Position numbers and translations under genes: made by a program
Notes under the pieces: model-generated
The model's input: only the letters and a program-made list of their open reading frames with translations
What the model was told of the DNA's origin: nothing
Databases searched by the model: none
Shown: piece after piece, positions 1 through 64,000 of the stretch
Layout of the letters: each line of letters begins with the position of its first letter
How positions within the stretch are numbered: the first letter of the stretch is position 1
Source of the DNA: Sporosarcina pasteurii
GTDB taxonomy: Bacteria; Bacillota; Bacilli; Bacillales_A; Planococcaceae
Direction: 5' to 3'
Length of the DNA: 64,000 nt
NCBI RefSeq assembly: GCF_041295575.1
Contig: NZ_CP160452.1
Location: 992,001 to 1,056,000 of the forward strand

Positions 1-45
1 TGGTATGACGTTCTAAGGCATCGTACATCTAAGTGAATTCAATTG

Positions 46-93
46 TAAAAAGACGACATTTCGATTTAAAACGAACGGAATGACGTCTTTTTC
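46..93. terminator. Bidirectional terminator-like hairpin
   Basis: An A-rich strand ending AAAAAGACG pairs with CGTCTTTTT, extended past an A:A mismatch by CATT/AATG, around a loop of about 18 bases. The T run on one side and A run on the other would work in both directions. It probably ends a gene lying before the window. Confidence 0.65.
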
Positions 94-237
94 TATCTAC
101 ACTTTCCCAGATGGGCCAATGTGCATGGCTTAATCTAGGAAAAAAATACATTGTCTGGCTATAAAACCGGCTAATTATTAGATAATCCATACGATAGTTG
201 TATAGAGGATACTATATTACAATCTCATAAATCCCTG

Positions 238-266
238 TTGACTTTAAATTCAGAAAAGTGTAAAGT
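238..266 (+). promoter_or_regulatory. Possible sigma-A promoter
   Basis: TTGACT (238-243) is followed after exactly 17 bases by TAAAGT (261-266). The -35 is near consensus and the -10 fair. It would give a leader of about 230 bases for the gene at 503, which makes the assignment uncertain. Confidence 0.35.
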
Positions 267-360
267 TTACTTAAGGAAGACAGATGAAATGTTGTTTTGT
301 ATATAAAACATAGAGCGGGATTGGGAGTGATTCTTTCTTCTGACAGCTAAATAAACTGCG

Positions 361-375
361 GTGAAAACGGTTACA
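361..375 (+). promoter_or_regulatory. cre-like site (CcpA)
   Basis: GTGAAAACGGTTACA fits the catabolite-responsive element pattern WTGNAANCGNWNNCW at every defined position except the first (G for W). It lies between the possible promoter and the gene at 503, so CcpA repression of that gene or of the cluster behind it is plausible. Confidence 0.4.
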
Positions 376-502
376 AATGAGTGTTTAGTTTAAGAAAATG
401 AATGTTGTGAAATCCAACAAAAGGAATTAATTGTTACTCAGACCACGACAGTGGCATGCATCTTATAAATCCAACCAATAAAAGAATATAAGGGGGGAAT
501 AA

Positions 503-1531
503 ATGAGGCGACTTATTGGGGGCCTATTCTTAGGATTAATAATCGGGATGTTAGGGGCATGTGGTGACCCTGGCACTGATTCTACTAAAATGAAACCCGA
601 TACAAATTACCTAACTGAAGAGAAACAGATAGCGCGGGAAGAGGAAAAAAAGACGAATAAATTTAAAGTTACCCTTCTTGGAACTGGCTCACCTCTTTTG
701 AGTATGGAACGGTTTGGACCGGCGACGCTGGTTGAAGTCGGAGAGGAAAAATTGTTGTTTGACGCAGGAAGAGGAGCAGCTTTGCGCCTAAGTCAAACAG
801 GTACGCAGCCAGGAAAAGTTAACAAGTTGTTTGTTACCCACCTGCATTCCGACCATACGATTGGAATTCCGGATGTTTGGCTAACTGGTTCATTACCTAC
901 TGCTGGGAAAAGAGAAATGTCATTTGAGGTGTGGGGGCCTAAAGGAACTAAGGATATGATGGAAAAGATGGAAGAAGCTTTTATTGCCGACATCGAAGTC
1001 CGTAAAAAGAATCAGAATAAACCACTAAATGGGCTGAATGCAGTAGGACATGATATTGAACAAGGAACAGTCTTTGAGACAAATGGGGTGGAAGTAGTTG
1101 CATTTCTAGTTGATCATGGACCGATGGAACCGAGTTATGGATACAGGATAAATTATCAAGGCCGCTCTGTAGTAATATCTGGCGATACTCGATATAACGA
1201 AAATCTAATTGAATTTGCCAAGGGGACAGACCTGCTCATACATGAAGTCGCGGCAGCCAGACCGGATAATAAATCGCCGGCCATTCAAAAAATCCTTGAC
1301 CTCCATACCACGCCTGAAGAAGCTGGACAGGTGTTTAGCAAAGTAAGTCCAAAGCTAGCTGTCTATTCGCATATTGTGTTACTGGATGGTCTAACTGACA
1401 CAGAGGCCAATTTGGCTGTTAGAACGAGCAAAGTATATGATGGCCAAGTTATCATTGGTGAAGATCTTATGTCTTTTGAAATAGGCGATGACATAAAGAT
1501 AAAAAATACAAAATTTGTACTTGATAAATAA
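503..1531 (+). CDS. MBL-fold metallo-hydrolase lipoprotein (AtsA/RNase Z-like group)
   Basis: A 342-residue protein with a lipoprotein signal peptide: a basic N-terminus, hydrophobic residues 4-19 and lipobox LGAC with Cys20, so it should be anchored outside the membrane. The metallo-beta-lactamase metal motif HLHSDH is at about 113-118, with later ligand candidates in VDHG, SGDTR and YSHI. The opening LLGTGSP...GPATLVEV resembles the RNase Z/type III arylsulfatase (AtsA) branch of the fold rather than beta-lactamases. Start ATG follows a GGGGGG ribosome site. It precedes a NitT/TauT-type importer, so release of an imported anion from an ester outside the cell is conceivable, but the substrate is unknown. 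Confidence 0.85.
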   Translation: MRRLIGGLFLGLIIGMLGACGDPGTDSTKMKPDTNYLTEEKQIAREEEKKTNKFKVTLLGTGSPLLSMERFGPATLVEVGEEKLLFDAGRGAALRLSQTGTQPGKVNKLFVTHLHSDHTIGIPDVWLTGSLPTAGKREMSFEVWGPKGTKDMMEKMEEAFIADIEVRKKNQNKPLNGLNAVGHDIEQGTVFETNGVEVVAFLVDHGPMEPSYGYRINYQGRSVVISGDTRYNENLIEFAKGTDLLIHEVAAARPDNKSPAIQKILDLHTTPEEAGQVFSKVSPKLAVYSHIVLLDGLTDTEANLAVRTSKVYDGQVIIGEDLMSFEIGDDIKIKNTKFVLDK

Positions 1532-1793
1532 GTGCGGCTCAAGATGCCGAACTAATGGAGACTGTACTTTATTTTGTCGATGGTTAAGGAATTCGTTAAT
1601 CGTTCTACATGATTATTTTTCTGAAAGACTCGCCTCATTTTAATAACCGATTAGCAGATTACTAGTCTTAGTGATAGATCAAATGATTTGAGTTATTAAT
1701 CTCCAAGGGAGTGGACATTCATCGGAGAATGAAAAGTTAGGAAAATGCTTGTAGTTATTTCACAGGTTGACTATGAAAATTGGAGGGATAAGA

Positions 1794-2810
1794 ATGAAAA
1801 GAATTATTGCTGTACTTGTCTTTGTCTTGATGATTGGATTATTGGCGGCATGTGGCTCTGACGATCAAGGGAGTGGAACGGCTTCGGCTAAAGGAGAAAA
1901 TGAAGTCGGTCCGGTTGAAATAAAATTGGGTGTTGGCTATGCGACGGAAGAAAACTTATGGCTAATCAAAGTGGCATCCGATCTAGCACCGAATTATGGG
2001 GAGAAATATACACTGGATCTTCAACAATTCCGGGCGAATACGGATCGTTTGAATGCTTATCGTGCCAATCAAATAGACGGTGGAACTTTGGGACAGGGCG
2101 CTTCAATAATGTCAGTCGCGCAAGGCGTTGAGATGCAAGTTGTTGCTAATATAGCTAAAGAAAGCATGGCAGAAGGGTTTAATTCAACTTTCATGGGATT
2201 AGAAGAAGCGGGATATAAATCAGCGGCAGATTTAAAAGGGAAAACGATTGGAATTCCGGATTTTAAATCTCCAAGCGACATGTGGGTCCGCTCAGGAGTC
2301 AGGGCAGCCGGTTTAAACCCAGATAAAGATGCAGACTATGCAGTCCTACCGATTCCTGCAATGGAGGAAGCTGTAAGAAGTGGGAAAATTGATGTTGGTA
2401 TGTTCCCGCAACCTTTTTATGATATGGCGGAAAGTTCAGGGGATTTAGCTTCGATATTCAATTCTAAGGACGGTGTTCCGGTAGAGGAGGATTTTCTTAA
2501 TCTATTTTTAAACCCTACATTTATTGAAGAGAACAAAGAAGCTGTACAAGCGCTTGTAGAAGATTTACAGTTCATGACAAAGTATTATCTTGAAAACACA
2601 GTTGAAGCTCGTCAAACATTACTGGATGCAGAATTTGTGCTAGCGGAACCGGAAATATATCTCAACTTGACAGATTACCACCGTGCAGCGGATGTTTCCT
2701 TTGATCGGGAAGGTTGGGATTTTGTACAGAATCTACTTTTGGAAGAAGGATGGATTGAGGAAAAAGTTGATTTGGATTCATTGATTGACGAATCTTTTTT
2801 AGCAAATTAA
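1794..2810 (+). CDS. NitT/TauT-type ABC transporter substrate-binding lipoprotein
   Basis: Solute-binding component of an importer of the nitrate/taurine/sulfonate class (SsuA/TauA/NMT1-like fold). Residues 1-20 form a lipoprotein signal with lipobox LAAC and Cys20. The mature part shows the usual two-lobe pattern, with the conserved segment LKGKTIGIPD in the middle. I chose ATG 1794 because GGAGGG sits 7 bases upstream; a TTG at 1767 in frame has no such site. It is followed by its ATPase and two permeases. The ligand cannot be read from sequence, and no TPP element is present to suggest a thiamine precursor. Confidence 0.88.
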   Translation: MKRIIAVLVFVLMIGLLAACGSDDQGSGTASAKGENEVGPVEIKLGVGYATEENLWLIKVASDLAPNYGEKYTLDLQQFRANTDRLNAYRANQIDGGTLGQGASIMSVAQGVEMQVVANIAKESMAEGFNSTFMGLEEAGYKSAADLKGKTIGIPDFKSPSDMWVRSGVRAAGLNPDKDADYAVLPIPAMEEAVRSGKIDVGMFPQPFYDMAESSGDLASIFNSKDGVPVEEDFLNLFLNPTFIEENKEAVQALVEDLQFMTKYYLENTVEARQTLLDAEFVLAEPEIYLNLTDYHRAADVSFDREGWDFVQNLLLEEGWIEEKVDLDSLIDESFLAN

Positions 2811-2858
2811 ATAAAGTAACGAATCCAGTTATTTGAAATACTTATGGGGGTGCCGCAG

Positions 2859-3710
2859 ATGAACTTAAGTGCAACTATGAAGGAAGAGCGACCGGCTAGT
2901 GAAGAAAGCTTTAAAGAAAGTGCTATTAAAATATCTAATTTGCGTAAGGTGTTCGAACGTAAAGGTGAAGAAGTCGAAGCGATTAAAGGAATTAATTTGG
3001 ATATAAAAGAAGGGGAGTTCGTAAGTGTAGTCGGTCCGAGCGGTTGTGGCAAAAGCACGTTCCTGCATATTGTTGGAGGTTTTATCGAACAAACTTCTGG
3101 AACAATAAATGTTCGCGGAGAAGAAGTTGGAAAGCCTGCACCGGATCGTGGGATGATGTTCCAAGAGTCAACACTTTTCCCTTGGCGCAAAGTTTATGAC
3201 AATGTGGCGTGGGGCTTGGAGGTCCAAAAATTTCCGAAAGATGAAATCCAGAGGCGGGTTAAATACTTTTTGAAACTTGTAGGGCTATGGGAATTCAAAA
3301 ACAATCTGCCGTCCGAATTATCAGGAGGTATGAGGCAAAGGGTGTCACTTGCAAGGGTGCTCGCTTTCGAACCTAAAGTACTACTAATGGACGAACCATT
3401 CGGGGCACTTGATTCACAAACAAGAGAGACGATGCAAGTGGAGCTTCGAAGAATTTGGTCGGAATCGAAGAAAAGCGTGATTTTTGTGACACATGATATT
3501 GAAGAGGCGGTCTATTTAAGTGATTATGTCGTTGTTTTGACAAAACGGCCTGCAGTCGTGAAAGAGATTGTGGAAATCGATCTTCCTAGAAGGCGTGATG
3601 TCTCAATTCGGAAGTCTTATGAGTTTATAGATTACCGGAATCATATATGGGATCTTTTGCATGAGGAGGAAAACGTGAAAAGTATTGGAGGCCGATACAA
3701 TGCAAAATAG
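2859..3710 (+). CDS. NitT/TauT-type ABC transporter ATP-binding protein
   Basis: Energises the importer with the binding protein just upstream. Seen in order: Walker A GPSGCGKST near residue 60, Q-loop MMFQEST, signature LSGGMRQR near 154, Walker B LLMDEP and the H-loop VTHD. TLFPWRKV after the Q-loop is typical of SsuB/TauB ATPases. ATG 2859 is preceded by GGGGG at good spacing; ATG 2844 in frame is the alternative and would add five residues. Its end overlaps the following permease by 11 bases, indicating translational coupling. Confidence 0.9.
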   Translation: MNLSATMKEERPASEESFKESAIKISNLRKVFERKGEEVEAIKGINLDIKEGEFVSVVGPSGCGKSTFLHIVGGFIEQTSGTINVRGEEVGKPAPDRGMMFQESTLFPWRKVYDNVAWGLEVQKFPKDEIQRRVKYFLKLVGLWEFKNNLPSELSGGMRQRVSLARVLAFEPKVLLMDEPFGALDSQTRETMQVELRRIWSESKKSVIFVTHDIEEAVYLSDYVVVLTKRPAVVKEIVEIDLPRRRDVSIRKSYEFIDYRNHIWDLLHEEENVKSIGGRYNAK

Positions 3711-4470
3711 CTTGAAGAAAAGCCGATTTATAGTTTTTTCTTTAGCTGAGCTACTACTTTTCTTATCGTTATGGCAACTATTGGCGATGACAGATTGGTT
3801 TCCTACCTACATCTCCAGTCCAGCAGTTGTCTTTGGGATTATTGGTGAAATGTTTATGACCGGCGAAGTATTTCCTCACATAGGAGTCAGTTTATATAGG
3901 TCAATTATCGGGTTTTTGTTAGTTGTTTTGTTTGGGACTGGTCTAGGGATTTTGGCTGGTTTTTTTCAGCCGATTGGAAGGTTTTTTGATCCAGTTGTGT
4001 CATTTTTTAATCCAATCCCAAAGATTGCTCTGCTTCCTGTGTTCTTAGTTTGGTTTGGTGTGACAGACACAACGAGAATTCTGATTATTTTCACAAGTGC
4101 TTTCTTCCCTTGTTTTATAGCGACTTTGGATGGGGTCAGAGGAATCAATAAACTTTATCTGTGGTCAGCAGAAAATATGGGAGCCTCTAGGTTTAAAATG
4201 TTATACAGAGTTATACTTCCTGCATCACTTCCTAAAATATTCGACGGTTGGCGTGTTGCTCTTGCATTAACTTTTGTCATGATGTTTTCATCGGAAATGA
4301 TTGGCTCGTCGACTGGTAAAGGATTGGGGTTTATGATTTTGAACGCTGATGCGTATGGCCGAACGGATATAGTCCTCGCCGCGGTTACTGTAATCGCAGC
4401 CTTAGGTTTTCTCTTTGATAGATTGTTAATCGCTCTGAGGCAGCGGGTCTTATGGTGGCAAAATCGATAG
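3700..4470 (+). CDS. NitT/TauT-type ABC permease (first)
   Basis: Integral membrane subunit of about 256 residues with about six hydrophobic helices. The cytoplasmic EAA-like loop, AENMGASRFKMLYRVILP, contacts the ATPase; this is the BPD_transp_1 fold of SsuC/TauC. ATG 3700 follows TTGGAGG at proper distance and overlaps the ATPase stop. A second permease follows, so the membrane core is probably a heterodimer, unusual for this class, which often uses one gene. Confidence 0.88.
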   Translation: MQNSLKKSRFIVFSLAELLLFLSLWQLLAMTDWFPTYISSPAVVFGIIGEMFMTGEVFPHIGVSLYRSIIGFLLVVLFGTGLGILAGFFQPIGRFFDPVVSFFNPIPKIALLPVFLVWFGVTDTTRILIIFTSAFFPCFIATLDGVRGINKLYLWSAENMGASRFKMLYRVILPASLPKIFDGWRVALALTFVMMFSSEMIGSSTGKGLGFMILNADAYGRTDIVLAAVTVIAALGFLFDRLLIALRQRVLWWQNR

Positions 4471-4537
4471 GAGATGACGATTGCTATTTCGAAATATTGT
4501 AGCACTGTAGACATCAGTACGTAGGGGGGGGACGCAC

Positions 4538-5284
4538 ATGAAAACGATAAAAAATTTAATTATGAAGTATTTGGCATTAATACTTATGGCACTATTCTGG
4601 CAGGGACTCGTGTTGGCGGGTCTTTTTCCGAAACAATTATTCCCAGGTCTTGGAGAAATCTCACTTGTATTCGGTGAACTGCTGGTCACAAGTGAGTTAT
4701 GGACGAATATGGGGGTGACACTTTATCGTATTTTAGCAGGTTTTTTCTTGGCAGCGGTTATTGGAATTCCAATCGGGATACAAATGAGCCGGTCATCAAT
4801 CATTGACGACCTCATGCAACCAATTTTTACGGCTGGTTATCCTATACCAAGAGTGGCTTTATATCCCATATTTGTACTTCTATTCGGGTTAGGTTCGGGT
4901 TCGAAAATATTCACTATTTTTCTTGAATGCATTTTTCCAATAGTAGTGAGCACATACTACGGGGCCAAAAGTGTAAATCCTTTATTTATTTGGTCAGGAC
5001 AAAATATGGGAGCGAATGATCGCAAGCTCTTCTGGAAAGTGTTTTTGCCAGGGACGATGCCGTCGATTTTCACAGGTTTTCGAATCGCGCTTCCAATAGG
5101 GGTTGTTATTGCAGTGCTTACAGAAATGATCAGTTCAAATAATGGCATTGGTTATTTCCTTATTTATTTATCGGCCTCATTATCCCAAAGCAAAGTTTTG
5201 GCAGTCGTGATCTTTATTTCTCTCTTCGGATATGGTCTAGACCGATTATTATTATTTGTAAGAAATCGCTATGTTTATTGGTGA
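4538..5284 (+). CDS. NitT/TauT-type ABC permease (second)
   Basis: A 248-residue permease with the same fold as its upstream neighbour: about six membrane spans and the loop GQNMGANDRKLFWKVFLPG. Start ATG has a G-rich ribosome site (GGGGGGG) 6 bases upstream. The gap of 67 bases to the first permease holds no terminator. Together the four genes at 1794-5284 form a complete importer; the two permeases are clearly different sequences, not a recent duplication. Confidence 0.87.
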   Translation: MKTIKNLIMKYLALILMALFWQGLVLAGLFPKQLFPGLGEISLVFGELLVTSELWTNMGVTLYRILAGFFLAAVIGIPIGIQMSRSSIIDDLMQPIFTAGYPIPRVALYPIFVLLFGLGSGSKIFTIFLECIFPIVVSTYYGAKSVNPLFIWSGQNMGANDRKLFWKVFLPGTMPSIFTGFRIALPIGVVIAVLTEMISSNNGIGYFLIYLSASLSQSKVLAVVIFISLFGYGLDRLLLFVRNRYVYW

Positions 5285-5370
5285 AATGGGAGCGCTGCGG
5301 ATAAGGAAGTATTCTTAGCTTAGTAGATCTGTAGCGCAGTTTTCCTAAAGGGAGTACGGGAGGGATGAAA

Positions 5371-6660
5371 ATGAAAAACAACAAACGGTGGCTTTATATC
5401 GCGACACCCATTTTTTTTCTTTGGTTTTTTGGGCAAATCGATAAATTAGGAATTTCAATTGTCCAGACAGATCCGCAATTTTTGAGTGATCTTGGTATGA
5501 CAGGGGCAAATGCGAACGCGAAGATTGGCTTTTTAACTTTTATCTTTATGGTAGCATATGCGATTTCCAACTTTTTTTGGGGGTTCTTCATCGACAAGTT
5601 TGGAGCTCGTAAAACAGCAATCATTGGAGTTTCAATCTGGACAGTGACGATGTTATTAGGTGGACTTTCCACTACTTATGGAATGTTCATGGTGACACGG
5701 ATTGTCTTAGGAATCGGAGAGGGGATGATGATTCCGGTCTGTGGAAAATTTATCGCCACTTGGTTCAATAAAAATGAGTTGGGTCGCGCGCAGTCTTCCT
5801 GGATATCTGGGAACTATGCAGGACCTGCTATCGGTGCAGTTTTCATTTCATTAATCATTGCCACCCTCAGCTGGCATGCAACGTTCTTTATATTGGCTGC
5901 ATTGAATTTACTTCTTGTCATTCCAATGTTTATCTTCTTGACAAGAAATGAACCAGAAAATCACCCAGGCATCAGTAAGCAAGAATTGGAATACATAAGA
6001 CAAGCTGATAGTTCAGCTGTTAAAGAAGAGAAGAAAAGTTATGTTCAAGATTCTCGCTACTGGATTGTTTGGTTTGGGATGGTTGTTACTTCTTTCTTAT
6101 TTTTTGGAATAAGTATTTGGCTGCCGACGTACTTGATTCAAGCGAGAAATTTTGATGTAGATGCAATGACAGGGATTACTTCTTTGTCTTGGTTATTTGC
6201 ACTTAGTTTCGTTCTTATTTGTGGTTATTTAGCGGATAAAACGAAGCGTCCTAGTTTCATAGCAACAATCTTGTTTGCTTCCTGCGCAATCCTGTTGACG
6301 GTTTCCACACAAACTTCAGTCGCCATCATATCCGCTTTGGCACTAGGCCTTGCGATGGGAACATTGGGAGGTATCTTTCACTTAAGTAACTTGTTTATTA
6401 TAAAGTTCTCGACACCAGAAACGGCTGGTCGTGCAGCAGGCCTCATGGGCTTCACGAACATATTCGGCGGGTTTTCCAGCTATGTGATGGGTTGGATGCG
6501 CGATGTTAACGGGGGAGACTTCGGTCCTTCACTTATCATGTTGATTGCAATTACTGCTTTAGGATTCATTGCATACTTGTTTACGCTAAAAACAGAAAAC
6601 AAAGAAGTTCAAGAAGCTAGGAAAGAACTTCAAAATCAATCTGAGATACAGACGATTTAA
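5371..6660 (+). CDS. MFS transporter, anion:cation symporter-like
   Basis: About 429 residues with 12 predicted membrane helices in two halves joined by a charged loop near residues 195-220. The motif FFIDKFGARK after helix 2 is the MFS A-motif. The pattern resembles the ACS family (phthalate, glucarate, tartrate and related organic anions). I chose ATG 5371 because GGGAGGG lies 6 bases before it; ATG 5365 directly abuts that site. It sits between two ABC importers, so the region may handle one organic anion by several routes; the substrate is not known. Confidence 0.85.
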   Translation: MKNNKRWLYIATPIFFLWFFGQIDKLGISIVQTDPQFLSDLGMTGANANAKIGFLTFIFMVAYAISNFFWGFFIDKFGARKTAIIGVSIWTVTMLLGGLSTTYGMFMVTRIVLGIGEGMMIPVCGKFIATWFNKNELGRAQSSWISGNYAGPAIGAVFISLIIATLSWHATFFILAALNLLLVIPMFIFLTRNEPENHPGISKQELEYIRQADSSAVKEEKKSYVQDSRYWIVWFGMVVTSFLFFGISIWLPTYLIQARNFDVDAMTGITSLSWLFALSFVLICGYLADKTKRPSFIATILFASCAILLTVSTQTSVAIISALALGLAMGTLGGIFHLSNLFIIKFSTPETAGRAAGLMGFTNIFGGFSSYVMGWMRDVNGGDFGPSLIMLIAITALGFIAYLFTLKTENKEVQEARKELQNQSEIQTI

Positions 6661-6816
6661 TCACTGCATCTTCTTTCAGTAATGTTTATTGCAGCGTAAA
6701 CTAAGCATTGGCTACAGAAAACTTTCAACTTCTCTAGGTGGACAACCGAATATGATTTAGTTTCCTTGTTCTGTTGGTGTAATTGATTTTACAAATTAAA
6801 GTTAAGGGAGAGATTC

Positions 6817-7866
6817 ATGGACATGCATAAAAGAATAGTTGTTGCACTAATGATAAGTTGCTTATTCATAATTTTAGCTGGTTGTAATAATGACGAAACA
6901 GAAGCAGGTGGGTTAACGAAGATAACATTTACGGAACCGTCCCGGATTTTATCTTTAGCCCCTTTTTATGTGGCAATTGAACAAGGATTCTTTGAAGAAG
7001 AAGGGATCGAAGCTAATATCGCTTCAGGCGGAGGAGGGGCACAAGTGATTGCTACATTGCTATCCGGTGAAGCGCAATTTGCAATATCTGGTCCTCGTAG
7101 TATGTTCTCAGCTCTAGAAGCAGATAAAGAATTATTGGCAATTCAATCGTTGAATTCAGCCCTCACTTTTGAAATAGCGGTCGCAGATGAATACTTGAAA
7201 GACAAAGGAGTCACGGCTAATTCATCATTAGCGGATAGGGTTGCGGTTTTAAATGGGGCGAAAATTGGAACCAATTTAGTGGGGGATTCTGGTGATGTTT
7301 ATATGCGTTATCTAATGAAATTACACGGTCAAGATCCATTATCGGTTGAGACAGTTAAATTATCCGGTGTAGGTCCCAAAATAGGAGGAATGAAAGAAGG
7401 AATTGTAGACGGTGGTATTAATTCTGCGCCATTTTCTTTACAGGCAAAAGATCAAGAAGTTGGTAGCCTTTTGTTAAAAGCTAGTGAGGAACCTAAATAT
7501 GCAAATATGGTTTGGGAAGTAGTTTTTGCAGAAAAGAAATACATGGAGGAAAACCCTGAGCTAACGGAAAAAGTAGTGAGGGCAATTGGAAAAGGAATAG
7601 AGTTTGCAAGGGAAGAACCTAAAAAGACAGCAAAATCTATTATTTCTTACTTTGATGGAATTGAGGTACAGATCCTTGAAGATTCCTTGATTGGTATGGT
7701 AGATACTTTCCAAGGGTATGGAGAAATGAACCAAGAAGCTTGGGGCAATGCCCAAGATCCTTTGATTGAGTTTTCGGAAATGTCAGGTGTTGGAATTGAA
7801 CATGATACTAAACCTGGAGCAATTTGGACCAATGACTATGTTGAAAAGGTGTTCTCCGAAAAATAA
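6817..7866 (+). CDS. NitT/TauT-type ABC substrate-binding lipoprotein (second system)
   Basis: A 349-residue binding protein with a lipoprotein signal (lipobox LAGC, Cys23). The start of the mature part, with FYVAIEQGFFEEEGI, is typical of the NMT1/THI5-like and SsuA-like binding proteins. A ribosome site AAGGGAGAG precedes ATG 6817. It heads a three-gene importer (binding protein, ATPase, one permease) and is not closely similar to the binding protein at 1794, so the two systems probably differ in ligand. Confidence 0.88.
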   Translation: MDMHKRIVVALMISCLFIILAGCNNDETEAGGLTKITFTEPSRILSLAPFYVAIEQGFFEEEGIEANIASGGGGAQVIATLLSGEAQFAISGPRSMFSALEADKELLAIQSLNSALTFEIAVADEYLKDKGVTANSSLADRVAVLNGAKIGTNLVGDSGDVYMRYLMKLHGQDPLSVETVKLSGVGPKIGGMKEGIVDGGINSAPFSLQAKDQEVGSLLLKASEEPKYANMVWEVVFAEKKYMEENPELTEKVVRAIGKGIEFAREEPKKTAKSIISYFDGIEVQILEDSLIGMVDTFQGYGEMNQEAWGNAQDPLIEFSEMSGVGIEHDTKPGAIWTNDYVEKVFSEK

Positions 7867-7890
7867 ATAGTATTTCAAAGGGGGAGAAGG

Positions 7891-8715
7891 ATGAATAAAA
7901 CCGAAGTTGATACTGATCTAAAACTTCGTACTAGGTCTTTAGATGTCTCTTATACGAATAGCAAAACAGGGGCAGAAGTGATGGCGCTAAGCGATATAAA
8001 TTTGGAAATAGAAGACGGGGAATTCATTTGTATCGTTGGGCCTAGTGGATGTGGAAAAAGTACATTTTTAAACACTGTAGCAGGACTTATTAAGCCAAGT
8101 AGAGGGTCGATATTGTTAGACGAAGAAGAAATTTTAGGACCAGGCAGGGATCGGTCAGTTGTTTTTCAAAGTCCTAGTCTTTTTCCTTGGCGGACAGTGC
8201 TCGATAATGTCTTGTATGGTTTGGAAATTCAAAAGCGAATAACCGATCAAACCAGAAAGCTTGCCGAAGGGTATATCGAAATGGTCGGTTTAAAAGGTTA
8301 TGAAAATCATTATCCACACGAGCTCTCTGGGGGAATGCAACAACGAGTGAATTTAGCTCGTGCACTGACAGTAGAGCCATCACTCTTATTGTTGGATGAA
8401 CCATTATCAGCATTGGATGCACAAACAAGAGAGTTTATGCAAGAAGAGATTTTAAGAATATGGGAGGAAACTAAGAAAACAAGTATCTTTATAACCCACC
8501 AAATAGATGAGGCAATTTATTTGGCAGACCGCGTATTTGTATTTGGCGCAAGACCAGGAAGAGTTGTAGAGATTGTAGAGGTAAATATTCCACGTCCAAG
8601 AAATCTTCATACTAAACGTGATCCAGAGTTTTTAAAGTTAATGGATTATATTTGGGGGATCATTGAAAAAGAGTCATCCAAGCAAGGATTGCAACAAGAT
8701 ATAACGGGGGGATAA
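7891..8715 (+). CDS. NitT/TauT-type ABC ATP-binding protein (second system)
   Basis: A 274-residue ATPase: Walker A GPSGCGKST near 51-59, SLFPWRTV after the Q-loop, signature LSGGMQQR near 146, Walker B LLLDEP, and the switch THQ in place of the usual THD. A GGGGGAGAAGG ribosome site precedes the start. The permease follows after one base. Same subfamily as the ATPase at 2859 but diverged. Confidence 0.9.
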   Translation: MNKTEVDTDLKLRTRSLDVSYTNSKTGAEVMALSDINLEIEDGEFICIVGPSGCGKSTFLNTVAGLIKPSRGSILLDEEEILGPGRDRSVVFQSPSLFPWRTVLDNVLYGLEIQKRITDQTRKLAEGYIEMVGLKGYENHYPHELSGGMQQRVNLARALTVEPSLLLLDEPLSALDAQTREFMQEEILRIWEETKKTSIFITHQIDEAIYLADRVFVFGARPGRVVEIVEVNIPRPRNLHTKRDPEFLKLMDYIWGIIEKESSKQGLQQDITGG

Positions 8716-8716
8716 C

Positions 8717-9541
8717 GTGCAAAAAAATGAAGCCTTTCAACTTCAACCGAATTTAATAAAAAGTTACCGACAAAAAAAACAAAAAGTAGATTTTAGATTC
8801 TGGCTTAGTGTAACAACTGTTGCTTTATTTTTTATTGGTTGGGAAGTTGTTTCAAGATATGAGTGGGTTGATCCATTATTTATCAGTTCCCCTCTGGCAA
8901 TCATAAAGGCAGGGGGCGTCATGGTACAAGAGCCTAGCTTCTGGAACAACCTAGGGGTCAGTGGCTATGAGTTTGGGATTGGATTTTTATTGGCCATGCT
9001 GATTGGAATTCCAATGGGGGTTCTATCAGGATGGAACAAGACTTTCAATGCAATTGTTAATCCTTTTATATCGGGTCTCTATGTAACACCCAAAGTAACA
9101 TTATTACCGGTCATCATTATTGCTTTTGGAATTGGTCCTGAGTCCAAGATTGTAATTGTATTTCTGATGGCATTCTTTCCAATTGTAATGAGCGCTCAAA
9201 AAGCGATGAATACACTTGATCAAGATTTAATCAAAGCCGCGCGGACCTTTACAGCTAGTGAATGGCAAATTTTTAAAACGATAGCCCTTCCCTCAACGGT
9301 ACCATTTCTTTTAACAGGTATTCGACTAGGCATTGGACAAGGTTTGATTGGTGTGGTAGTTGGGGAGTTGTTTGCTTCTTCAGCAGGTATCGGTTTCCAA
9401 TTAACGACTGATGGTCAAAACCTGATGACGGATCGAATGTTTGTAGGAGTGTTAGTCATAACTTTGACAGGGATTTTGTTGACTGGAATCTTGGGAATGC
9501 TAGAAAGACGTTTTTCATCTTGGCAGCCAAGTAAAGATTGA
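8717..9541 (+). CDS. NitT/TauT-type ABC permease (second system)
   Basis: A 274-residue permease with an N-terminal cytoplasmic extension of about 30 residues, then about six membrane helices and the EAA-like loop around ARTFTASEWQIFKTIALP. GTG 8717 follows the ATPase stop by one base and has a GGGGGG site upstream. Only one permease gene is present here, so a homodimer is expected, in contrast to the first system. Confidence 0.86.
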   Translation: MQKNEAFQLQPNLIKSYRQKKQKVDFRFWLSVTTVALFFIGWEVVSRYEWVDPLFISSPLAIIKAGGVMVQEPSFWNNLGVSGYEFGIGFLLAMLIGIPMGVLSGWNKTFNAIVNPFISGLYVTPKVTLLPVIIIAFGIGPESKIVIVFLMAFFPIVMSAQKAMNTLDQDLIKAARTFTASEWQIFKTIALPSTVPFLLTGIRLGIGQGLIGVVVGELFASSAGIGFQLTTDGQNLMTDRMFVGVLVITLTGILLTGILGMLERRFSSWQPSKD

Positions 9542-9633
9542 TAGGGAAAAGTGCCGATTTCATAATTGCTTATTTCAAATGATTTGAATGGAATCAGACT
9601 TTTTATGTAATTGGTTTTGAAGGAGGAACTAAT

Positions 9634-9873
9634 ATGGCCTATGTAATTACAACAGCATGTATGACGGAGAAAGCGACAGATTGTGTGATGGTTTGTCCAG
9701 TGGACTGTATTGAAGAAGGCGAGAATCAGTATTTTATTAATCCTGACACTTGTATAGAGTGTGGCGCTTGTGTGGAATCTTGCCCGGCGGAAGCAATTTA
9801 TCATGAAGACGATCTGCCTGCAGAAGAGATGCAGATATTAGAACAAGCAAAGCTTCATTTCAGTATAAGTTGA
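9634..9873 (+). CDS. fdxA: 7Fe ferredoxin (3Fe-4S + 4Fe-4S type)
   Basis: A small soluble electron carrier of 79 residues. The N-terminal cluster site has Cys9, Cys17 and CP at 21, with spacing C-x7-C-x3-CP typical of a 3Fe-4S site; the second site is [12 protein letters not shown], a 4Fe-4S motif. The layout matches the FdxA family of actinobacteria and other bacteria. A clear GGAGGA site precedes ATG. It lies between the second importer and a malic enzyme; a ferredoxin there suggests an oxygenase or reductase partner, but no such enzyme is encoded nearby. Confidence 0.88.
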
Positions 9874-9917
9874 AAGGACAGTCGCCAATTTAGAAGTAAG
9901 ATGGGAGGGTTTTAATA

Positions 9918-11099
9918 ATGACAAAAGTAGTAGAGACAGCTTTGGATTTGCACCGAAACAACAGCGGGAAAATGGAAATCTTATCTAAAGTTCCTATGGA
10001 AAACACAATTGATCTAAGCTTGGCATACTCACCTGGTGTCGCAGATCCATGTTTCGAGATTGCAAAAGATGTTTCCAGGGTATATGAATATACCATCAAA
10101 GGAAATTTGGTAGCCGTTGTCACAGACGGGTCCGCGGTTTTAGGGCTAGGAGATATCGGTCCGGAAGCATCTCTTCCCGTAATGGAAGGAAAAGCCTTAC
10201 TTCTAAAGAAGTTTGCCAATATTGATGCGTTTCCAATTTGCTTGGACACGAAAGATTCGGATGAGATTGTCCGAACTGTGAAAGCGATGAGTCCTACATT
10301 CGGAGGTATAAATTTAGAGGATATTTCAGCACCTAGATGTTTTGAAATTGAAAAACGCCTTCGCGAAGAATGCGATATCCCAGTTTTCCATGATGATCAA
10401 CATGGCACCGCTATCGTTGTCGGCGCTGGCCTGCTGAATGCATTAAGACTGACAAACAAAAGAATAGATGAAGTCAAAATCGTCGTTAACGGCGCTGGTG
10501 CGGCAGGTGTTGCCATTATCAAGCATTTGATAGAAATGGGCTTTCAACATATTGTTGTGTGCGATTCCAAAGGGGTTATTTATGAAGGGCGCCGCGAAGG
10601 AATGAACTCAGTAAAAGAGGAAATCGCTAAATTGACAAATGAAAATCGGATAATAGGATCTATACAAGATGCTTTGAAGGAAGCCGATATCTTCGTGGGC
10701 GTGTCAGTTGCCAATCTAATAACGGAAGAGATGGTTAAAAGTATGAATGATGAATCAATTCTGTTTGCGCTAGCCAATCCTGTGCCGGAAATTTCACCGG
10801 AAAGAGCTAAGAAATTCGGTGCTCGCGTCATTGCAACCGGTCGTTCGGATTACCCTAACCAGGTGAATAACGTGCTAGCGTTTCCAGGCATTTTCCGCGG
10901 TGCACTTGATGTTCGAGCAAGCGATATTAATGAACAAATGAAGTTGGCTGCCACTTATGCGCTTGCTTCTTTAATAGAGAGAGAAGAATTGACAGCAGAT
11001 TATATCATCCCAGCACCATTCGACAGCCGCATTACGAAAGCAGTTGCGACAGCAGTCAGTAAAGCAGCAAAGGAAACTGGTGTTCATCGGATTGACTGA
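9918..11099 (+). CDS. Malic enzyme (NAD(P)-dependent oxidative decarboxylation of malate)
   Basis: A 393-residue short bacterial-type malic enzyme that converts malate to pyruvate, CO2 and NAD(P)H. Visible are LAYSPGVADPC near 34-44, the divalent-metal/substrate region VFHDDQHGTA near 156-165 and the Rossmann motif GAGAAGVA near 191-198. GGGAGGG precedes ATG. A hairpin terminator follows at 11116. The gene may share a role with the dicarboxylate symporter and CitA-type sensor at 57.4-61.5 kb, although it is distant from them. Confidence 0.92.
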   Translation: MTKVVETALDLHRNNSGKMEILSKVPMENTIDLSLAYSPGVADPCFEIAKDVSRVYEYTIKGNLVAVVTDGSAVLGLGDIGPEASLPVMEGKALLLKKFANIDAFPICLDTKDSDEIVRTVKAMSPTFGGINLEDISAPRCFEIEKRLREECDIPVFHDDQHGTAIVVGAGLLNALRLTNKRIDEVKIVVNGAGAAGVAIIKHLIEMGFQHIVVCDSKGVIYEGRREGMNSVKEEIAKLTNENRIIGSIQDALKEADIFVGVSVANLITEEMVKSMNDESILFALANPVPEISPERAKKFGARVIATGRSDYPNQVNNVLAFPGIFRGALDVRASDINEQMKLAATYALASLIEREELTADYIIPAPFDSRITKAVATAVSKAAKETGVHRID

Positions 11100-11115
11100 C
11101 CTTCGTAAGGAATCG

Positions 11116-11145
11116 ACACCCTATCGCAATACGATGGGGTGTTTT
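11116..11145 (+). terminator. Rho-independent terminator after malic enzyme
   Basis: An 11-bp stem, ACACCCTATCG with CGATGGGGTGT (one G:T pair), with a five-base loop and followed by TTTTC. It lies 17 bases after the malic enzyme stop. Confidence 0.8.
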
Positions 11146-11399
11146 CATGGTGTCCGTCCAGTTATTGATATTTGGGAATTCTCTGGGGCGTCATAATAAA
11201 ACGCAATCCACAAATAATAATTAGATTACGTTTTTTTATCGTTTACTTTGGGGAACTTATTAACGTAGAAATAAACCCATAGTGATTGTAATTGTTAGTT
11301 AAAAAACAATCCTTTCCGGATGGGTATATAAATTATATGATTCCCCGCGGATAAATCCAACTGTAGTAATGCCAAGTTCTACCGAGCATAGATTTTTCC
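11146..11399. other. Non-coding, AT-rich stretch
   Basis: No credible gene or RNA was recognised. The last few dozen bases may contain the most decayed part of the fdhD fragment that follows. Confidence 0.4.
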
Positions 11400-11721
11400 A
11401 TTAATGCATTACAAGGAACTGCAAAACAAATGATCGAGACACACATCACGCTGAGTCCCGAGGAATGTTTTTATTTGATGGAAGAAATGGAGAAAACGGC
11501 GGCGACACTTCACAATACGGGGGGGTGTCCATAATGCTGCCTTATGTGATCAAAATGGCGTTGTGCTGGCAAGAATGGATATCGGTCGACACAACGCACT
11601 TCATAAAATTAACGGATACTGTTTAAGAAATAATATTTCCGTCCGTGATAAAGTGATTGCTTTCAGTGGCCGTATTTCATCGAAAACTTTGTTGAAAGTT
11701 GCGAAAATCGGCACCAAATAA
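11400..11721 (+). pseudogene. fdhD: fdhD remnant (formate dehydrogenase sulfurtransferase), truncated and frameshifted
   Basis: Two adjacent frames together encode the C-terminal half of FdhD, which passes sulfur to the molybdenum cofactor of formate dehydrogenase. Frame 1 (from about 11400) contains ITLSPEECFYLMEEMEKTAA and reaches HNTGG; the match then moves to the next frame at a run of seven G (11519-11525), continuing GGVHNAALCDQNGVVLA, DIGRHNALHK and FSGRISSKTLLKVAK until a stop at 11719. A six-G run would restore the frame. The N-terminal half and the last roughly 50 residues of the family are absent, so it cannot be rescued by one base. No formate dehydrogenase is nearby. Confidence 0.82.
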
Positions 11722-11906
11722 GGGCCGGGGAATCTGATAAGGCATCATAAGTTTAGGGTATGCTTTTGCATTTAAAGGAAATTCAAATCCTTCTCAATGT
11801 TGAGGTAAGTACATCTTTATTTTTAGCCTATAATTAAGTTAGGTTTCTTCTTTCCTATATGCTAAAATTTGAATGTTCGAAAGGCAATGATGAAGGTGGA
11901 ATTTAT
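11722..11906. other. Intergenic stretch before the penicillin-binding protein
   Basis: Nothing beyond a likely promoter region for the downstream gene. A ribosome site AAGGTGGA lies just before 11907. Confidence 0.4.
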
Positions 11907-14066
11907 ATGAGAAGGATGGAACGAAGGCAACAAGAAAAACAATTGAATGCAAGCAAGAAATGGTCTAACTATAAAAAAAATACTCGAATATTAATTATCG
12001 GAATGCTAAGTGTAATCATTTGTGGATTGATCGTTGTGAATCTATTAATTGCATCAAGTGATGTAAGTATACTAGATGAACCTGAACCGAGACCGACATT
12101 TATTTACGATCAAAACGGAGAAATCGCTAGTAAGATTTCTAATTCAAACATTGAGGGAGTTCGGCTTGAACAGATTCCACAAGAGCTAATTGAAGCAGTC
12201 ATCTCTGTTGAGGATCAACGATTTTATAAACATAATGGGATTAATTATATCGGGATTGCACGGGCATTTACACAAAACTTGCGAAAAGGGGAAGTGGTTG
12301 CTGGCGGTAGTACAATTACGCAACAGCTTTCCAAAAATGTGTTTTTAACACATGAACGTACGTACTCGCGTAAATTTAAAGAGTTGATTCTTACGAAGAA
12401 AATTGAGAGAACGTATTCTAAAAGAGACATTATGGAACGTTACTTAAATCAAATTTATTTAGGTGAAGGCGCATGGGGTGTTCAACGTGCCGCGCAAATC
12501 TATTTTGGTAAAGATATAAGTGAATTAACGTTAAACGAGTCCGCGACATTAGCAGGATTAATTAAAGCACCATCCTATTTATCTCCTTATAAAGACTTAG
12601 AGAAATCGGTTAAACGACGCAACATTGTTTTATCATTAATGAAAAGTGAAGGGTATATTAGTCAAGCGGAGTTTGATGAAGCAATCGGCCAAGAAATTGT
12701 GTTAGCCGATCAAACAACGATGGATTATAAAGGGAAATATCCTTATTATATCGACCTGATCATTGACGAGGCCGTCGACAAGTACGGGTTAACGAAAAAC
12801 GAGGTTTTATCTGGTGGATTACATATTTATACGGAATTAAATCCAGTCATCCAAGATGCTCTTGAAGATGTGTATGAGGATGATCGTTATTTTCCGGAGA
12901 GTAAGCCCAATCAACTCATTCAAAGCGCTTCAGTTTTCCTCAACCCTAAAACGGGCGGAATTAGTGCATTGGTTGGGGGGAGAGGAGAATATACGCATGG
13001 GAGATTTAATAATGCGACCAAACTGATTAGACAACCGGGATCAATTTTGAAACCAATTGCCGTCTACACTTCAGCATTAGAACGAGATTATCAAATTTCG
13101 GATATGCTTGTTGATGAACCAATCAATATAAATGGCTATTCACCTAAAAATTTTGATAAACAATACCGAGGAGAAGTGACAATGTACGATGCAGTCGCTC
13201 ATTCGTATAATATTCCCCCTGTCTGGCTCTTGGATAAAATAGGAATTGAAAATGGTGTGCGTACCGTTGAACGATTTGGAATTCCGTTGGAAGCAAATGA
13301 TCTTAATCTTAGTTTAGCACTAGGGGGCCTAGACCAAGGTACTTCGCCCCTGCGAATGGCCCAAGCTTTCTCGGCATTTGCGAATGATGGGGTGATGATG
13401 GAAGCCCATGCGATTTTAGAAATAAAAGATTCAGAAGGCGTAGTCATTGGACAATGGCATGAACAGTCTACACAAGTAACAGATGCAAAAGTGGCTCAGC
13501 AAATGACCTATATGTTACAAGGTGCTGTAGAAGTTGGCACGGCTCAGAAAGCACAAATTACAGGGATGGAGGTGGCTGGGAAAACTGGCACTACACAGTT
13601 ACCATTCCCGGATATTAGTGGATCAAAGGATCATTGGTTTGTTGGGTATACACCAGATATAGTGGGTGCTGTTTGGTTGGGCTATGATAAAACAGATACC
13701 GAACATTACTTAACATCAACAAGTAGTGTCACAGCTCCGCCAATTTTTCAAGAAGTTTTATCAAGGTCTATTAGTGAATTACCTACTAAGCATTTTGACT
13801 TACCATTAATGGGGAAATTTAAAAAAGAACTAGAGAAACAAAAAGAGAAAATGAGGAAGAAAGAGCGCCGTCAAGAAAAAGAAAGGAAGAAACAAGAGAA
13901 AGAAGAATTGAAAGAACAGAAAAAAAGAGAGAATGAGAGGCGGAAGAGAGAAGAAAAAGACAAAAAGGAAAGAGAAAAGCGAGAGAAGAAAGCCGAAAAA
14001 GAAAAGAAGAAACAAGAGAAAAAGAAAGAAAGAGAGAAAGAAAAAGAAAATAAGTGGAAAGATTGA
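11907..14066 (+). CDS. Class A penicillin-binding protein (PBP1A-like) with charged C-terminal tail
   Basis: Bifunctional peptidoglycan synthase of 719 residues, membrane-anchored with its catalytic parts outside. A basic cytoplasmic start is followed by one membrane helix near 28-50. The glycosyltransferase 51 domain has catalytic EDQRFYKHNG near 102 and GGSTITQQL. The transpeptidase domain has SxxK as SILK near 379, SYN near 433 and KTGTT near 559. The last 80-odd residues are almost only K, E and R with some Q, an uninterrupted charged helix rather than the usual flexible tail. I chose ATG 11907, which has AAGGTGGA upstream; an ATG at 11859 is in frame. Confidence 0.93.
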   Translation: MRRMERRQQEKQLNASKKWSNYKKNTRILIIGMLSVIICGLIVVNLLIASSDVSILDEPEPRPTFIYDQNGEIASKISNSNIEGVRLEQIPQELIEAVISVEDQRFYKHNGINYIGIARAFTQNLRKGEVVAGGSTITQQLSKNVFLTHERTYSRKFKELILTKKIERTYSKRDIMERYLNQIYLGEGAWGVQRAAQIYFGKDISELTLNESATLAGLIKAPSYLSPYKDLEKSVKRRNIVLSLMKSEGYISQAEFDEAIGQEIVLADQTTMDYKGKYPYYIDLIIDEAVDKYGLTKNEVLSGGLHIYTELNPVIQDALEDVYEDDRYFPESKPNQLIQSASVFLNPKTGGISALVGGRGEYTHGRFNNATKLIRQPGSILKPIAVYTSALERDYQISDMLVDEPININGYSPKNFDKQYRGEVTMYDAVAHSYNIPPVWLLDKIGIENGVRTVERFGIPLEANDLNLSLALGGLDQGTSPLRMAQAFSAFANDGVMMEAHAILEIKDSEGVVIGQWHEQSTQVTDAKVAQQMTYMLQGAVEVGTAQKAQITGMEVAGKTGTTQLPFPDISGSKDHWFVGYTPDIVGAVWLGYDKTDTEHYLTSTSSVTAPPIFQEVLSRSISELPTKHFDLPLMGKFKKELEKQKEKMRKKERRQEKERKKQEKEELKEQKKRENERRKREEKDKKEREKREKKAEKEKKKQEKKKEREKEKENKWKD

Positions 14067-14092
14067 TTGGTCCTGCCGGTCTTCATTTAACT

Positions 14093-14136
14093 AAAACCGC
14101 TTCAGAAACTAGAAAAATGTTTCGGAGGCGGTTTTT
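14093..14136. terminator. Bidirectional terminator between converging genes
   Basis: AAAACCGCTTCAGAAAC pairs with GTTTCGGAGGCGGTTTT with two mismatches around a short loop, flanked by T and A runs. It serves the penicillin-binding protein gene and the met operon converging from the right. Confidence 0.85.
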
Positions 14137-14139
14137 GAC

Positions 14140-14793
14140 TTACCTTTTATCAGCGGCATTTGCTGCACGGTCACCCAAAAATTGAATTAATTGAACGAGG
14201 AAGATTAGGAAAACAACGGTAATGGCCATGACTTCATTTTGATAACGATAATAGCCGAAGCGTATCGCTAAGTCCCCGATACCGCCGCCACCAACCATTC
14301 CTGCCATCGCGGAATAACTTAATAAACTAATCACCGTTACTGTCAAACCACCGATAAGCCCTGACTTCGACTCAGGCAGCAATACTTTTCGAATAATCAA
14401 CCACGGGGAAGCGCCGCAAGATTCAGCTGCTTCAATGACACCTTTATCAATTTCTCGTAATGAATTTTCCACTAATCGTGCGTAAAATGGAATGCCAGCC
14501 ACAGTTAGCGATAAGCTTGCTGCGGTAGGGCCCATTGACGTACCGACAATTAGTTTTGTCAATGGTAGCAGTACGACAAGTAGTATGACGAAAGGAATGG
14601 AACGAATAATATTGATGATGGTTCCGGATATATTTTGGAGCACTTGACTTTGCCAAAACATTCCTTCACTAGTTACAAAAAGTCCAATGCCGAGTGGGAC
14701 GCCGATGAGCACAGAAAAAGTGACGGATATGGCTAGCATCCAGGCTGTTTCCAAAAATGCAATCCCAAATTCATTGAATAATTCAGGAGACAT
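14140..14793 (-). CDS. metI: Methionine ABC transporter permease MetI
   Basis: Membrane subunit of the methionine importer, 217 residues with about five hydrophobic helices and the EAA loop ESCGASPWLIIRKVLLPESK typical of MetI. ATG 14793 follows GGAGGTGA at 8 bases and overlaps the end of metN by 11 bases. It is the last gene of the SAM-riboswitch operon and is followed by a terminator. Confidence 0.94.
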   Translation of the reverse strand: MSPELFNEFGIAFLETAWMLAISVTFSVLIGVPLGIGLFVTSEGMFWQSQVLQNISGTIINIIRSIPFVILLVVLLPLTKLIVGTSMGPTAASLSLTVAGIPFYARLVENSLREIDKGVIEAAESCGASPWLIIRKVLLPESKSGLIGGLTVTVISLLSYSAMAGMVGGGGIGDLAIRFGYYRYQNEVMAITVVFLIFLVQLIQFLGDRAANAADKR

Positions 14794-15784
14794 TGGCAAT
14801 CACCTCCAAATGATTCGTCCTGTTTATAATATACTCAATTGCGCGTTTGATTTCGGGCGCATCACCTTTTATTTCAACGATAAGAATCCCTAACGGACGA
14901 TCTTGGATATAATTAATTTGGCCATGCAAGATATTGACGATGACTTTAAAACGGTTAATCGTTTCCGAGATGATACTATCTTCTGCAGAATGGCCACGGA
15001 ATGTGATTTGAACAATCGATCCAGTCCTTGCTGCTAATAAACGATCCGGCAATGTTAGTGAATGAACGGTTTGCACAAATTGTTTCGCAAGTGGCGTTTG
15101 TGGGTCAGCAAACAACTCGTATGCCTCATTTACTTCGATTACTTTTCCATCCTCCATAACAGCAACTCGATGGCAAATTTGTTGGACAACTTCCATTTCG
15201 TGTGTAATGAGGACGATGGTAATGCCAAGCCTCTCATTGATTTCTTTTAATAGTTTCAATATAGAAGCTGTAGTGTTCGGGTCCAGTGCGGATGTTGCTT
15301 CATCGCAGAGTAGAACAGTTGGGTCGTTTGCCAGTGCGCGTGCAATGCCGACACGCTGTTTCTGTCCGCCAGATAATTGAGCGGGGAAATGGTCTGCACG
15401 ATCGGAAAGACCAACCATTTCAAGTAACTCTGGAACGCGCTCTTTGATTTCATCTTTCGTCTTTCCAGCTGCCAACATCGAAAAGGCAATGTTGTCATAC
15501 ACTTTCGCAGAACTTATTAAATGAAAGTGTTGAAAAATCATTCCGATTTTCAAACGCTCTTTCCGTACTTCTAATTTAGATAAAGCGGTTAAATCTGTGT
15601 GATTTATAAGCACTTGACCTTCCGTCGGTTTTTCAAGTAAATTAATACATCTTAGTAACGTGCTTTTTCCAGCGCCACTATAACCGATGATGCCAAAGAT
15701 TTCTCCTTTGGGGATTGTTAGGTTGACATTGTCAACGGCTGTGACATTTTCATACGTTTTCGTAACATTCACGAGTTCAATCAA
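14783..15784 (-). CDS. metN: Methionine ABC transporter ATP-binding protein MetN
   Basis: A 333-residue ATPase with Walker A GYSGAGKST near 36-44, signature LSGGQKQR near 140, Walker B LLCDEATSALD and ITHEM switch. The C-terminal 90 residues match the NIL domain that binds methionine and inhibits transport when the cell is replete. Length and order are as in other Bacillales MetN proteins. It lies between metQ and metI, all under the upstream SAM-I riboswitch. Confidence 0.95.
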   Translation of the reverse strand: MIELVNVTKTYENVTAVDNVNLTIPKGEIFGIIGYSGAGKSTLLRCINLLEKPTEGQVLINHTDLTALSKLEVRKERLKIGMIFQHFHLISSAKVYDNIAFSMLAAGKTKDEIKERVPELLEMVGLSDRADHFPAQLSGGQKQRVGIARALANDPTVLLCDEATSALDPNTTASILKLLKEINERLGITIVLITHEMEVVQQICHRVAVMEDGKVIEVNEAYELFADPQTPLAKQFVQTVHSLTLPDRLLAARTGSIVQITFRGHSAEDSIISETINRFKVIVNILHGQINYIQDRPLGILIVEIKGDAPEIKRAIEYIINRTNHLEVIANVS

Positions 15785-15795
15785 AGAAAGACCTC

Positions 15796-16608
15796 CTATT
15801 TCTGATAATCAGGTTTTGTAAATCCCGCATTCTGTTCATTTGTATATTGTAAGAATGCCTCAGAGTGATAGGCATTTAAAATTGCTTCTGCAAATGATTC
15901 CTCTAAATCATCCTCACGGAAGGCAATGTTATTCATAAATTCAGGCGGTGTATCTTCTAACAGAACGGCATCTTCTAAATTTAAGCCCGAAGCAAGTGCG
16001 AAATTTCCGTTAATGAATGCAAAGTCAGTATCTCCCAAAGAGCGGGGGAGCTGTGCACCATCCATCGCAATAATTTCTAAATTATACTTGTTCTCAACGA
16101 TGTCGTTTTCAGAGGCTCGGGACTGGTCAATTTCACCAGCAAGTGTGATCCATCCAAATCGATCTAGCATTTGAAGAGCTCTTGCCATACTAACTGGATC
16201 GTTTGATAAGATTAACTTCATCCCTTCTTTCACATCAGAAACGTCTTTATGTTTTTCAGAATAAAGACCGATTGGTGCGGTAGGTACAGCATCTCCAATT
16301 GCTAAATTCGTGTTATGTTCTTTATTAAAAGCTTCTAAATAAACGGATGTTTGAAAGACGTTTGCATCGATACTGCCTTCATCTAATGCACGATTTGGTT
16401 GGATATAGTCATTGAATTCAACGAGTTTTACGGTATAACCGTCTTTTTCTAGTAATGGAATGATACTTTCTCTTAATTGATCCGCGTACGGTCCTGACGT
16501 TGCGCCGATTTTCAACTCTTTTTTGTCGCCACTCGCCTCACTGGACGTACAAGCAGCAAGGATGAGCAATGTGGATAATACTACCAAATTCAATATGATT
16601 TTTCTCAT
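15796..16608 (-). CDS. metQ: Methionine-binding lipoprotein MetQ
   Basis: A 270-residue lipoprotein of the NlpA family (lipobox LAAC, Cys20). KIGATSGPYADQL at the start of the mature domain and FINGNFALASGL are family hallmarks. Here it precedes metN and metI, whereas in many genomes metQ is last. It follows the monooxygenase gene by about 20 bases, which implies one transcript. It may bind methionine or a related sulfur compound that the monooxygenase handles. Confidence 0.93.
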   Translation of the reverse strand: MRKIILNLVVLSTLLILAACTSSEASGDKKELKIGATSGPYADQLRESIIPLLEKDGYTVKLVEFNDYIQPNRALDEGSIDANVFQTSVYLEAFNKEHNTNLAIGDAVPTAPIGLYSEKHKDVSDVKEGMKLILSNDPVSMARALQMLDRFGWITLAGEIDQSRASENDIVENKYNLEIIAMDGAQLPRSLGDTDFAFINGNFALASGLNLEDAVLLEDTPPEFMNNIAFREDDLEESFAEAILNAYHSEAFLQYTNEQNAGFTKPDYQK

Positions 16609-16629
16609 TTTACTTTCCTCCTATATCTT

Positions 16630-18006
16630 TTAAACAGTTACTTTAGAAAACTTCTTTCCCGGGTGATTTTCTGGTAAACGATCCGTTCCAAATAAGTTTC
16701 CACGCATTGTTGTTTCTTGGACTTCGCCTTTTTCACGAACTAATCCGCGCGCTTGTAAAGCTGGAACGACTAGTTCTGCAAAGTCTTTAAAGGAGCCTGG
16801 TTTAATTGCATAGGTGATATTGAATCCATCCACATCGGCTTCATTTACCCAACGTTCCATTTCATCTGCAATTTTTTCAGGGGTTCCAACCACTACAGGA
16901 CCGATACCGCCAATGCCTACAAACTCACCAATCTCGCGAATGGTCCACTTTTTGTTTGGATCTACTTTTGTGAAAATCTCGACACGCGAACGCATAGAAT
17001 CATTCTCAATAAATTGTAGTTCCTCATCCAAATCGTACTCGGATAAATCGATTCCAGTCCATCCGCTAAATAAGCTCAAAGCGCCTTCGATACTAATATG
17101 CTGTTTGTAATCTTCATACTTAGCCTCTGCCTCTTCTTGCGTTCGGCCGACGATGGGTGTAAAGAGGCTGTATACTTTAATGTCCTTGCCACTTCTTCCG
17201 TATTCATCTGCTTGACCGCGTATTTTATCGACAAACTTACGGGCAATATCAGTTGTTGGCATCGATACATAAATTCCTTCAGCGTGTTGTGCGGCAAATG
17301 CACTGCCTCTTGGCGATAAACCAGCTTGATAAATGACGGGTGTACGTTGCGGGGAAGGTTCACATAAATGAGCCCCTGGAACGGTGAAATACTTTCCTTT
17401 ATGTTGAATGTCATGGACTTTATCAGGGTCAACGTACATCATTCTTTTTGTGTCCCGAACGACAGCATCTTCATCCCAGCTTTGTTCCCATAATTTATAA
17501 CAAACCTCCAAATATTCTTCAGCGATTGAATAGCGCTCATCGTGTGCAATTTGTTCATCAAGTCCCATATTAAGTGCTGCGCTTTTCAAATAAGACGTCA
17601 CAACATTCCAACCAACCCGACCTTTTGTTAGATGATCTAACGTTGACATACGGCGGGCAAATGTATAAGGATGTTCATGTGTGACGGACGCAGTAATTCC
17701 AAAGGATAAATTCTTTGTTACGGCTGCCATGGCCGGAACGATGAGTAGCGGGTCATTGATGGGGGACTGGACTGCTTGCCTAAGACTTGCATCTCTTTTC
17801 CCTTCGTATACATCATATGGTCCGAGGACATCTGCTAAAAAAATCGAGTCAAACTGTGCTTCTTCCAATAATTTTGCAAACTCAATCCAATAGTTGATAT
17901 CTGTATAACGATGTGCTTCTCCGTCTGGATGTGACCAAAGTCCGGGGGATTGGTTACTTGGGCAGTTCATTTCAAATGCGTTTAATAAAATTCTCTTTTT
18001 AGTCAT
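16630..18006 (-). CDS. LLM-class FMN-dependent monooxygenase (NtaA/SnaA/DszA family)
   Basis: A 458-residue bacterial-luciferase-type flavin monooxygenase. The start MTKKRILLNAFEMNCPSN, the segment RVGWNVVTS and VIYQAGLSPRGSAFAAQHAE are typical of the NtaA/DszA/SnaA group, whose members need an NADH:FMN reductase partner. No reductase gene is seen here. The SAM riboswitch and metQNI context suggests oxidation of an organic sulfur compound to release usable sulfur, as proposed for B. subtilis YxeK and YtnJ; the real substrate is unknown. Confidence 0.9.
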   Translation of the reverse strand: MTKKRILLNAFEMNCPSNQSPGLWSHPDGEAHRYTDINYWIEFAKLLEEAQFDSIFLADVLGPYDVYEGKRDASLRQAVQSPINDPLLIVPAMAAVTKNLSFGITASVTHEHPYTFARRMSTLDHLTKGRVGWNVVTSYLKSAALNMGLDEQIAHDERYSIAEEYLEVCYKLWEQSWDEDAVVRDTKRMMYVDPDKVHDIQHKGKYFTVPGAHLCEPSPQRTPVIYQAGLSPRGSAFAAQHAEGIYVSMPTTDIARKFVDKIRGQADEYGRSGKDIKVYSLFTPIVGRTQEEAEAKYEDYKQHISIEGALSLFSGWTGIDLSEYDLDEELQFIENDSMRSRVEIFTKVDPNKKWTIREIGEFVGIGGIGPVVVGTPEKIADEMERWVNEADVDGFNITYAIKPGSFKDFAELVVPALQARGLVREKGEVQETTMRGNLFGTDRLPENHPGKKFSKVTV

Positions 18007-18040
18007 TATGAATTCCTCCTAAGATTTTTCTGTTATGGTT

Positions 18041-18310
18041 TTATCCGATTTTTTGAAGGGCTACATAATTTTCCAACGTATTTGTTAAACCGCCTGGGAA
18101 ATGAAGGCGCTTGCCTGATTGTTCTTTTTCCAATTTCGCTTTTATATATTGCAAAAACGTTAGAATATGTTGACGTCTTTCCAAAACATCGATGTGTCCA
18201 TTTTCGTAAAACCATGCATCAATCGTATTGTAAACGCCCCGGTTAATTTGAAAAGATACTTCAATTTTTCGGACGAATAAAAGATCAGGTAAATGAACAT
18301 CAATTGTCAA
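18041..18310 (-). CDS. Small conserved-looking protein of unknown function, first gene of SAM-riboswitch operon
   Basis: An 89-residue protein that I do not recognise. TTG 18310 is chosen because AAAGAGGTGA lies 6 bases upstream; extending the frame further would run into the riboswitch terminator and aptamer, which cannot be coding. No signal peptide, membrane span or Cys-rich motif is seen. The protein is moderately basic with aromatic residues (DAWFYENGH in the middle) and a Lys/Glu-rich helix. Its position directly after the riboswitch and before the monooxygenase suggests a role in sulfur assimilation or as a partner of that enzyme. Confidence 0.6.
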   Translation of the reverse strand: MTIDVHLPDLLFVRKIEVSFQINRGVYNTIDAWFYENGHIDVLERRQHILTFLQYIKAKLEKEQSGKRLHFPGGLTNTLENYVALQKIG

Positions 18311-18344
18311 AAATATCACCTCTTTCGACATGCAAATCTTTTGT

Positions 18345-18380
18345 AAAAATAAAACCCTCTTCTCACAGATGAGAAGAGGG
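18345..18380 (-). terminator. Riboswitch expression-platform terminator
   Basis: On the minus strand CCCTCTTCTCA pairs with TGAGAAGAGGG around a four-base loop, followed by TTTTATTTTT. TCTCATCT within the stem is complementary to AGATGAGA in the closing strand of the aptamer, so terminator and antiterminator are mutually exclusive. Confidence 0.93.
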
Positions 18381-18412
18381 TGAAATACCAAAAGGTTAGT
18401 AGTTTCAGCCAT

Positions 18413-18522
18413 CTCATCTTCTAGAATACGCATGTATTCTACTGAAATTAGCACCATACAATGAATTTGCTGGTTGCTGAGGTTTCAAAGGGTCAGTCCC
18501 TCCACCTCTCTTGATAAGAAGC
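18413..18522 (-). promoter_or_regulatory. SAM-I (S-box) riboswitch aptamer
   Basis: Read on the minus strand: CTTATCAAGAGAGGTGGAGG, then GACTGACCC, TTGAAACCTCAGCAACC, GGTGCTAATTTCAG and the closing GATGAG. These match the conserved core of the S-box in order and spacing; P1 is CTTATC/GATGAG. With the terminator downstream this is a standard OFF switch: high S-adenosylmethionine stabilises P1 and allows termination. It controls the five genes at 14140-18310. Confidence 0.96.
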
Positions 18523-18715
18523 AATATTTAATTAATTTATGGAATACCGATGATATTACCTGTCATTAATGATGTAACATTAGATAGAAGCTTATCTCTC
18601 TTTTTTGAAAGAGTCAAGCGTATTTGAAGGAATATTTGAAAATGGGTGAAAAGAACCTGGAGATTGAAATTTAGGAAGATAGTGAATAAAACGGTGATTG
18701 CTTTCCAACTTTTAG
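18523..18715. other. Divergent promoter region
   Basis: The stretch between the riboswitch start and the gene at 18746 should hold the met operon promoter on the minus strand. On the plus strand a TATAAT is present at 18716-18721, about 7 bases before the likely +1 of the gene at 18746. Confidence 0.4.
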
Positions 18716-18745
18716 TATAATACTATTGGTATGGGAGTGAAGACA

Positions 18746-19291
18746 TTGAGAAATAAGAAAGTTATCTTTATAACATTGGGCATTGTGTTATTTAGTTTGA
18801 TTGGCCATAGCGTTTTCATTAAATGGAATAAAAGTAATGTTACTGTCTCAGAGAACACAGCGGTAGCGCAGAATCAAGATGGTAAAGAACTAGAGGAGAC
18901 AATCATTCAAATTGATGACATAAGAGATATGCCTATCGAGGAAGAGTTTCCAGATGGACTAGCTGAAGAAAATGTGCAACAAGCGATTCATGATATGTCG
19001 CATCAAAAAGTTCTTGCTGATCAGAAATGGGGATTCCTTCCACTGACTCAAGAGCGCGTGCTACGTTTAATCGAAGTAGTGGAATTGAATCAAAACAACT
19101 ATATACATGCTGATGTTTATTTAAGTATTCTAAAGAGATGGGAAAAGAATGATTTTTCTCAAGTCGATTCTGATCATAATGCGATTTGGAATTTACAAAA
19201 CGGAACCATTGGTAAGGCATATGGAATCATGTCTGTCGAAGAGGAAAGAGAATATATCAAAAAGCATTTTAATATCGTAGAAAAAAAGTAA
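18746..19291 (+). CDS. Membrane-anchored or secreted protein, DUF6241-like
   Basis: About 181 residues with one N-terminal hydrophobic helix near residues 5-23, then a soluble domain facing outward. The C-terminal pattern with HDMSHQKVLADQKWG, LKRWEKNDFSQVD and NGTIGKAYGI recalls the DUF6241 family of Bacillales from memory; no function is known to me. TTG 18746 is preferred: GGGAGTGA lies 5 bases before it, and TATAAT at 18716 would put the transcript start near 18728, leaving an ATG at 18731 essentially leaderless. Confidence 0.72.
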   Translation: MRNKKVIFITLGIVLFSLIGHSVFIKWNKSNVTVSENTAVAQNQDGKELEETIIQIDDIRDMPIEEEFPDGLAEENVQQAIHDMSHQKVLADQKWGFLPLTQERVLRLIEVVELNQNNYIHADVYLSILKRWEKNDFSQVDSDHNAIWNLQNGTIGKAYGIMSVEEEREYIKKHFNIVEKK

Positions 19292-19365
19292 CGTACGAAT
19301 AGAGTAAGCGTTGCTTTTTTGTTTATAATCTATGACCTAGAACGATTTTGGGAGGGACAACACCG

Positions 19366-19773
19366 GTGAAAATCTCTACAGAAATTCAAGTAATGAATGA
19401 AGATATTGATATTTTCAATCATATGAACTACAAAAGGTATATTGAGCATTTGGAAAACGAGCGTGCGGAGTGGTTTCGCAGCATCAATATCCCTTTTTCT
19501 GCAATGGTAGCAAGGAATATTGCAGCGGTTATTTTGAAGTTAGAAGTTGAATATGTAAAAGAAGCTCAGCTAGGAGAACGTTTAACCATCAAAACGAAGC
19601 CAATGAAAATGGGGACGAAAAGTTTTTCATTAAAACAAGTCATTTATAATGAGAATAATGAAGTAATGACAAAATCCATCTGTACATTTGTAATGTTTGA
19701 CACGTCAACAAGAAACAGCATCCCAGTTGTTGAAGAAATTGCTCGTCACTTCCATCATTCGAAGATTACATAA
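19366..19773 (+). CDS. Acyl-CoA thioesterase, hotdog fold
   Basis: A 135-residue 4-hydroxybenzoyl-CoA thioesterase-like protein. The motif DIFNHMNYKRYIEHLENER near residues 15-30 carries the usual catalytic Asp/Asn-His arrangement, followed by the long hotdog helix and beta-strands. GTG 19366 has GGAGGG 9 bases upstream. The family also has a member in the acyl-CoA cluster at 48978. Monocistronic here by position; the substrate is unknown. Confidence 0.8.
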   Translation: MKISTEIQVMNEDIDIFNHMNYKRYIEHLENERAEWFRSINIPFSAMVARNIAAVILKLEVEYVKEAQLGERLTIKTKPMKMGTKSFSLKQVIYNENNEVMTKSICTFVMFDTSTRNSIPVVEEIARHFHHSKIT

Positions 19774-19877
19774 AATGAACGCAACTGTTCGCCCTCTGTC
19801 AGGCAGTACAATGTGTATATTTGATTATGAACAGTAAAAACTAATTTCAGTTCTATGATGAAAAAAAGGAGTAGAGT

Positions 19878-21350
19878 ATGGACAATCAATCGAATCATGT
19901 AGACGCAGGATGGCGTTTTGATCATAGTTATGCGCGACTGCCAGAAAAATTTTTCACGTTAATGGAGCCGAATCCTGTACAGGAACCAAAGCAGATGTTG
20001 TTCAATGACGCGTTGGCGCACGAACTTGGTTTAAACGCTGAGGCGCTTAAAGGGAGCAGCGGGACTGCTATTTTTGCGGGCAATGAAATGCCTCGAGGTG
20101 CCATGCCGCTTGCTCAAGCATATGCAGGTCACCAATTTGGTAATTTTACGATGCTTGGCGATGGACGTGCGATGTTAATTGGTGAACAACTGACGCCAAA
20201 AGATGAAAGAGTGGATATACAATTAAAAGGTTCAGGAAGAACGCCGTATTCCCGAGGAGGAGATGGACGGGCTGCACTTGGACCGATGTTACGCGAGTAT
20301 ATTATTAGTGAAGCGATGCATGCACTTCGCATTCCAACGACACGCAGTTTAGCTGTTGTGACCACAGGAGAAGGCATTATGCGAGAAACGGTGCTACCAG
20401 GGGCAATTTTAACTCGTGTGGCAAAAAGTCATTTACGCGTCGGTACGTTTGAATTTGCAATTAACTGGGGAACGGACGAAGACCTTCAGAAACTGGCGGA
20501 TTACGCAATTGAACGCCATTATCCAGAGGCGAATGATGCAGACAATTGTTATTTAGCATTACTTGAGAAAGTGATTGAACGGCAAGCATCGTTAATTGCT
20601 AAGTGGCAACTTGTTGGGTTTATTCACGGTGTGATGAATACGGATAATATGACAATTAGCGGTGAGACGATTGATTATGGACCGTGTGCGTTTATGGATA
20701 CGTACCATCCCGCAACAGTGTTCAGTTCAATTGATAGACGTGGTCGCTATGCTTACCAAAATCAGCCGCCCATTGGTGGTTGGAATTTAGCGCGGTTTGC
20801 CGAGTCGCTCATTCCTATTTTACATGATGATGAGGCGGAAGCGATTCGAATCGCACAAGATGCGATATCAAATTATCCGCAGTTGTATGAAAATCATTGG
20901 CTTTCAGGTATGAGGAAAAAGCTAGGTTTATTGAATGAAGAAACGAATGACGAATCGTTAATTAATCAACTACTAGACTTAATGGAGAAATACGAAGCCG
21001 ATTATACAAATACATTCCTGGCTTTGACTTTTAATCAGCTATGTGATGCCAAAATCTTTGAGACAGACGAATTTAAGCACTGGCATGACGCTTGGCAAGA
21101 AAGAATCACCCTTGAGACACAATCTGAAGAGGATAGATATCAGTTGATGAAAAAACATAATCCAGCCATTATTCCAAGAAATTATTATGTTGAAAAAGCA
21201 ATTGAGGCCGCTGTTGAACAGGAGGATTTTAGTGTCGTAAAACAGTTATTAGATGCATTAGCCGATCCTTATGCACATACATCAGCACAACATGCGTTTG
21301 CGACAGTACCAGATTTTGAAGAACCTTACCAAACATTTTGTGGGACATAA
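19878..21350 (+). CDS. selO: Protein adenylyltransferase SelO (YdiU family)
   Basis: A 490-residue pseudokinase that transfers AMP from ATP to Ser/Thr/Tyr of target proteins in known homologues. Conserved elements include [20 protein letters not shown] near 116, [20 protein letters not shown] near 139 and [20 protein letters not shown] near 256 with its metal-binding Asn and Asp. The C-terminus ends FCGT; the Cys is at the position where eukaryotic SelO carries selenocysteine. Length is normal. AAAAGGAG precedes ATG. It stands alone and is followed by a weak hairpin. Confidence 0.95.
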
Positions 21351-21358
21351 TTAGGATG

Positions 21359-21398
21359 AAGAAGTTGGACAGCGTTCTTGCGGTTCACTTCTTTTTTT
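21359..21398 (+). terminator. Weak terminator after selO
   Basis: AAGAAGT and ACTTCTT pair around a loop of about 21 bases, followed by a run of T. It starts nine bases after the selO stop. Confidence 0.55.
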
Positions 21399-21412
21399 GT
21401 TTTTTGATCGCA

Positions 21413-21440
21413 TAAAAAAACCCCTCAATACAATGAGGGG
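21413..21440 (-). terminator. Terminator of the SurA-like lipoprotein gene
   Basis: On the minus strand CCCCTCATTG and the following TGAGGGG form a compact hairpin followed by seven T. It lies 13 bases after the stop at 21453. Confidence 0.88.
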
Positions 21441-21452
21441 CTAGTTTAACAT

Positions 21453-22190
21453 TTAAATTTTCAATTCAATCTTTGCGTCTTCTTTTAACGTTTCAAGATG
21501 GGCACTTAGTTTTTTCTGTTGTTCTTCTTGTTGAATGATTTGTTTGATATTCTCACTTAATTCTTCCAGTGGAGGTAGTTCTTGTTCGCCATCCTCTGTT
21601 TGCGCAGCGATTTGTTCGTAATATTCTTTAACGGTTTCATCTGAAACCTCTTCGATAGGGGTGACCTGCTCTTGATACTTACGGAAAATAATGGATTCCG
21701 AAATTTGTTCTTTTAAGTTTTCTGTGTCCATATTTTCTTGTTTCAATGCTTCAATTAATGTCTTTTCATCCCCAAATTGTTGGACAAATGCTTTATATTC
21801 CTCTTCAATTTCATCTTGAGAAGCTTTAATCTCCTCAATTTTTGCTTGTTGAAGGAGCAAGGTTTGGTTGACAAGTGTATCGAGCGTTTGATCTTTGATT
21901 TGTTCTGCTGCTTCTTCGCTTGATGGATCTTGTCCCGATTGTTGCATTTGCGTTTGAATCGACATTAATACAGCGTTATACTGTTCGCCGTTAATTTCCT
22001 CATCATTGACAACAGCGACAATGTCATTCTTGTCTACTTGCTGTTCGGCTAACTTTGCTTGGATTTCTTCAACATTTACTTGTTCTTCAGAAACCTCTTC
22101 TTTTTGGGCCTTCTCGTCTCCGTTACAAGCCGCTAAACTAAGTGCAAGTGCACCGGCGAAAAACGATAAAAATATCTTTTTTAAATTCAT
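21453..22190 (-). CDS. SurA N-terminal-domain lipoprotein (foldase-like)
   Basis: A 245-residue lipoprotein (lipobox LAAC, Cys22) with a Glu/Gln-rich linker and then VNDEEINGEQYNAVL, the entry to the SurA_N/PrsA_N chaperone domain. The rest is helical and acidic. No parvulin peptidyl-prolyl isomerase domain is present, unlike PrsA, so it should act as a holdase or chaperone for secreted proteins at the outer face of the membrane. GGAAGGAGA precedes the start. Single gene with its own terminator. Confidence 0.85.
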   Translation of the reverse strand: MNLKKIFLSFFAGALALSLAACNGDEKAQKEEVSEEQVNVEEIQAKLAEQQVDKNDIVAVVNDEEINGEQYNAVLMSIQTQMQQSGQDPSSEEAAEQIKDQTLDTLVNQTLLLQQAKIEEIKASQDEIEEEYKAFVQQFGDEKTLIEALKQENMDTENLKEQISESIIFRKYQEQVTPIEEVSDETVKEYYEQIAAQTEDGEQELPPLEELSENIKQIIQQEEQQKKLSAHLETLKEDAKIELKI

Positions 22191-22451
22191 GTTGGATAGT
22201 CTCCTTCCATATGCTTAGTGAGCATCATAACGAATATTGAAAGAAATTAAAACCGATAACCCTCTAAAAAATTGAATTGTCATTTCATTGTCATATTCGT
22301 CACAAACGAAATTAATTATTTTCTAAGGGAAATACGAAACATTTCCCGGGCAACTATTTTTTTCGACATATACTCTCGAATATTGATGAAATTTGTTGTG
22401 TGCAGTGTATGAGTGAAATGTTTGTGGGTGATAAATAAAAAATCCATAACG
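22191..22451. other. Non-coding, AT-rich
   Basis: Upstream region of the lipoprotein gene. No other feature recognised. Confidence 0.4.
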
Positions 22452-22581
22452 CAATTAATCTCCGTTCCAATCGGACGCTTTCCGCGGGCACGGCTTCAAT
22501 CTCCTCGTCGCTGCGCTCCTGCGGGGCTTTCAGCTCGCGCTGTTCCCGCTGGAGTCGCCGATTTCCACTCCGATTAATTGG
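22452..22581 (-). repeat. GC-rich structured dispersed repeat, copy A
   Basis: About 130 bases, much more GC-rich than the surroundings, bounded by CAATTAATC and GATTAATTG. Read on the minus strand it shares GGCGACTCCAG, CCCCGCAGGAGCGC and GCGACGAGGAG with copy B at 23126, in the same order. The ends are inverted repeats that could pair into one long hairpin. No coding capacity. It looks like a REP/MITE-like element common in some Bacillales, judged from memory. Confidence 0.8.
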
Positions 22582-22674
22582 TATCCACGTGAAATTACTT
22601 GGGTTTAGAGGCAGAAAAAAGGCTCTCTACTTCTATAGTGAGGTTTTTACACAACACTACAGGAGGGAAACCAC

Positions 22675-22827
22675 ATGATTATAAATGACATGAATTTACC
22701 AACATTAATTGAAATTGAAACAGATTTAATTAGAACATCTCAACAAACTAATTCAGACATGTTCACCCAGCTCTTGGTAGGCCTAGATCTATTGTCGAAA
22801 ACCGTGATAAAGCAAGCTTTCAATTGA
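22675..22827 (+). CDS. Possible 50-residue small protein
   Basis: ATG 22675 is preceded by a strong CAGGAGGG ribosome site 7 bases upstream and opens a frame of 50 codons with an acidic start (MIINDMNLPTLIEIETDLIR) and a mixed end. I do not recognise it. Because it lies between two repeat copies and the following 400 bases hold only broken frames, it may be the surviving 5' end of a decayed gene. Confidence 0.35.
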   Translation: MIINDMNLPTLIEIETDLIRTSQQTNSDMFTQLLVGLDLLSKTVIKQAFN

Positions 22828-23125
22828 AGGACATACGAAAAATGACGATGGATTCTTTATTCGCTTCAATCGAAGTGAGTTGAAATTATTACTATGACAT
22901 GGAAAGTGAGAAATACGTAAGTTTATAGATTAACACTTACAATTTGAAGGCGTAAAGGGATTAAGTCTGTTAGTTGAAAAAATCTGTCTTACTTACATCA
23001 AACAACAGGAAAACCTGTTTATAAAGCATTTAAAGGATTACAGGGATTTTGAAATAACAAATTTATTAATAAAGAAAGTTATATAAGTTATTTGCGTTTA
23101 TAAAAACTTATGTATAAGGAATCTC
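22828..23125. other. Non-coding stretch between repeat copies
   Basis: Only short broken frames, for example one reading DDGFFIRFNRSELKLLL before a stop. This is compatible with a decayed gene that I cannot name. Confidence 0.4.
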
Positions 23126-23260
23126 TGTTGATTGGAGTGCAGAGCGGCGACTCCAGTGGGATTAGCGTGACAGGTGAGACCCCGCAGGAGCGCGGTTTTC
23201 GCGACGAGGAGGCTCACCGCACGCCCCACGGAACGCGTCCGCTCGGAACGGAAATCAACA
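23126..23260 (+). repeat. GC-rich structured dispersed repeat, copy B
   Basis: Opposite orientation to copy A. Bounded by TGTTGATT and AATCAACA, a perfect 8-bp inverted repeat. Contains GCGGCGACTCCAG, CCCCGCAGGAGCGC and GCGACGAGGAGG. The end sequences differ from copy A but remain self-complementary within each copy, so pairing is conserved while sequence is not. Confidence 0.8.
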
Positions 23261-23449
23261 TGGTTATTTGGTGTTTTTAAAAACGGATTAATTAACTATC
23301 CAAGAAGAGAAAACCTCTGCTTTAAAACAGTACCCACAAAAACTTGACTAAATCGCGCATGGTAGAAGAGTTGTATGACGTGGATGTGGGTGGTAAAGTT
23401 TAGTTAATTTATAAAAGATGATTGAAATGAATAAAATGAGGTGAAATAG

Positions 23450-23782
23450 TTGGCGGGTGTACTAATTACTGGAATCATTCTATTGTCATTCATCTCGTTA
23501 GGCATTATGTTTAGTATGGGAAAAGGCGCTTTTTTAATTGCTGGCTATAATACGATGTCTGAAGAGGAGAAAGGTAAATACGATACAATTGCGTTGTGCA
23601 AATTTATGGGGAAAATGATGTTTGCACTATCATTTAGTATGATTTTTTGGATATTGAGCGATTTATTACAAGCCAATTGGTTGTTTATCGTTGGCCTCGT
23701 TTTGTTTTTCGGGATTGTATTATTTTTGGTGATATATGCGAACACGGGGAATCGGTTTAAAAAGAATGAGATTGAATCATGA
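23450..23782 (+). CDS. Small membrane protein, DUF3784-like
   Basis: A 110-residue protein with three hydrophobic helices. The segment GKGAFLIAGYNTMSEEEKGK between helices 1 and 2, followed by CKFMGK, is characteristic of the DUF3784 family from memory. TTG 23450 follows GAGGTGA at 5 bases. No function is known. It stands alone, convergent with the MscS gene. Confidence 0.78.
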   Translation: MAGVLITGIILLSFISLGIMFSMGKGAFLIAGYNTMSEEEKGKYDTIALCKFMGKMMFALSFSMIFWILSDLLQANWLFIVGLVLFFGIVLFLVIYANTGNRFKKNEIES

Positions 23783-23860
23783 TGATTTACTTACATGTAT
23801 CTTTGAAATATGTAGCAGTAAATGAGGGTTATGAGCCTCTTCAATGAGTTGTATAAATAT

Positions 23861-23901
23861 AAAAGAACTACGTAAGTCATTATTTGATTACGCAGCTCTT
23901 T
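23861..23901. terminator. Bidirectional terminator
   Basis: AAAGAACTACGTAA pairs with TTACGCAGCTCTTT with two mismatches around a loop of about 12 bases. A and T flanks suit both converging genes. Confidence 0.7.
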
Positions 23902-23905
23902 AATA

Positions 23906-24724
23906 TCAATGGCTTGTGTGATTATTTTCTGCCATGATTAAATTATTCTCGTAGGCAGCCCTCGCTAGTTCATATCTAACTTTTTTGGCCGCTTCCACGA
24001 AATCGTCTTCCTTCACAATCCCTGTCAATGAATACCGGTGACCTCTGAAATCCACATTCAGCTCAGTAATTTGATTGAATTTGAAACTTTCCATAGGAAC
24101 ACCATTTTGATCTTTCAACAAGTATTCGCCGTATTTCTCGTTGCAGGTTTGTGCAACTTCCTCTAGCACTTTGAAAGCCTCTTCCGGTTTTTGTGTATAG
24201 TCGAGAACAAGGCTTTCGGTTACCCGGCGCATCCCCCGAGTTCCGTTTTGAAGTTCCGTGATATTGCTATAGGAAACCGTATAGAGATAGCCATCGTTCT
24301 GGCGGATCTTCAAATAGCGAATACTAATTTCCTCAATTTTTCCCTGTTGCTTACCATTGATGATGACATAATCCCCATGATAAATCTGGCGTTCAAATAA
24401 GTAGGCTATCCCCATTAGGTAATCGCGGATGATGTGTTGGAAAATCAATGCCAGGGCACCGACGACGACCACTGAACCGGTGAAAAAATTTTCCAGTGGA
24501 AAGAAATGATTGACCATATAAAAAATGAAAAATACTAATCCTAATACCTTCGTCGCCTGGTTAGTGAAATGAATTAAAGTTTCTTTCCGATTCTCATCGA
24601 AGATAAACATATTTTCTAAGAAAACCTTGACGGATTTGCGAATCAAATAAACGATCAATATAATTAGCAGTGCGACCATTCCAATATTTATGGGCAACTG
24701 TAGGAACTTTTCTGAGAAAGACAT
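23906..24724 (-). CDS. Small-conductance mechanosensitive channel family protein (MscS)
   Basis: About 272 residues: one N-terminal helix near 11-30, a second near 50-65, then the pore helix region near 70-100 leading into FERQIYHGDYVIINGKQQGK, the start of the MscS beta-domain, and a C-terminal alpha/beta part. It should gate on membrane tension and release solutes in osmotic downshock. ATG 24724 has a G-rich stretch upstream; ATG 24742 in frame has none. Single gene. Confidence 0.85.
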   Translation of the reverse strand: MSFSEKFLQLPINIGMVALLIILIVYLIRKSVKVFLENMFIFDENRKETLIHFTNQATKVLGLVFFIFYMVNHFFPLENFFTGSVVVVGALALIFQHIIRDYLMGIAYLFERQIYHGDYVIINGKQQGKIEEISIRYLKIRQNDGYLYTVSYSNITELQNGTRGMRRVTESLVLDYTQKPEEAFKVLEEVAQTCNEKYGEYLLKDQNGVPMESFKFNQITELNVDFRGHRYSLTGIVKEDDFVEAAKKVRYELARAAYENNLIMAENNHTSH

Positions 24725-24963
24725 TCGATCAACCCCAAACATTTATTAAAATAAAAACAAGCAATAGGAAGCCTTCATTAGGGATGGTTCTATTGCAATC
24801 ATGTATTTTTATAACTATTGTAATGATAATAATCCTCTACTGCAACTAATCATTACTTCAATTACAAGCACCTAACAATAGCAATCTTTGATATGAAATT
24901 GGAAGGCGGAATTTTAGGTGATAATTATACCTGAAAACTATAATAAGAAAGCAAAGCACTAAA

Positions 24964-25001
24964 AAAAGATGACTTCTGCGCAATACAGAAATCATCTCTT
25001 A
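24964..25001 (-). terminator. Terminator of the queuosine operon
   Basis: On the minus strand AGATGATTTCTG pairs with CAGAAGTCATCT around a seven-base loop, followed by seven T. It lies about 20 bases after the queF stop. Confidence 0.88.
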
Positions 25002-25020
25002 ATTGTCCCAGTAAATAAAT

Positions 25021-25509
25021 TTATCGATTATCTACAGTCTCTGGATACATATCATGCTTGAACATTCTTTCTCGAGCCATATCTTCATAAATCGTCCCTG
25101 GTTTTCCATAGTTACAATACGGGTCGATTGAAATACCGCCACGTGGTGTAAATTTAGCCCATACTTCTATATATTTAGGGTCCATCAATTTAATTAAATC
25201 TTTCATAATTGTATTTGCACAATCTTCATGGAACCCATCATGGTTTCTAAAACTTCCTATATAGAGTTTTAAAGATTTACTCTCAACCATTTTAATATCT
25301 GGCATATACGAGATATAAATCGTAGCAAAATCAGGTTGCCCCGTCATTGGACAAAGACTTGTAAACTCTGGAATATTAAATTTAACAAAATAATCATTTT
25401 CCGTATGTTGATTATTGAATGTCTCTAAAATGTCTGGATCATATTCGTAATTGTAAGTAGTTTCTTGATTGCCTAATAATGTAAGGTCTTTCGTATCGCT
25501 TTTTCTCAT
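25021..25509 (-). CDS. queF: NADPH-dependent preQ0 reductase QueF
   Basis: Reduces 7-cyano-7-deazaguanine to preQ1 in queuosine biosynthesis. This is the short, single-domain QueF type of about 162 residues. The nucleophilic Cys is in [10 protein letters not shown] near residue 53, with the Asp at the end of that motif; FHEDC near 93-97 carries the His/Glu pair. ATG 25509 is 9 bases after GGAGG; ATG 25515 in frame is possible but too close. Last gene of the preQ1-controlled operon. Confidence 0.95.
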
Positions 25510-25522
25510 GTTCATTTTCCTC

Positions 25523-26077
25523 CTATTTTACGTCCGAAATGTTCGGTTCATAAATATTCATTTTAATAACCACTTGTCTAATGCCACCTGCAACAATTAG
25601 CTGCATCAACACTTTAGCAACCCATTGGCCTAGTATGGCGTAAGGGACTAATTCCCAAGGAACAAAATTTAGCCCAAGGGGTCCGATTCCAATAATGACA
25701 AACAATGCTGAATCTAAAAAGCCTGCAACGACACCTGAATAAAAAACTCTTCTTACAAACGGTAATTTAAATCGTGTGTAGATTTCAGTATCTGCCGTTT
25801 CAGAAACAATAAAGCTTAGTGTACTTGCAAATACGACCCATAATGCATCGCCCAACAAATAACTTGAAATCGCCGATAAGATGAGGGCGAAAACAATTAA
25901 TAGGTACGTGTTAAATCTGCCAAATCTATTTTGAACCATGTCTCTCATCACAAGGGTTAAACCAATAAATAATGTACCATAAGGGATAATAAACAACCCT
26001 AAATCTAGTGGCGCAAATCTAGCAGTAATGACATTAGCTAATACAATCGATAATAAATAAATTGAGATTCTAATCAT
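25523..26077 (-). CDS. Queuosine precursor transporter (VUT/YhhQ family)
   Basis: A 184-residue membrane protein with about six helices of the COG1738/VUT family, whose E. coli member YhhQ takes up preQ0 and preQ1. The start overlaps the queC stop (ATGA), so translation is coupled. Its presence between queC and queF suggests the cell can both make and scavenge queuosine precursors. Confidence 0.85.
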
Positions 26078-26718
26078 AAGACAGCACGCTTTTGTAAATA
26101 GGTTTGTAAACCTTCATTTCTTAACTTGCAAGATGGACATTTTCCGCAACCATCCCCGATAACACCATTATAGCAAGTCAAGGTGTTTTCCCGAATGTAC
26201 TCAAGCCGTCCCATTTGATCTGCCATTTCCCAAACTTCTGCTTTGTCTTTCCACATGAGAGGCGTGATAAATTTTAACTCGGCGTCCATTGCTAAATTGA
26301 CTGTGGTGTTTAATGATTGGATAAACGCATCTCGACAATCAGGATATCCGCTAAATTCTGTTTCACTTACGCCGGTTATAATGTTTTTTGCCCCGATTGT
26401 TTTTGCGTAAATCGCTGCAAAAGAAAGGAAAATATGATTTCTACCTTCTACGTATGTATTTGGGACTTTTCCTTCTTCAATCTCCATGTCTTTCCTTGTT
26501 AAGGCATTTTCAGTTAATTGATTCAGAAGATCCATTTGAATCATTTTGTGTTTTACACCAAGATCATTCGCAATCTTTTTGGCGCAATCAACCTCCAATT
26601 CATGCCTTTGCCCATACAAAAAAGTGACGGTTTCTACTTCATCAAATTCTTCCAATGCCCATAATAAGCATGTGGTAGAATCTTGTCCGCCACTAAATAC
26701 AACTACTGCTTTTTCCAT
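26074..26718 (-). CDS. queC: 7-cyano-7-deazaguanine synthase QueC
   Basis: Converts 7-carboxy-7-deazaguanine, ammonia and ATP to preQ0. A PP-loop SGGQDS is at residues 9-14 and a four-Cys zinc site near the C-terminus ([16 protein letters not shown]). Length 214 residues is normal. ATG 26718 has GGAGG 8 bases upstream; the ATG at 26733 overlaps the riboswitch and is rejected. First gene after the preQ1 element. Confidence 0.95.
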
Positions 26719-26726
26719 TGTTAATT

Positions 26727-26770
26727 CCTCCATAGTTTTTATTTTAGAGGGGATGGTTTCGAACCCTCTG
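26727..26770 (-). promoter_or_regulatory. preQ1-I riboswitch, translational type
   Basis: On the minus strand AGAGGG pairs with CCCTCT (P1); an A-rich tail AAAATAAAAACTATGG follows, and CCAT in the loop can pair with ATGG overlapping the GGAGG ribosome site of queC. This is the compact H-type pseudoknot layout of class I preQ1 riboswitches. Ligand binding should hide the ribosome site. Confidence 0.85.
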
Positions 26771-27090
26771 TAGGAAATCTGTAATTGAAACCTTGGGTTA
26801 GTATCTGAAGGTCGCCAAACATTTTCCAGTATAAAATATACACGTAAATCTATATTTTATCAAACTATTTTAATAAAGTTTAAAGATATCTTCATAGTAT
26901 TAGTGAAATAGGGATAGGGGACATGTTGAATTTAATATTTGTTTAGGAAGTTCATAATTCAAAAGGTTTATTAGACTGAATATTCATGAATAGAATGAAC
27001 CCTTTTCAGTCTACAAAGAAGGGTTTCCGATAACAGGACCGGAATAGCTTTTAATACAATTTACTAATTCATGGAAAGGGAGGAGTTTTA
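26771..27090. other. Divergent intergenic region
   Basis: Holds the que operon promoter on the minus strand and the leader of the M28 gene on the plus strand. An 8-bp inverted repeat AGACTGAA/TTCAGTCT (26973-26980 and 27005-27012) is present without a T run, so a protein-binding site or RNA hairpin is possible. Confidence 0.4.
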
Positions 27091-28428
27091 GTGAAAAAGA
27101 AGATGAAGGTGGTTCTGATGTCGACAGTCATTGCCACATCAGGGGTTTTCATTATTCCAGGACAAGTATTAGAGCCGACGACTGTATTGGCAGCACCTGG
27201 ACAAAGCGAGGCGGCGCATGATCAGAAAGTGATTGCACCAATTAGTGAGAAGCGGATGTACGCGGATGTGTATCATTTATCGGAAACGATTGGTCCTCGT
27301 GTAACAGGGACAGAGGAAGAGAGGGAGGCCGCAAGTTTTATTAGAAACCGTCTTCAATCCTATGGATATGAAGTTGAAGTCCAGGAGTTTAGAATTCCGG
27401 ATAAGATGATTGGACATTTGCAAACTTCTGCGGGGGATGAAGTACTCATCAATATTCCTGCTGGATCCGCCTCAACAGCCAGTGAGGGGTTAACAGCGCA
27501 ATTATATGATGCGGGGTTAGGCTATGCAAATGACTTCACGGCAGAATCGGCTGGTAAGATTGCGTTAATTTCGCGAGGCGACTTTACGTTCCAGGAAAAA
27601 GTTGAAAACGCATACGCGGCAGGGGCGGTTGGCGTCCTGATTTATAACAATATCGAATCGCCAGGCCCATTAAATCCATCTATTGGTGAAGCATCAATTC
27701 CAGTAGGAGGCATTTCAAAGGCGAGCGGAGAAGCGCTTATCGCGGATGTAGTTAGGAACGATGGCACAGTTACTTTAAAGGTCGATGCATTAACAGATGT
27801 GAAATCGCAAAACATTATCGCGACACGTGCACCAAAAAAAGGAAATAACCATGAGATTTTGCACGTTTCTGCACATTTTGACAGCGTACCATTTGCACCA
27901 GGCGCAAATGATAACGCATCTGGAACTGCGGTTACGTTAGAACTCGCACGCGTGTTAAAGAGCTATCCGATTGATAAAGAAATTCGATTTGTCTTTGCCG
28001 GTGCTGAAGAAATCGGCTTGGTAGGTTCAAGATATTATGCGAGCCAATTGACTGAAGATGAAATTTCACGAAGCATTGGTAACTTTAACATGGATATGGT
28101 CGGGACAAGTTGGGAGAATGCAACGGCAATTTATATGAACACAGTCGACGGCAAAGCAAACATTGTATCGGAAACGGCACTGGCGACTGCGGAAAGAATT
28201 GGGACACCATCAGAATTAGTGCTTTACCAAAGAGGCTCATCGGATCATGTTGCGTTCCATGAAGTAGGCATTCCGGCGGTTAACTTTATTCGCAGGGAAC
28301 CTGGAACGGCGAATTTGGAGCCTTACTACCATACGCCGCTCGATACGATTGAACATATTAGTACTGAACGTTTAAAAGAAGCGGGAGATTTGGTAGGCGC
28401 TTCAGTCTATCAATTAATTAGAAAATAA
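27091..28428 (+). CDS. Secreted M28 family aminopeptidase with PA domain (first of pair)
   Basis: A 445-residue exported zinc peptidase. Signal peptide near 1-35 ending in a VLAAPG region; then a lid segment, a protease-associated (PA) insert near 125-230, and the M28 catalytic core. Zinc ligands and catalytic residues: SAHFDSV and GANDNASGT (His, bridging Asp), GAEEIG (catalytic Glu and ligand Glu), NMDMVG (Asp) and YYHTPLD (His). GTG 27091 has GGGAGGAG upstream. Expected to release N-terminal residues from peptides outside the cell. Confidence 0.9.
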   Translation: MKKKMKVVLMSTVIATSGVFIIPGQVLEPTTVLAAPGQSEAAHDQKVIAPISEKRMYADVYHLSETIGPRVTGTEEEREAASFIRNRLQSYGYEVEVQEFRIPDKMIGHLQTSAGDEVLINIPAGSASTASEGLTAQLYDAGLGYANDFTAESAGKIALISRGDFTFQEKVENAYAAGAVGVLIYNNIESPGPLNPSIGEASIPVGGISKASGEALIADVVRNDGTVTLKVDALTDVKSQNIIATRAPKKGNNHEILHVSAHFDSVPFAPGANDNASGTAVTLELARVLKSYPIDKEIRFVFAGAEEIGLVGSRYYASQLTEDEISRSIGNFNMDMVGTSWENATAIYMNTVDGKANIVSETALATAERIGTPSELVLYQRGSSDHVAFHEVGIPAVNFIRREPGTANLEPYYHTPLDTIEHISTERLKEAGDLVGASVYQLIRK

Positions 28429-28449
28429 GAGAGTAGGGGTGTTTACTAG

Positions 28450-29847
28450 ATGAAGAAAAAGTTTATATCTATTGCACTAGCGGGAGCACTTGTATTTAGT
28501 GCATCACCGGCAACGTTTACGCCTGTTGACGCGAAAACGCCAGTTGTTGTCAACAATGGTAAATCTGATTCTGCCCATGACCAGAAAGTCGTTGCAAGAG
28601 TCGAAGCAGAAAGAGCGATTGAGCATATTAAATATTTATCAGAAACAATCGGCCCGCGAGTTGGTGGACTGGAGTCAGAAAAGGAAGCTGCCGATTACGT
28701 AGCGTCTCAGCTGAAAAGTTACGGGTATGATGTTGAGTACCAATACTTTCCAGTAGCGGATCAATATATTGCAGATGTAACATTTGCGGATGGTACGTCT
28801 TGGCAACTTGGCGCTGCACCAAATGGGAAAATAAGTGACGAAGCAGTTTCTGCAGAAGTTGTTTACGTAGAAGGAGGAACCCATGCAGGAGATTTCTCTA
28901 AAGACGTTGAAGGAAAAATCGTTTTATTAACTCGTGCAAATTCGACAACAGACTATCGTTTACAAGTGGACCACGCAGTGAATGCTGGAGCGGCTGGTGT
29001 TATTTTACAAAGCGTTGTAGGTGGTAGAGGAAACTATGGATCTACATTTAACCCAAGCTTAACCCAGGAATATGATGTGCCAGTCTACGGTGCTGCTTAT
29101 ATTCAAGGTGTATGGCTACAAGAGCGGTTGGAAGAAGGACCTGTTGAGCTTCAATTAACAGCAACACATTACACAGATTTAGAATCGGTAAACGTAATTG
29201 GTACGAAGAAAGCGAAAGGCAATAACGCTGACGGTAAAGAAGTTATTTTGAGTGCACATATGGATAGCGTTGTAGGCGCACCAGGCGCGAATGATAATGC
29301 TTCTGGAACGGGACTAATGCTTGAGTTGGCACGTGTCTTTAAAGGCTATCACACAGATAAAGATTTGAAGTTTATCGCATTCGGATCGGAAGAACGAGGA
29401 CTGCTTGGTTCGCGTTACTATGTAGACCAGTTGTCACAGGCGGAGCGTGACAAGATTGAGGCGGTCTTCAATCCAGACATGGTTGCGACAAATTACGAAG
29501 CTGCCACGCATCTCTATGCAATGACTGTAGACGGTAACGAAAATATCGTAACTAAATCTGCGACAGCAGCAGGTGCGCGCCTTGGAAACTCTGCGATTTT
29601 ACCAGGTAGATTTGGTTCAAGTGACCACGTACCATTCCATAATGCAGGCATTCCATCTGCATTGTTCATTTGGATGGGCATTGACAGCTGGGATCCATTA
29701 ATTTACCATATCGAAAAAGTGTATCATACACCGCAAGATACAATTGAAGATAATATTTCGGCAGAACGTATGCAAACGGCATTAGATATTATCGGTGCAG
29801 GATTGTTTGATGTTGTTAGAAAAGATGTACCAGGGCTCAAAAGGTAA
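28450..29847 (+). CDS. Secreted M28 family aminopeptidase with PA domain (second of pair)
   Basis: A 465-residue paralogue of the preceding gene with the same order: signal peptide, a shared SAHDQKV segment after it, PA insert and M28 core with SAHMDSV, GANDNASGT, GSEERG, NPDMVAT and YHTPQD. The EE pair in GSEERG is intact, so it should be active. It follows after 21 bases and probably shares a transcript. The two differ mainly in the PA region, which may set substrate choice. Confidence 0.9.
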   Translation: MKKKFISIALAGALVFSASPATFTPVDAKTPVVVNNGKSDSAHDQKVVARVEAERAIEHIKYLSETIGPRVGGLESEKEAADYVASQLKSYGYDVEYQYFPVADQYIADVTFADGTSWQLGAAPNGKISDEAVSAEVVYVEGGTHAGDFSKDVEGKIVLLTRANSTTDYRLQVDHAVNAGAAGVILQSVVGGRGNYGSTFNPSLTQEYDVPVYGAAYIQGVWLQERLEEGPVELQLTATHYTDLESVNVIGTKKAKGNNADGKEVILSAHMDSVVGAPGANDNASGTGLMLELARVFKGYHTDKDLKFIAFGSEERGLLGSRYYVDQLSQAERDKIEAVFNPDMVATNYEAATHLYAMTVDGNENIVTKSATAAGARLGNSAILPGRFGSSDHVPFHNAGIPSALFIWMGIDSWDPLIYHIEKVYHTPQDTIEDNISAERMQTALDIIGAGLFDVVRKDVPGLKR

Positions 29848-29854
29848 ATTAAAG

Positions 29855-29902
29855 GGGGCTGTCCAGGAATCAGGATTGACTGATTGAGGACAGTCCTATT
29901 TT
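29855..29902 (+). terminator. Terminator after the peptidase pair
   Basis: GGGCTGTCC pairs with GGACAGTCC (one G:T pair) around a loop of about 25 bases, followed by TATTTTG. Confidence 0.65.
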
Positions 29903-29996
29903 GTTTCACTAAACATTCACACAACGGATTAGGCCATGTGATAAAATAGAGTTAACAAATATTGTAATTCGGAAAAAAGAAATGGAGGAGAATAGC

Positions 29997-30278
29997 ATGA
30001 TGATGTGGGGAGATAGAATGCATGGTCATGGTATGGGGATGTTTTCAGTTTGGCCTTTATTATTTTGGCTTGTCATCATTATATTGATTGTCCTCTTGAT
30101 TATCAGATTAACCAAAAATAATCCAGGACAATCGAACGAATTATTATACCAAAAGTTAGCGGACAGCGAACAACTTCAAAGAGAATCTCTTCGTAGACAA
30201 CAAGAGTTAACGGATGAATTGAGAGAAGTACATGAACGTTTGAAGAGAGTAGAGAAGAGATTGAAAGATCGTGAATAG
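29997..30278 (+). CDS. Small membrane protein with C-terminal coiled coil
   Basis: About 93 residues. A Met/His/Gly-rich N-terminus (WGDRMHGHGMGM, perhaps metal-binding), one membrane helix near 19-40, and a charged helix near 60-93 with heptad pattern. ATG 29997 has GGAGGAG upstream; ATG 29982 in frame lacks one. I do not recognise a family beyond a general likeness to SHOCT-type small membrane proteins. A strong terminator follows. Confidence 0.65.
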   Translation: MMMWGDRMHGHGMGMFSVWPLLFWLVIIILIVLLIIRLTKNNPGQSNELLYQKLADSEQLQRESLRRQQELTDELREVHERLKRVEKRLKDRE

Positions 30279-30300
30279 GGGTAAGGTTTTATTCTCGAAT

Positions 30301-30348
30301 AAAAAAGCTAGAAGAGATGTTAGAATGATCTCTTCTAGCTTTTAATTT
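30301..30348. terminator. Strong bidirectional terminator
   Basis: AAAAGCTAGAAGAGAT and ATCTCTTCTAGCTTTT form a perfect 16-bp stem around a nine-base loop, with A and T runs at both ends. It ends both the small membrane protein gene and the oxidase operon. Confidence 0.93.
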
Positions 30349-32064
30349 TTACCAAGTTCGAATTGGCGGAGAACCTGGAGGTGCATTGACGATTAAATCT
30401 GTAAGAGGTACGACATAACCGATTGCAATGACGAGAATCATGAGTGCAATAATGACGCCCCAACGATCTGTCCATAGCGGCGATTGTTCTTGTGGCTCTT
30501 CAGATTCAGCAATCGGGAATTCCGTTTGTCCTTTTGGCGCAAAGAACATGAGATGGAAGACCGCGTATACTTGGATGAGGACGCCGATAATTAAGAGCGT
30601 TCCGCCAATCGCAAGTAGGATCATATAAGGGTCCCAACCTAATGCAACGGCATGGTCACCGTATGTTGTATAAGATGTACGACGTGGTGAACCTAGTAAT
30701 CCGACATAGTGCATGGAACCAGCCATGAAGAACATGCCGACCGTCCAAATAATCGTCTGAATGACCCCGACTTTGTTCATTGCTGGCGTTAACACACGTT
30801 TGGATAAGTAAGGGATTAACCAATAACTAATACCGAAAAATGTCAGTATAACTGACGTCCCGACGGTTAAGTGGAAGTGACCGACGACCCACATCGTATT
30901 ATGAACGACTTGGTTTAGTTGGTTCGTCGTTTGCGCAATACCGCCTGCACCCGCTGGAATGAATGCAACCATCGCGATGAAAGGCGCTAAGAAACGAACA
31001 TCTTTCCATGGTAATTTTTTAAGCCAGCCAAATAAACCTTTTCCGCCTTTCGCTCTTCCAGTACGCTCGAATACATAAAACATTGCAAATGCAGTCATTA
31101 AAGATGGGAAGGCGATGGATAGACTCATAAACACATGCATATATTTCAGCGCTGGTCCCATCGCTGGGTCAACGATTTGGTGGTGAAAACCGCCTGGGAT
31201 GTTCGTAATCACAAGCATCGCTACAACGACACGCGTTAACGTGTCACTAAATCGTTTTCCGCCAATAATTTTTGGTACGATGACATACCAAGCTGAAACC
31301 GCTGTTAAGTACCAAATGTTAACGAGCGTATGCCCGAAAGACCAAAATAGCGTACGGCTTAGCATGACGTTAATCGTTTCCATCACGCCTGCTGACCAAA
31401 AGATGAGCATGATCACTTCGATTGTAACGCCAATACTTCCAAAGAATAATAGAACGAAAACGCCAGTCGCAAAGAAAGCTAAGATTGGAATGTGTTTTCC
31501 TGGATTTTGCTTTCTCCAAGTCGCAACGTTGATAAATGCGCCGAATGCACAGATCCAAACGCCTATAACAATTAATGCCAGACCAATATAGAATAGTGGG
31601 GATGCAGCCATTGGTGGATAAAAAGTAAACATTACCGTTGCATCGTTCATTAATACTGGGATGACAGCGAAAACAAATCCAACAATTTTCATCCAAAAAC
31701 CAATCCATGCCATTGTTCTAACGTGGGGAAGAACACCGCCCAACGTATGGGACAATCCCGCATAGAAATAGCCAATTGCAAAAAATGCCGTTAAGACGAG
31801 GACTAATAAGAGTCCGTGCGCTGTTAATACCTGGTAATAGGTAAACCAAGAGGGCATTTGGACAAGTCCTGCACGCTCTAAGCCTTGTAATAATCCTAGA
31901 AAACCACCTATCAGCAGTGCTAGAAATGCAACGGACATATACGATTTTGATAATTTCGCATCTGCTTCCGAAATGCCTAGAGCTTGCGTTGCTTTTTCTT
32001 TCAACGTCCGTTTTGTTTCTTGTTTTTGTTGTTTCATGTTAGGTTGATTCATAACCGTTTCCAA
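30349..32064 (-). CDS. cbaA: ba3-type (B-family) heme-copper cytochrome oxidase subunit I
   Basis: A 571-residue polytopic protein with about 13 helices that reduces O2 to water and pumps protons. Conserved blocks such as AHGLLLVLVLTAFF near the low-spin heme His, FSFGHTLVNIWYL near the CuB site, and VVGHFHLTVG for the active-site heme ligands match the b(o/a)3 oxidase group of Bacillales and Thermus. TTG 32064 follows GGAGGG at 6 bases. It is the last gene of a three-gene operon with subunits IIa and II. Confidence 0.92.
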   Translation of the reverse strand: METVMNQPNMKQQKQETKRTLKEKATQALGISEADAKLSKSYMSVAFLALLIGGFLGLLQGLERAGLVQMPSWFTYYQVLTAHGLLLVLVLTAFFAIGYFYAGLSHTLGGVLPHVRTMAWIGFWMKIVGFVFAVIPVLMNDATVMFTFYPPMAASPLFYIGLALIVIGVWICAFGAFINVATWRKQNPGKHIPILAFFATGVFVLLFFGSIGVTIEVIMLIFWSAGVMETINVMLSRTLFWSFGHTLVNIWYLTAVSAWYVIVPKIIGGKRFSDTLTRVVVAMLVITNIPGGFHHQIVDPAMGPALKYMHVFMSLSIAFPSLMTAFAMFYVFERTGRAKGGKGLFGWLKKLPWKDVRFLAPFIAMVAFIPAGAGGIAQTTNQLNQVVHNTMWVVGHFHLTVGTSVILTFFGISYWLIPYLSKRVLTPAMNKVGVIQTIIWTVGMFFMAGSMHYVGLLGSPRRTSYTTYGDHAVALGWDPYMILLAIGGTLLIIGVLIQVYAVFHLMFFAPKGQTEFPIAESEEPQEQSPLWTDRWGVIIALMILVIAIGYVVPLTDLIVNAPPGSPPIRTW

Positions 32065-32077
32065 TCAAAACCCTCCT

Positions 32078-32545
32078 TTATTTAACCGTAATGGTCATGC
32101 CCATCATTTCGTGACCAATTCCGCAATATTCATTACACAAAACTAAATATTCTCCCGGGTTTCTAAATGTTTGGGTGACTTTTTGAATATGCCCTGGAAC
32201 AACCATCGCATTCACATTCGTTTGTGCAATTTGAAAACCGTGAATTACGTCTTTAGAAGTTAAGGTGAATGTCACTTTTGCACCAGCTGGCACTTCGACT
32301 TCATGCGGCGTAAAACCAAACGCTTGTAAAGTCATGACGACTTCATATTCATTGTCACCCGTTTGAAAGACACCTGGATTGTCGAATGGTGCAGTGACAT
32401 CAACTTTTTGCGGATCGATAATTTCTTTGTGACTAGGCGGCGCATGTTCAAAAGCGAAAGCTTGAACGCCGATAATTAACATGAAAGCTAGAATAATACC
32501 GAAGCTTAGCGCGAGCCAAATCTTTTCATATCGATGAATTTTCAT
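32078..32545 (-). CDS. cbaB: ba3-type cytochrome oxidase subunit II (CuA protein)
   Basis: A 155-residue subunit with one N-terminal membrane helix near 12-30 and an outside cupredoxin domain. The binuclear CuA site CNEYCGIGHEMM is near 137-148 with the upstream His in IHGFQI near 111. It accepts electrons from cytochrome c and passes them to subunit I. It starts about 12 bases after the subunit IIa stop; a GGAGGAAGAG site is present. Confidence 0.94.
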   Translation of the reverse strand: MKIHRYEKIWLALSFGIILAFMLIIGVQAFAFEHAPPSHKEIIDPQKVDVTAPFDNPGVFQTGDNEYEVVMTLQAFGFTPHEVEVPAGAKVTFTLTSKDVIHGFQIAQTNVNAMVVPGHIQKVTQTFRNPGEYLVLCNEYCGIGHEMMGMTITVK

Positions 32546-32557
32546 TGCTCTTCCTCC

Positions 32558-32713
32558 TTAAATTCTTGCGTTAAATGTGAACATGAGTACGAGATACGTA
32601 GCGACAATGACAGCGAGTAAAACACCTAGAAAAAACATCGTGCCTTTGTACGATTTTCTTTCATTTTCTTCGAGGGAAAGCTTTTCGTTGCTGTTTTTTT
32701 GTGCCTTTTCCAT
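32558..32713 (-). CDS. cbaD: Cytochrome oxidase subunit IIa-like small protein
   Basis: A 51-residue protein: a charged N-terminal part (MEKAQKNSNEKLSLEENERK) and a single membrane helix reading FFLGVLLAVIVATYLVLMF near the C-terminus. Size, topology and position before subunit II match the single-helix subunit IIa of ba3 oxidases. ATG 32713 has GGAGGTG upstream. Easily missed because of its length. Confidence 0.82.
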   Translation of the reverse strand: MEKAQKNSNEKLSLEENERKSYKGTMFFLGVLLAVIVATYLVLMFTFNARI

Positions 32714-32745
32714 GACCAAGCACCTCCGTATAATTCGTTACTTTC

Positions 32746-32751
32746 ATAATA
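32746..32751 (-). promoter_or_regulatory. -10 element of the oxidase operon
   Basis: TATTAT on the minus strand, placed so that the TGTGA palindrome centre falls exactly at -41.5 when the first base of this hexamer is taken as -12. Confidence 0.6.
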
Positions 32752-32753
32752 AT

Positions 32754-32768
32754 TGATAATGATTCTCA
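32754..32768. promoter_or_regulatory. Fur-like box
   Basis: TGATAATGATTCTCA matches the 7-1-7 Fur site TGATAATNATTATCA with one mismatch. It lies between the TGTGA palindrome and the -10, where binding would block RNA polymerase. Suggests iron control of a haem- and copper-rich enzyme. Confidence 0.6.
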
Positions 32769-32772
32769 CTGC

Positions 32773-32788
32773 TGTGATATTTATCACA
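32773..32788. promoter_or_regulatory. Crp/Fnr-type operator
   Basis: TGTGATATTTATCACA is a palindrome with perfect TGTGA and TCACA arms at the six-base spacing used by Crp/Fnr proteins. Centred at -41.5 relative to the -10 at 32746-32751, the class II activation position. The neighbouring regulator at 32874 carries the RExxxR recognition pattern expected for this half-site. Confidence 0.8.
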
Positions 32789-32839
32789 AAAAAGTATAAT
32801 CTTTAAAAAATTCATGAAGGTACACATCTAACTGAACAT

Positions 32840-32874
32840 AAAAAAACCTTTCCAATGGTAGCTTGGAAAGGTTT
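32840..32874 (-). terminator. Terminator of the Crp/Fnr gene
   Basis: AAACCTTTCCAA and TTGGAAAGGTTT form a perfect 12-bp stem around a seven-base loop with T runs. It directly abuts the stop codon at 32874. Confidence 0.9.
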
Positions 32875-33563
32875 CATGCTTCGGCGATTTCATTTTGAAT
32901 TTTATCCGGAATAATATAATAATCGCCTTCCACAATTTTTACTTTATCTTCTTTACGCAGACGAGAAATCATTCGATTCACCGATTCTCTCGTCGTACCA
33001 ATCATGTTGGCCAAATCTGAATTTGTAAACTTCGTATTTAGTTTTAGCCACCCATCCGGTTGCCGGGTGCCATGTGACTCGCTTAATCGCAAAAGAAGCA
33101 GCAGAATACGGTCATTCGTATTTCTTAATGCCATTTCTTCAAGCCTTTGTTGCGAATCAATAATTAAGTCTCCCAGTAAACGAAATAATTTAATTGAAAT
33201 ATGTGGATTGACTAAAAGTACTTCTTCAAACTCTCGAAGGGAAATCGCATACAAAACAGTCTCTTCCATTGCTTGAGAGTGAGCGGGATAATTTTCTTTA
33301 CGGAAAAATCCAACGTTTGGAAACAAATCACCTAGTTGCTTAACGCAAATAATTTGTTCTTTCCCAGACAGGTCATTTCTAAACACTTTTACATTCCCAG
33401 AAGCGACGATATAAATGTCGGTAATCGGTGTATCGTGCATAAAAATCATTTGTTTATCAAGAAACTCTCTTCTTCTCATGATATTTAGAAAGGGTTTGAG
33501 TTCTTCATCGGATAAATCTTTAAAAAGCGTGACGTTTTTTGCTAGGGTCTTCAACTGTTCCAA
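32874..33563 (-). CDS. Crp/Fnr family transcription regulator
   Basis: A 229-residue regulator: cyclic-nucleotide-binding-like beta barrel near 20-110, long dimer helix near 115-150, and C-terminal winged helix-turn-helix near 170-215. The recognition helix reads TTRESVNRMISRL; the R-E-x-x-x-R arrangement matches that of Crp (RETVGR), which reads TGTGA. Only one Cys is present, so the oxygen-sensing 4Fe-4S cluster of Fnr cannot form; the signal is unknown. TTG 33563 has GGAGGG upstream. Probably activates the oxidase operon just beyond it. Confidence 0.88.
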   Translation of the reverse strand: MEQLKTLAKNVTLFKDLSDEELKPFLNIMRRREFLDKQMIFMHDTPITDIYIVASGNVKVFRNDLSGKEQIICVKQLGDLFPNVGFFRKENYPAHSQAMEETVLYAISLREFEEVLLVNPHISIKLFRLLGDLIIDSQQRLEEMALRNTNDRILLLLLRLSESHGTRQPDGWLKLNTKFTNSDLANMIGTTRESVNRMISRLRKEDKVKIVEGDYYIIPDKIQNEIAEA

Positions 33564-33728
33564 GCAAATCCCTCCTCGTCCTACTATTTTAGCATAAATA
33601 GAGATTTTCGTTATACTTCAGCCATTTGGATTTTATATAGATAGCAAGCGTATCCTCTTAATGATCTCTTCTCTGCTAAACCAGGCGATTTAACTTGGAC
33701 AAACCTCCATGCACCTTGAACGGCCGGA

Positions 33729-33737
33729 CATATAGTA
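33729..33737 (+). promoter_or_regulatory. Sigma-K-like -10 element
   Basis: CATATAGTA fits the sigma-K -10 consensus CATANNNTA. It lies about 43 bases before the start at 33780. A matching -35 AC occurs nearby (after TGC) but at slightly short spacing, so the assignment is tentative. Confidence 0.35.
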
Positions 33738-33779
33738 TGTATGTAAGGCCTTACAAAATGAGTTAAGGAGGTGATATAT

Positions 33780-34454
33780 ATGGTAAGAGATTTACAATCA
33801 TTATACGAACAAACAGGAGCGTTTCCACCACAGCTTCAAAATTCAATTGGCTCTATCATCGGAGCTGATCCATTCACATTAATTTGTGCAAATCAGGATC
33901 GTTATATTTGCGTAGACCTGTTCTCACAGAGCTACCCATTAAGCGATTTTGCCGGTGCAAGTAATTGTCGTGGGGTTGTTCTTCCAATCGATCCAACAGA
34001 CTGTGAGGTAATTCTAACATGCGCTGATGAAGTGCCAAGAGAAGATTGTTCTGCAGTGGATGTTACAATTGGTTATCAAGTAATTGTGCGTGATCCAGAA
34101 GATCCTACTTGTGCGGTAGTCATCAATGACACCCACACGTTTTCTTGTTTCGGTTTCGTGAGTGTATCGGAACCAAACTTTGGAAGCTTTGTACCTGCTT
34201 CTGAGGCTCTAAGAATTGCGGACGGATCTTGTGTTCAAGTCTGGCTTGACTGTGATGTCTCAGATGATGGAACAGAGCTTATTGTAAGAGGTTTTATTAT
34301 CGATAAGCTTTGGAAAAAGGAAAACCTTCTCATTCTAGCACCAGCATTTAGATTAAACGATACTGTAACAGTTGAAAGTGAGTTTCTCCAGGCACCTGGA
34401 CCATGTGAAAATGGAGCGGGAACTCCTATGGCGGACCTCGATTTAAACGCATAA
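33780..34454 (+). CDS. Cys-containing protein of unknown function, possible spore surface protein
   Basis: About 224 residues with no signal peptide or membrane helix. Roughly ten Cys are spread through a beta-rich, acidic sequence; segments such as LICANQDRYICVDLF and CVQVWLDCDV alternate hydrophobic residues like a jelly-roll or sandwich. The style recalls Cys-rich coat and exosporium proteins such as CotY/CotZ, but I see no clear homology. ATG 33780 follows AAGGAGGTGA at 5 bases, a very strong site. A strong terminator follows. The sigma-K-like -10 supports a sporulation role; this is inference. Confidence 0.6.
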   Translation: MVRDLQSLYEQTGAFPPQLQNSIGSIIGADPFTLICANQDRYICVDLFSQSYPLSDFAGASNCRGVVLPIDPTDCEVILTCADEVPREDCSAVDVTIGYQVIVRDPEDPTCAVVINDTHTFSCFGFVSVSEPNFGSFVPASEALRIADGSCVQVWLDCDVSDDGTELIVRGFIIDKLWKKENLLILAPAFRLNDTVTVESEFLQAPGPCENGAGTPMADLDLNA

Positions 34455-34469
34455 TGAAGGTCAGTATTG

Positions 34470-34506
34470 AGACAGGCTGTCGTTTTATATGACAGCCTGT
34501 TTTTAA
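34470..34506 (+). terminator. Terminator after the Cys-containing protein gene
   Basis: GACAGGCTGTC and GACAGCCTGT pair around a nine-base loop, followed by six T. Confidence 0.88.
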
Positions 34507-34521
34507 AATTTTAATGGTAAA

Positions 34522-34842
34522 CTATTTTCCTCTCACCTCTAAATATTGGATAATTATATCCAGTTTCATGTCTAATGAGGTTAACTGGTTCTTTACTTCG
34601 TTTAATAGCTCAATATACTTTTTAGACTCATTGGATTCAACACTTTCAAATCTTCCATCTTTGCTGAGGGCTGCTCTCTTAATGGCCTCTAATTCATCTA
34701 TATTCACTTCTTTTACTTCAAAATTCGATTTTTTATCGACAACATTTAACTCAACCTGATCCAGTATTTCGTTAAACTGTTTCATATCCGGGAAATGTTT
34801 CTTCAATTCATTTTTTAATAAATCTTTATCATTTTTCGTCAC
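34522..34842 (-). CDS. Small unknown protein coupled to the coiled-coil gene
   Basis: About 106 residues, acidic and helical, with a heptad-like C-terminus (LLNEVKNQLTSLDMKLDIII). No membrane helix. GTG 34842 lies inside the end of the upstream gene (overlap 14 bases) with GAAAGGATGA ahead, indicating translational coupling and perhaps complex formation with that protein. Family not recognised. Confidence 0.6.
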   Translation of the reverse strand: MTKNDKDLLKNELKKHFPDMKQFNEILDQVELNVVDKKSNFEVKEVNIDELEAIKRAALSKDGRFESVESNESKKYIELLNEVKNQLTSLDMKLDIIIQYLEVRGK

Positions 34843-36079
34843 GCATATCATCCTTTCTAGGTGCGTTTGGTTTCGCTTCATCAATCCTCTGGTAATTCCT
34901 AAAGGGTTTCTGGAGTCTAACCTTTTTCTGTCCAGACCCTTTGATGATTTTCTTACCGAAATCCTTTTTTCTTGTCAAAGGCTTTCGATTTCTTTCAGCT
35001 TTTTGATGCTCATTATGCTCAGAACTATTTTGTTGATAGTTATTCGTCTTTGTCGAATGATTTTCCGAATGTTTTTTACTTCCAGGTTGCACGTTATTTT
35101 TCTTTTCTTTATTTGACCTTGTGCGCCCAAATAAAACAGAATGAAAATGCCTGACTTGCCTTAAAACCTTTTCTGACATAGCTTCTTGATTTTCTAACCG
35201 AGTTAAAAACTCTGCCTGACTTTTTGTTTGCTCTAGGACTAGTTCATTTAGTTGCATGTGCATTGTCATTTGCTCATCTACTTTTTCTCCTGTTTGTTCG
35301 TTTATAAGCGCATATTGATTGACCTTCTCCATGAGTTCATTTTTTGTTTTCTGAAGGGCATTTATATGATTCATCCATTCTTGTTCAGACAACTGTTTAT
35401 GCTTAAATTGTAGTTGCAACTCCTGATAGGCTGCGTCTACATCAAGTAACTTTCGCTCTATCGAGTCATACTTTTCTTGTAATTCTTTTAGTTGGTTTAA
35501 CTGGTTTTTTATTTCAATCGAGCGGATATTGTCTAGTTGTTTTAGAGTTTTTGCCGAAAGCTGCTCTTGGATTTCTAATCGTTCCGCGACTTGTTCATTT
35601 ACTTGCTTGTGTGCTGAAATTTGTTTATTGACCTTATTTTCGACTTGTTTGTTTCTGAGTGCATATTGCTTGAGTTGTTCCATCATTTCGCTTTGTGCTT
35701 TTTGAAGGGCATGTATTTGATCCATTTGCTCTTGTTCAATTAGTTTTTTATGAGTAAATTGTTGTTGTAGTTTTCGGTTCGCTGTCTCTAAATCTAGTAG
35801 CTTTTGTGTAAAATGTTTTTCTCGTTTATCGTGATATTCATACAGTTTATTAAATTGATGATTCATTTCAGACCTTTGTGCTTTTTGCTTATTATTTTGT
35901 TGTTGGGTTAGTTTTTTTAGTTCTAAAATGGATTGGTGCAATGTATGATTGATCTTTTGTTGCTCATTTAATAGTTCCGATAAATGATCTCTCCTAAAAA
36001 GTTTCTGATTTGTATTTGTTAGTTCCTCTTGATTTTTATATATACTTTTATGTTTATCATGATTGATAAATAAACCCAT
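34829..36079 (-). CDS. Large coiled-coil protein with internal duplication
   Basis: About 416 residues. Residues 50-310 are almost entirely Gln/Lys/Glu-rich coiled coil; the block starting LLDLETANRKLQQQF near 94 is repeated as LLDVDAAYQELQLQF near 211, an offset of 117 residues. The last 100 residues are very basic and Asn/Lys/Arg-rich. No signal peptide. ATG 36079 has GGGAGGGAAGG upstream; the frame is open further but without a site. A sigma-K-like CATAAGCTA lies upstream at 36114-36122. I suspect a structural role, possibly in the spore coat; not a recognised family. Confidence 0.68.
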   Translation of the reverse strand: MGLFINHDKHKSIYKNQEELTNTNQKLFRRDHLSELLNEQQKINHTLHQSILELKKLTQQQNNKQKAQRSEMNHQFNKLYEYHDKREKHFTQKLLDLETANRKLQQQFTHKKLIEQEQMDQIHALQKAQSEMMEQLKQYALRNKQVENKVNKQISAHKQVNEQVAERLEIQEQLSAKTLKQLDNIRSIEIKNQLNQLKELQEKYDSIERKLLDVDAAYQELQLQFKHKQLSEQEWMNHINALQKTKNELMEKVNQYALINEQTGEKVDEQMTMHMQLNELVLEQTKSQAEFLTRLENQEAMSEKVLRQVRHFHSVLFGRTRSNKEKKNNVQPGSKKHSENHSTKTNNYQQNSSEHNEHQKAERNRKPLTRKKDFGKKIIKGSGQKKVRLQKPFRNYQRIDEAKPNAPRKDDMRDEK

Positions 36080-36113
36080 CTTTTCCTTCCCTCCCTTATA
36101 TCCATTTACTTTA

Positions 36114-36122
36114 TAGCTTATG
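36114..36122 (-). promoter_or_regulatory. Sigma-K-like -10 element
   Basis: On the minus strand CATAAGCTA fits CATANNNTA, 35 bases before the start at 36079. I do not see a good -35 at the right distance. Confidence 0.25.
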
Positions 36123-36360
36123 CAATAAGAAAAAGCGGCGCGACAAGTCAATGGATAATGTAAAACGAAATACATACAAAGAAGGCTCTATTTGTAGCTC
36201 ACCTCGACTATAAAAATGGTCAAAAGGCACTCTATGTATACTGAGTGAGTATTCAGAAAATAAACTTGATTAAGCTTGTGCACTCATCTATCCTTTAGAT
36301 TAAGAGAATTTGTACTATTTAATTGTATGATTTATTAGTTCAATCGAAAGGATGAGAGAA

Positions 36361-37287
36361 ATGCGGATTCTAGTGCTTGGAGCAGGAGCGATAGGTGGGT
36401 ATTACGGCGGTCGATTAGTTGAGAAAGGGGAGGACGTTACTTTTCTCGTTCGTCCAAAGAGAAAAGAGCATTTAGAGAAAAATGGATTACGTATACAAAG
36501 TTATTTTGGTGATTTTTCATTTCAGCCTAAATGTATCACGTCTAATGAAGCGGCTGCGCCATTTGACTTAGTTTTGTTTTCGACAAAAGCTTATCATTTG
36601 GAAGACGCGATGAATGACTTAAAACCTTATGTCGGAGAACATACAGTGATTTTGCCACTTTTAAATGGGGTAGCTCACTTTAACAGGCTCAAAGAGGTGT
36701 TTGGTGTTGAAAAAGTCATTGGTGGATTATGTTTTATTGAAACGACATTAAATCATCAAGGGATTATTGAACAAACAAGCGCGATTGATCGTTTAGTGTA
36801 CGGGGAATTTGACCAAAAAGATACAGAGAGAATTCGTGAAATTGAAAAAGTGTTTTCTGGAACGAAGGCAACATTTTCATTAAGCGCTCATATTGAACAG
36901 GAGATTTGGCAGAAGTATTTATTTATCACAGTCATGTCGGGTTGCACTTCGTTAATGAGAGCGCCGATTGGTCCCATTCGAGAAAGTATTGGGGGCGAAG
37001 TGTTTATCAAAAAGCTTTTTAAAGAAGTTGAATCGATTATCAAAAAACATGGTGGCCCATTACGTGAAGATATTGTTGATAAGCAACTTGAAATGATACG
37101 CCTAGCTAATTATGATATGAAATCATCGATGCAGCGAGATATGGAGAAAGGATTATCCATTGAGGGGCAGCATTTGCAAGGATTTTTGTTACAGTTAGCA
37201 AAAAAATATCAATTGGATACCCCTTATCTTCTTGCTGTATATCAAAATTTGGTTGTTTATGAAACGATGTTAGGACAGGGCGGGTAA
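36361..37287 (+). CDS. 2-dehydropantoate 2-reductase family protein (ApbA/PanE)
   Basis: A 308-residue NADPH-dependent ketopantoate reductase-like enzyme. The Rossmann motif GAGAIGGYYGGRL is at 8-20; the conserved Lys is in FSTKAYH near 76, and the C-terminal helical domain includes SSMQRDMEKG near 259-268 with the catalytic Lys/Glu region. ATG 36361 is chosen for spacing from AAAGGA; ATG 36352 directly abuts that site. No other pantothenate gene is near. It has its own terminator, and might act on another 2-oxo acid linked to the acyl-CoA cluster. Confidence 0.85.
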   Translation: MRILVLGAGAIGGYYGGRLVEKGEDVTFLVRPKRKEHLEKNGLRIQSYFGDFSFQPKCITSNEAAAPFDLVLFSTKAYHLEDAMNDLKPYVGEHTVILPLLNGVAHFNRLKEVFGVEKVIGGLCFIETTLNHQGIIEQTSAIDRLVYGEFDQKDTERIREIEKVFSGTKATFSLSAHIEQEIWQKYLFITVMSGCTSLMRAPIGPIRESIGGEVFIKKLFKEVESIIKKHGGPLREDIVDKQLEMIRLANYDMKSSMQRDMEKGLSIEGQHLQGFLLQLAKKYQLDTPYLLAVYQNLVVYETMLGQGG

Positions 37288-37315
37288 ATCAGATAGATGT
37301 GTTTAATGATTTGAG

Positions 37316-37354
37316 TAGATCTTTGCAATTATTGCGAAGGTCTATTTGAATTTT
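37316..37354 (+). terminator. Terminator after the PanE-like gene
   Basis: TAGATCTTTGCAAT and ATTGCGAAGGTCTA pair (with G:T pairs) around a single-base loop, followed by TTTGAATTTT. Confidence 0.75.
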
Positions 37355-37483
37355 ACGGGCATTAATGACTAGTATTCATATAAACTACTTCCTAAGCGTA
37401 AATTAACTATTAAAATTGCCTGAAAACTTGATAAATATAATTCATGCGTGTAAAATGGTGTTGATTCTTTTTATTCTAAACAT

Positions 37484-37497
37484 ACTGACCGGTTAGT
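37484..37497. promoter_or_regulatory. TetR operator 1 (acyl-CoA operon 1)
   Basis: ACTGACCGGTTAGT, a near-perfect 14-bp palindrome centred on CCGG, flanked by CAT on the left and GCATG on the right. It lies 22 bases before the start at 37520, so it overlaps the transcription start region. Two close relatives occur at 42402 and 42437. Confidence 0.78.
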
Positions 37498-37519
37498 GCA
37501 TGAATTTGAAGGGATGGGA

Positions 37520-38758
37520 ATGTTGATGAACTTTTCATATTCAGAGAAAACAAAGGCGTTAATTGAAAAACTTACGGGGTTTATGGAAGCGTATGTGTAT
37601 CCGAATGAAAAAGTATTTGAAGAGCAATTGGCGGCCCAGAAAGATCGGTGGTCTGAAGTTCCTCCAATTATTGACGAATTAAAAGAAAAAGCCCAAGAAC
37701 AAGGGCTATGGAATTTGTTTCTTCCCGACAGTGAACTTGGAGCGGGGTTGACAAATTTGGAGTATGCACCACTTTGCGAGATTATGGGGCGTTCTCCCAT
37801 TGGTCCGGAAATTTTTAATTGCAATGCGCCAGATACTGGAAATATGGAGGTGCTCGTTCGTTACGGAACTGAAAAGCAGAAGAAACAATGGCTCGAACCT
37901 CTTTTACAAGGAAAAATCAGGTCCTGTTTTGCAATGACTGAGCCTGATGTTGCTTCAAGTGATGCGACGAATATAGAAGCCAGTATTGTTCGTGACGGGG
38001 ACGAGTATGTACTAAATGGTCGGAAATGGTGGACGTCAGGAGCAGGGGATCCTCGATGTAAGATTGCCATATTTATGGGGAAGAATGATCCGAATGCGCC
38101 ACGATATGAACAGCAGTCTATGATTCTCGTACCGCTAGATACGCCTGGCGTTAAAATTGAGCGAATGCTCTCAGTATTTGGTTTTGACCATGCACCACAC
38201 GGACATGCAGAAATTACTTTTGAAAATGTCCGAGTGCCGGTGGAAAATATCATTTGGGGAGAAGGAAAAGGATTTGCCATAGCACAAGGTCGTCTTGGGC
38301 CCGGAAGAATTCATCATTGTATGCGATTAATTGGCGCAGCTGAACGTGCACTTGAACAAATGTGTATTCGGGCGCAAGAGCGAACCACTTTTGGGAAAGT
38401 ATTAGCAGATCAAGGTGTCGTGAGAGAGTGGATTGCGGAATCGCGTATCGACATTGAACAAGCGAGACTGTTAACATTAAAAGCCGCCTACATGATGGAT
38501 ACCGTCGGGAATAAAGAAGCGAAAACTGAAATTGCTATGATTAAAGTAGTGGCACCGGGTATGGCACTACGTGTGATTGACAGAGCAATCCAAGCGTTTG
38601 GCGGCGCAGGGGTAAGCCAAGATTTTAACCTTGCTGCACAATGGGCAAGCTCAAGGACTTTGCGACTTGCGGATGGACCGGATGAGGTACATCGCAATCA
38701 AATCGCACGTCTGGAACTTCGAAAATACGCTTCGAAAGAAATGGTGAAACAATCGTAA
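37520..38758 (+). CDS. Acyl-CoA dehydrogenase, ACAD10/ACAD11-like
   Basis: An FAD enzyme of about 412 residues with N-terminal helical, central beta and C-terminal helical acyl-CoA dehydrogenase domains; [16 protein letters not shown] near 135 is the FAD/substrate block. The C-terminal signature reads [10 protein letters not shown] near 383-392, typical of ACAD10/11 proteins, instead of the usual YEGTSEIQR; the catalytic Glu position of MCAD is Asp385 here. ATG 37520 lies 6 bases after AAGGG; ATG 37526 is an alternative. First gene of operon 1, two genes ahead of an APH-fold kinase, the partner found in ACAD10/11. Confidence 0.88.
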
Positions 38759-38785
38759 TAAAGACAAGGAAAGGTTGTGGGGTCG

Positions 38786-39346
38786 ATGAAACAAGAAATT
38801 ACAAAACATAGTGTGAAACTTTTCCAAGAGAAAGGTTTTAGTGAAACGTCCATCCAAGATATCGTCGACTCGCTTGGCGTAACAAAGGGGACATTCTATT
38901 ATTACTTTAAAAGTAAAGAACAGCTTTTAATGGATATCCATTTACGCTATATTGATGAATTACTGGATTTTCAAAAGGAAATTATTGAAAACGAGCAGAC
39001 CTGCAGAGACAAGGTTGTAAAAATCGTTGGGCTTATTATTGGTGATATTAAATCACAAAGAGCGAATGGACGGGTGTATTTCCGTGAAATGAGAAACTTG
39101 AAAGCCGATAATGCGGAAATAATCAAAGCGAAAAGATCTGAATTTCGAGAAAAGCTTGAGCGAATCATTGTCGAAGGAATGGAATCGGGCGAATTCCGGC
39201 ATAATTTGAACGCTAAAATGATTACACTTGCAATTTTAGGTGTAACAAATTGGACATACCAATGGATGGATCCATCAGGTGATGTGACAGTTGAAGAAGT
39301 TGCAGAGATGTTTGCAGATTTTGTACTACACGGGATTCACGTTTAA
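38786..39346 (+). CDS. TetR family transcription regulator
   Basis: About 186 residues. Helix-turn-helix near 20-45 with SIQDIVDSLGVTKGTFYYYF, the classic TetR recognition helix, then an all-helical ligand domain. Embedded between the acyl-CoA dehydrogenase and kinase genes of operon 1, so it should be autoregulated through the operator at 37484 and probably represses operon 2 through 42402/42437, with an acyl-CoA as the likely inducer, as for FadR/PaaR-type relatives. ATG 38786 preferred over GTG 38777. Confidence 0.9.
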   Translation: MKQEITKHSVKLFQEKGFSETSIQDIVDSLGVTKGTFYYYFKSKEQLLMDIHLRYIDELLDFQKEIIENEQTCRDKVVKIVGLIIGDIKSQRANGRVYFREMRNLKADNAEIIKAKRSEFREKLERIIVEGMESGEFRHNLNAKMITLAILGVTNWTYQWMDPSGDVTVEEVAEMFADFVLHGIHV

Positions 39347-39393
39347 CAAGGTTTTTATACGCATTTGAAATAAAATTCAAGGGGTGAAATATC

Positions 39394-40449
39394 TTGAATG
39401 ATACAATCTCAATTCGTAAAGGTGAAGAGCTTAATCCGGAAAAATTGGCGCATTTTCTTCACAATAAAGTTGATGGATTACCAGAAGGGGAACTAAACAT
39501 CCGTCAATTCGGCACGGGGCATTCAAATTTGACGTATGCACTTGAAATAGACGGTTGGGAAGCAGTATTAAGACGTCCACCGCTAGGTCCAATTGCGCCG
39601 AAAACACATGACATGAAAAGGGAATTTGCGATTCTCTCTGCACTCAATCCTGTGTTTCCCACTGCACCTAAACCAATCGTATTTTCGGATGATTTATCGA
39701 TTACGGGAAGTCCATTTTTCATTATGGAGCGAAGACATGGTATTGTGTTAGATAGTGAATTTCCAGTTGGAACAGAGGACCAAGAGGCGCTTGGGCAGCA
39801 TCTTTCTGAACAAATGGTTGACAAACTAGTTGAGTTACATGCCATTGATTATAAACAAACTGCATTAGCGGATATGGTAAAGCCAGATGGATTTCTGGAA
39901 AGACAAGTACATGGATGGATCGGTCGATATGAAAAAGCGAAAACATCCGAAATTGCAGAAGTTGAGCAACTGACCACTTGGCTGATTCAACACATTCCAA
40001 AATCGCCAGAACCAACGATTATTCATTATGATTATAAATTTAATAATGCAATGTTTTCACATGACTACACGTCTATGAATGGTTTATTCGACTGGGAAAT
40101 GGCGACGGTTGGGGATCCGCTTGCAGACGTTGGGGCGGCGATGAGTTATTGGATGCAAGCAGATGATCCTGTAATGTTACTGAATGGCCTGGGAAAGCCA
40201 CCGTTAACAACGAAAAAAGGATTCTATACCCGTGATGAATTTATCGCAAGTTATGCAGAAAAAAGTGGTCGTGATATGACGGACATTCATTATTACACAA
40301 CATTTGCTTACTTTAAATTAGCTGTTATTTGCCAACAGATTTATTATCGTTATAAAAAAGGGCAAACAAATGACCCGCGCTTTAAAAATATGGATAAATT
40401 TGTATACAGTCTTGTTTGCCATTCACTAATGGAGACGTCGAAATCATAA
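39394..40449 (+). CDS. APH-fold phosphotransferase (ACAD10/11- and LvaA-like kinase)
   Basis: A 351-residue kinase of the aminoglycoside-phosphotransferase fold. Nucleotide loop FGTGHSNLTY near 39-48; catalytic HYDYKFNN at 201-208 (Asp203, Asn208) and metal-binding FDWEMATVGDPLADVG near 222-237 are intact. This subfamily occurs fused to or beside ACAD10/11-type dehydrogenases and includes LvaA of the levulinate pathway, which phosphorylates 4-hydroxyacyl-CoA. TTG 39394 follows GGGGTGA. Its stop overlaps the next start (TAATG). Resistance to aminoglycosides is not a likely role in this setting. Confidence 0.87.
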   Translation: MNDTISIRKGEELNPEKLAHFLHNKVDGLPEGELNIRQFGTGHSNLTYALEIDGWEAVLRRPPLGPIAPKTHDMKREFAILSALNPVFPTAPKPIVFSDDLSITGSPFFIMERRHGIVLDSEFPVGTEDQEALGQHLSEQMVDKLVELHAIDYKQTALADMVKPDGFLERQVHGWIGRYEKAKTSEIAEVEQLTTWLIQHIPKSPEPTIIHYDYKFNNAMFSHDYTSMNGLFDWEMATVGDPLADVGAAMSYWMQADDPVMLLNGLGKPPLTTKKGFYTRDEFIASYAEKSGRDMTDIHYYTTFAYFKLAVICQQIYYRYKKGQTNDPRFKNMDKFVYSLVCHSLMETSKS

Positions 40450-41183
40450 TGGGAAAGCATAAGTTACATGTATTACTTTCTAAAGAGGAAGTTAATCCAG
40501 AAAAAATCGACCCGGAAACAGTAGTCGTTGTGTTTGATGTATTGCTGGCGACGACAACGATAGCAGCAGTCCTACAGTACGGTGCGAATGAAGTCATTCC
40601 AGTTGTAAATGGAGGGGAAGGATTAAAGGTTGCGGAAGGTTTGCAACAAACAGCCACGATACTAACCGGTGAATACGGCGGGAGGACAATCGAGGGATTT
40701 ATCGAGCCGTTGCCGACGATACTCAGAGATTTAGTGGCCGAAAAGACAATGATATTGTCTACGACGAATGGAACCGTTGCAATTCGAAACGTGACAAAGG
40801 CGAAGAATATTTATGCGGCATCACTTGTAAACGCTTCCGCTGTCGCAAAGGAGATAGCTACTAACCATACAGATAAAAAAGTACTCCTCGTTTGTGCAGG
40901 CGGATCGAACCGGCGATTTGCAATGGAAGATTTTTATGGTGCGGGCTGCTTTATCGACAAATTAATGCATCAAAATCCTTCGTGGGCATTAACGGATTCT
41001 GCAAATACGGCACTTTTGTTTTACCGTGGAAATGAAACGGAGAGTGAGCGTATATTAACGAATTCCGAAACGGGTCAAATGCTAGTGCAGATGGGATTAG
41101 TAAAGGATGTTCGATTTGCGAGTGAAATCGATCGAATTGACGTAGTTCCGCAATTTGAAAATGGGGAAATGACTTTGAAATAA
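40449..41183 (+). CDS. 2-phosphosulfolactate phosphatase family protein (ComB-like)
   Basis: A 244-residue member of the ComB family. VVVFDVLLATTTIAAVLQYGA near 26-46, LSTTNGTVAI near 105 and CAGGSNRRFAMEDFYGAG near 150 follow the family, but the usual DVLRA, TNGTRA and CAGxxGRF-type positions carry Leu, Val and Ser-Asn-Arg, so specificity may have changed. The start overlaps the kinase stop by one base (TAATG), implying tight coupling to the kinase. No other coenzyme M or sulfolactate gene is nearby. It might remove phosphate from a misphosphorylated intermediate; inference only. Confidence 0.82.
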   Translation: MGKHKLHVLLSKEEVNPEKIDPETVVVVFDVLLATTTIAAVLQYGANEVIPVVNGGEGLKVAEGLQQTATILTGEYGGRTIEGFIEPLPTILRDLVAEKTMILSTTNGTVAIRNVTKAKNIYAASLVNASAVAKEIATNHTDKKVLLVCAGGSNRRFAMEDFYGAGCFIDKLMHQNPSWALTDSANTALLFYRGNETESERILTNSETGQMLVQMGLVKDVRFASEIDRIDVVPQFENGEMTLK

Positions 41184-41199
41184 TAAGGGGGACATACAA

Positions 41200-42198
41200 G
41201 TGGAAACGACAAAAGTAAAAACAATGAAAGCGATTCAGTTTGAAAAACATGGTGGTCCGGAAGTATTGAAATTTACAGACGTCGAGCAACCAGAAATTGG
41301 TCACCATGACGTGTTAGTGAAAGTAAAAGCAATCGGCGTAAATTATGCGGACACAGCACGTCGGGAAGGAAAATATGTCGTGCCAACTCAATTACCTTTC
41401 ATTCCTGGTGCAGAAATTGCGGGTGAAATTGTGGCGGTCGGAAAAGATGTCACTCGTTTCAAGCCAGGGGCGCGAGTTGTATCCCTAATTGAATCAGGCG
41501 GATATGCAGAGTATGCAAAAGTTCATGAAATGGTTCCTGCGCCTATTCCAGATGGCGTAACATTTACGGATGCAGTCGCTTTACCTTTGCAGGGACAAAC
41601 AGCGTATCATATTTTAAAGACGATGGGACGACTTGAAAAAGGCGAAACTGTGCTCGTTCATGCTGCAGCGGGTGGTGTAGGGGCGATTTCTGTTCAACTT
41701 GCTAAAATTTTCGGGGCTGGAAAAATTATCGCAACGGCAAGTAGTGATGAAAAACTAGCGCACGCAAAAGAAATGGGCGCTGATCACCTAATTAATTACA
41801 CAGAGGAAGGCTGGGAATTAAAAATCAGAGAATTAACAGGTGGCAAAGGTGTCGACGTTGCACTTGAAATGGTTGGCGGAGATATTTTCAACAAGACCCT
41901 TAAATGTTTAGCGCCTTTTGGACGATTAGTCATATTCGGGGCGGCAAGTGGCGAGCATGCAGCGCTTAACCCAGGGCAATTGATGCGTCGAAATCAATCT
42001 GTTATCGGTTTTTTCCTTCCACAAATTATGAAAAACATGGAACTGTATCAAAGAAGTTTTGAGGAATTACTCAAGTTTATTGACGAGGGAAAGCTTCAAT
42101 TAACAATAGGCGGTACGTATCAATTGGAAGACGCGGCTGAAGTTCATCGCTTACTTCAAGGAAGAAAAACGATGGGTAAATTAGTATTGCATCCTTGA
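41200..42198 (+). CDS. Quinone oxidoreductase-like enoyl reductase (MDR superfamily)
   Basis: A 332-residue NADPH-dependent oxidoreductase of the medium-chain dehydrogenase/reductase superfamily, without the structural or catalytic zinc Cys residues. GroES-like domain near 30-125, nucleotide fold with AAAGGVGAISVQLAK near 153 and the QOR pattern KVKAIGVNYADTARREG near 42-58. GTG 41200 follows AAGGGGG. Last gene of operon 1; it could reduce an unsaturated acyl or ketone intermediate. Confidence 0.85.
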   Translation: METTKVKTMKAIQFEKHGGPEVLKFTDVEQPEIGHHDVLVKVKAIGVNYADTARREGKYVVPTQLPFIPGAEIAGEIVAVGKDVTRFKPGARVVSLIESGGYAEYAKVHEMVPAPIPDGVTFTDAVALPLQGQTAYHILKTMGRLEKGETVLVHAAAGGVGAISVQLAKIFGAGKIIATASSDEKLAHAKEMGADHLINYTEEGWELKIRELTGGKGVDVALEMVGGDIFNKTLKCLAPFGRLVIFGAASGEHAALNPGQLMRRNQSVIGFFLPQIMKNMELYQRSFEELLKFIDEGKLQLTIGGTYQLEDAAEVHRLLQGRKTMGKLVLHP

Positions 42199-42224
42199 TG
42201 TTTTTTTTAAGATGTTGATCATTG

Positions 42225-42255
42225 CAAAAGCCGTTCTTTGTGACGGCTTTCAATT
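42225..42255 (+). terminator. Terminator of acyl-CoA operon 1
   Basis: AAAGCCGT and ACGGCTTT pair around an eight-base loop, followed by CAATTT; a T run also lies upstream for the reverse direction. Confidence 0.75.
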
Positions 42256-42401
42256 TAAATATTTAAAGGTGTGTTTGTTCAATAAAAATTATTGCAAATA
42301 CAACTTGAATTGACGGAAAATATAATATATACTGACTTTAATTGTGAATAAACTGTGACAGATTATATTTTTAGCATAGAGGATTTTTTTACTAGTAACA
42401 T

Positions 42402-42415
42402 ACTATCCGGTTAGT
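42402..42415. promoter_or_regulatory. TetR operator 2 (acyl-CoA operon 2)
   Basis: ACTATCCGGTTAGT, related to the operator at 37484 in 12 of 14 positions, also preceded by CAT. Centre 35 bp upstream of operator 3. Confidence 0.75.
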
Positions 42416-42436
42416 AGAGTTGATTCATCTAAACAT

Positions 42437-42450
42437 ACTAACCGATTGGT
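42437..42450. promoter_or_regulatory. TetR operator 3 (acyl-CoA operon 2)
   Basis: ACTAACCGATTGGT with flanking CAT and AT, about 50 bases before the start at 42497. Two sites 35 bp apart would allow side-by-side dimers on roughly the same face-plus-half-turn of DNA. Confidence 0.72.
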
Positions 42451-42496
42451 ATATTCATAAATTCATTGTAATAGTATTTCTTAGGAGGGGGCTAAC

Positions 42497-43267
42497 ATGA
42501 CAACATCATTATTTGATTTAAAAGGAAAAACAGCAATTGTGACAGGGGGCGGTAGTGGATTAGGGCGGGATATTGCAAAAGTATTTGCTGAATACGGAGC
42601 AAACGTCGCAATTTGTTCACGAAAATTAGAAAACTGTCAAGATACTGCGACTGAAATTGAAAATGAATATGGCGTTAAAACAATGGCATACGAATGTGAT
42701 GTAAGTCAGGAAGAGCATGTTAAACGGATAGTAGAATCAGTCATTGCTGATTTTGGTCAAATCGATATTCTTGTTAACAACAGTGGCGCGACGTGGGGTG
42801 AAAAAGTAGAGGACATGCCATTAGCAGCTTGGAACAAAGTGTTTGATGTTAACGTAACAGGCACTTTCCTCATGTCTAGAGAAGTTGGAAAGAATATGAT
42901 TTCGAACGGTTCTGGAAAAATCATTAATATCGGCTCTGTTGCCGGGATGAAGGCAGAATCAGGCGAAGTATTGAATGCAATCGGCTATAGCTCAAGTAAA
43001 GCAGCTGTCCACCACTTCACGAGAGATTTGGCGAAGAAATGGGCAGAACACGACATTAATGTCAATGCAATTGCACCAGGATTTTTCGAAACAAAAATGA
43101 CAAGAGGTGTGCTTGAGAAAAGTGGGGATAAAATCCGAAACAATAACCCTATGAAGAGATTAGGAGACCCAGATTCATTGAAAGGTATTGCGCTTTTTCT
43201 AGCCAGTAACGCAAGTAGTTTTATCACTGGACAAATAATTGCAGTAGACGGCGGAAGTTCTCTATAG
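42497..43267 (+). CDS. Short-chain dehydrogenase/reductase (first)
   Basis: A 256-residue SDR with NAD(P) motif TGGGSGLG near 17-24, NNSGA near 94 and catalytic Ser/Tyr/Lys in the order GSVAG...YSSSKAAV near 145-170. VDGG at the end is usual. First gene of operon 2, directly after two TetR operators. By analogy with LvaD it could interconvert a 4-oxo and 4-hydroxy acyl-CoA, or serve as a 3-hydroxyacyl-CoA dehydrogenase. AGGAGGGGG precedes the start. Confidence 0.88.
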   Translation: MTTSLFDLKGKTAIVTGGGSGLGRDIAKVFAEYGANVAICSRKLENCQDTATEIENEYGVKTMAYECDVSQEEHVKRIVESVIADFGQIDILVNNSGATWGEKVEDMPLAAWNKVFDVNVTGTFLMSREVGKNMISNGSGKIINIGSVAGMKAESGEVLNAIGYSSSKAAVHHFTRDLAKKWAEHDINVNAIAPGFFETKMTRGVLEKSGDKIRNNNPMKRLGDPDSLKGIALFLASNASSFITGQIIAVDGGSSL

Positions 43268-43287
43268 AATCCAAAGGGGGAAACAAG

Positions 43288-44889
43288 ATGGACAGACCGT
43301 GGATGCAACATGTAGCAGAAGGAAACCCGAAGCACGTCGAGATCCCAATCTTATCTCTGACACAATTGCTCGGCGAAGCCATCGCAACTTATCCCAAGCA
43401 TACCGCGATGACATTTTTTAAAAACACATATACCTATACCGATCTGGATGAAAGGATTAAGCAAACGGCATGTGCACTGAATGAAATGGGTGTTGAAAAA
43501 GGGGATCGAGTTGCACTGATGCTTCCAAATTGTCCCCAATATCCAATTAGCTTTTACGGGGCACTTCATTGCGGGGCTACAATCGTTCAAGTGAATCCGA
43601 TGTATCAAGCATCTGAGCTCATTCATATTTTAAATGATTCGGGCACAAAGGTCTTGATCATTATGGATAAATTACTACCCTTATTTGAAAGTATTCAAAA
43701 ACAAACGCCGGTTGAAAAGGTGATTGCAGTCTCTATTGAAAGCAGTTCTATGCCGAATGAACTCGTCCCAAATGCAGAAAGTGTAATGCCGGAAGTAGAT
43801 ATAAATCCTACGGAAGATGTTGCTGTCCTACAGTACACAGGCGGAACAACAGGTACGCCAAAAGGTGCGATGTTAACCCATTTTAATATCGTCGCCAACA
43901 CATTACAAAGCGCAGCGACCTCTTTTGCGAAAACGAATTTCGGTCAAGAACGTGTTTTAACAGCAATCCCGTTATTTCACGTTTATGGCATGACAAGTGC
44001 AATGTGTGTAACTTTTCATATCGGAGGCAACTTAATATTGGTTCCTAAATTTGAAGTAGAGCAACTTGTTTCAATCATTGAAAAGACGAAACCTACTTCG
44101 TTTCCTGGGGTGCCTACGATGTATATCGCACTCGTTAATTATTATAAAACAAAAAAATTCGATTTAAGCTGTCTCAATTTATGTTCAAGTGGTTCAGCAC
44201 CTTTGCCTCTTGAAATACTCAATCGTTTTAATGAAATAAGTGGTACGACTGTTGCGGAAGGGTATGGGCTTTCGGAAGCTTCACCAGTCACTCACCGAAA
44301 TCCAGTTAAGGGGTTACAAAAAGAAGGAAGTATTGGCATTCCGATTCCAAATACGGATTCCAAAATTGTTGATGTAGCTACTGGGGAACAAACACTTCCA
44401 TACGGTGAAGTTGGAGAACTTATCATAAAAGGCCCACAAATTATGAAGGGCTATTGGAATCAACCAGAGGAAACGGAACATACAATTCGCAATGGCTGGT
44501 TGTACACTGGTGATCTTGCAACGATGGATGCTGACGGTTTCTTTTATATTGTCGGAAGGAAAAAAGAAATGATTATTGCAAGCGGATACAATGTCTATCC
44601 AATCGAGGTGGAAAATGTCATTTATACACATCCAGCGGTCCTTGAAGCAGCTGTTTTTGGCGTACCTGATAAATATAGAGGAGAAACAATCCGTGCAGTT
44701 GTTGCATTAAAGAATGATCACACAATAACTGAAAAGGAACTACTTGAGCACTGTCGTTCAAATTTATCGGCATATAAAATACCTGAAGATGTCATCTTCG
44801 TAGATGAACTTCCTAAAACAGCTGTAGGGAAAATCTTGAAAAGAACACTACAAGAGCGATATACAACCGTTAATTCGAAATCTAAATAA
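43288..44889 (+). CDS. Acyl-CoA synthetase (AMP-forming fatty acid-CoA ligase)
   Basis: A 533-residue ANL-superfamily ligase that activates a carboxylic acid with ATP and CoA. Motifs: YTGGTTGTPKGAML near 183-196 (P-loop), YGLSEASP near 327, YTGDLA near 408 and the C-terminal hinge GRKKEMI followed by GKILKR near 515. A full-length enzyme. It supplies the acyl-CoA substrate for this operon and implies uptake of a free acid, fitting the ABC importer at its end. Confidence 0.92.
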   Translation: MDRPWMQHVAEGNPKHVEIPILSLTQLLGEAIATYPKHTAMTFFKNTYTYTDLDERIKQTACALNEMGVEKGDRVALMLPNCPQYPISFYGALHCGATIVQVNPMYQASELIHILNDSGTKVLIIMDKLLPLFESIQKQTPVEKVIAVSIESSSMPNELVPNAESVMPEVDINPTEDVAVLQYTGGTTGTPKGAMLTHFNIVANTLQSAATSFAKTNFGQERVLTAIPLFHVYGMTSAMCVTFHIGGNLILVPKFEVEQLVSIIEKTKPTSFPGVPTMYIALVNYYKTKKFDLSCLNLCSSGSAPLPLEILNRFNEISGTTVAEGYGLSEASPVTHRNPVKGLQKEGSIGIPIPNTDSKIVDVATGEQTLPYGEVGELIIKGPQIMKGYWNQPEETEHTIRNGWLYTGDLATMDADGFFYIVGRKKEMIIASGYNVYPIEVENVIYTHPAVLEAAVFGVPDKYRGETIRAVVALKNDHTITEKELLEHCRSNLSAYKIPEDVIFVDELPKTAVGKILKRTLQERYTTVNSKSK

Positions 44890-44918
44890 ATATAATTATA
44901 AGAGATGGAGTGACCGAT

Positions 44919-46097
44919 ATGCATTTACGTTTATCAGAAGAACAAAAAATGGTTCAACAAACAATTAGAAGATTTGTAGAAAAAGAGCTAATTCCACTTG
45001 AATTTGAAGTGTTAAAAAATGAACGTGAAGGAAAGCCGGGCATTTCACCTGAAAAACTTAGAGAACTGCAATTAAAAGCGAAAGAGTTCGGATTCTGGGG
45101 GATAAATACACCAGAGAAATACGGCGGAGCGGACTTAGGTCAAATGATGTTGGCGATTGTGTTAATGGAAGTATCTAAAACGTTTGTCCCTTTCACATTT
45201 GGCGGTTCAGCAGACAATATTCTCTACTATGGAAATGAAGAACAAAAGAAAAAATACTTAATTCCAACGATAAATGGAGAAAAGAAGTCTTGCTTTGCGA
45301 TTACAGAACCAGGTGCAGGATCAGACACGAGAAATATTCGAATGACTGCAGTGAAAGACGGCAATGAATGGGTTTTAAATGGGGAGAAAACATTTATCAC
45401 AGGCGGTAATGAAGCGGATTTCACCATGGCGATTGCGATCACAGATAAAGAAATGCATGCCAAATCAAAAGGTAGAAAAGGTGTCACTTGTTTCATCGTC
45501 GATCGAGATATGGGATGGAAATCTGAATTTATCGATACGATGGGCGAATGGGGACCAGCTGGCTTAGTATTCGATAATGTCCGTGTTCCGGAAGAAAATA
45601 TTTTAGGTGAGTTGCACGGTGGTTACAATCTGGGGCTAGAGTGGATCGGTTTTGCGAGATGGGTAGTCGGTGCACGTGCTGTCGGAATGGCAGAGCGACT
45701 GCTTCAAATGGCAATAGATTATTCAAAAGAAAGAGAGACTTTTGGAAAACCAATCGCAGATAGACAAGCGATCCAGTGGCCAATTGCAGATTCAGCGGTT
45801 GAGATTGAAGCAGCTAGATGGCTTGTCCTGAATGCGGCGTTTACGCTCGATCAAGAAGAAGATAACCGTCATCTAGCGGCAATGGCGAAACTGTACGGCG
45901 CCAATATGGGGAACCGCGTCGTTGATAGAGTTCTTCAAATCCACGGCGGAATGGGGTATACAAGAGAACTGCCGATTGAAAGATGGTACCGTGAAGCACG
46001 ACTGTGGAGAATTTATGATGGTACTGACGAGATCCAAAGACTGATTATTTCGAGAGATTTATTGAAGGGCAATGTAAGAGTCGGACAATACGTATAA
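44919..46097 (+). CDS. Acyl-CoA dehydrogenase (second)
   Basis: About 392 residues, complete three-domain enzyme. CFAITEPGAGSDTRNIRMTA near 126-145; C-terminal IYDGTDEIQR has Asp367 where MCAD has its catalytic Glu376. This Asp variant is seen in other family branches, so activity is not excluded. ATG 44919 has GGAG 8 bases upstream; GTG 44910 is in frame. It probably forms the 2,3-double bond of the acyl-CoA made by the ligase just upstream. Confidence 0.9.
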   Translation: MHLRLSEEQKMVQQTIRRFVEKELIPLEFEVLKNEREGKPGISPEKLRELQLKAKEFGFWGINTPEKYGGADLGQMMLAIVLMEVSKTFVPFTFGGSADNILYYGNEEQKKKYLIPTINGEKKSCFAITEPGAGSDTRNIRMTAVKDGNEWVLNGEKTFITGGNEADFTMAIAITDKEMHAKSKGRKGVTCFIVDRDMGWKSEFIDTMGEWGPAGLVFDNVRVPEENILGELHGGYNLGLEWIGFARWVVGARAVGMAERLLQMAIDYSKERETFGKPIADRQAIQWPIADSAVEIEAARWLVLNAAFTLDQEEDNRHLAAMAKLYGANMGNRVVDRVLQIHGGMGYTRELPIERWYREARLWRIYDGTDEIQRLIISRDLLKGNVRVGQYV

Positions 46098-46125
46098 GAA
46101 AACTATAGAGAAAGAGGGATGTCAT

Positions 46126-46890
46126 ATGGGGAATCGTTTTAAAAATAGAACGGCAATCGTGACAGGCGGAAGTCGCGGAATTGGAAGAGCAATCGTCGAA
46201 CAGTTTGCTGGAGAAGGTGCAAATGTTGCCATAATTGATGTCAATGAAGAGGCGCTCGTCGAAGCGGAGAATTATTTAAAAGAACTAGGCTACGATGTTT
46301 ACACGAAAGTCGCCAGTGTGACAGAGCGAGATGAAGTTGAATCTGCAATGGAAGAAATCCATGAAAAGTTTGGTTCGATTGATATTTTAGTAAATAACGC
46401 TGGCGTTATTCGAGATAATTTACTGTTTAAAATGACAGATGAGGATTGGGATACCGTAATGGATGTCCATTTAAAAGGGGCTTTCTATGCATCGCGTGCT
46501 GCGCAAGCGTACATGACCAAAAATAATTATGGCCGCATTATTAATATTTCATCCACTTCTGCGTTGGGCAATCGCGGACAATCCAATTATGCGACTGCAA
46601 AGGCAGGTCTGCAAGGATTAACGAAAACGCTGGCGATTGAACTTGGTAAATTCGGCATTACAGCAAATGCGGTCGCACCAGGATTTATTGAAACAGATAT
46701 GACGAAGGCGACTGCTGAACGGATCGGCATTTCATTTGAACAATTAGTAGAGGCGAGCGTCAGTAATATTCCAGTCGGCCGAAGCGGTAAGCCTGCCGAC
46801 ATTGCCAATGCCATTCAATTCTTTGCGGATGAAAAGTCTTCATTTGTAAGCGGACAAGTGATTTATGTTGCAGGCGGACCTAAGGATTAA
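46126..46890 (+). CDS. Short-chain dehydrogenase/reductase, FabG-like (second)
   Basis: A 254-residue SDR: GGSRGIGRA near 15-23, NNAGVIRDNLLFKM near 92, catalytic Ser-Tyr-Lys in ISSTSALGNRGQSNYATAKAG near 145-165. NNAGVIRDNLLFKM and the length fit 3-oxoacyl reductase/3-hydroxyacyl-CoA dehydrogenase. Placed between an acyl-CoA dehydrogenase and two MaoC proteins, it likely oxidises the 3-hydroxyacyl-CoA made by them. Confidence 0.9.
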   Translation: MGNRFKNRTAIVTGGSRGIGRAIVEQFAGEGANVAIIDVNEEALVEAENYLKELGYDVYTKVASVTERDEVESAMEEIHEKFGSIDILVNNAGVIRDNLLFKMTDEDWDTVMDVHLKGAFYASRAAQAYMTKNNYGRIINISSTSALGNRGQSNYATAKAGLQGLTKTLAIELGKFGITANAVAPGFIETDMTKATAERIGISFEQLVEASVSNIPVGRSGKPADIANAIQFFADEKSSFVSGQVIYVAGGPKD

Positions 46891-46905
46891 ATAGGAGGTA
46901 GAAAG

Positions 46906-47355
46906 ATGCTAAAAGATGTGATTGGAAAACGTTCTGAAACGATAAAAAACACAATTGAAAGGGGCGCTGTGAAGAAATTCGCAGAAGCGATTGGAGATAT
47001 ATCATCTATTTATTATGACGAAGAGGCCGGGAAAAACTCCAGATTTAAACGGAATATTGCACCGCCAACATTCCCAGTAACGTTTGAGTTTGGTGCAGTG
47101 GCTGACTTGACATTACCATCAAAAGGACTCATTCACGGCGAGCAATCTTTTCATTATAAGCGTCCGTTGTTTGTAGGCGAAGACGTATATTGTTTCACGG
47201 AAGTGAAAGATTACTACGAAAAAACTGGAAGCTTTGGCAACATGGGCTTTCTCGTCTTGACACGTCACGGCCTTGATCGCAATGACGAACTGATCTTTAC
47301 AGAAGAGCGCGTCATTATTATTAACGAAGAAGTGCGAAAGGGGATGCTTGTATGA
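46906..47355 (+). CDS. MaoC-like N-terminal dehydratase domain protein (FAS1-DH type)
   Basis: A 149-residue hotdog protein like the N-terminal half of type 2 enoyl-CoA hydratases: AIGDISSIYYDEEAG and FKRNIAPPTFPVTFEFGA. It lacks the catalytic Asp/His pattern that the next gene carries, so the two probably make a heterodimeric hydratase. AGGAGGT precedes ATG and its stop overlaps the next start by four bases. Confidence 0.88.
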   Translation: MLKDVIGKRSETIKNTIERGAVKKFAEAIGDISSIYYDEEAGKNSRFKRNIAPPTFPVTFEFGAVADLTLPSKGLIHGEQSFHYKRPLFVGEDVYCFTEVKDYYEKTGSFGNMGFLVLTRHGLDRNDELIFTEERVIIINEEVRKGMLV

Positions 47356-47753
47356 GTACAATTACGGCACTGCAAGTAGGCGAAAGCTTAACTGACGTTC
47401 AATTAAATCCGGTTAGCCGACTTGATTTAATTAAATATGCGGGTGCATCGGGTGATTTTAATCCGATTCATACAATTGACGAAGAGGCAACAAACGCTGG
47501 TCTGCCAGGGATTATCGCACACGGTATGTGGACGATGGGCAACTTAGCAAAACTTTTCACACCTTACGTTGAAGAAGGGTTTATTAAAGATTATTCGATT
47601 CGATTTAGAGGAATGGTTTTTCTGGATGATGTGATTACGTTAAAAGCAACATTAGCGGAAAGAAATGAGAATGAGCTAACATTTAATGTCGTTGCGCTGA
47701 ATCAACATGAAAAAGAAGTTGTGAAAGGCCATATTGTTTTTCAAGAAGAATAA
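47352..47753 (+). CDS. MaoC-like enoyl-CoA hydratase
   Basis: A 133-residue R-type hydratase with the hydratase 2 motif in YAGASGDFNPIHTIDEEA near 30-47 (Asp and His catalytic), then GIIAHGMWTMG. The start ATGA overlaps the preceding gene. With that gene it should hydrate the 2-enoyl-CoA produced by the dehydrogenases. Confidence 0.9.
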   Translation: MSTITALQVGESLTDVQLNPVSRLDLIKYAGASGDFNPIHTIDEEATNAGLPGIIAHGMWTMGNLAKLFTPYVEEGFIKDYSIRFRGMVFLDDVITLKATLAERNENELTFNVVALNQHEKEVVKGHIVFQEE

Positions 47754-47786
47754 ACCAGAAATCAATAAACGAAGGGCGGAAATAGA

Positions 47787-48959
47787 ATGGGAAGAGATGC
47801 GGTAATTGTTTCAGCGGTTAGGACAGCGATTGCAAGACAGGGCGGTGCACTTGCATCGGTCCCTGCCCATGTTTACGGGGCGGAAGTAATTAAAGAAGCT
47901 TTAAGCCGGGCAAATGTTTCGGCTGATCAAGTTGACGATGTCATTATGGGGAATGTGTTAAGCGGCGGTGGCAATATTGCTAGATTGGCAGCTTTAGAGA
48001 CGGGCTTATCAATCAATATTCCAGGTCTAACAATAGACCGACAATGCGGTTCTGGCATTAATTCGATTAATTTAGCTGCACAAGCCATTTGGGCTGGAGA
48101 TGGTGATGTTTTCGTCGCAGGGGGCATTGAAAGTATGAGCCGGGCACCTTATTTAATGGAGCGTCCAGAAAAAGCGTACAATTCTATGCCGCCTCGCTTT
48201 ACAAAATCGCAATTATCGCCTGATGAAATTGGCAACCCGCCTATGGGGATTACAGCTGAAAATTTGGTGGAAAAATATGAGGTCGGACGAGAAGAACAAG
48301 ATGAATTTGCGCTTCAAAGTCAGCAGAAAATGGCTAGGGCTATGGAAGAAGGACGTTTCGATGAACAAATTGTCCCGATTACGATTCCGGTTCGAAAAGG
48401 TGAGCCGATTGTTTTTAAAGTAGACGAACATCCGCGCCCGGAAACGTCAATAGAAGCTTTAGCCAAATTACGTCCAGTTTTTCTTGAAGGCGGTACAGTG
48501 ACAGCGGGCAGTAGCTCTGGTTTAAATGACGCTGCATCGGCAGTTGTTGTAATGTCCAGAGAAAAAGCGGAACAATTAGGGGTAAAACCGTTAGCTGTTA
48601 TTCGTGCACATGCAGTCGCAGGGGTAGATCCGAACATTATGGGGATTGGTCCGGTTCCCGCTACAAATAAAGTATTAGAAAAGGCAGGCCTTCAATTAGA
48701 TGAGATCGATTTAATTGAAATTAACGAAGCATTTGCAGCCCAAGTGCTTGCCTGTAACCGTGAACTGAATATGGATCTCGAAAAAGTGAATGTGAATGGC
48801 GGTGCAATTGCTCACGGACATCCACTTGGCGCAACCGGGGCTATTTTAGCCACAAAAGCAATTTATGAGTTACAGCGTTCGGGCGGAAGGTATGCACTTA
48901 TTACGGCCTGTATTGGCGGCGGGCAAGGCATCGCAACAATTATTGAACGCGAACAATGA
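47787..48959 (+). CDS. Thiolase (first)
   Basis: A 390-residue acetyl-CoA acyltransferase. The nucleophilic Cys is in [10 protein letters not shown] near 89; INEAFAAQ near 345 and [14 protein letters not shown] near 340-360 carry the His, and CIGGGQG near 380 the second Cys. It cleaves a 3-oxoacyl-CoA. A second, less similar thiolase lies at 50552, suggesting two chain-shortening steps with different substrates. Confidence 0.93.
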
Positions 48960-48977
48960 TTTTTTAGGAGGTCTATC

Positions 48978-49391
48978 GTGACAGATATCGAAATATACGT
49001 AAGATATTGCGAAACCGATGCAGGCGGCCATGTAAATAACACAAGTTATTTTATTTATTTCGAAGAAGCACGAACAAAGTTTTTTAAGTTGATCGGTTTT
49101 GGACCGCAAGAACGGTCCATTAACTTTATTGTTGCGCGTACGGAGTGCGATTATTTAGCACAAGCGTACGCGGGGCAATCCCTAACTGTAAAAACGAAAG
49201 TGTCAAAAGTTGGGACGAAAAGCTATACGATGGCCCATAACATTTATGATGCTGAAACCGGGGAGCACATCGCAAAAGGCAGTGCAGTCGTTGTGTGCTT
49301 TGATTATGAAGCACAACAATCGATCGTAATTCCGGATGAACTGCGCGAAAAATTAGAAGAACATATGGACACAAAGGAGTTGTCTTCATGA
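48978..49391 (+). CDS. Acyl-CoA thioesterase, 4HBT hotdog family
   Basis: A 137-residue protein with RYCETDAGGHVNNTSYFIYFEEAR near 8-30, the YbgC/4HBT motif carrying the catalytic Asp. GTG 48978 has AGGAGGT upstream. The stop overlaps the next start (ATGA). It may release CoA from dead-end thioesters in the pathway. Confidence 0.87.
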   Translation: MTDIEIYVRYCETDAGGHVNNTSYFIYFEEARTKFFKLIGFGPQERSINFIVARTECDYLAQAYAGQSLTVKTKVSKVGTKSYTMAHNIYDAETGEHIAKGSAVVVCFDYEAQQSIVIPDELREKLEEHMDTKELSS

Positions 49392-50536
49392 CGGTTACAG
49401 TGAGTGAAGATATCGAGTTATTAAGAAGAAGTGTACGAGACTTTATTCAAAATGAAGTAGAAACCGTTGCCATGCAAATTGAAGAGGAGAACCATATTCC
49501 TGAACGTATTGTTGAAATGTCAAAAGAAATGGGCCTATTCGGTTTAAGCATCCCTGAAGAATACGGTGGTCTCGGCATTAACATGGTTGAAAAATGTATG
49601 TTGTATGAAGAAATCGGCGCTACCCATAACGGCTACACAACATTAATCGGCGCACATACAGGGATTGGAACGGTCGGCATTGTGGAGTTGGGCAATGAAG
49701 CGCAAAAGAAAAAGTATTTACCGGATATGGCAACGGGTAAACGAATTGGTGCATTTGCGTTAACAGAACCGAAAGCTGGATCTCATGCGATTAATTTAAA
49801 AACAACAGCGAAAAGACAGGGCGATAAATATATTTTAAATGGCACCAAGCATTATATTACAAATGCAACAGAAGCCGATATTTTTACAGTAATGGCCGTG
49901 ACAGATCCGGAAAAAGGTGCGAAAGGCATTACATCCTTTATTATTGAAAAAGATTTTCCAGGTTTCCACGTCGGCGCAGTCGAAAATAAAATGGGGCTAC
50001 GCGGTTCACACTCCGCTGAAATTATACTGGAAAACTGTGAAGTCCCAGTTGAAAACGTATTAGGGGAAGTCGGGGAAGGATACGTCAATGCCCTAAAAAT
50101 ATTGGCCAATGGACGGGCTGGACTTGCCGCTAGAAACCTAGGTTCTGCACAAAAACTATTAGACCTTTCCGTGACTTATGCGAAAAGTCGTGAACAATTT
50201 AACGTTCCGATTATTGAGCATCAGGCAGTGGGGCATATGTTGGCGGAAATGGCGGTCGACATTGAAGCGCTTAGGGCGTTGACATACCGCGTAGCGAACA
50301 TGGTTGATGAAGGTGAAAAGGTCATTAAAGAAGCGGCAATGGTGAAGTTGTTTGGCTCTGAAGTGTATAACCGAGTTGCGGATAAAGCGCTGCAAATCCA
50401 CGGAGGCATTGGGTATATCGCGGATTATCCGATTGAACGTTTTTACCGGGATGCGCGCATTACGCGTATTTATGAAGGAACGTCCGAAATTCAGAAAAAT
50501 ATTATTGCAAGTCAATTAAATAAAGAATACACGTAA
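49388..50536 (+). CDS. Acyl-CoA dehydrogenase (third)
   Basis: A 382-residue enzyme of the short/medium-chain type: FALTEPKAGSHAINLKTTAK near 122 and IYEGTSEIQK near 361-370 with the canonical catalytic Glu363. It is the only one of the three dehydrogenases here with that Glu, so it is the safest candidate for ordinary alpha,beta-dehydrogenation. The start overlaps the thioesterase stop. Confidence 0.92.
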   Translation: MTVTVSEDIELLRRSVRDFIQNEVETVAMQIEEENHIPERIVEMSKEMGLFGLSIPEEYGGLGINMVEKCMLYEEIGATHNGYTTLIGAHTGIGTVGIVELGNEAQKKKYLPDMATGKRIGAFALTEPKAGSHAINLKTTAKRQGDKYILNGTKHYITNATEADIFTVMAVTDPEKGAKGITSFIIEKDFPGFHVGAVENKMGLRGSHSAEIILENCEVPVENVLGEVGEGYVNALKILANGRAGLAARNLGSAQKLLDLSVTYAKSREQFNVPIIEHQAVGHMLAEMAVDIEALRALTYRVANMVDEGEKVIKEAAMVKLFGSEVYNRVADKALQIHGGIGYIADYPIERFYRDARITRIYEGTSEIQKNIIASQLNKEYT

Positions 50537-50551
50537 AAGTGAGGGATTGTT

Positions 50552-51754
50552 TTGGGTGAAAGAGTAGAAAGAGTGGTGATTGTACAAGGTGTGCGAACGC
50601 CGATTGGAAGATATGGGGGAACATTAAAGGAATTAAATTCGGGCAATTTAGCAGCTCATGTGATCGAAGAAGTGTTGAAGAAATCCTACGTATCTCCGGA
50701 AGTGGTCGATGAAGTGATTCTAGGCGAAGTCAGGCAGACGACAGAGTCTTCGAACGTTGCACGAGTCGCAGCGCTTCGTGCGAAAATTCCAGTAGAAAAG
50801 CCAGCATTCACGATTAATCGCTTATGTGCTTCCGGGATGCAGGCAATCGCTTCTGGCGTTCAGCAAATTCAATCTCGCCAGGCGGAAGTTGTCATCGCAG
50901 GTGGTACGGAGAGTATGAGCAACTCCCCCATTTACTTACGTAATTCTAGATTTGGCGGGGACAAGGCAAGGCTTGTAGATTCGAATACGGAAGCCGGACA
51001 GCAGCCGAGTGAAATGTATGGCACTGAACTGGGAATGGGCATGACAGCTGAAAATGTCGCCGAGCAATTTGATGTATCTAGGGAAGCGCAGGATGCATTT
51101 TCGATTGAAAGTCAAAGACGTGCTGCCGTAGCAATTGAGAATGGAAGATTTAATAATGAAATTGTCCCAATTGAAATTAAAACGAAAAAAGGGTCTTATT
51201 TTTTCGATCAAGACGAGCATCCACGCCCTGAAACGACATTCGAAAAGCTTCAGCAGTTAAAAACGGTATTCAAAAGAGACGGAACGGTCACAGCTGGTAA
51301 TACTTGTGGAAGAAATGATGGCGCGGCGGCAGTTCTGCTCATGACAGAGGGGAAAGCGAAAGACCTCAACTTGAATCCGATGGCGGCGGTAATCGACTGG
51401 GTGACGGTCGGGGTGGATCCAGAAATTATGGGCATTGGCCCAGTTCCGGCAATAAAAAAGTTGCTAGCGCGAACGAACAAAACATTAGAAGAAATTGATC
51501 TGTTTGAAATCAACGAAGCCTTTGCGGCCCAAGCACTTGCTGTTCAACAAGAGCTTGGCATCGATACTCATAAATTAAATGTAAATGGCGGTGCTATTGC
51601 ATTAGGACATCCAGTTGGTGCAACGGGAGCGAGAATTGTTGTGACTTTGATGCATGAGTTGAAACGAAGACATGAACGATTCGGCATTGCGTCCCTATGT
51701 GTCGGCGGTGGTCAAGGCATGGCGATACTGATTGAAAATCTTCAAAATGATTGA
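50552..51754 (+). CDS. Thiolase (second)
   Basis: A 400-residue thiolase with RLCASGMQAI near 91, [10 protein letters not shown] near 325, GGAIALGHPVGATG near 350 and LCVGGGQGMA near 383. TTG 50552 follows GTGAGGGA. Distinct from the first thiolase; an insertion around residues 130-150 (TEAGQQPSEMYG) may shape its substrate pocket. Confidence 0.92.
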   Translation: MGERVERVVIVQGVRTPIGRYGGTLKELNSGNLAAHVIEEVLKKSYVSPEVVDEVILGEVRQTTESSNVARVAALRAKIPVEKPAFTINRLCASGMQAIASGVQQIQSRQAEVVIAGGTESMSNSPIYLRNSRFGGDKARLVDSNTEAGQQPSEMYGTELGMGMTAENVAEQFDVSREAQDAFSIESQRRAAVAIENGRFNNEIVPIEIKTKKGSYFFDQDEHPRPETTFEKLQQLKTVFKRDGTVTAGNTCGRNDGAAAVLLMTEGKAKDLNLNPMAAVIDWVTVGVDPEIMGIGPVPAIKKLLARTNKTLEEIDLFEINEAFAAQALAVQQELGIDTHKLNVNGGAIALGHPVGATGARIVVTLMHELKRRHERFGIASLCVGGGQGMAILIENLQND

Positions 51755-51798
51755 GCATGACATCTTCACCAATCCTACTTGAATAAGGGGGGAATTTG

Positions 51799-52662
51799 AT
51801 GGAGTTACTTTTTCAACAGTTATTAAACGGATTGACCCTTGGCAGTGTTTATTTTCTTGTCGGTATCGGATTAACGCTCGTATTTGGGATTTTACATGTG
51901 CCAAACTTTGCACATGGTTCTCTCTATTTAATTGGTGGATACGTAACGTTAATGATTATGAAATCGGCAGGCGTTCATTACTTTATCGCGATTTTACTCT
52001 CCATAATCGTCGTAGCACTCCTTGCTGTTTTGATGGAGCGACTCGTATTTAATCCACTCAGAAATGCGCCACCTATTCACGATAAAATCGCGGCAATCGG
52101 TTTAGTTTTATTTTTCCAAGCATTCGTTTCGCTCGTATGGGGGAACGACTACCATCGAATGATTACGCCATTTGGTGATGCAGTGAAGATTGCAGGAATC
52201 TCAACGTCTCCTCAAAGATTACTAGTCATTGCAGTTGCTGTGATTGTTGTTGTTTTGCTCTATCTATTCTTGAAAAAGACGATGATTGGCGCTTCGATTA
52301 TGGCGATGGCTCAAAATAGAGACGGGGCATTCCTTGTGGGCATTAACACAAACATTGTGGCCATGATGACATTTGCAATATCCGGCGTTCTTGCCGCAAT
52401 TGCAGCATCACTCGCTTCACCCATTAATCTTGTGTTTCCTGGCATGGGGCATCTCGTCATTTTAAAAGCATTTGTTGTCGTCATTATCGGCGGAATGGGA
52501 AGTATTCCAGGGGCCATTATAGGTGGACTCATTCTTGGCATCTCTGAAAGTTTAGGCGCAACATACTTATCAAATGATTACAAAGATATGATTGCATTTT
52601 TGCTATTAATTTTGATTATGACGGCGCGTCCTAAAGGGTTGTTTGCAAAGGAGGCTTATTAA
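51799..52662 (+). CDS. livH: Liv-type ABC permease LivH
   Basis: A 287-residue membrane subunit of the branched-chain amino acid/amide (HAAT) family with about eight helices. GLTLVFGILHVPNFAHGSLY near 24-43 is the LivH hallmark, and IGGMGSIPGAIIGGLILG near 232 the conserved loop. ATG 51799 follows AAGGGGGG at 6 bases. Overlaps livM by one base (TAATG). Embedded in an acyl-CoA degradation operon, so its substrate is likely an organic or aromatic acid rather than leucine. Confidence 0.9.
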   Translation: MELLFQQLLNGLTLGSVYFLVGIGLTLVFGILHVPNFAHGSLYLIGGYVTLMIMKSAGVHYFIAILLSIIVVALLAVLMERLVFNPLRNAPPIHDKIAAIGLVLFFQAFVSLVWGNDYHRMITPFGDAVKIAGISTSPQRLLVIAVAVIVVVLLYLFLKKTMIGASIMAMAQNRDGAFLVGINTNIVAMMTFAISGVLAAIAASLASPINLVFPGMGHLVILKAFVVVIIGGMGSIPGAIIGGLILGISESLGATYLSNDYKDMIAFLLLILIMTARPKGLFAKEAY

Positions 52663-53690
52663 TGGGGAAGTTGTTCAACAATCGCACCGGTATCATGTTC
52701 ATTCTCCTGTTGGCGATTGCATTTCCACTCGTTTTTGCAGATAACCGCTATGTATTATACATCATGACAACTTGTTTTATTTTTATCATTGCCGTTTATG
52801 GAATGAATTTATTAGCCGGATTTACGGGTCAATTATCCCTCGCACATGCAGGTTTTTTTGCGATAGGTGCGTACAGTGTCGGGATTTTAACGACGAGGTA
52901 TGAACTAAATTTTTGGCTTGCACTGTTAGTTGCTATGGTCATTACATGTGTTGCAGGTCTTCTACTTGGGGTGATTGCCCTACGGACGCGAGAACATTTT
53001 TTTGCAATTTACACATTGATTGTTGGGTATCTCATTTATTTATTAATTGATAAATGGGATAGCTTAACAGGCGGGGTGCGCGGCTTAATCGGGATTCCTG
53101 TTCCAGATGCAATTGGCCCAATCGAATTTACTTCGGCGACTTCGATGTATTATTTAGTACTATTTTTTCTTGTCATCTCGATTTTCATTGGTGTGCGGAT
53201 TGTTCATTCACTCACCGGAAGAACCTATATTGCAATTCGCAACAGTGAAGAGTTGGCACAAACACTTGGCATTAACACAAGGACAAATAAACTTGTCTCA
53301 TTTGTTGTCTCCATAGCTTATGCAGGACTTGCTGGCGGATTGTATGCTTCACTGACGCGATTTATAGGCCCGGAAATTGCAGGTTTGGAAATGGTGTTTA
53401 ACTTTCTGATTTACCTCATCGTTGGTGGTCTTGGAACATTAACTGGACCGATTGTCGGGACGATGATCTTTGTTTGGTTGACGCAATTTCTACAAAGCTT
53501 CCAAGAGTATCGCATGTTAATCTTCGGTCCGATATTGGTCATGATTGTCATCTTTTATCCGGCGGGACTCGCTGGCGCTTATTTTTCGTTGAAAATTAAA
53601 TTTGACGAAGCGAGAAAAAAAAGAGCCACTAAGCAAGAGCAGAAGAATTCTTTAGAATCGTCCAAAATTCAAAGCCGGGAGGTATCTTAA
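52662..53690 (+). CDS. livM: Liv-type ABC permease LivM
   Basis: A 342-residue permease with about nine helices; GFTGQLSLAHAGFFAIGAY near 52-70 and GGLGTLTGPIVGT near 245 identify LivM. A short Lys-rich C-terminal tail extends beyond the last helix. Coupled to its neighbours on both sides by TAATG overlaps. Confidence 0.9.
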   Translation: MGKLFNNRTGIMFILLLAIAFPLVFADNRYVLYIMTTCFIFIIAVYGMNLLAGFTGQLSLAHAGFFAIGAYSVGILTTRYELNFWLALLVAMVITCVAGLLLGVIALRTREHFFAIYTLIVGYLIYLLIDKWDSLTGGVRGLIGIPVPDAIGPIEFTSATSMYYLVLFFLVISIFIGVRIVHSLTGRTYIAIRNSEELAQTLGINTRTNKLVSFVVSIAYAGLAGGLYASLTRFIGPEIAGLEMVFNFLIYLIVGGLGTLTGPIVGTMIFVWLTQFLQSFQEYRMLIFGPILVMIVIFYPAGLAGAYFSLKIKFDEARKKRATKQEQKNSLESSKIQSREVS

Positions 53691-54457
53691 TGGCATTTAT
53701 CGAACTAAAAGGCTTGACGAAACAATTTGGGGGATTAACAGCGGTCAATGAAGTTGATTTTGAAATTGAAAAAGGAAAAATCACTGCAATTATTGGCCCT
53801 AATGGTGCCGGTAAATCAACATTTTTCAATTTAATTAGCGGCTTTTATCCGCCGAGTGCTGGATCAATTCTGTTTGAAGGAAAAGATATCACAAGATTGC
53901 CCGCCCATCTTTGCGCAAGACTTGGAATTGCACGTACATTCCAGACAACACATTTATTCGAGCGTGCAACAGTCCTGGATAATGTTATTGTCGGTCATCG
54001 GTTGCGGACCCAGTCAAAACTTTATGATGCCATTTTCCGGACGAAAAGAGAACGGCGTGAGGCACGAGCAGCTTATGATAAAGCGATGGAAACATTGGCG
54101 TTTGTTGGACTTGAGGAGATCGCGGAACGCCCAGTCGCAGGCATCTCGCAAGAAGCTAAAAAACGCGTCGCCATTGCACTTGCTCTGGCGACAGATCCGT
54201 TAGTTTTATTTTTAGATGAACCCGCTGCGGGCATTAACCCAGAAGAAACCGATGATTTAGCAATGTTAATTAAAAAAATCGCTGAAAGTGGCATTACTGT
54301 TTGCACGATTGAACATAAAATGCAAATGATTATGGGACTTGCAGATAGCATTATGGTACTGAATCATGGTTCGAAAATTGCAGAAGGCTCGCCTGAGGAA
54401 ATACAAAACAATCCGGTTGTCATTGAAGCGTATTTAGGAGGCGGAGTCAGTGCTTAA
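53690..54457 (+). CDS. livG: Liv-type ABC ATP-binding protein LivG
   Basis: A 255-residue ATPase with Walker A GPNGAGKST near 37-45, ARTFQTTHLF (LivG Q-loop), Walker B LFLDEPAAGINPEE and a C-terminal helix. The signature position reads GISQEAKKR instead of LSxGxQRR, a divergence at the ABC signature worth noting. Overlaps livF by eight bases. Confidence 0.9.
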   Translation: MAFIELKGLTKQFGGLTAVNEVDFEIEKGKITAIIGPNGAGKSTFFNLISGFYPPSAGSILFEGKDITRLPAHLCARLGIARTFQTTHLFERATVLDNVIVGHRLRTQSKLYDAIFRTKRERREARAAYDKAMETLAFVGLEEIAERPVAGISQEAKKRVAIALALATDPLVLFLDEPAAGINPEETDDLAMLIKKIAESGITVCTIEHKMQMIMGLADSIMVLNHGSKIAEGSPEEIQNNPVVIEAYLGGGVSA

Positions 54458-55157
54458 ATTAACGGATGTGACTGTAAAATTTGGACCGTTCGAAGCGCTC
54501 AATCGGATTAACCTCCATGTGACAGAAGGAGAGTTAGTCGTTTTACTCGGTGCGAACGGGGCAGGGAAAAGTACCATCTTTAATACGATTAGCGGCTTAA
54601 ATAAACCGAGTTCAGGAGAGATTCATTTTATTGGTCAAAGCGTTCGCGGATTTTCACCGGATAAAATGGTGAAAGCAGGAGTTGTCCAATGTGCTGAAGG
54701 GAAAAAGCTTTTTGCAGATATGTCTGTACAGGAAAACCTGATGATGGGTGGATTTGTACATCGTAGTAAGAAGGCGCAACTGAAGCAATCTTTAGCGGAA
54801 GCTTATGAACTATTTCCAATTCTATATGATAAAAAAGAGGATCCTGCTGGTTCATTAAGCGGCGGACAACAGCAAATGCTCGCAATCGGGCGAGCGTTAA
54901 TGGCGAAACCGAAACTCATCATGATGGATGAGCCTTCCATTGGACTTGCGCCACTGATCGTTGAACAGATGTTTTCGATTATCCAAGAAATTAATAAAAG
55001 TGGGACAACCGTTTTGCTTGCGGAACAAAATGCGAATGCAGCACTGAAAATTGCGGACAGAGGCTATGTCATTGAGAATGGCACAATCGTTCTGCAAGGT
55101 GAGAGCCGAGCATTGTTTAATAATGATGCAATCCGAAAGGCGTATATTGGCGCTTAG
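54450..55157 (+). CDS. livF: Liv-type ABC ATP-binding protein LivF
   Basis: A 235-residue ATPase with Walker A GANGAGKST near 35, CAEGKKLFADMSVQENL (LivF-type Q-loop), signature LSGGQQQML near 135, Walker B LIMMDEPSIGLAP and LAEQNANAAL switch. All canonical, so the pair LivG/LivF has one normal and one degenerate signature. GTG 54450 follows GGAGGCGGAG. Confidence 0.92.
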   Translation: MLKLTDVTVKFGPFEALNRINLHVTEGELVVLLGANGAGKSTIFNTISGLNKPSSGEIHFIGQSVRGFSPDKMVKAGVVQCAEGKKLFADMSVQENLMMGGFVHRSKKAQLKQSLAEAYELFPILYDKKEDPAGSLSGGQQQMLAIGRALMAKPKLIMMDEPSIGLAPLIVEQMFSIIQEINKSGTTVLLAEQNANAALKIADRGYVIENGTIVLQGESRALFNNDAIRKAYIGA

Positions 55158-55219
55158 CTAAAGGCGGGAACTTGCTCTAAACTACCGGTTATTAAAAGTT
55201 TGTAAAGGGGGAAAAATAG

Positions 55220-56410
55220 ATGAAGAGGCTTAAGGGTTGGCTTTTGATTAGTGTGCTACTTCTTTTAACGTTTGCATTAACGGCGTGTAATGAGGATTCA
55301 ACTAATGCGGAAAGCGGAGTTTCTGGAGGTTCTAAAGAGTTAATTATCGGTTATTCCGGTCCGTTAAGTGGTCCAGCAGCTTATTACGGAGAGGACACGT
55401 TAAATGGGCTTAAAATGGCAGCGGAAGATATAAATGCGGAAGGCGGTTTTGAAGTCGATGGGCAAACGTACAAAATTAAGCTAGAAACACTTGATGATAT
55501 GTACTCGCCGAATGAAACAGCCGCAAACGCGAAACGATTAGTTCAGGAGAACGATGCAAAAATTATTTATAGCCCGCATAGTGGCGGAATTTATGCCATG
55601 CAAGTTTTTAACGAGTTAGAGGATTTTATCATCATGGGGTATACAAGTGAGCCGGGCGTAACGGAACAAGGAAATACGCTTAACGTTCGCATTCCGCCGC
55701 GTTACGATAATTATATTGAACCTTTTACAAAGTATGAAATAGAAAGATTCGGCAAGAGAATTGCATTTCTTCCTACAGCTACCCAGTACGGGAAAGATTG
55801 GGCAGACGCGCTTCGACCGGTTTGGGAAGAACACGGGGGAGAAATTGTATTTGATGAATCGATTGATTTTAGTAAAGACACGGATTTTCAAACGATTTTA
55901 TCGAATGCATTAAGCAAAGATCCAGATGTCCTCTTTATTGGAGGCGCGTCTGAACCAACGGCACTCGTCTTAAAACAAGCACGCGACCTCGGATTTGAAG
56001 GCGGATTCATCGTGATGGACCAGGCAAAAGTAGACCAAATGGCAGCAGTTCTAGACGGGAATTATGATTTGATGGAAGGTGTAGTCGCTGTCACCCCGCT
56101 TGTGGATTCGGATTTTCCAGGAACGGCTGAATTTGTAGAAAAATATCATGAACAACACGGAAAAAATCCAGGGTCTGAAGCCGGTTTCCATTATTTGTCT
56201 CTTTATATTTTGACAGAGGCAATGAAAGCTGCTGGAACTGTTGATGATACGAAAAAAATTATGGCTGCATTGGATGAAGGTGCGAAAAACCTTCCCGAAG
56301 CAAAACAAGTGTACGTGATTAAAGGTGTCGATGAAAATGGTGGATTTGAGCAGCGACTGCGAATGGCTTATATTGAAGATGGGGAGTTACATCAATTTAG
56401 TACCCAATGA
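55220..56410 (+). CDS. Liv-type substrate-binding lipoprotein
   Basis: A 396-residue periplasmic-binding-protein-like I lipoprotein (lipobox LTAC, Cys23) with the opening IIGYSGPLSGPAAYYGEDTL, typical of LivK/HAAT proteins. It ends operon 2 and completes the importer. Ligand unknown; by context an acid that the ligase at 43288 activates. AAAGGGGG precedes ATG. A weak ACTACCGGTTATT in the gap before it only partly resembles the TetR operator. Confidence 0.9.
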   Translation: MKRLKGWLLISVLLLLTFALTACNEDSTNAESGVSGGSKELIIGYSGPLSGPAAYYGEDTLNGLKMAAEDINAEGGFEVDGQTYKIKLETLDDMYSPNETAANAKRLVQENDAKIIYSPHSGGIYAMQVFNELEDFIIMGYTSEPGVTEQGNTLNVRIPPRYDNYIEPFTKYEIERFGKRIAFLPTATQYGKDWADALRPVWEEHGGEIVFDESIDFSKDTDFQTILSNALSKDPDVLFIGGASEPTALVLKQARDLGFEGGFIVMDQAKVDQMAAVLDGNYDLMEGVVAVTPLVDSDFPGTAEFVEKYHEQHGKNPGSEAGFHYLSLYILTEAMKAAGTVDDTKKIMAALDEGAKNLPEAKQVYVIKGVDENGGFEQRLRMAYIEDGELHQFSTQ

Positions 56411-56422
56411 ATAATGATTGTG

Positions 56423-56448
56423 AAAAGGAGCCTCCTAGGTTCCTTTTT
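56423..56448 (+). terminator. Terminator of acyl-CoA operon 2
   Basis: AAAAGGAGCCT and AGGTTCCTTTTT pair around a three-base loop, 13 bases after the stop. Confidence 0.85.
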
Positions 56449-56599
56449 CAACGAGATTAATTTTTTTAATAGAATGATTTTCTATGCTAGATACTTAGGG
56501 TAATTGATTCTATACGCGCCCTTTCAGTAGGTTTAACCATATAAAAAATGATATAGTTGAAAGAAGATATTTTTACATGCAAAAGTAGGGGAGAATATG

Positions 56600-57247
56600 A
56601 TGGACAAAAAAGAAAAACAGTTAGTCGACTATTATTACGGAAAATTTTCGGAGAGAAGTTTTGATGAAAAAGATTTGTACGGTTTTTTGATGGTGGTTCG
56701 CGAGCACAGCCGCGATCAACAAGTGATTCGAGATCTGACAGATTTCATTGTACATAGAGAGAATAGTACGGGCTATGCGAAAGCGTATTTAGATGAATGT
56801 AAGGAAATCATTAATAATCTTGGGAAAACAAAAGTGCGTAGAAAAATTGAGCATCTGTTTTCATTTAAAGATATACGAAATGGATTTAATAGGTTGTTTC
56901 AAGAGTTAGGGCTTGAAAGATTACCGGTGGAAATTATGAATGACTTTTTAATTTGTATCATTTCACTTTTACAAGGGATCAAAATACTTTCTGGCAATAA
57001 AAAGGTAGGTCATCTCAGTTTTGCAGCGTCTAGTAAAGAGTTATTTTTGATGGGCAATATGACCATTAAAAACCAAGGACGAACGATGCCGATTACATTT
57101 CCGGTATTGTCGGTGAAAAATATATATGAAGAAATCAATCCGCAAGACAGCCAAGATACGCCATACCTCTTTGATCATGAAATGATGGAAGTGATTAACG
57201 TCAATCGACAATTAGCAATTACATTTCCAGAAATGGCAACGAAATAG
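56600..57247 (+). CDS. Unknown soluble protein
   Basis: About 215 residues, no signal peptide and no clear membrane helix; one hydrophobic stretch near 115-130 (MNDFLICIISLLQGIKIL) is probably buried. Mostly helical at the start, beta-rich at the end. I do not recognise a family. Transcribed alone: promoter region upstream, strong terminator downstream. GGGGAG precedes two adjacent ATG codons (56597, 56600). Confidence 0.6.
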   Translation: MDKKEKQLVDYYYGKFSERSFDEKDLYGFLMVVREHSRDQQVIRDLTDFIVHRENSTGYAKAYLDECKEIINNLGKTKVRRKIEHLFSFKDIRNGFNRLFQELGLERLPVEIMNDFLICIISLLQGIKILSGNKKVGHLSFAASSKELFLMGNMTIKNQGRTMPITFPVLSVKNIYEEINPQDSQDTPYLFDHEMMEVINVNRQLAITFPEMATK

Positions 57248-57256
57248 AATAATAAG

Positions 57257-57299
57257 AAAGTGTCAGGAGCTCTTGCATTTGGGCACCTGACACTTTTTA
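57257..57299 (+). terminator. Strong terminator
   Basis: AAAGTGTCAGG and CCTGACACTTT form a perfect 11-bp stem followed by TTTAAA. Confidence 0.92.
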
Positions 57300-57367
57300 A
57301 AAGTCTGCTAATTACCGACTGATAATCATGATTTTTTCTTTACTTAATCCAGTCGCTTCCTCTGACC

Positions 57368-57411
57368 AATCTCGGGTTTTCCAAAATAGGAAATCCCGGG
57401 TTTTCATTTTT
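57368..57411 (+). terminator. Hairpin in the leader of the sensor kinase gene
   Basis: CTCGGGTTTTCC and GGAAATCCCGGG pair with two mismatches around AAAATA, followed by TTTTCATTTTT. It ends 29 bases before the kinase start, so it may be a second terminator for the gene upstream or an attenuator. Confidence 0.5.
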
Positions 57412-57439
57412 ACTTGATTGAATAGGAGCTTATACAAAC

Positions 57440-59029
57440 ATGTCTAAAAATAAAAATGTCAGCCTTCAAACGAAGTTAACCGTTTTAGTTTGTACGGTTG
57501 TTCTCATTGCGATTGCGGTGACGGCTTATTTAATTGGCAATAAAGCCATTGCAAATTCAAAAGAGTTCCATGCGAATAAAGTGATGGATCTTGCGAAGAC
57601 AATTAGTCACACACAGCTGATTCAAGATGGATTAATTGGAAAGGAATCCCCAGATAAGATTCAAACATTCACGAAAAGTGTACAAGAAGAAACAGGTGTT
57701 GAGTATATCGTCGTGTTGAACAAAGAACACATCCGCTTGTCACATCCAGTGGGAGAGCGGATTGGGGAGTACTTCGTTGGTGGCGATGAAGATCGTGCCT
57801 ATGAGGGTGAGAGTTACACATCCACCGCGCACGGGACGCTCGGCGAGTCATTGCGTGCATTTGTGCCCATTTATCATGAACATGAGTTAGTCGGCGTTGT
57901 GTCAGTGGGTGTTTTATCCGAAAATATTCAGGCGGCTGTTTTTGAAAGCTTAAAAACAATTTACATAGCAATTGGTGTTGGATTACTCGTCGGGATCATC
58001 GGAGCTTTTTTATTGGCGAGACAAGTGAAGAAAACTTTATATGGTCTGGAACCCAAAGACATTGCAAAACGATTAGGTGAGCGGGATGCGATGCTTGAAT
58101 CCGTTAAAGAAGGCATTCTTGCGATGAATGACGAAGGAGAAATTATTGTCGCCAATCAAGCGGCAAACCAGATCTTTCAAAAAGCTGGCATTACTGAAAG
58201 CTTAATCGGTCAACAAGCAGACGCATTTCCGCAAATGTCAGCGTTAAAAGAAGTCCTTCAAACTGGAAATACTTCCCTGGATGAACAACAAAATTTAAAC
58301 GGCATCGAAATCGTCGTCAATCGCGTACCTGTCGTATTAAACGGTAAAATTGTGGGCGCACTCGCCACTTTCCGGGATAAAACGGAACTCACTTCTTTAG
58401 TGGAGCAGCTATCGAGTGCGAAAAGCTTCGCGGAAATCCTTCGCGTGCAAACCCATGAATTTATGAATAAACTGCACGTCATTTCAGCAATGGTTCATAC
58501 AAAATCGTATGAGGAATTACAAGCGTATACGACCTATATTTCCAGTGCCTATCAACAGGAAGTAGGGGCAGTGTCTAGGTTAGTTAAAGACCCAGTTCTG
58601 TCAGGCTTTTTGGTTAATAAATTAAGTGAAGCACGGAAGTTTGATATTGAAATCGACTTAACGGGAGAGCGTCCGCTTCCGGCACTAAAAAATATCGTAC
58701 ATATGGATAAAATCATCACGATTGTCGGAAACCTTTTTGATAATGCGAGTGAAGCCGTACGGGACCAGACATTTGCGCATATAGAAATGACCGTTCATTA
58801 TGAAAATAACTTTTTCTACTTTGATATTCGCGACAACGGCCCTGGTTTAAATGAAAATGAAGCATCCCAAATAGGTATTTCAACAAAAGGAGAAAATCGC
58901 GGGTACGGACTTTATTTAATCAATAAAGCATTAAACGAATTAGGTGGTACAATAAAAGTAACGACTTCAAAAGACACAGGAACAGAATTTAACGTGAAAA
59001 TTCCGTACGAGGGGGACATACATGATTAA
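57440..59029 (+). CDS. CitA/DcuS-family sensor histidine kinase
   Basis: A 529-residue sensor. Two membrane helices near 12-32 and 172-195 enclose an outside sCache/PASp ligand domain with KEHIRLSHP in its binding region; then a cytoplasmic PAS near 210-320, the phosphorylated His in THEFMNKLHVI near 340, and a GHKL ATPase domain with NLFDNASEAV and GYGLYLINKA. The architecture senses C4-dicarboxylates or citrate. It overlaps its response regulator by eight bases and lies before a dicarboxylate symporter. Confidence 0.92.
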   Translation: MSKNKNVSLQTKLTVLVCTVVLIAIAVTAYLIGNKAIANSKEFHANKVMDLAKTISHTQLIQDGLIGKESPDKIQTFTKSVQEETGVEYIVVLNKEHIRLSHPVGERIGEYFVGGDEDRAYEGESYTSTAHGTLGESLRAFVPIYHEHELVGVVSVGVLSENIQAAVFESLKTIYIAIGVGLLVGIIGAFLLARQVKKTLYGLEPKDIAKRLGERDAMLESVKEGILAMNDEGEIIVANQAANQIFQKAGITESLIGQQADAFPQMSALKEVLQTGNTSLDEQQNLNGIEIVVNRVPVVLNGKIVGALATFRDKTELTSLVEQLSSAKSFAEILRVQTHEFMNKLHVISAMVHTKSYEELQAYTTYISSAYQQEVGAVSRLVKDPVLSGFLVNKLSEARKFDIEIDLTGERPLPALKNIVHMDKIITIVGNLFDNASEAVRDQTFAHIEMTVHYENNFFYFDIRDNGPGLNENEASQIGISTKGENRGYGLYLINKALNELGGTIKVTTSKDTGTEFNVKIPYEGDIHD

Positions 59030-59738
59030 CGTATTAATAATTGAAGATGATCCCATGGTTGCGAAGTTTAACGCCATTTATTTGGAAAGCATTCCAGGCT
59101 TTTCATTGGCGGGAATTGCTGAAAATGCTGAAGAAGGCTGGGCATTTTGCCAATCTGTGAAAGTTGACCTGATTTTATTAGATGTCTATATGGGCGATAA
59201 AACGGGTCTTGAACTGTTGCAAGACCTACGGCGAGAAGACATATCCGTGGATGTTATGATTATCACGGCCGCAAATGATAAGCAATCTGTTCAAACAGCC
59301 CTGCATTACGGAGCGGTCGATTATTTAATCAAACCATTCAGTTTTGAACGATTTCAAGAGGCGCTCACGAATTACGCACAACAGCGAAGTAAGATGAAAG
59401 ACATTGCAAATGTAAGTCAGGAAGAAGTCGATTCATTTTTTCTGAAATCAGGTAAAGAACCATTCGCACGTCCATTGGAATTGCCTAAAGGATTGACGAC
59501 TAGAACATTGTCGGTGATCGTCAACCAGATTTTAAAGCGAGAACCAACCTCATTTTCAGCTGCTGATTTAGCGATGGAGACAGGCATATCGCGCGTTTCT
59601 GTGAGGAAGTACATAAACCATTTAGCAGAAATGAACCTCTTACAAGTTGAAGTGATTTATCAAGAAACAGGCCGGCCGTTACATCGATTTTACTTACAAC
59701 CTGGTAAAGTCTCGATTTTAAAGTCCTTGTTAAATTAA
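59022..59738 (+). CDS. CitB/DctR-family response regulator
   Basis: A 238-residue regulator: receiver domain 1-120 with IIEDDP, phosphoacceptor Asp54 in LLLDVYMG, Thr84 in MIITAAN and Lys104 in YLIKPF; then a C-terminal helix-turn-helix with FSAADLAMETGISRVSVRKY. This is the B. subtilis CitT/DctR/MalR layout. Phosphorylated by the kinase upstream, it should activate the symporter gene at 59877. Confidence 0.92.
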   Translation: MINVLIIEDDPMVAKFNAIYLESIPGFSLAGIAENAEEGWAFCQSVKVDLILLDVYMGDKTGLELLQDLRREDISVDVMIITAANDKQSVQTALHYGAVDYLIKPFSFERFQEALTNYAQQRSKMKDIANVSQEEVDSFFLKSGKEPFARPLELPKGLTTRTLSVIVNQILKREPTSFSAADLAMETGISRVSVRKYINHLAEMNLLQVEVIYQETGRPLHRFYLQPGKVSILKSLLN

Positions 59739-59741
59739 AAA

Positions 59742-59778
59742 CAAGACGCAATTTCATCATTGCGTCTTGCTTTTTTTA
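59742..59778 (+). terminator. Terminator after the two-component system
   Basis: CAAGACGCAAT and ATTGCGTCTTG form a perfect 11-bp stem around a six-base loop, followed by CTTTTTTT. Confidence 0.93.
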
Positions 59779-59847
59779 TTTACAAAAGGTTTTACTTACT
59801 TACACAATCTATGCTTTCACCACATATGTCATTATTGTTAATATCTA

Positions 59848-59862
59848 AGCAAACGCTTACAT
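59848..59862 (-). promoter_or_regulatory. cre site (CcpA) before the symporter gene
   Basis: Read on the minus strand ATGTAAGCGTTTGCT fits WTGNAANCGNWNNCW at every position. It sits immediately upstream of the ribosome site of the symporter gene, where CcpA would act as a roadblock. Confidence 0.8.
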
Positions 59863-59876
59863 AAGGGGGTTATATT

Positions 59877-61541
59877 TTGAAGACAATGGTTTCAACTGTC
59901 TGGCAAGGGCTTTGGCACTCGCATAACCAGACTAAAAAATTACTTAACTTTTTTTCATATACAAAAGAAGTAGATAAAGTAAAAAAGAATGATGACAAGT
60001 TAAAAGGGACGGAGAAGAATGAACCGCCACAAGAACCGGATAATCCATACAATAAGAAATCTTATTCGACTGCACAAATAGTAGGACTGCTCCTTGGACC
60101 GCTCTTATTTTTATTAACGTTTATGTTCTTCTCACCAGAAGGTTTATCAACAGAAGCAAAAGCAGTGCTTGCGGTGACGTTATGGGTTGCAACGTGGTGG
60201 ATTACGGAAGCGATTCCGATTCCAGTTACCTCGCTACTGCCAATCTTCTTGTTACCAGCTACGGGGGCACTTGAGAGTGGAACAGTTACGGCAGCTTACG
60301 GGAACGATATTATCTACCTATTCCTAGGCGGTTTCTTTATCGCAACGGCAATGGAAAAATGGAATTTACATAAGCGTATGGCGTTGGCGATCATTTCCTT
60401 CATTGGAACGAGTACACAGCGCATTTTACTTGGCTTCATGACGGCGACCGCTTTTTTATCGATGTGGGTATCCAATACGGCAGCCGTTATGATGATGATT
60501 CCGATGGGCCTTGCGATTACTGCGCAAGTTGCCGAAGCGCTAAAAGGAAGACCTGAAGAGAAAGAGATTCCGAAGTTCGAGAAAGCATTGATTTTCGGAA
60601 TCGGGTACGCAGGAACAATTGGGGGACTCGGAACACTGATCGGGACACCGCCCAATATTATTCTTGCCGCACAAGTAAAAGAACTTTTCGATGTGGAAAT
60701 TTCTTTCGCAAACTGGATGTTAATTGCAATACCGATTGTTCTTTTACTAATTATCACAACTTGGATTTATTTAGGCAGATTTGTTTTTAGAATGAACATT
60801 AAAGGACTTCCTGGCGGACAAGAAGTCATTCAGGAAGAACGTAAAGCGCTCGGAAAAGTCATCCACGAGGAAAAAGTCGTCGCTGGCGTATTCATCTTTG
60901 CGGCTTTTATGTGGATTACAAGAGAGTTTATCTGGCTTGACCTTTTACCTGATTTAAAAGATGGGCAAATCGCCATTCTCGCAACAGCACTCTTATTCGC
61001 GATTCCGACATCTAAGAAACATGGCAGTCGCATTCTCGAGTGGAAAGACTCGAAAGAAATTCCATGGGGCATTCTGTTACTGTTCGGCGGTGGACTAGCA
61101 ATCGCAGCAGGGTTCCGTCAAACGGGGTTATCCGAATGGATTGGTGGACAATTAACATTATTAGACGGCTTTAATATGCTGTTAATTATTACACTTTCGA
61201 CGTTACTCGTTCTTGGATTAACCGAAATTACATCAAATACAGCAACCGCAACGATGATTTTACCAGTGCTAGCGGCACTTGCCCTAGCTTTAAACATTCA
61301 TCCATTTGCGTTAATGATTCCTGCCGCAATGGCCGCAAACTGTGCATTCATGTTACCGGTCGGCACACCACCAAATGCGATTATCTTTGGTACTGGGAAA
61401 ATAAGAATTGTGGAAATGGTACGGGTTGGGTTCCTTGTGAATTTCTTTGCTTTATGCTTAATTATATTGGTCATTGCGTATTTAATGCCAGTTGTTTGGG
61501 GAATTGACTTAAATAGTGTACCTGCTCATTTTATTAAATAA
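59877..61541 (+). CDS. DASS (SLC13) sodium:dicarboxylate symporter
   Basis: A 554-residue transporter: an unusual polar N-terminal extension of about 65 residues, then about 11 helices. The two SNT motifs that bind sodium and substrate carboxylates are present, VSNTAAVMMM near 198 and TSNTATATMI near 461, together with GTPPNIILA and GTPPNAIIF. Closest in pattern to SdcS/YflS-type carriers of malate, fumarate and succinate. TTG 59877 follows AAGGGGG at 7 bases. Controlled by the upstream two-component system and cre site, by inference. Confidence 0.92.
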   Translation: MKTMVSTVWQGLWHSHNQTKKLLNFFSYTKEVDKVKKNDDKLKGTEKNEPPQEPDNPYNKKSYSTAQIVGLLLGPLLFLLTFMFFSPEGLSTEAKAVLAVTLWVATWWITEAIPIPVTSLLPIFLLPATGALESGTVTAAYGNDIIYLFLGGFFIATAMEKWNLHKRMALAIISFIGTSTQRILLGFMTATAFLSMWVSNTAAVMMMIPMGLAITAQVAEALKGRPEEKEIPKFEKALIFGIGYAGTIGGLGTLIGTPPNIILAAQVKELFDVEISFANWMLIAIPIVLLLIITTWIYLGRFVFRMNIKGLPGGQEVIQEERKALGKVIHEEKVVAGVFIFAAFMWITREFIWLDLLPDLKDGQIAILATALLFAIPTSKKHGSRILEWKDSKEIPWGILLLFGGGLAIAAGFRQTGLSEWIGGQLTLLDGFNMLLIITLSTLLVLGLTEITSNTATATMILPVLAALALALNIHPFALMIPAAMAANCAFMLPVGTPPNAIIFGTGKIRIVEMVRVGFLVNFFALCLIILVIAYLMPVVWGIDLNSVPAHFIK

Positions 61542-61548
61542 AATGACT

Positions 61549-61591
61549 GTGCCCATCACCTGAATTGATTAGGGTGATGGGCATTTTTTTA
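61549..61591 (+). terminator. Terminator of the symporter gene
   Basis: TGCCCATCACC and GGTGATGGGCA form a perfect 11-bp stem followed by seven T. Confidence 0.94.
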
Positions 61592-61749
61592 GTCAAACTG
61601 ATGAGGAGTAGAAGCATGTTTCCACGTAGGAATATATTACCGTTGAAACAGGGAGACTTGTCCTGTAAAATACTAAATCCAAGCTGCATTGTTCGTAATA
61701 CGATTAAGTTTTAACCTTTATGCTGTAAAAGGGAGTTTTAAATTGAAAC

Positions 61750-61875
61750 TGAAATGGCAAGCCTCGTTCTTTTCGCGAACAACGAGGACAGACAGGAAGG
61801 TTTCTGCGAACACCCACTTTGAGGAGTGGTGGTTTAAAACTTTCTAATGACTTACGGCAAAGGCGGCTTCTACAT
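61750..61875 (+). ncRNA. Possible structured RNA or repeat
   Basis: More GC-rich than its surroundings. AAGCC near the start can pair with GGCTT near the end, enclosing hairpins CCTCGTT/AACGAGG and CCACT/AGTGG. No ribosome site or frame. I could not match it to a known riboswitch, 6S, SRP, RNase P or tmRNA core. Confidence 0.3.
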
Positions 61876-61982
61876 AAGTGAGAAATTTAATAAAGCAATC
61901 ATAGACGTAAACATCTTTCGTATCAGACTTTGATCGTAGGATGTTTTTTATTTTAGTCCAATTATTATTTTGTAAAAACATT

Positions 61983-62027
61983 AAAGCGCTAGTGATCGAA
62001 GAGAAATCTTCTAATCACTAGCGCTTT
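61983..62027. repeat. Perfect 14-bp inverted repeat
   Basis: AAAGCGCTAGTGAT and ATCACTAGCGCTTT with a 17-base loop. It could be a terminator for an RNA from the left, although the T run after it is short (TTTACTTT). Confidence 0.6.
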
Positions 62028-62526
62028 ACTTTGATGCATTAATGAAGGAATCATGTAGGTATGTAACAAATTTATAGTGGAATACCTTCAATCATAATAA
62101 AATTCATTGATTAGACATAATCCTATTTATTCTATATATGGAATTAATTAACTGGAAATAGAATTGATAGACATATAACCCATTTAATTCCAGTATGCAT
62201 AAAGTGTGTTGCTAAATTAACAAATAAACATTCTTTTTATTGATAAATGATATAAACATGATAAGTGATTGGGTTGTAAATTTATCTAATTTTCCAGTAA
62301 AAGATTTGCTTTTAATCCGAATTTCCAGTATTTCTAGATAAAAATAAAAGTTTTTTATTTATTTTTATAATCGTGATGAGTGCCTTAGCTACGTAGGTTT
62401 AAAGAAGCTTGACTTTTTCAGAAACGTCTGTTTTTAAACGAAAACGATTTGAAGTTTAAAAATAGCTATGTTAAGTTTTTAAACATACACAAATTGCTTG
62501 TGTCGAATACAAACAGGGGGAGAAAC

Positions 62527-63408
62527 ATGAAGAAGATTTCTTTGGGAATTATGATGTTCACGCTACTGTTATTCGTAGCAGCGTGTGGCAATGGTGATGG
62601 AAATGCGTCAGGGGAAAAGAATGTCTTAGAAGAGCTTCAAGAAAAAGGAAAAGTCACAGTCGGTTTTGCAAATGAAAAACCGTATGCATATGAAGAAGAT
62701 GGGGAATTAAAAGGTGCAGCTGTTGAAATTGCAAAGGAAGTATTAGGAAATTTAGGGATTGAAGAAGTGGAAGGTCAACTATCTGAATTTGGGAACCTTA
62801 TTCCCGGTTTAAATGCCGGAAAATTCGATCTAGTTACTGCTGGAATGGCGATTACACCAGATCGTTGCGAAAATGTGGCTTTTGGAGAACCTGAAATTCA
62901 GTACGGGGAAGGGTTAATTGTAAGCGCTGGCAATCCGGAAAATCTTTTTAGTTATAAAGATATTGCTGCTAATCCAGATATTAAAGTTGCAGTCATGAGT
63001 GGTGCAACAGAAATAGATTTTTTACTTCGTGAAGGAGTGGAAGATCGTCAAATTGTTAGAGTTCCAGATATACCAGCATCGTTCTCCGCTGTTGAATCGG
63101 GGAGAGCCCATGCGACAACTGGTACTGAGATGACCATTAAAATGGCTTTAGAATCGGCAAACGCTGACAAACTTGAATTTGTCGAAGGCTTCGAACAACC
63201 GGAAATCGAGGGGGTTCCAAGTTACGGTGCTGCTGCATTCCGTACAGATAATGAAGACCTGAGAAAAGCGTATAACGAAGAATTAGCTAAATTGAAGGAA
63301 GCAGGTAAAATTGCAGAACTAATTGAGCCTTCTGGTTTTAGTGCAGAAATGAATGTAGTGGACAATGACCTAACAACTGCAAGTATTTGTAGTGGTGAAA
63401 AATACTAA
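62527..63408 (+). CDS. ehuB: Ectoine/hydroxyectoine-binding lipoprotein EhuB
   Basis: A 294-residue polar-amino-acid-type binding lipoprotein (lipobox VAAC, Cys20). FANEKPYAYEEDGELKGAA near 47-65 and GMAITPDRCENVAF near 110 are EhuB patterns; other family-3 binding proteins lack the Cys in PDRCENV. ATG 62527 follows AGGGGGAGA. It begins an ehu operon that runs out of the window; ectoines are imported as compatible solutes or nutrients. Confidence 0.88.
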   Translation: MKKISLGIMMFTLLLFVAACGNGDGNASGEKNVLEELQEKGKVTVGFANEKPYAYEEDGELKGAAVEIAKEVLGNLGIEEVEGQLSEFGNLIPGLNAGKFDLVTAGMAITPDRCENVAFGEPEIQYGEGLIVSAGNPENLFSYKDIAANPDIKVAVMSGATEIDFLLREGVEDRQIVRVPDIPASFSAVESGRAHATTGTEMTIKMALESANADKLEFVEGFEQPEIEGVPSYGAAAFRTDNEDLRKAYNEELAKLKEAGKIAELIEPSGFSAEMNVVDNDLTTASICSGEKY

Positions 63409-63416
63409 TTGCTTTT

Positions 63417-63450
63417 AAAGGGTCATGCCAGTTTAGGTCTGACCCTTTCT
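63417..63450 (+). terminator. Intercistronic hairpin between ehuB and ehuC
   Basis: AAAGGGTC and GACCCTTT pair around a 16-base loop in the 73-base gap between the genes; the following T run is broken (TTTCTTG). It probably lets part of transcription continue and raises the level of the binding protein over the permease. Confidence 0.65.
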
Positions 63451-63481
63451 TGCATTGATAAGGGAAAATGGGGATGTGTTT

Positions 63482-64000
63482 ATGAGCACGATAAATGAAA
63501 TTTCACTCGTTTTACTGAAGGGGATAAAAGTTACACTGATTGTGTTAGTTTTTTCAATTCTATTTTCAACATTGATTGCGCTGATTGCTGGTCTTTCCAG
63601 GTCGTCTAGCAATTTGCTCATCAATAAATTTACTGGGTTTTACGTAGAAGTATTCCGCGGCACCTCCTTAATCGTTCAGTTATTTTGGTTTTCTTATGCG
63701 TTGCCTGGTTTGTTTAATATCCATTTGGGCAGTGACATTTGGGCAGGAATTCTTGCAATCTCTTTAAACTATGGTGCCTATATGTCCGAAATCGTGCGGG
63801 GATCAATCGCCGCAGTAGCACCAGGGCAAACAGAAGCATCGATTGCACTGAATATGTCAAAATTCCAACGGATGCGTATCGTTATTTTACCGCAAGCTGT
63901 CCGTATGATGCTTCCGGAATACGGAAACTACTTAATTCAAATTTTAAAAGCAACCTCATTAGTGTCACTGATAGGCTTAACGGACATTTTATATTACGGT
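63482..64000 (+). CDS. ehuC: Ectoine ABC transporter permease EhuC (partial, cut by window end)
   Basis: The first 173 residues of a polar amino acid permease. Helices near 14-38, 60-75 and 80-100 are seen; VEVFRGTSLIVQLFWFSYAL is the HisM-type N-terminal block, and IALNMSKFQRMRIVILPQAV the EAA loop. Ehu-type by position after ehuB. GGGGATG precedes ATG 63482. The frame is open at the window edge. Confidence 0.87.
   Translation, partial: MSTINEISLVLLKGIKVTLIVLVFSILFSTLIALIAGLSRSSSNLLINKFTGFYVEVFRGTSLIVQLFWFSYALPGLFNIHLGSDIWAGILAISLNYGAYMSEIVRGSIAAVAPGQTEASIALNMSKFQRMRIVILPQAVRMMLPEYGNYLIQILKATSLVSLIGLTDILYYG

Follow-up and report, generated by a model that had tools for sequence, protein, structure and literature searches.

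The breakdown of 4-hydroxy acids by way of phosphorylated intermediates has been worked out only recently in bacteria and in mammals, and in the accounts of Pseudomonas citronellolis and of ACAD10 the role of the attached phosphatase-type parts is left for later work (PMC6692424, PMC11342911). In P. putida, LvaB is needed together with LvaA, with which it interacts, and the description of the lva genes in that paper names no phosphatase among them (PMC6692424). In the levulinate cluster of P. citronellolis, as the same paper presents it, no LvaB was found and a histidine phosphatase gene lies between the homologues of LvaA and LvaC; its authors proposed that the histidine phosphatase takes the phosphate off 4-phosphovaleryl-CoA (PMC6692424). 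In mammalian ACAD10 the kinase is linked to a HAD domain. According to the parts of the ACAD10 study that treat this domain, its authors first expected it to dephosphorylate phosphoacyl-CoA, found negligible phosphatase activity, and proposed that it restrains the kinase; the free acid 4-phosphohydroxyhexanoate was measured in cells (PMC11342911). In ACAD11, R626, H634 and R637 have been connected with the phosphate group of 4-phosphoacyl-CoA, and D753 with catalysis (PMC12440821).

The window considered here, a stretch of 64,000 nucleotides from Sporosarcina pasteurii, contains a cluster with the same kinds of kinase and dehydrogenase, all of its genes on the forward strand. An acyl-CoA dehydrogenase of the LvaC/ACAD11 type (37496..38758) stands three genes upstream of the gene that is the subject of this study. 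Its best matches are 4hr3, 2wbi and 8v3u/8v3v (ACAD11), at 475–511 bits, whereas the medium-chain enzymes (MCAD) score only about 150 bits. Through these structure-linked matches, its R266, R271, H274, R277 and D393 correspond to R626, R631, H634, R637 and D753 of ACAD11, at a constant offset of 360 (the indices of chain 8v3u for the first and last of these residues, 625 and 752, are one below the R626 and D753 of the paper). By alignment, the equivalents of R626 and H634 are absent from two other dehydrogenases in the window. The true start of the gene is perhaps the ATG at 37526, where the matches of relatives begin.

A TetR-family regulator (38777..39346), which recurs in related cassettes, separates this dehydrogenase from an APH kinase (39394..40449) that matches 9o56 (1e-143), the kinase part of ACAD11 (3.7e-39) and 3dxp. 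The preliminary description of the locus had called it an acyl kinase. The word kinase stands, and in view of its sequence matches it is better called an LvaA/ACAD11-type kinase that is predicted to act on hydroxyacyl-CoA, more precisely a putative 4-hydroxyacyl-CoA kinase. Downstream of the gene of interest come a quinone oxidoreductase-like dehydrogenase (41200..42198), an SDR oxidoreductase (SDR1, 42497..43267), a counterpart of which lies between LvaC and the kinase in many relatives, and a FadD-like acyl-CoA ligase (43288..44889), all three named by family search. These are followed by a second acyl-CoA dehydrogenase (44910..46097), its family named from sequence only, which is without the R626 and H634 equivalents and keeps the R637 equivalent and an Asp at the base position. 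A beta-oxidation set (46126..48959) completes the cluster: two MaoC/FAS1-type hydratase parts, identified by family search, and two further genes that I take to be a FabG-like reductase and a thiolase.

Since both an LvaA-type kinase and an LvaC-type dehydrogenase are present, the operon covers both central reactions of the LvaA/LvaC or ACAD10/11 route. To judge by the families concerned, the cluster would convert 4-hydroxyacyl-CoA to 4-phosphoacyl-CoA and this to enoyl-CoA. The likeness to the Pseudomonas Lva pathway extends to the accompanying SDR and acyl-CoA ligase genes, and the likeness to mammalian ACAD10 to the joining of kinase and dehydrogenase with a phosphatase-type component (PMC11342911, PMC12440821). 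The locus differs from all three described systems in what that component is. P. putida uses LvaB, the phosphatase of P. citronellolis is, from what is described of its cluster, of the histidine type, and the domain in ACAD10, as reported, has the HAD fold and restrains its kinase; in S. pasteurii the corresponding place is taken by a protein with the fold of ComB.

The gene for this protein (40449..41183, forward strand) begins at a TAATG junction, where its ATG shares an A with the TAA stop of the kinase (position 40449), an overlap typical of translational coupling. The predicted product, 244 amino acids long, scores 197.2 bits against the Pfam model PF04029 (cut-off 26.4). It also matches eight NCBIfam models for 2-phosphosulfolactate phosphatase and scores under the cut-off of every one. 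No other PF04029 match exists in the whole S. pasteurii genome, and a search of the genome for ComA (PF02679) found none, with positive controls in Bacillus subtilis and Methanocaldococcus jannaschii. The preliminary description had proposed a diverged ComB-family gene overlapping the stop codon of an APH kinase, with no other coenzyme M gene in view, and both statements hold, the second now genome-wide for PF04029 and ComA.

A comparison with known ComB structures, suggested in that description for the active site, was carried out for the overall fold on a predicted model (pLDDT 94.4, pTM 0.91), which has the same fold as the known ComB structures over its whole length: the Z scores are 37.5 to 1vr0, 34.9 to 2z0j and 31.9 to 2yyv, and the next match has a Z of 5.1. 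Foldseek gives TM values of 0.81–0.94 against the ComB structures at full length, the rmsd to 1vr0 is 1.3–1.4, and the two sequences are 33% identical. The likeness includes conserved Asp, Asn and Gly residues common to both. Asp30, Gly74, Gly108, Asn128 and Asp161 occur in all 96 of the Bacillota PF04029 members considered below, and Asn107 in 93 of them. Of the acidic and asparagine residues that are conserved, D30, E75, N107 and D161 are likely to be catalytic. Alignment also bears out two substitutions that had been noticed from the start: residue 33 is Leu where the motif DVLRAT has Arg, and residue 110 is Val where TNGTR has Arg.

In order to follow residue 33 beyond this one protein, I surveyed the PF04029 matches in Bacillota, a set of 100 loci, 96 of them with a readable gene (the script found no ComB gene in L227, L274, L289 and L309). 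The sampling drew on the matches listed and passed over the rows of the family to which S. pasteurii belongs as well as 12 from a crowded genus (g44); each sixth row of the 97 that remained was then dropped (81 left), and of the 80 survey loci chosen, 40 were obtained. An earlier survey, in which 80 of 80 proteins had Leu, was set aside as evidence because the pattern used for the scan itself asked for Leu. In the set gathered without regard to residue 33, which favoured the best-scoring and mostly Arg-type matches, residue 33 is Arg in 86 proteins, Leu in 8, Lys in 1 and Cys in 1. For each of the 8 Leu33 proteins an LvaA-type kinase is encoded no more than three genes away, in 7 cases as the immediate neighbor, and ComA accompanies none of the 8. 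Of the 88 other proteins, in a survey where 60 of the 100 loci had flanks of just 1.5 kb, 53 are accompanied by ComA (identified by PF02679, 285.7 bits) and not one by the kinase.

The second substitution is looser. Arg110 is found in 68 of the 96 Bacillota members, and in a set of 133 rows from the Leu side residue 110 is Val in 100, Ile in 21 and Arg in 10. A third position, Gly164, is common to all 133 Leu-side rows; in the set of 96 it occurs in 9, and 8 members of that set are Leu proteins themselves. In a tree of 144 proteins less than 80% identical, built with columns 33 and 110 removed, a branch with SH-aLRT support of 99 has the full set of 75 Leu33 proteins to one side and the ComA-linked members to the other. 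On the basis of these alignments and this tree, the changed Arg33 is the mark of a whole Bacillota clade, beyond this copy alone. I will accordingly file the S. pasteurii protein as a member of a kinase-linked clade within PF04029 and not as a 2-phosphosulfolactate phosphatase: it departs from ComB in the strict sense in having Leu33, Val110 and Gly164, and its gene is tied to LvaA and LvaC, not to ComA.

The tie to the pathway was assessed first in the family. A ComB-like protein occurs in 49 of 261 genomes and LvaC (E ≤ 1e-150) in 108; in this sample, whose genomes are not independent of kinship, 48 of the 49 that bear ComB also have LvaC. The exception (G143) has at locus L071 a distant PF04029 protein, 22% identical and with another signature, whose residue 33 is Ser and which has no kinase annotated adjacent. 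The ComB-bearing loci of the family number 51. The kinase is present in 48 of them, at a gap of less than 100 bases in 30 and at 1.6–1.7 kb in 18; the remaining three have the kinase elsewhere in the genome. LvaC falls inside the fetched stretch in 45. A survey of how often the subgroup sits beside APH kinases, another suggestion of the preliminary description, thus comes out in favor of the association, both here and among the 8 Leu33 proteins of the wider Bacillota set.

Similar counts were obtained in two further samples. A scan whose pattern itself required Leu gave 403 relatives, and loci in named genomes were taken for the best 80. The kinase is the immediate neighbor in 64 of these loci and present in 73, LvaC is likewise present in 73, and 3 have neither. 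Three gene orders were seen: kinase-ComB, ComB-kinase and SDR-ComB-LvaC. A class-wide sample of 299 genomes, again related by kinship, gave 77 with LvaC, 31 with ComB (E ≤ 1e-30) and 27 with both. Of the four with ComB and no LvaC, one has the kinase adjacent (G349), one has it a single gene away at about 1.3 kb (G368), one has it at about 1.3 kb (G388), and the last has an Arg-type protein (G261, locus L286). The linkage of the ComB-type gene to the 4-hydroxy-acid route is strong; an activity in that route is what I infer from it.

Two other kinds of association bear on what the substrates might be. In 34 of 74 loci (73 by a stricter filter) a thioesterase-like gene lies between one gene before and two genes after the kinase, though there is none in that span around the kinase in the window; such neighbors could generate free phospho-acids. 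In two loci (L184 and L189) the ComB-type gene is fused to an alpha/beta hydrolase, which, as a matter of speculation, could open lactones or hydroxy-acid esters.

Outside Bacillota the pairing recurs on a plasmid of Halocatena salina, where the 3' end of a phosphotransferase gene runs into the ComB gene, and the two are adjoined by an SDR gene and by a divergent dehydrogenase that keeps the R, H, R and D (RLVPARLTHCMR, DGADEAH). The haloarchaeal ComB is 32% identical to the S. pasteurii protein and has Ile33 and Arg110. A second tree took in eight plasmid proteins as well and, once thinned, had 112 rows and long branches. In it the grouping of the H. salina protein with the Leu33 clade was not rejected (p 0.77), and the Leu33 rows need two changes, as compared to one in the first tree. 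As this tree leaves the haloarchaeal protein unseparated from the Leu33 group, the claim that it lost the Arg independently was dropped. The plasmid ComB proteins of Halobacterium and Halostagnicola have Gln33 and are encoded beside transporter genes, and PF04029 proteins of Prescottella and Rhodococcus have Ser33, with Glu75 also absent; no kinase is annotated adjacent to any of these. Arg33 is therefore missing outside Bacillota without an adjoining kinase, and its loss alone is no sign of a kinase link there. That the kinase and the ComB-type gene are merely chance neighbors may be ruled out, as they are paired in three different gene orders and in archaea as well as bacteria.

Equally to be considered are the genomes that do without the gene. 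The cluster of S. pasteurii has a similar counterpart in the same genus (L084) that lacks ComB, the kinase running straight into the next dehydrogenase gene, and in the family as a whole 60 of the 108 genomes with LvaC have no ComB-like gene. Forty LvaC loci without ComB were fetched, from 38 of these 60 genomes and from 2 others; one genus accounts for 26 of the 60, and 4 of these were taken for inspection. A search of the 40 loci by tblastn for a remnant of ComB found none, although two positive controls were found. Since the gene is absent from most genomes with LvaC and no remnant was seen in these 40 loci, the route seems to run without it. Nor was a substitute phosphatase found near the kinase in the clusters of the family that lack ComB, among the 25 families listed of 63 (56 unlabelled proteins from 30 loci, the 10 of the 40 without a kinase having been left out). 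The preliminary description had regarded absence of the gene from otherwise conserved clusters as evidence against its reading. Such absence does occur, but it makes the gene optional rather than the link false.

The place beside the kinase is occupied elsewhere by a different phosphatase. In Deinococcus deserti, Azospirillum, Ideonella and Pseudoalteromonas the kinase gene is followed immediately by one for a member of His_Phos_1 (PF00300), a family unrelated to PF04029, in the position in the operon that the ComB-type gene has in S. pasteurii. The match extends over a phosphotransferase in 11 of 13 Deinococcus rows and in both Pseudoalteromonas rows. In Sulfitobacter the order of phosphatase and kinase is reversed, and its dehydrogenases are without the LvaC signature. 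Seven LvaC plasmid regions, whose gene tables are incomplete, were inspected first. In six of them either the kinase itself is missing or it has no annotated phosphatase next to it; the Deinococcus region is the sole one with a phosphatase annotated in that place.

Taken with the families of its neighbors, the ComB-type protein probably removes phosphate from intermediates or by-products of the 4-hydroxy fatty acid pathway. The LvaA-type kinase would phosphorylate 4-hydroxyacyl-CoA, and the dehydrogenase of the LvaC/ACAD10/11 type would eliminate the phosphate to give enoyl-CoA for beta-oxidation. Because the kinase and the dehydrogenase are of these types, the likely substrates of the phosphatase are 4-phospho-hydroxyacids or their CoA esters, and the genomic context in this way supports the suggestion, made in the preliminary description, that the substrate is a new one, for example a phosphorylated hydroxy acid. 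Because hydrolysis of an on-path intermediate would merely undo the work of the kinase, a futile cycle, the most economical role is one of scavenging or safety; that the enzyme serves in repair is an assumption. The ComB-like enzyme, translated straight after the kinase, may dephosphorylate intermediates that have stalled or are leaving the route. Candidate targets would be CoA-free 4-phospho-hydroxy acids, excess 4-phosphoacyl-CoA, and hydroxyacyl-CoAs phosphorylated where elimination is impossible, and the hydroxy acid and CoA would be returned to the pool.

I consider it somewhat better than an even chance that a ComB-fold phosphatase has in this manner been recruited to phosphorylation-dependent 4-hydroxy-acid breakdown, where it would clear stalled or off-route phospho-compounds. 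Arginine and asparagine are described as common ligands of sulfonates in general (PMC8473560). Residues 33 and 110 presumably touch the substrate, and the change of both arginines to aliphatic residues would fit an alkyl chain in place of the second acidic group, the sulfonate. Counting against recruitment are the retention of Arg110 in 10 of the 133 Leu-side rows and in the haloarchaeon, the optional nature of the gene, and the near inactivity of the HAD domain of ACAD10. The proposal may be put more strongly: that the clade is a dedicated repair phosphatase for phospho-hydroxyacids or phosphoacyl-CoA, that it is one of at least two unrelated phosphatase families found beside the kinase (besides the HAD domain of ACAD10), and that the loss of the sulfonate-side Arg marks a switch of substrate. 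In that form I hold it tentatively, as falling a little short of an even chance. Among the publications listed by the literature searches, none ties ComB to the 4-hydroxy-acid pathway.

The ComB-like protein might instead be a partner of the kinase, binding and tuning it with little or no catalysis, an unlikely alternative that nonetheless has precedents in LvaB, which interacts with LvaA and was not found in the P. citronellolis cluster described with a phosphatase gene (PMC6692424), and in the HAD domain of ACAD10, with its negligible activity and proposed restraint of the kinase (PMC11342911). In other systems the place beside the kinase belongs to LvaB, to a histidine phosphatase or to a HAD domain, and here the ComB-like gene holds it. 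However, Asp30, Glu75, Asn107, Asn128 and Asp161 are invariant within the Leu33 clade in two alignments (27 and 60 rows), which suits a working enzyme, and the gene lies 1.6–1.7 kb from the kinase in 18 of the 51 family loci and apart from it in three more.

Canonical ComB acts on several 2-phospho-acids. This range, along with the presence of another PF04029 protein in a RuBisCO operon, speaks for a phosphatase with a different duty, acting broadly on phospho-hydroxyacids such as 2-phosphoglycolate or 2-phospholactate and simply carried in beta-oxidation operons. I regard such a role as improbable, because it is specifically the LvaA-type kinase to which the gene is tied, in the archaeon too, and because within Bacillota the change to Leu33 tracks the kinase. 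That the protein is a 2-phosphosulfolactate phosphatase after all, for the synthesis of sulfolactate or coenzyme M, is suggested by the family name, the fold and the Pfam score, but a ComA query run on the genes of 172 loci, from the family and from named genomes, found none, as none was found in the genome, the protein falls under all eight NCBIfam cut-offs with both arginines replaced, and the absence of ComA and the position in the tree led me to reject a role so very improbable.

The preferred reading, a recruited phosphatase that clears phosphorylated compounds from the 4-hydroxy-acid route, concerns a single-domain and well-modelled protein tied to the same kinase as the phosphatase-type parts of the described systems, and this makes the question of their role directly testable. 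It also bears on annotation: many genes of Bacillales named 2-phosphosulfolactate phosphatase are probably misnamed, and Arg versus Leu at residue 33 could serve to sort such genes within Bacillota.

A second set of kinase-linked ComB genes was found in Bacilli, at four of the loci fetched for comparison (L303, L304, L307 and L310). The dehydrogenases of this set are 39-42% identical to LvaC, the ACAD11-type acyl-CoA dehydrogenase; its kinase shows 45-49% identity, its ComB proteins have Leu33, and the three dehydrogenases that were aligned (L303, L307 and L310) carry the signature RLGPGRITHAMR/YDGADEVH. At L184 and L189, ComB and an alpha/beta hydrolase (Abhydrolase_3) share a single frame of 575 residues (9986-11710 in each locus); six relatives (L174, L181, L185, L187, L188 and L208) encode the same hydrolase separately, downstream of ComB.

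At L217 and L241, representing one Bacilli genome and one more distant Bacillota genome, the Arg-type ComB gene adjoins a gene for DUF441 (PF04284), which occupies 976-1443 and 939-1418, respectively. Elsewhere in the window lie a tandem pair of genes (27091-29847) for what I take from their sequence to be M28-like secreted aminopeptidases, and a coiled-coil repeat protein of 448 aa with no obvious name from sequence (34829-36175).

Other settings of PF04029, the ComB-type family, are provided by plasmids. Gln33 genes of Halobacterium (L321) and Halostagnicola (L322) adjoin genes for an ABC ATPase and an energy-coupling-factor transporter, with no annotated kinase in the neighbourhood. In Mesorhizobium (L318), the PF04029 gene (5947-6711) overlaps a ribokinase gene, making another kinase-phosphatase pair, and is accompanied by dehydrogenase, mandelate racemase-type and gluconolactonase-type genes. 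Finally, an Arg33 gene of Allomeiothermus silvanus (L317, 5932-6666) comes after genes for RuBisCO, cbbX, phosphoribulokinase, rpe and fba, all on the same strand; its ComB-fold product is a candidate phosphoglycolate phosphatase.
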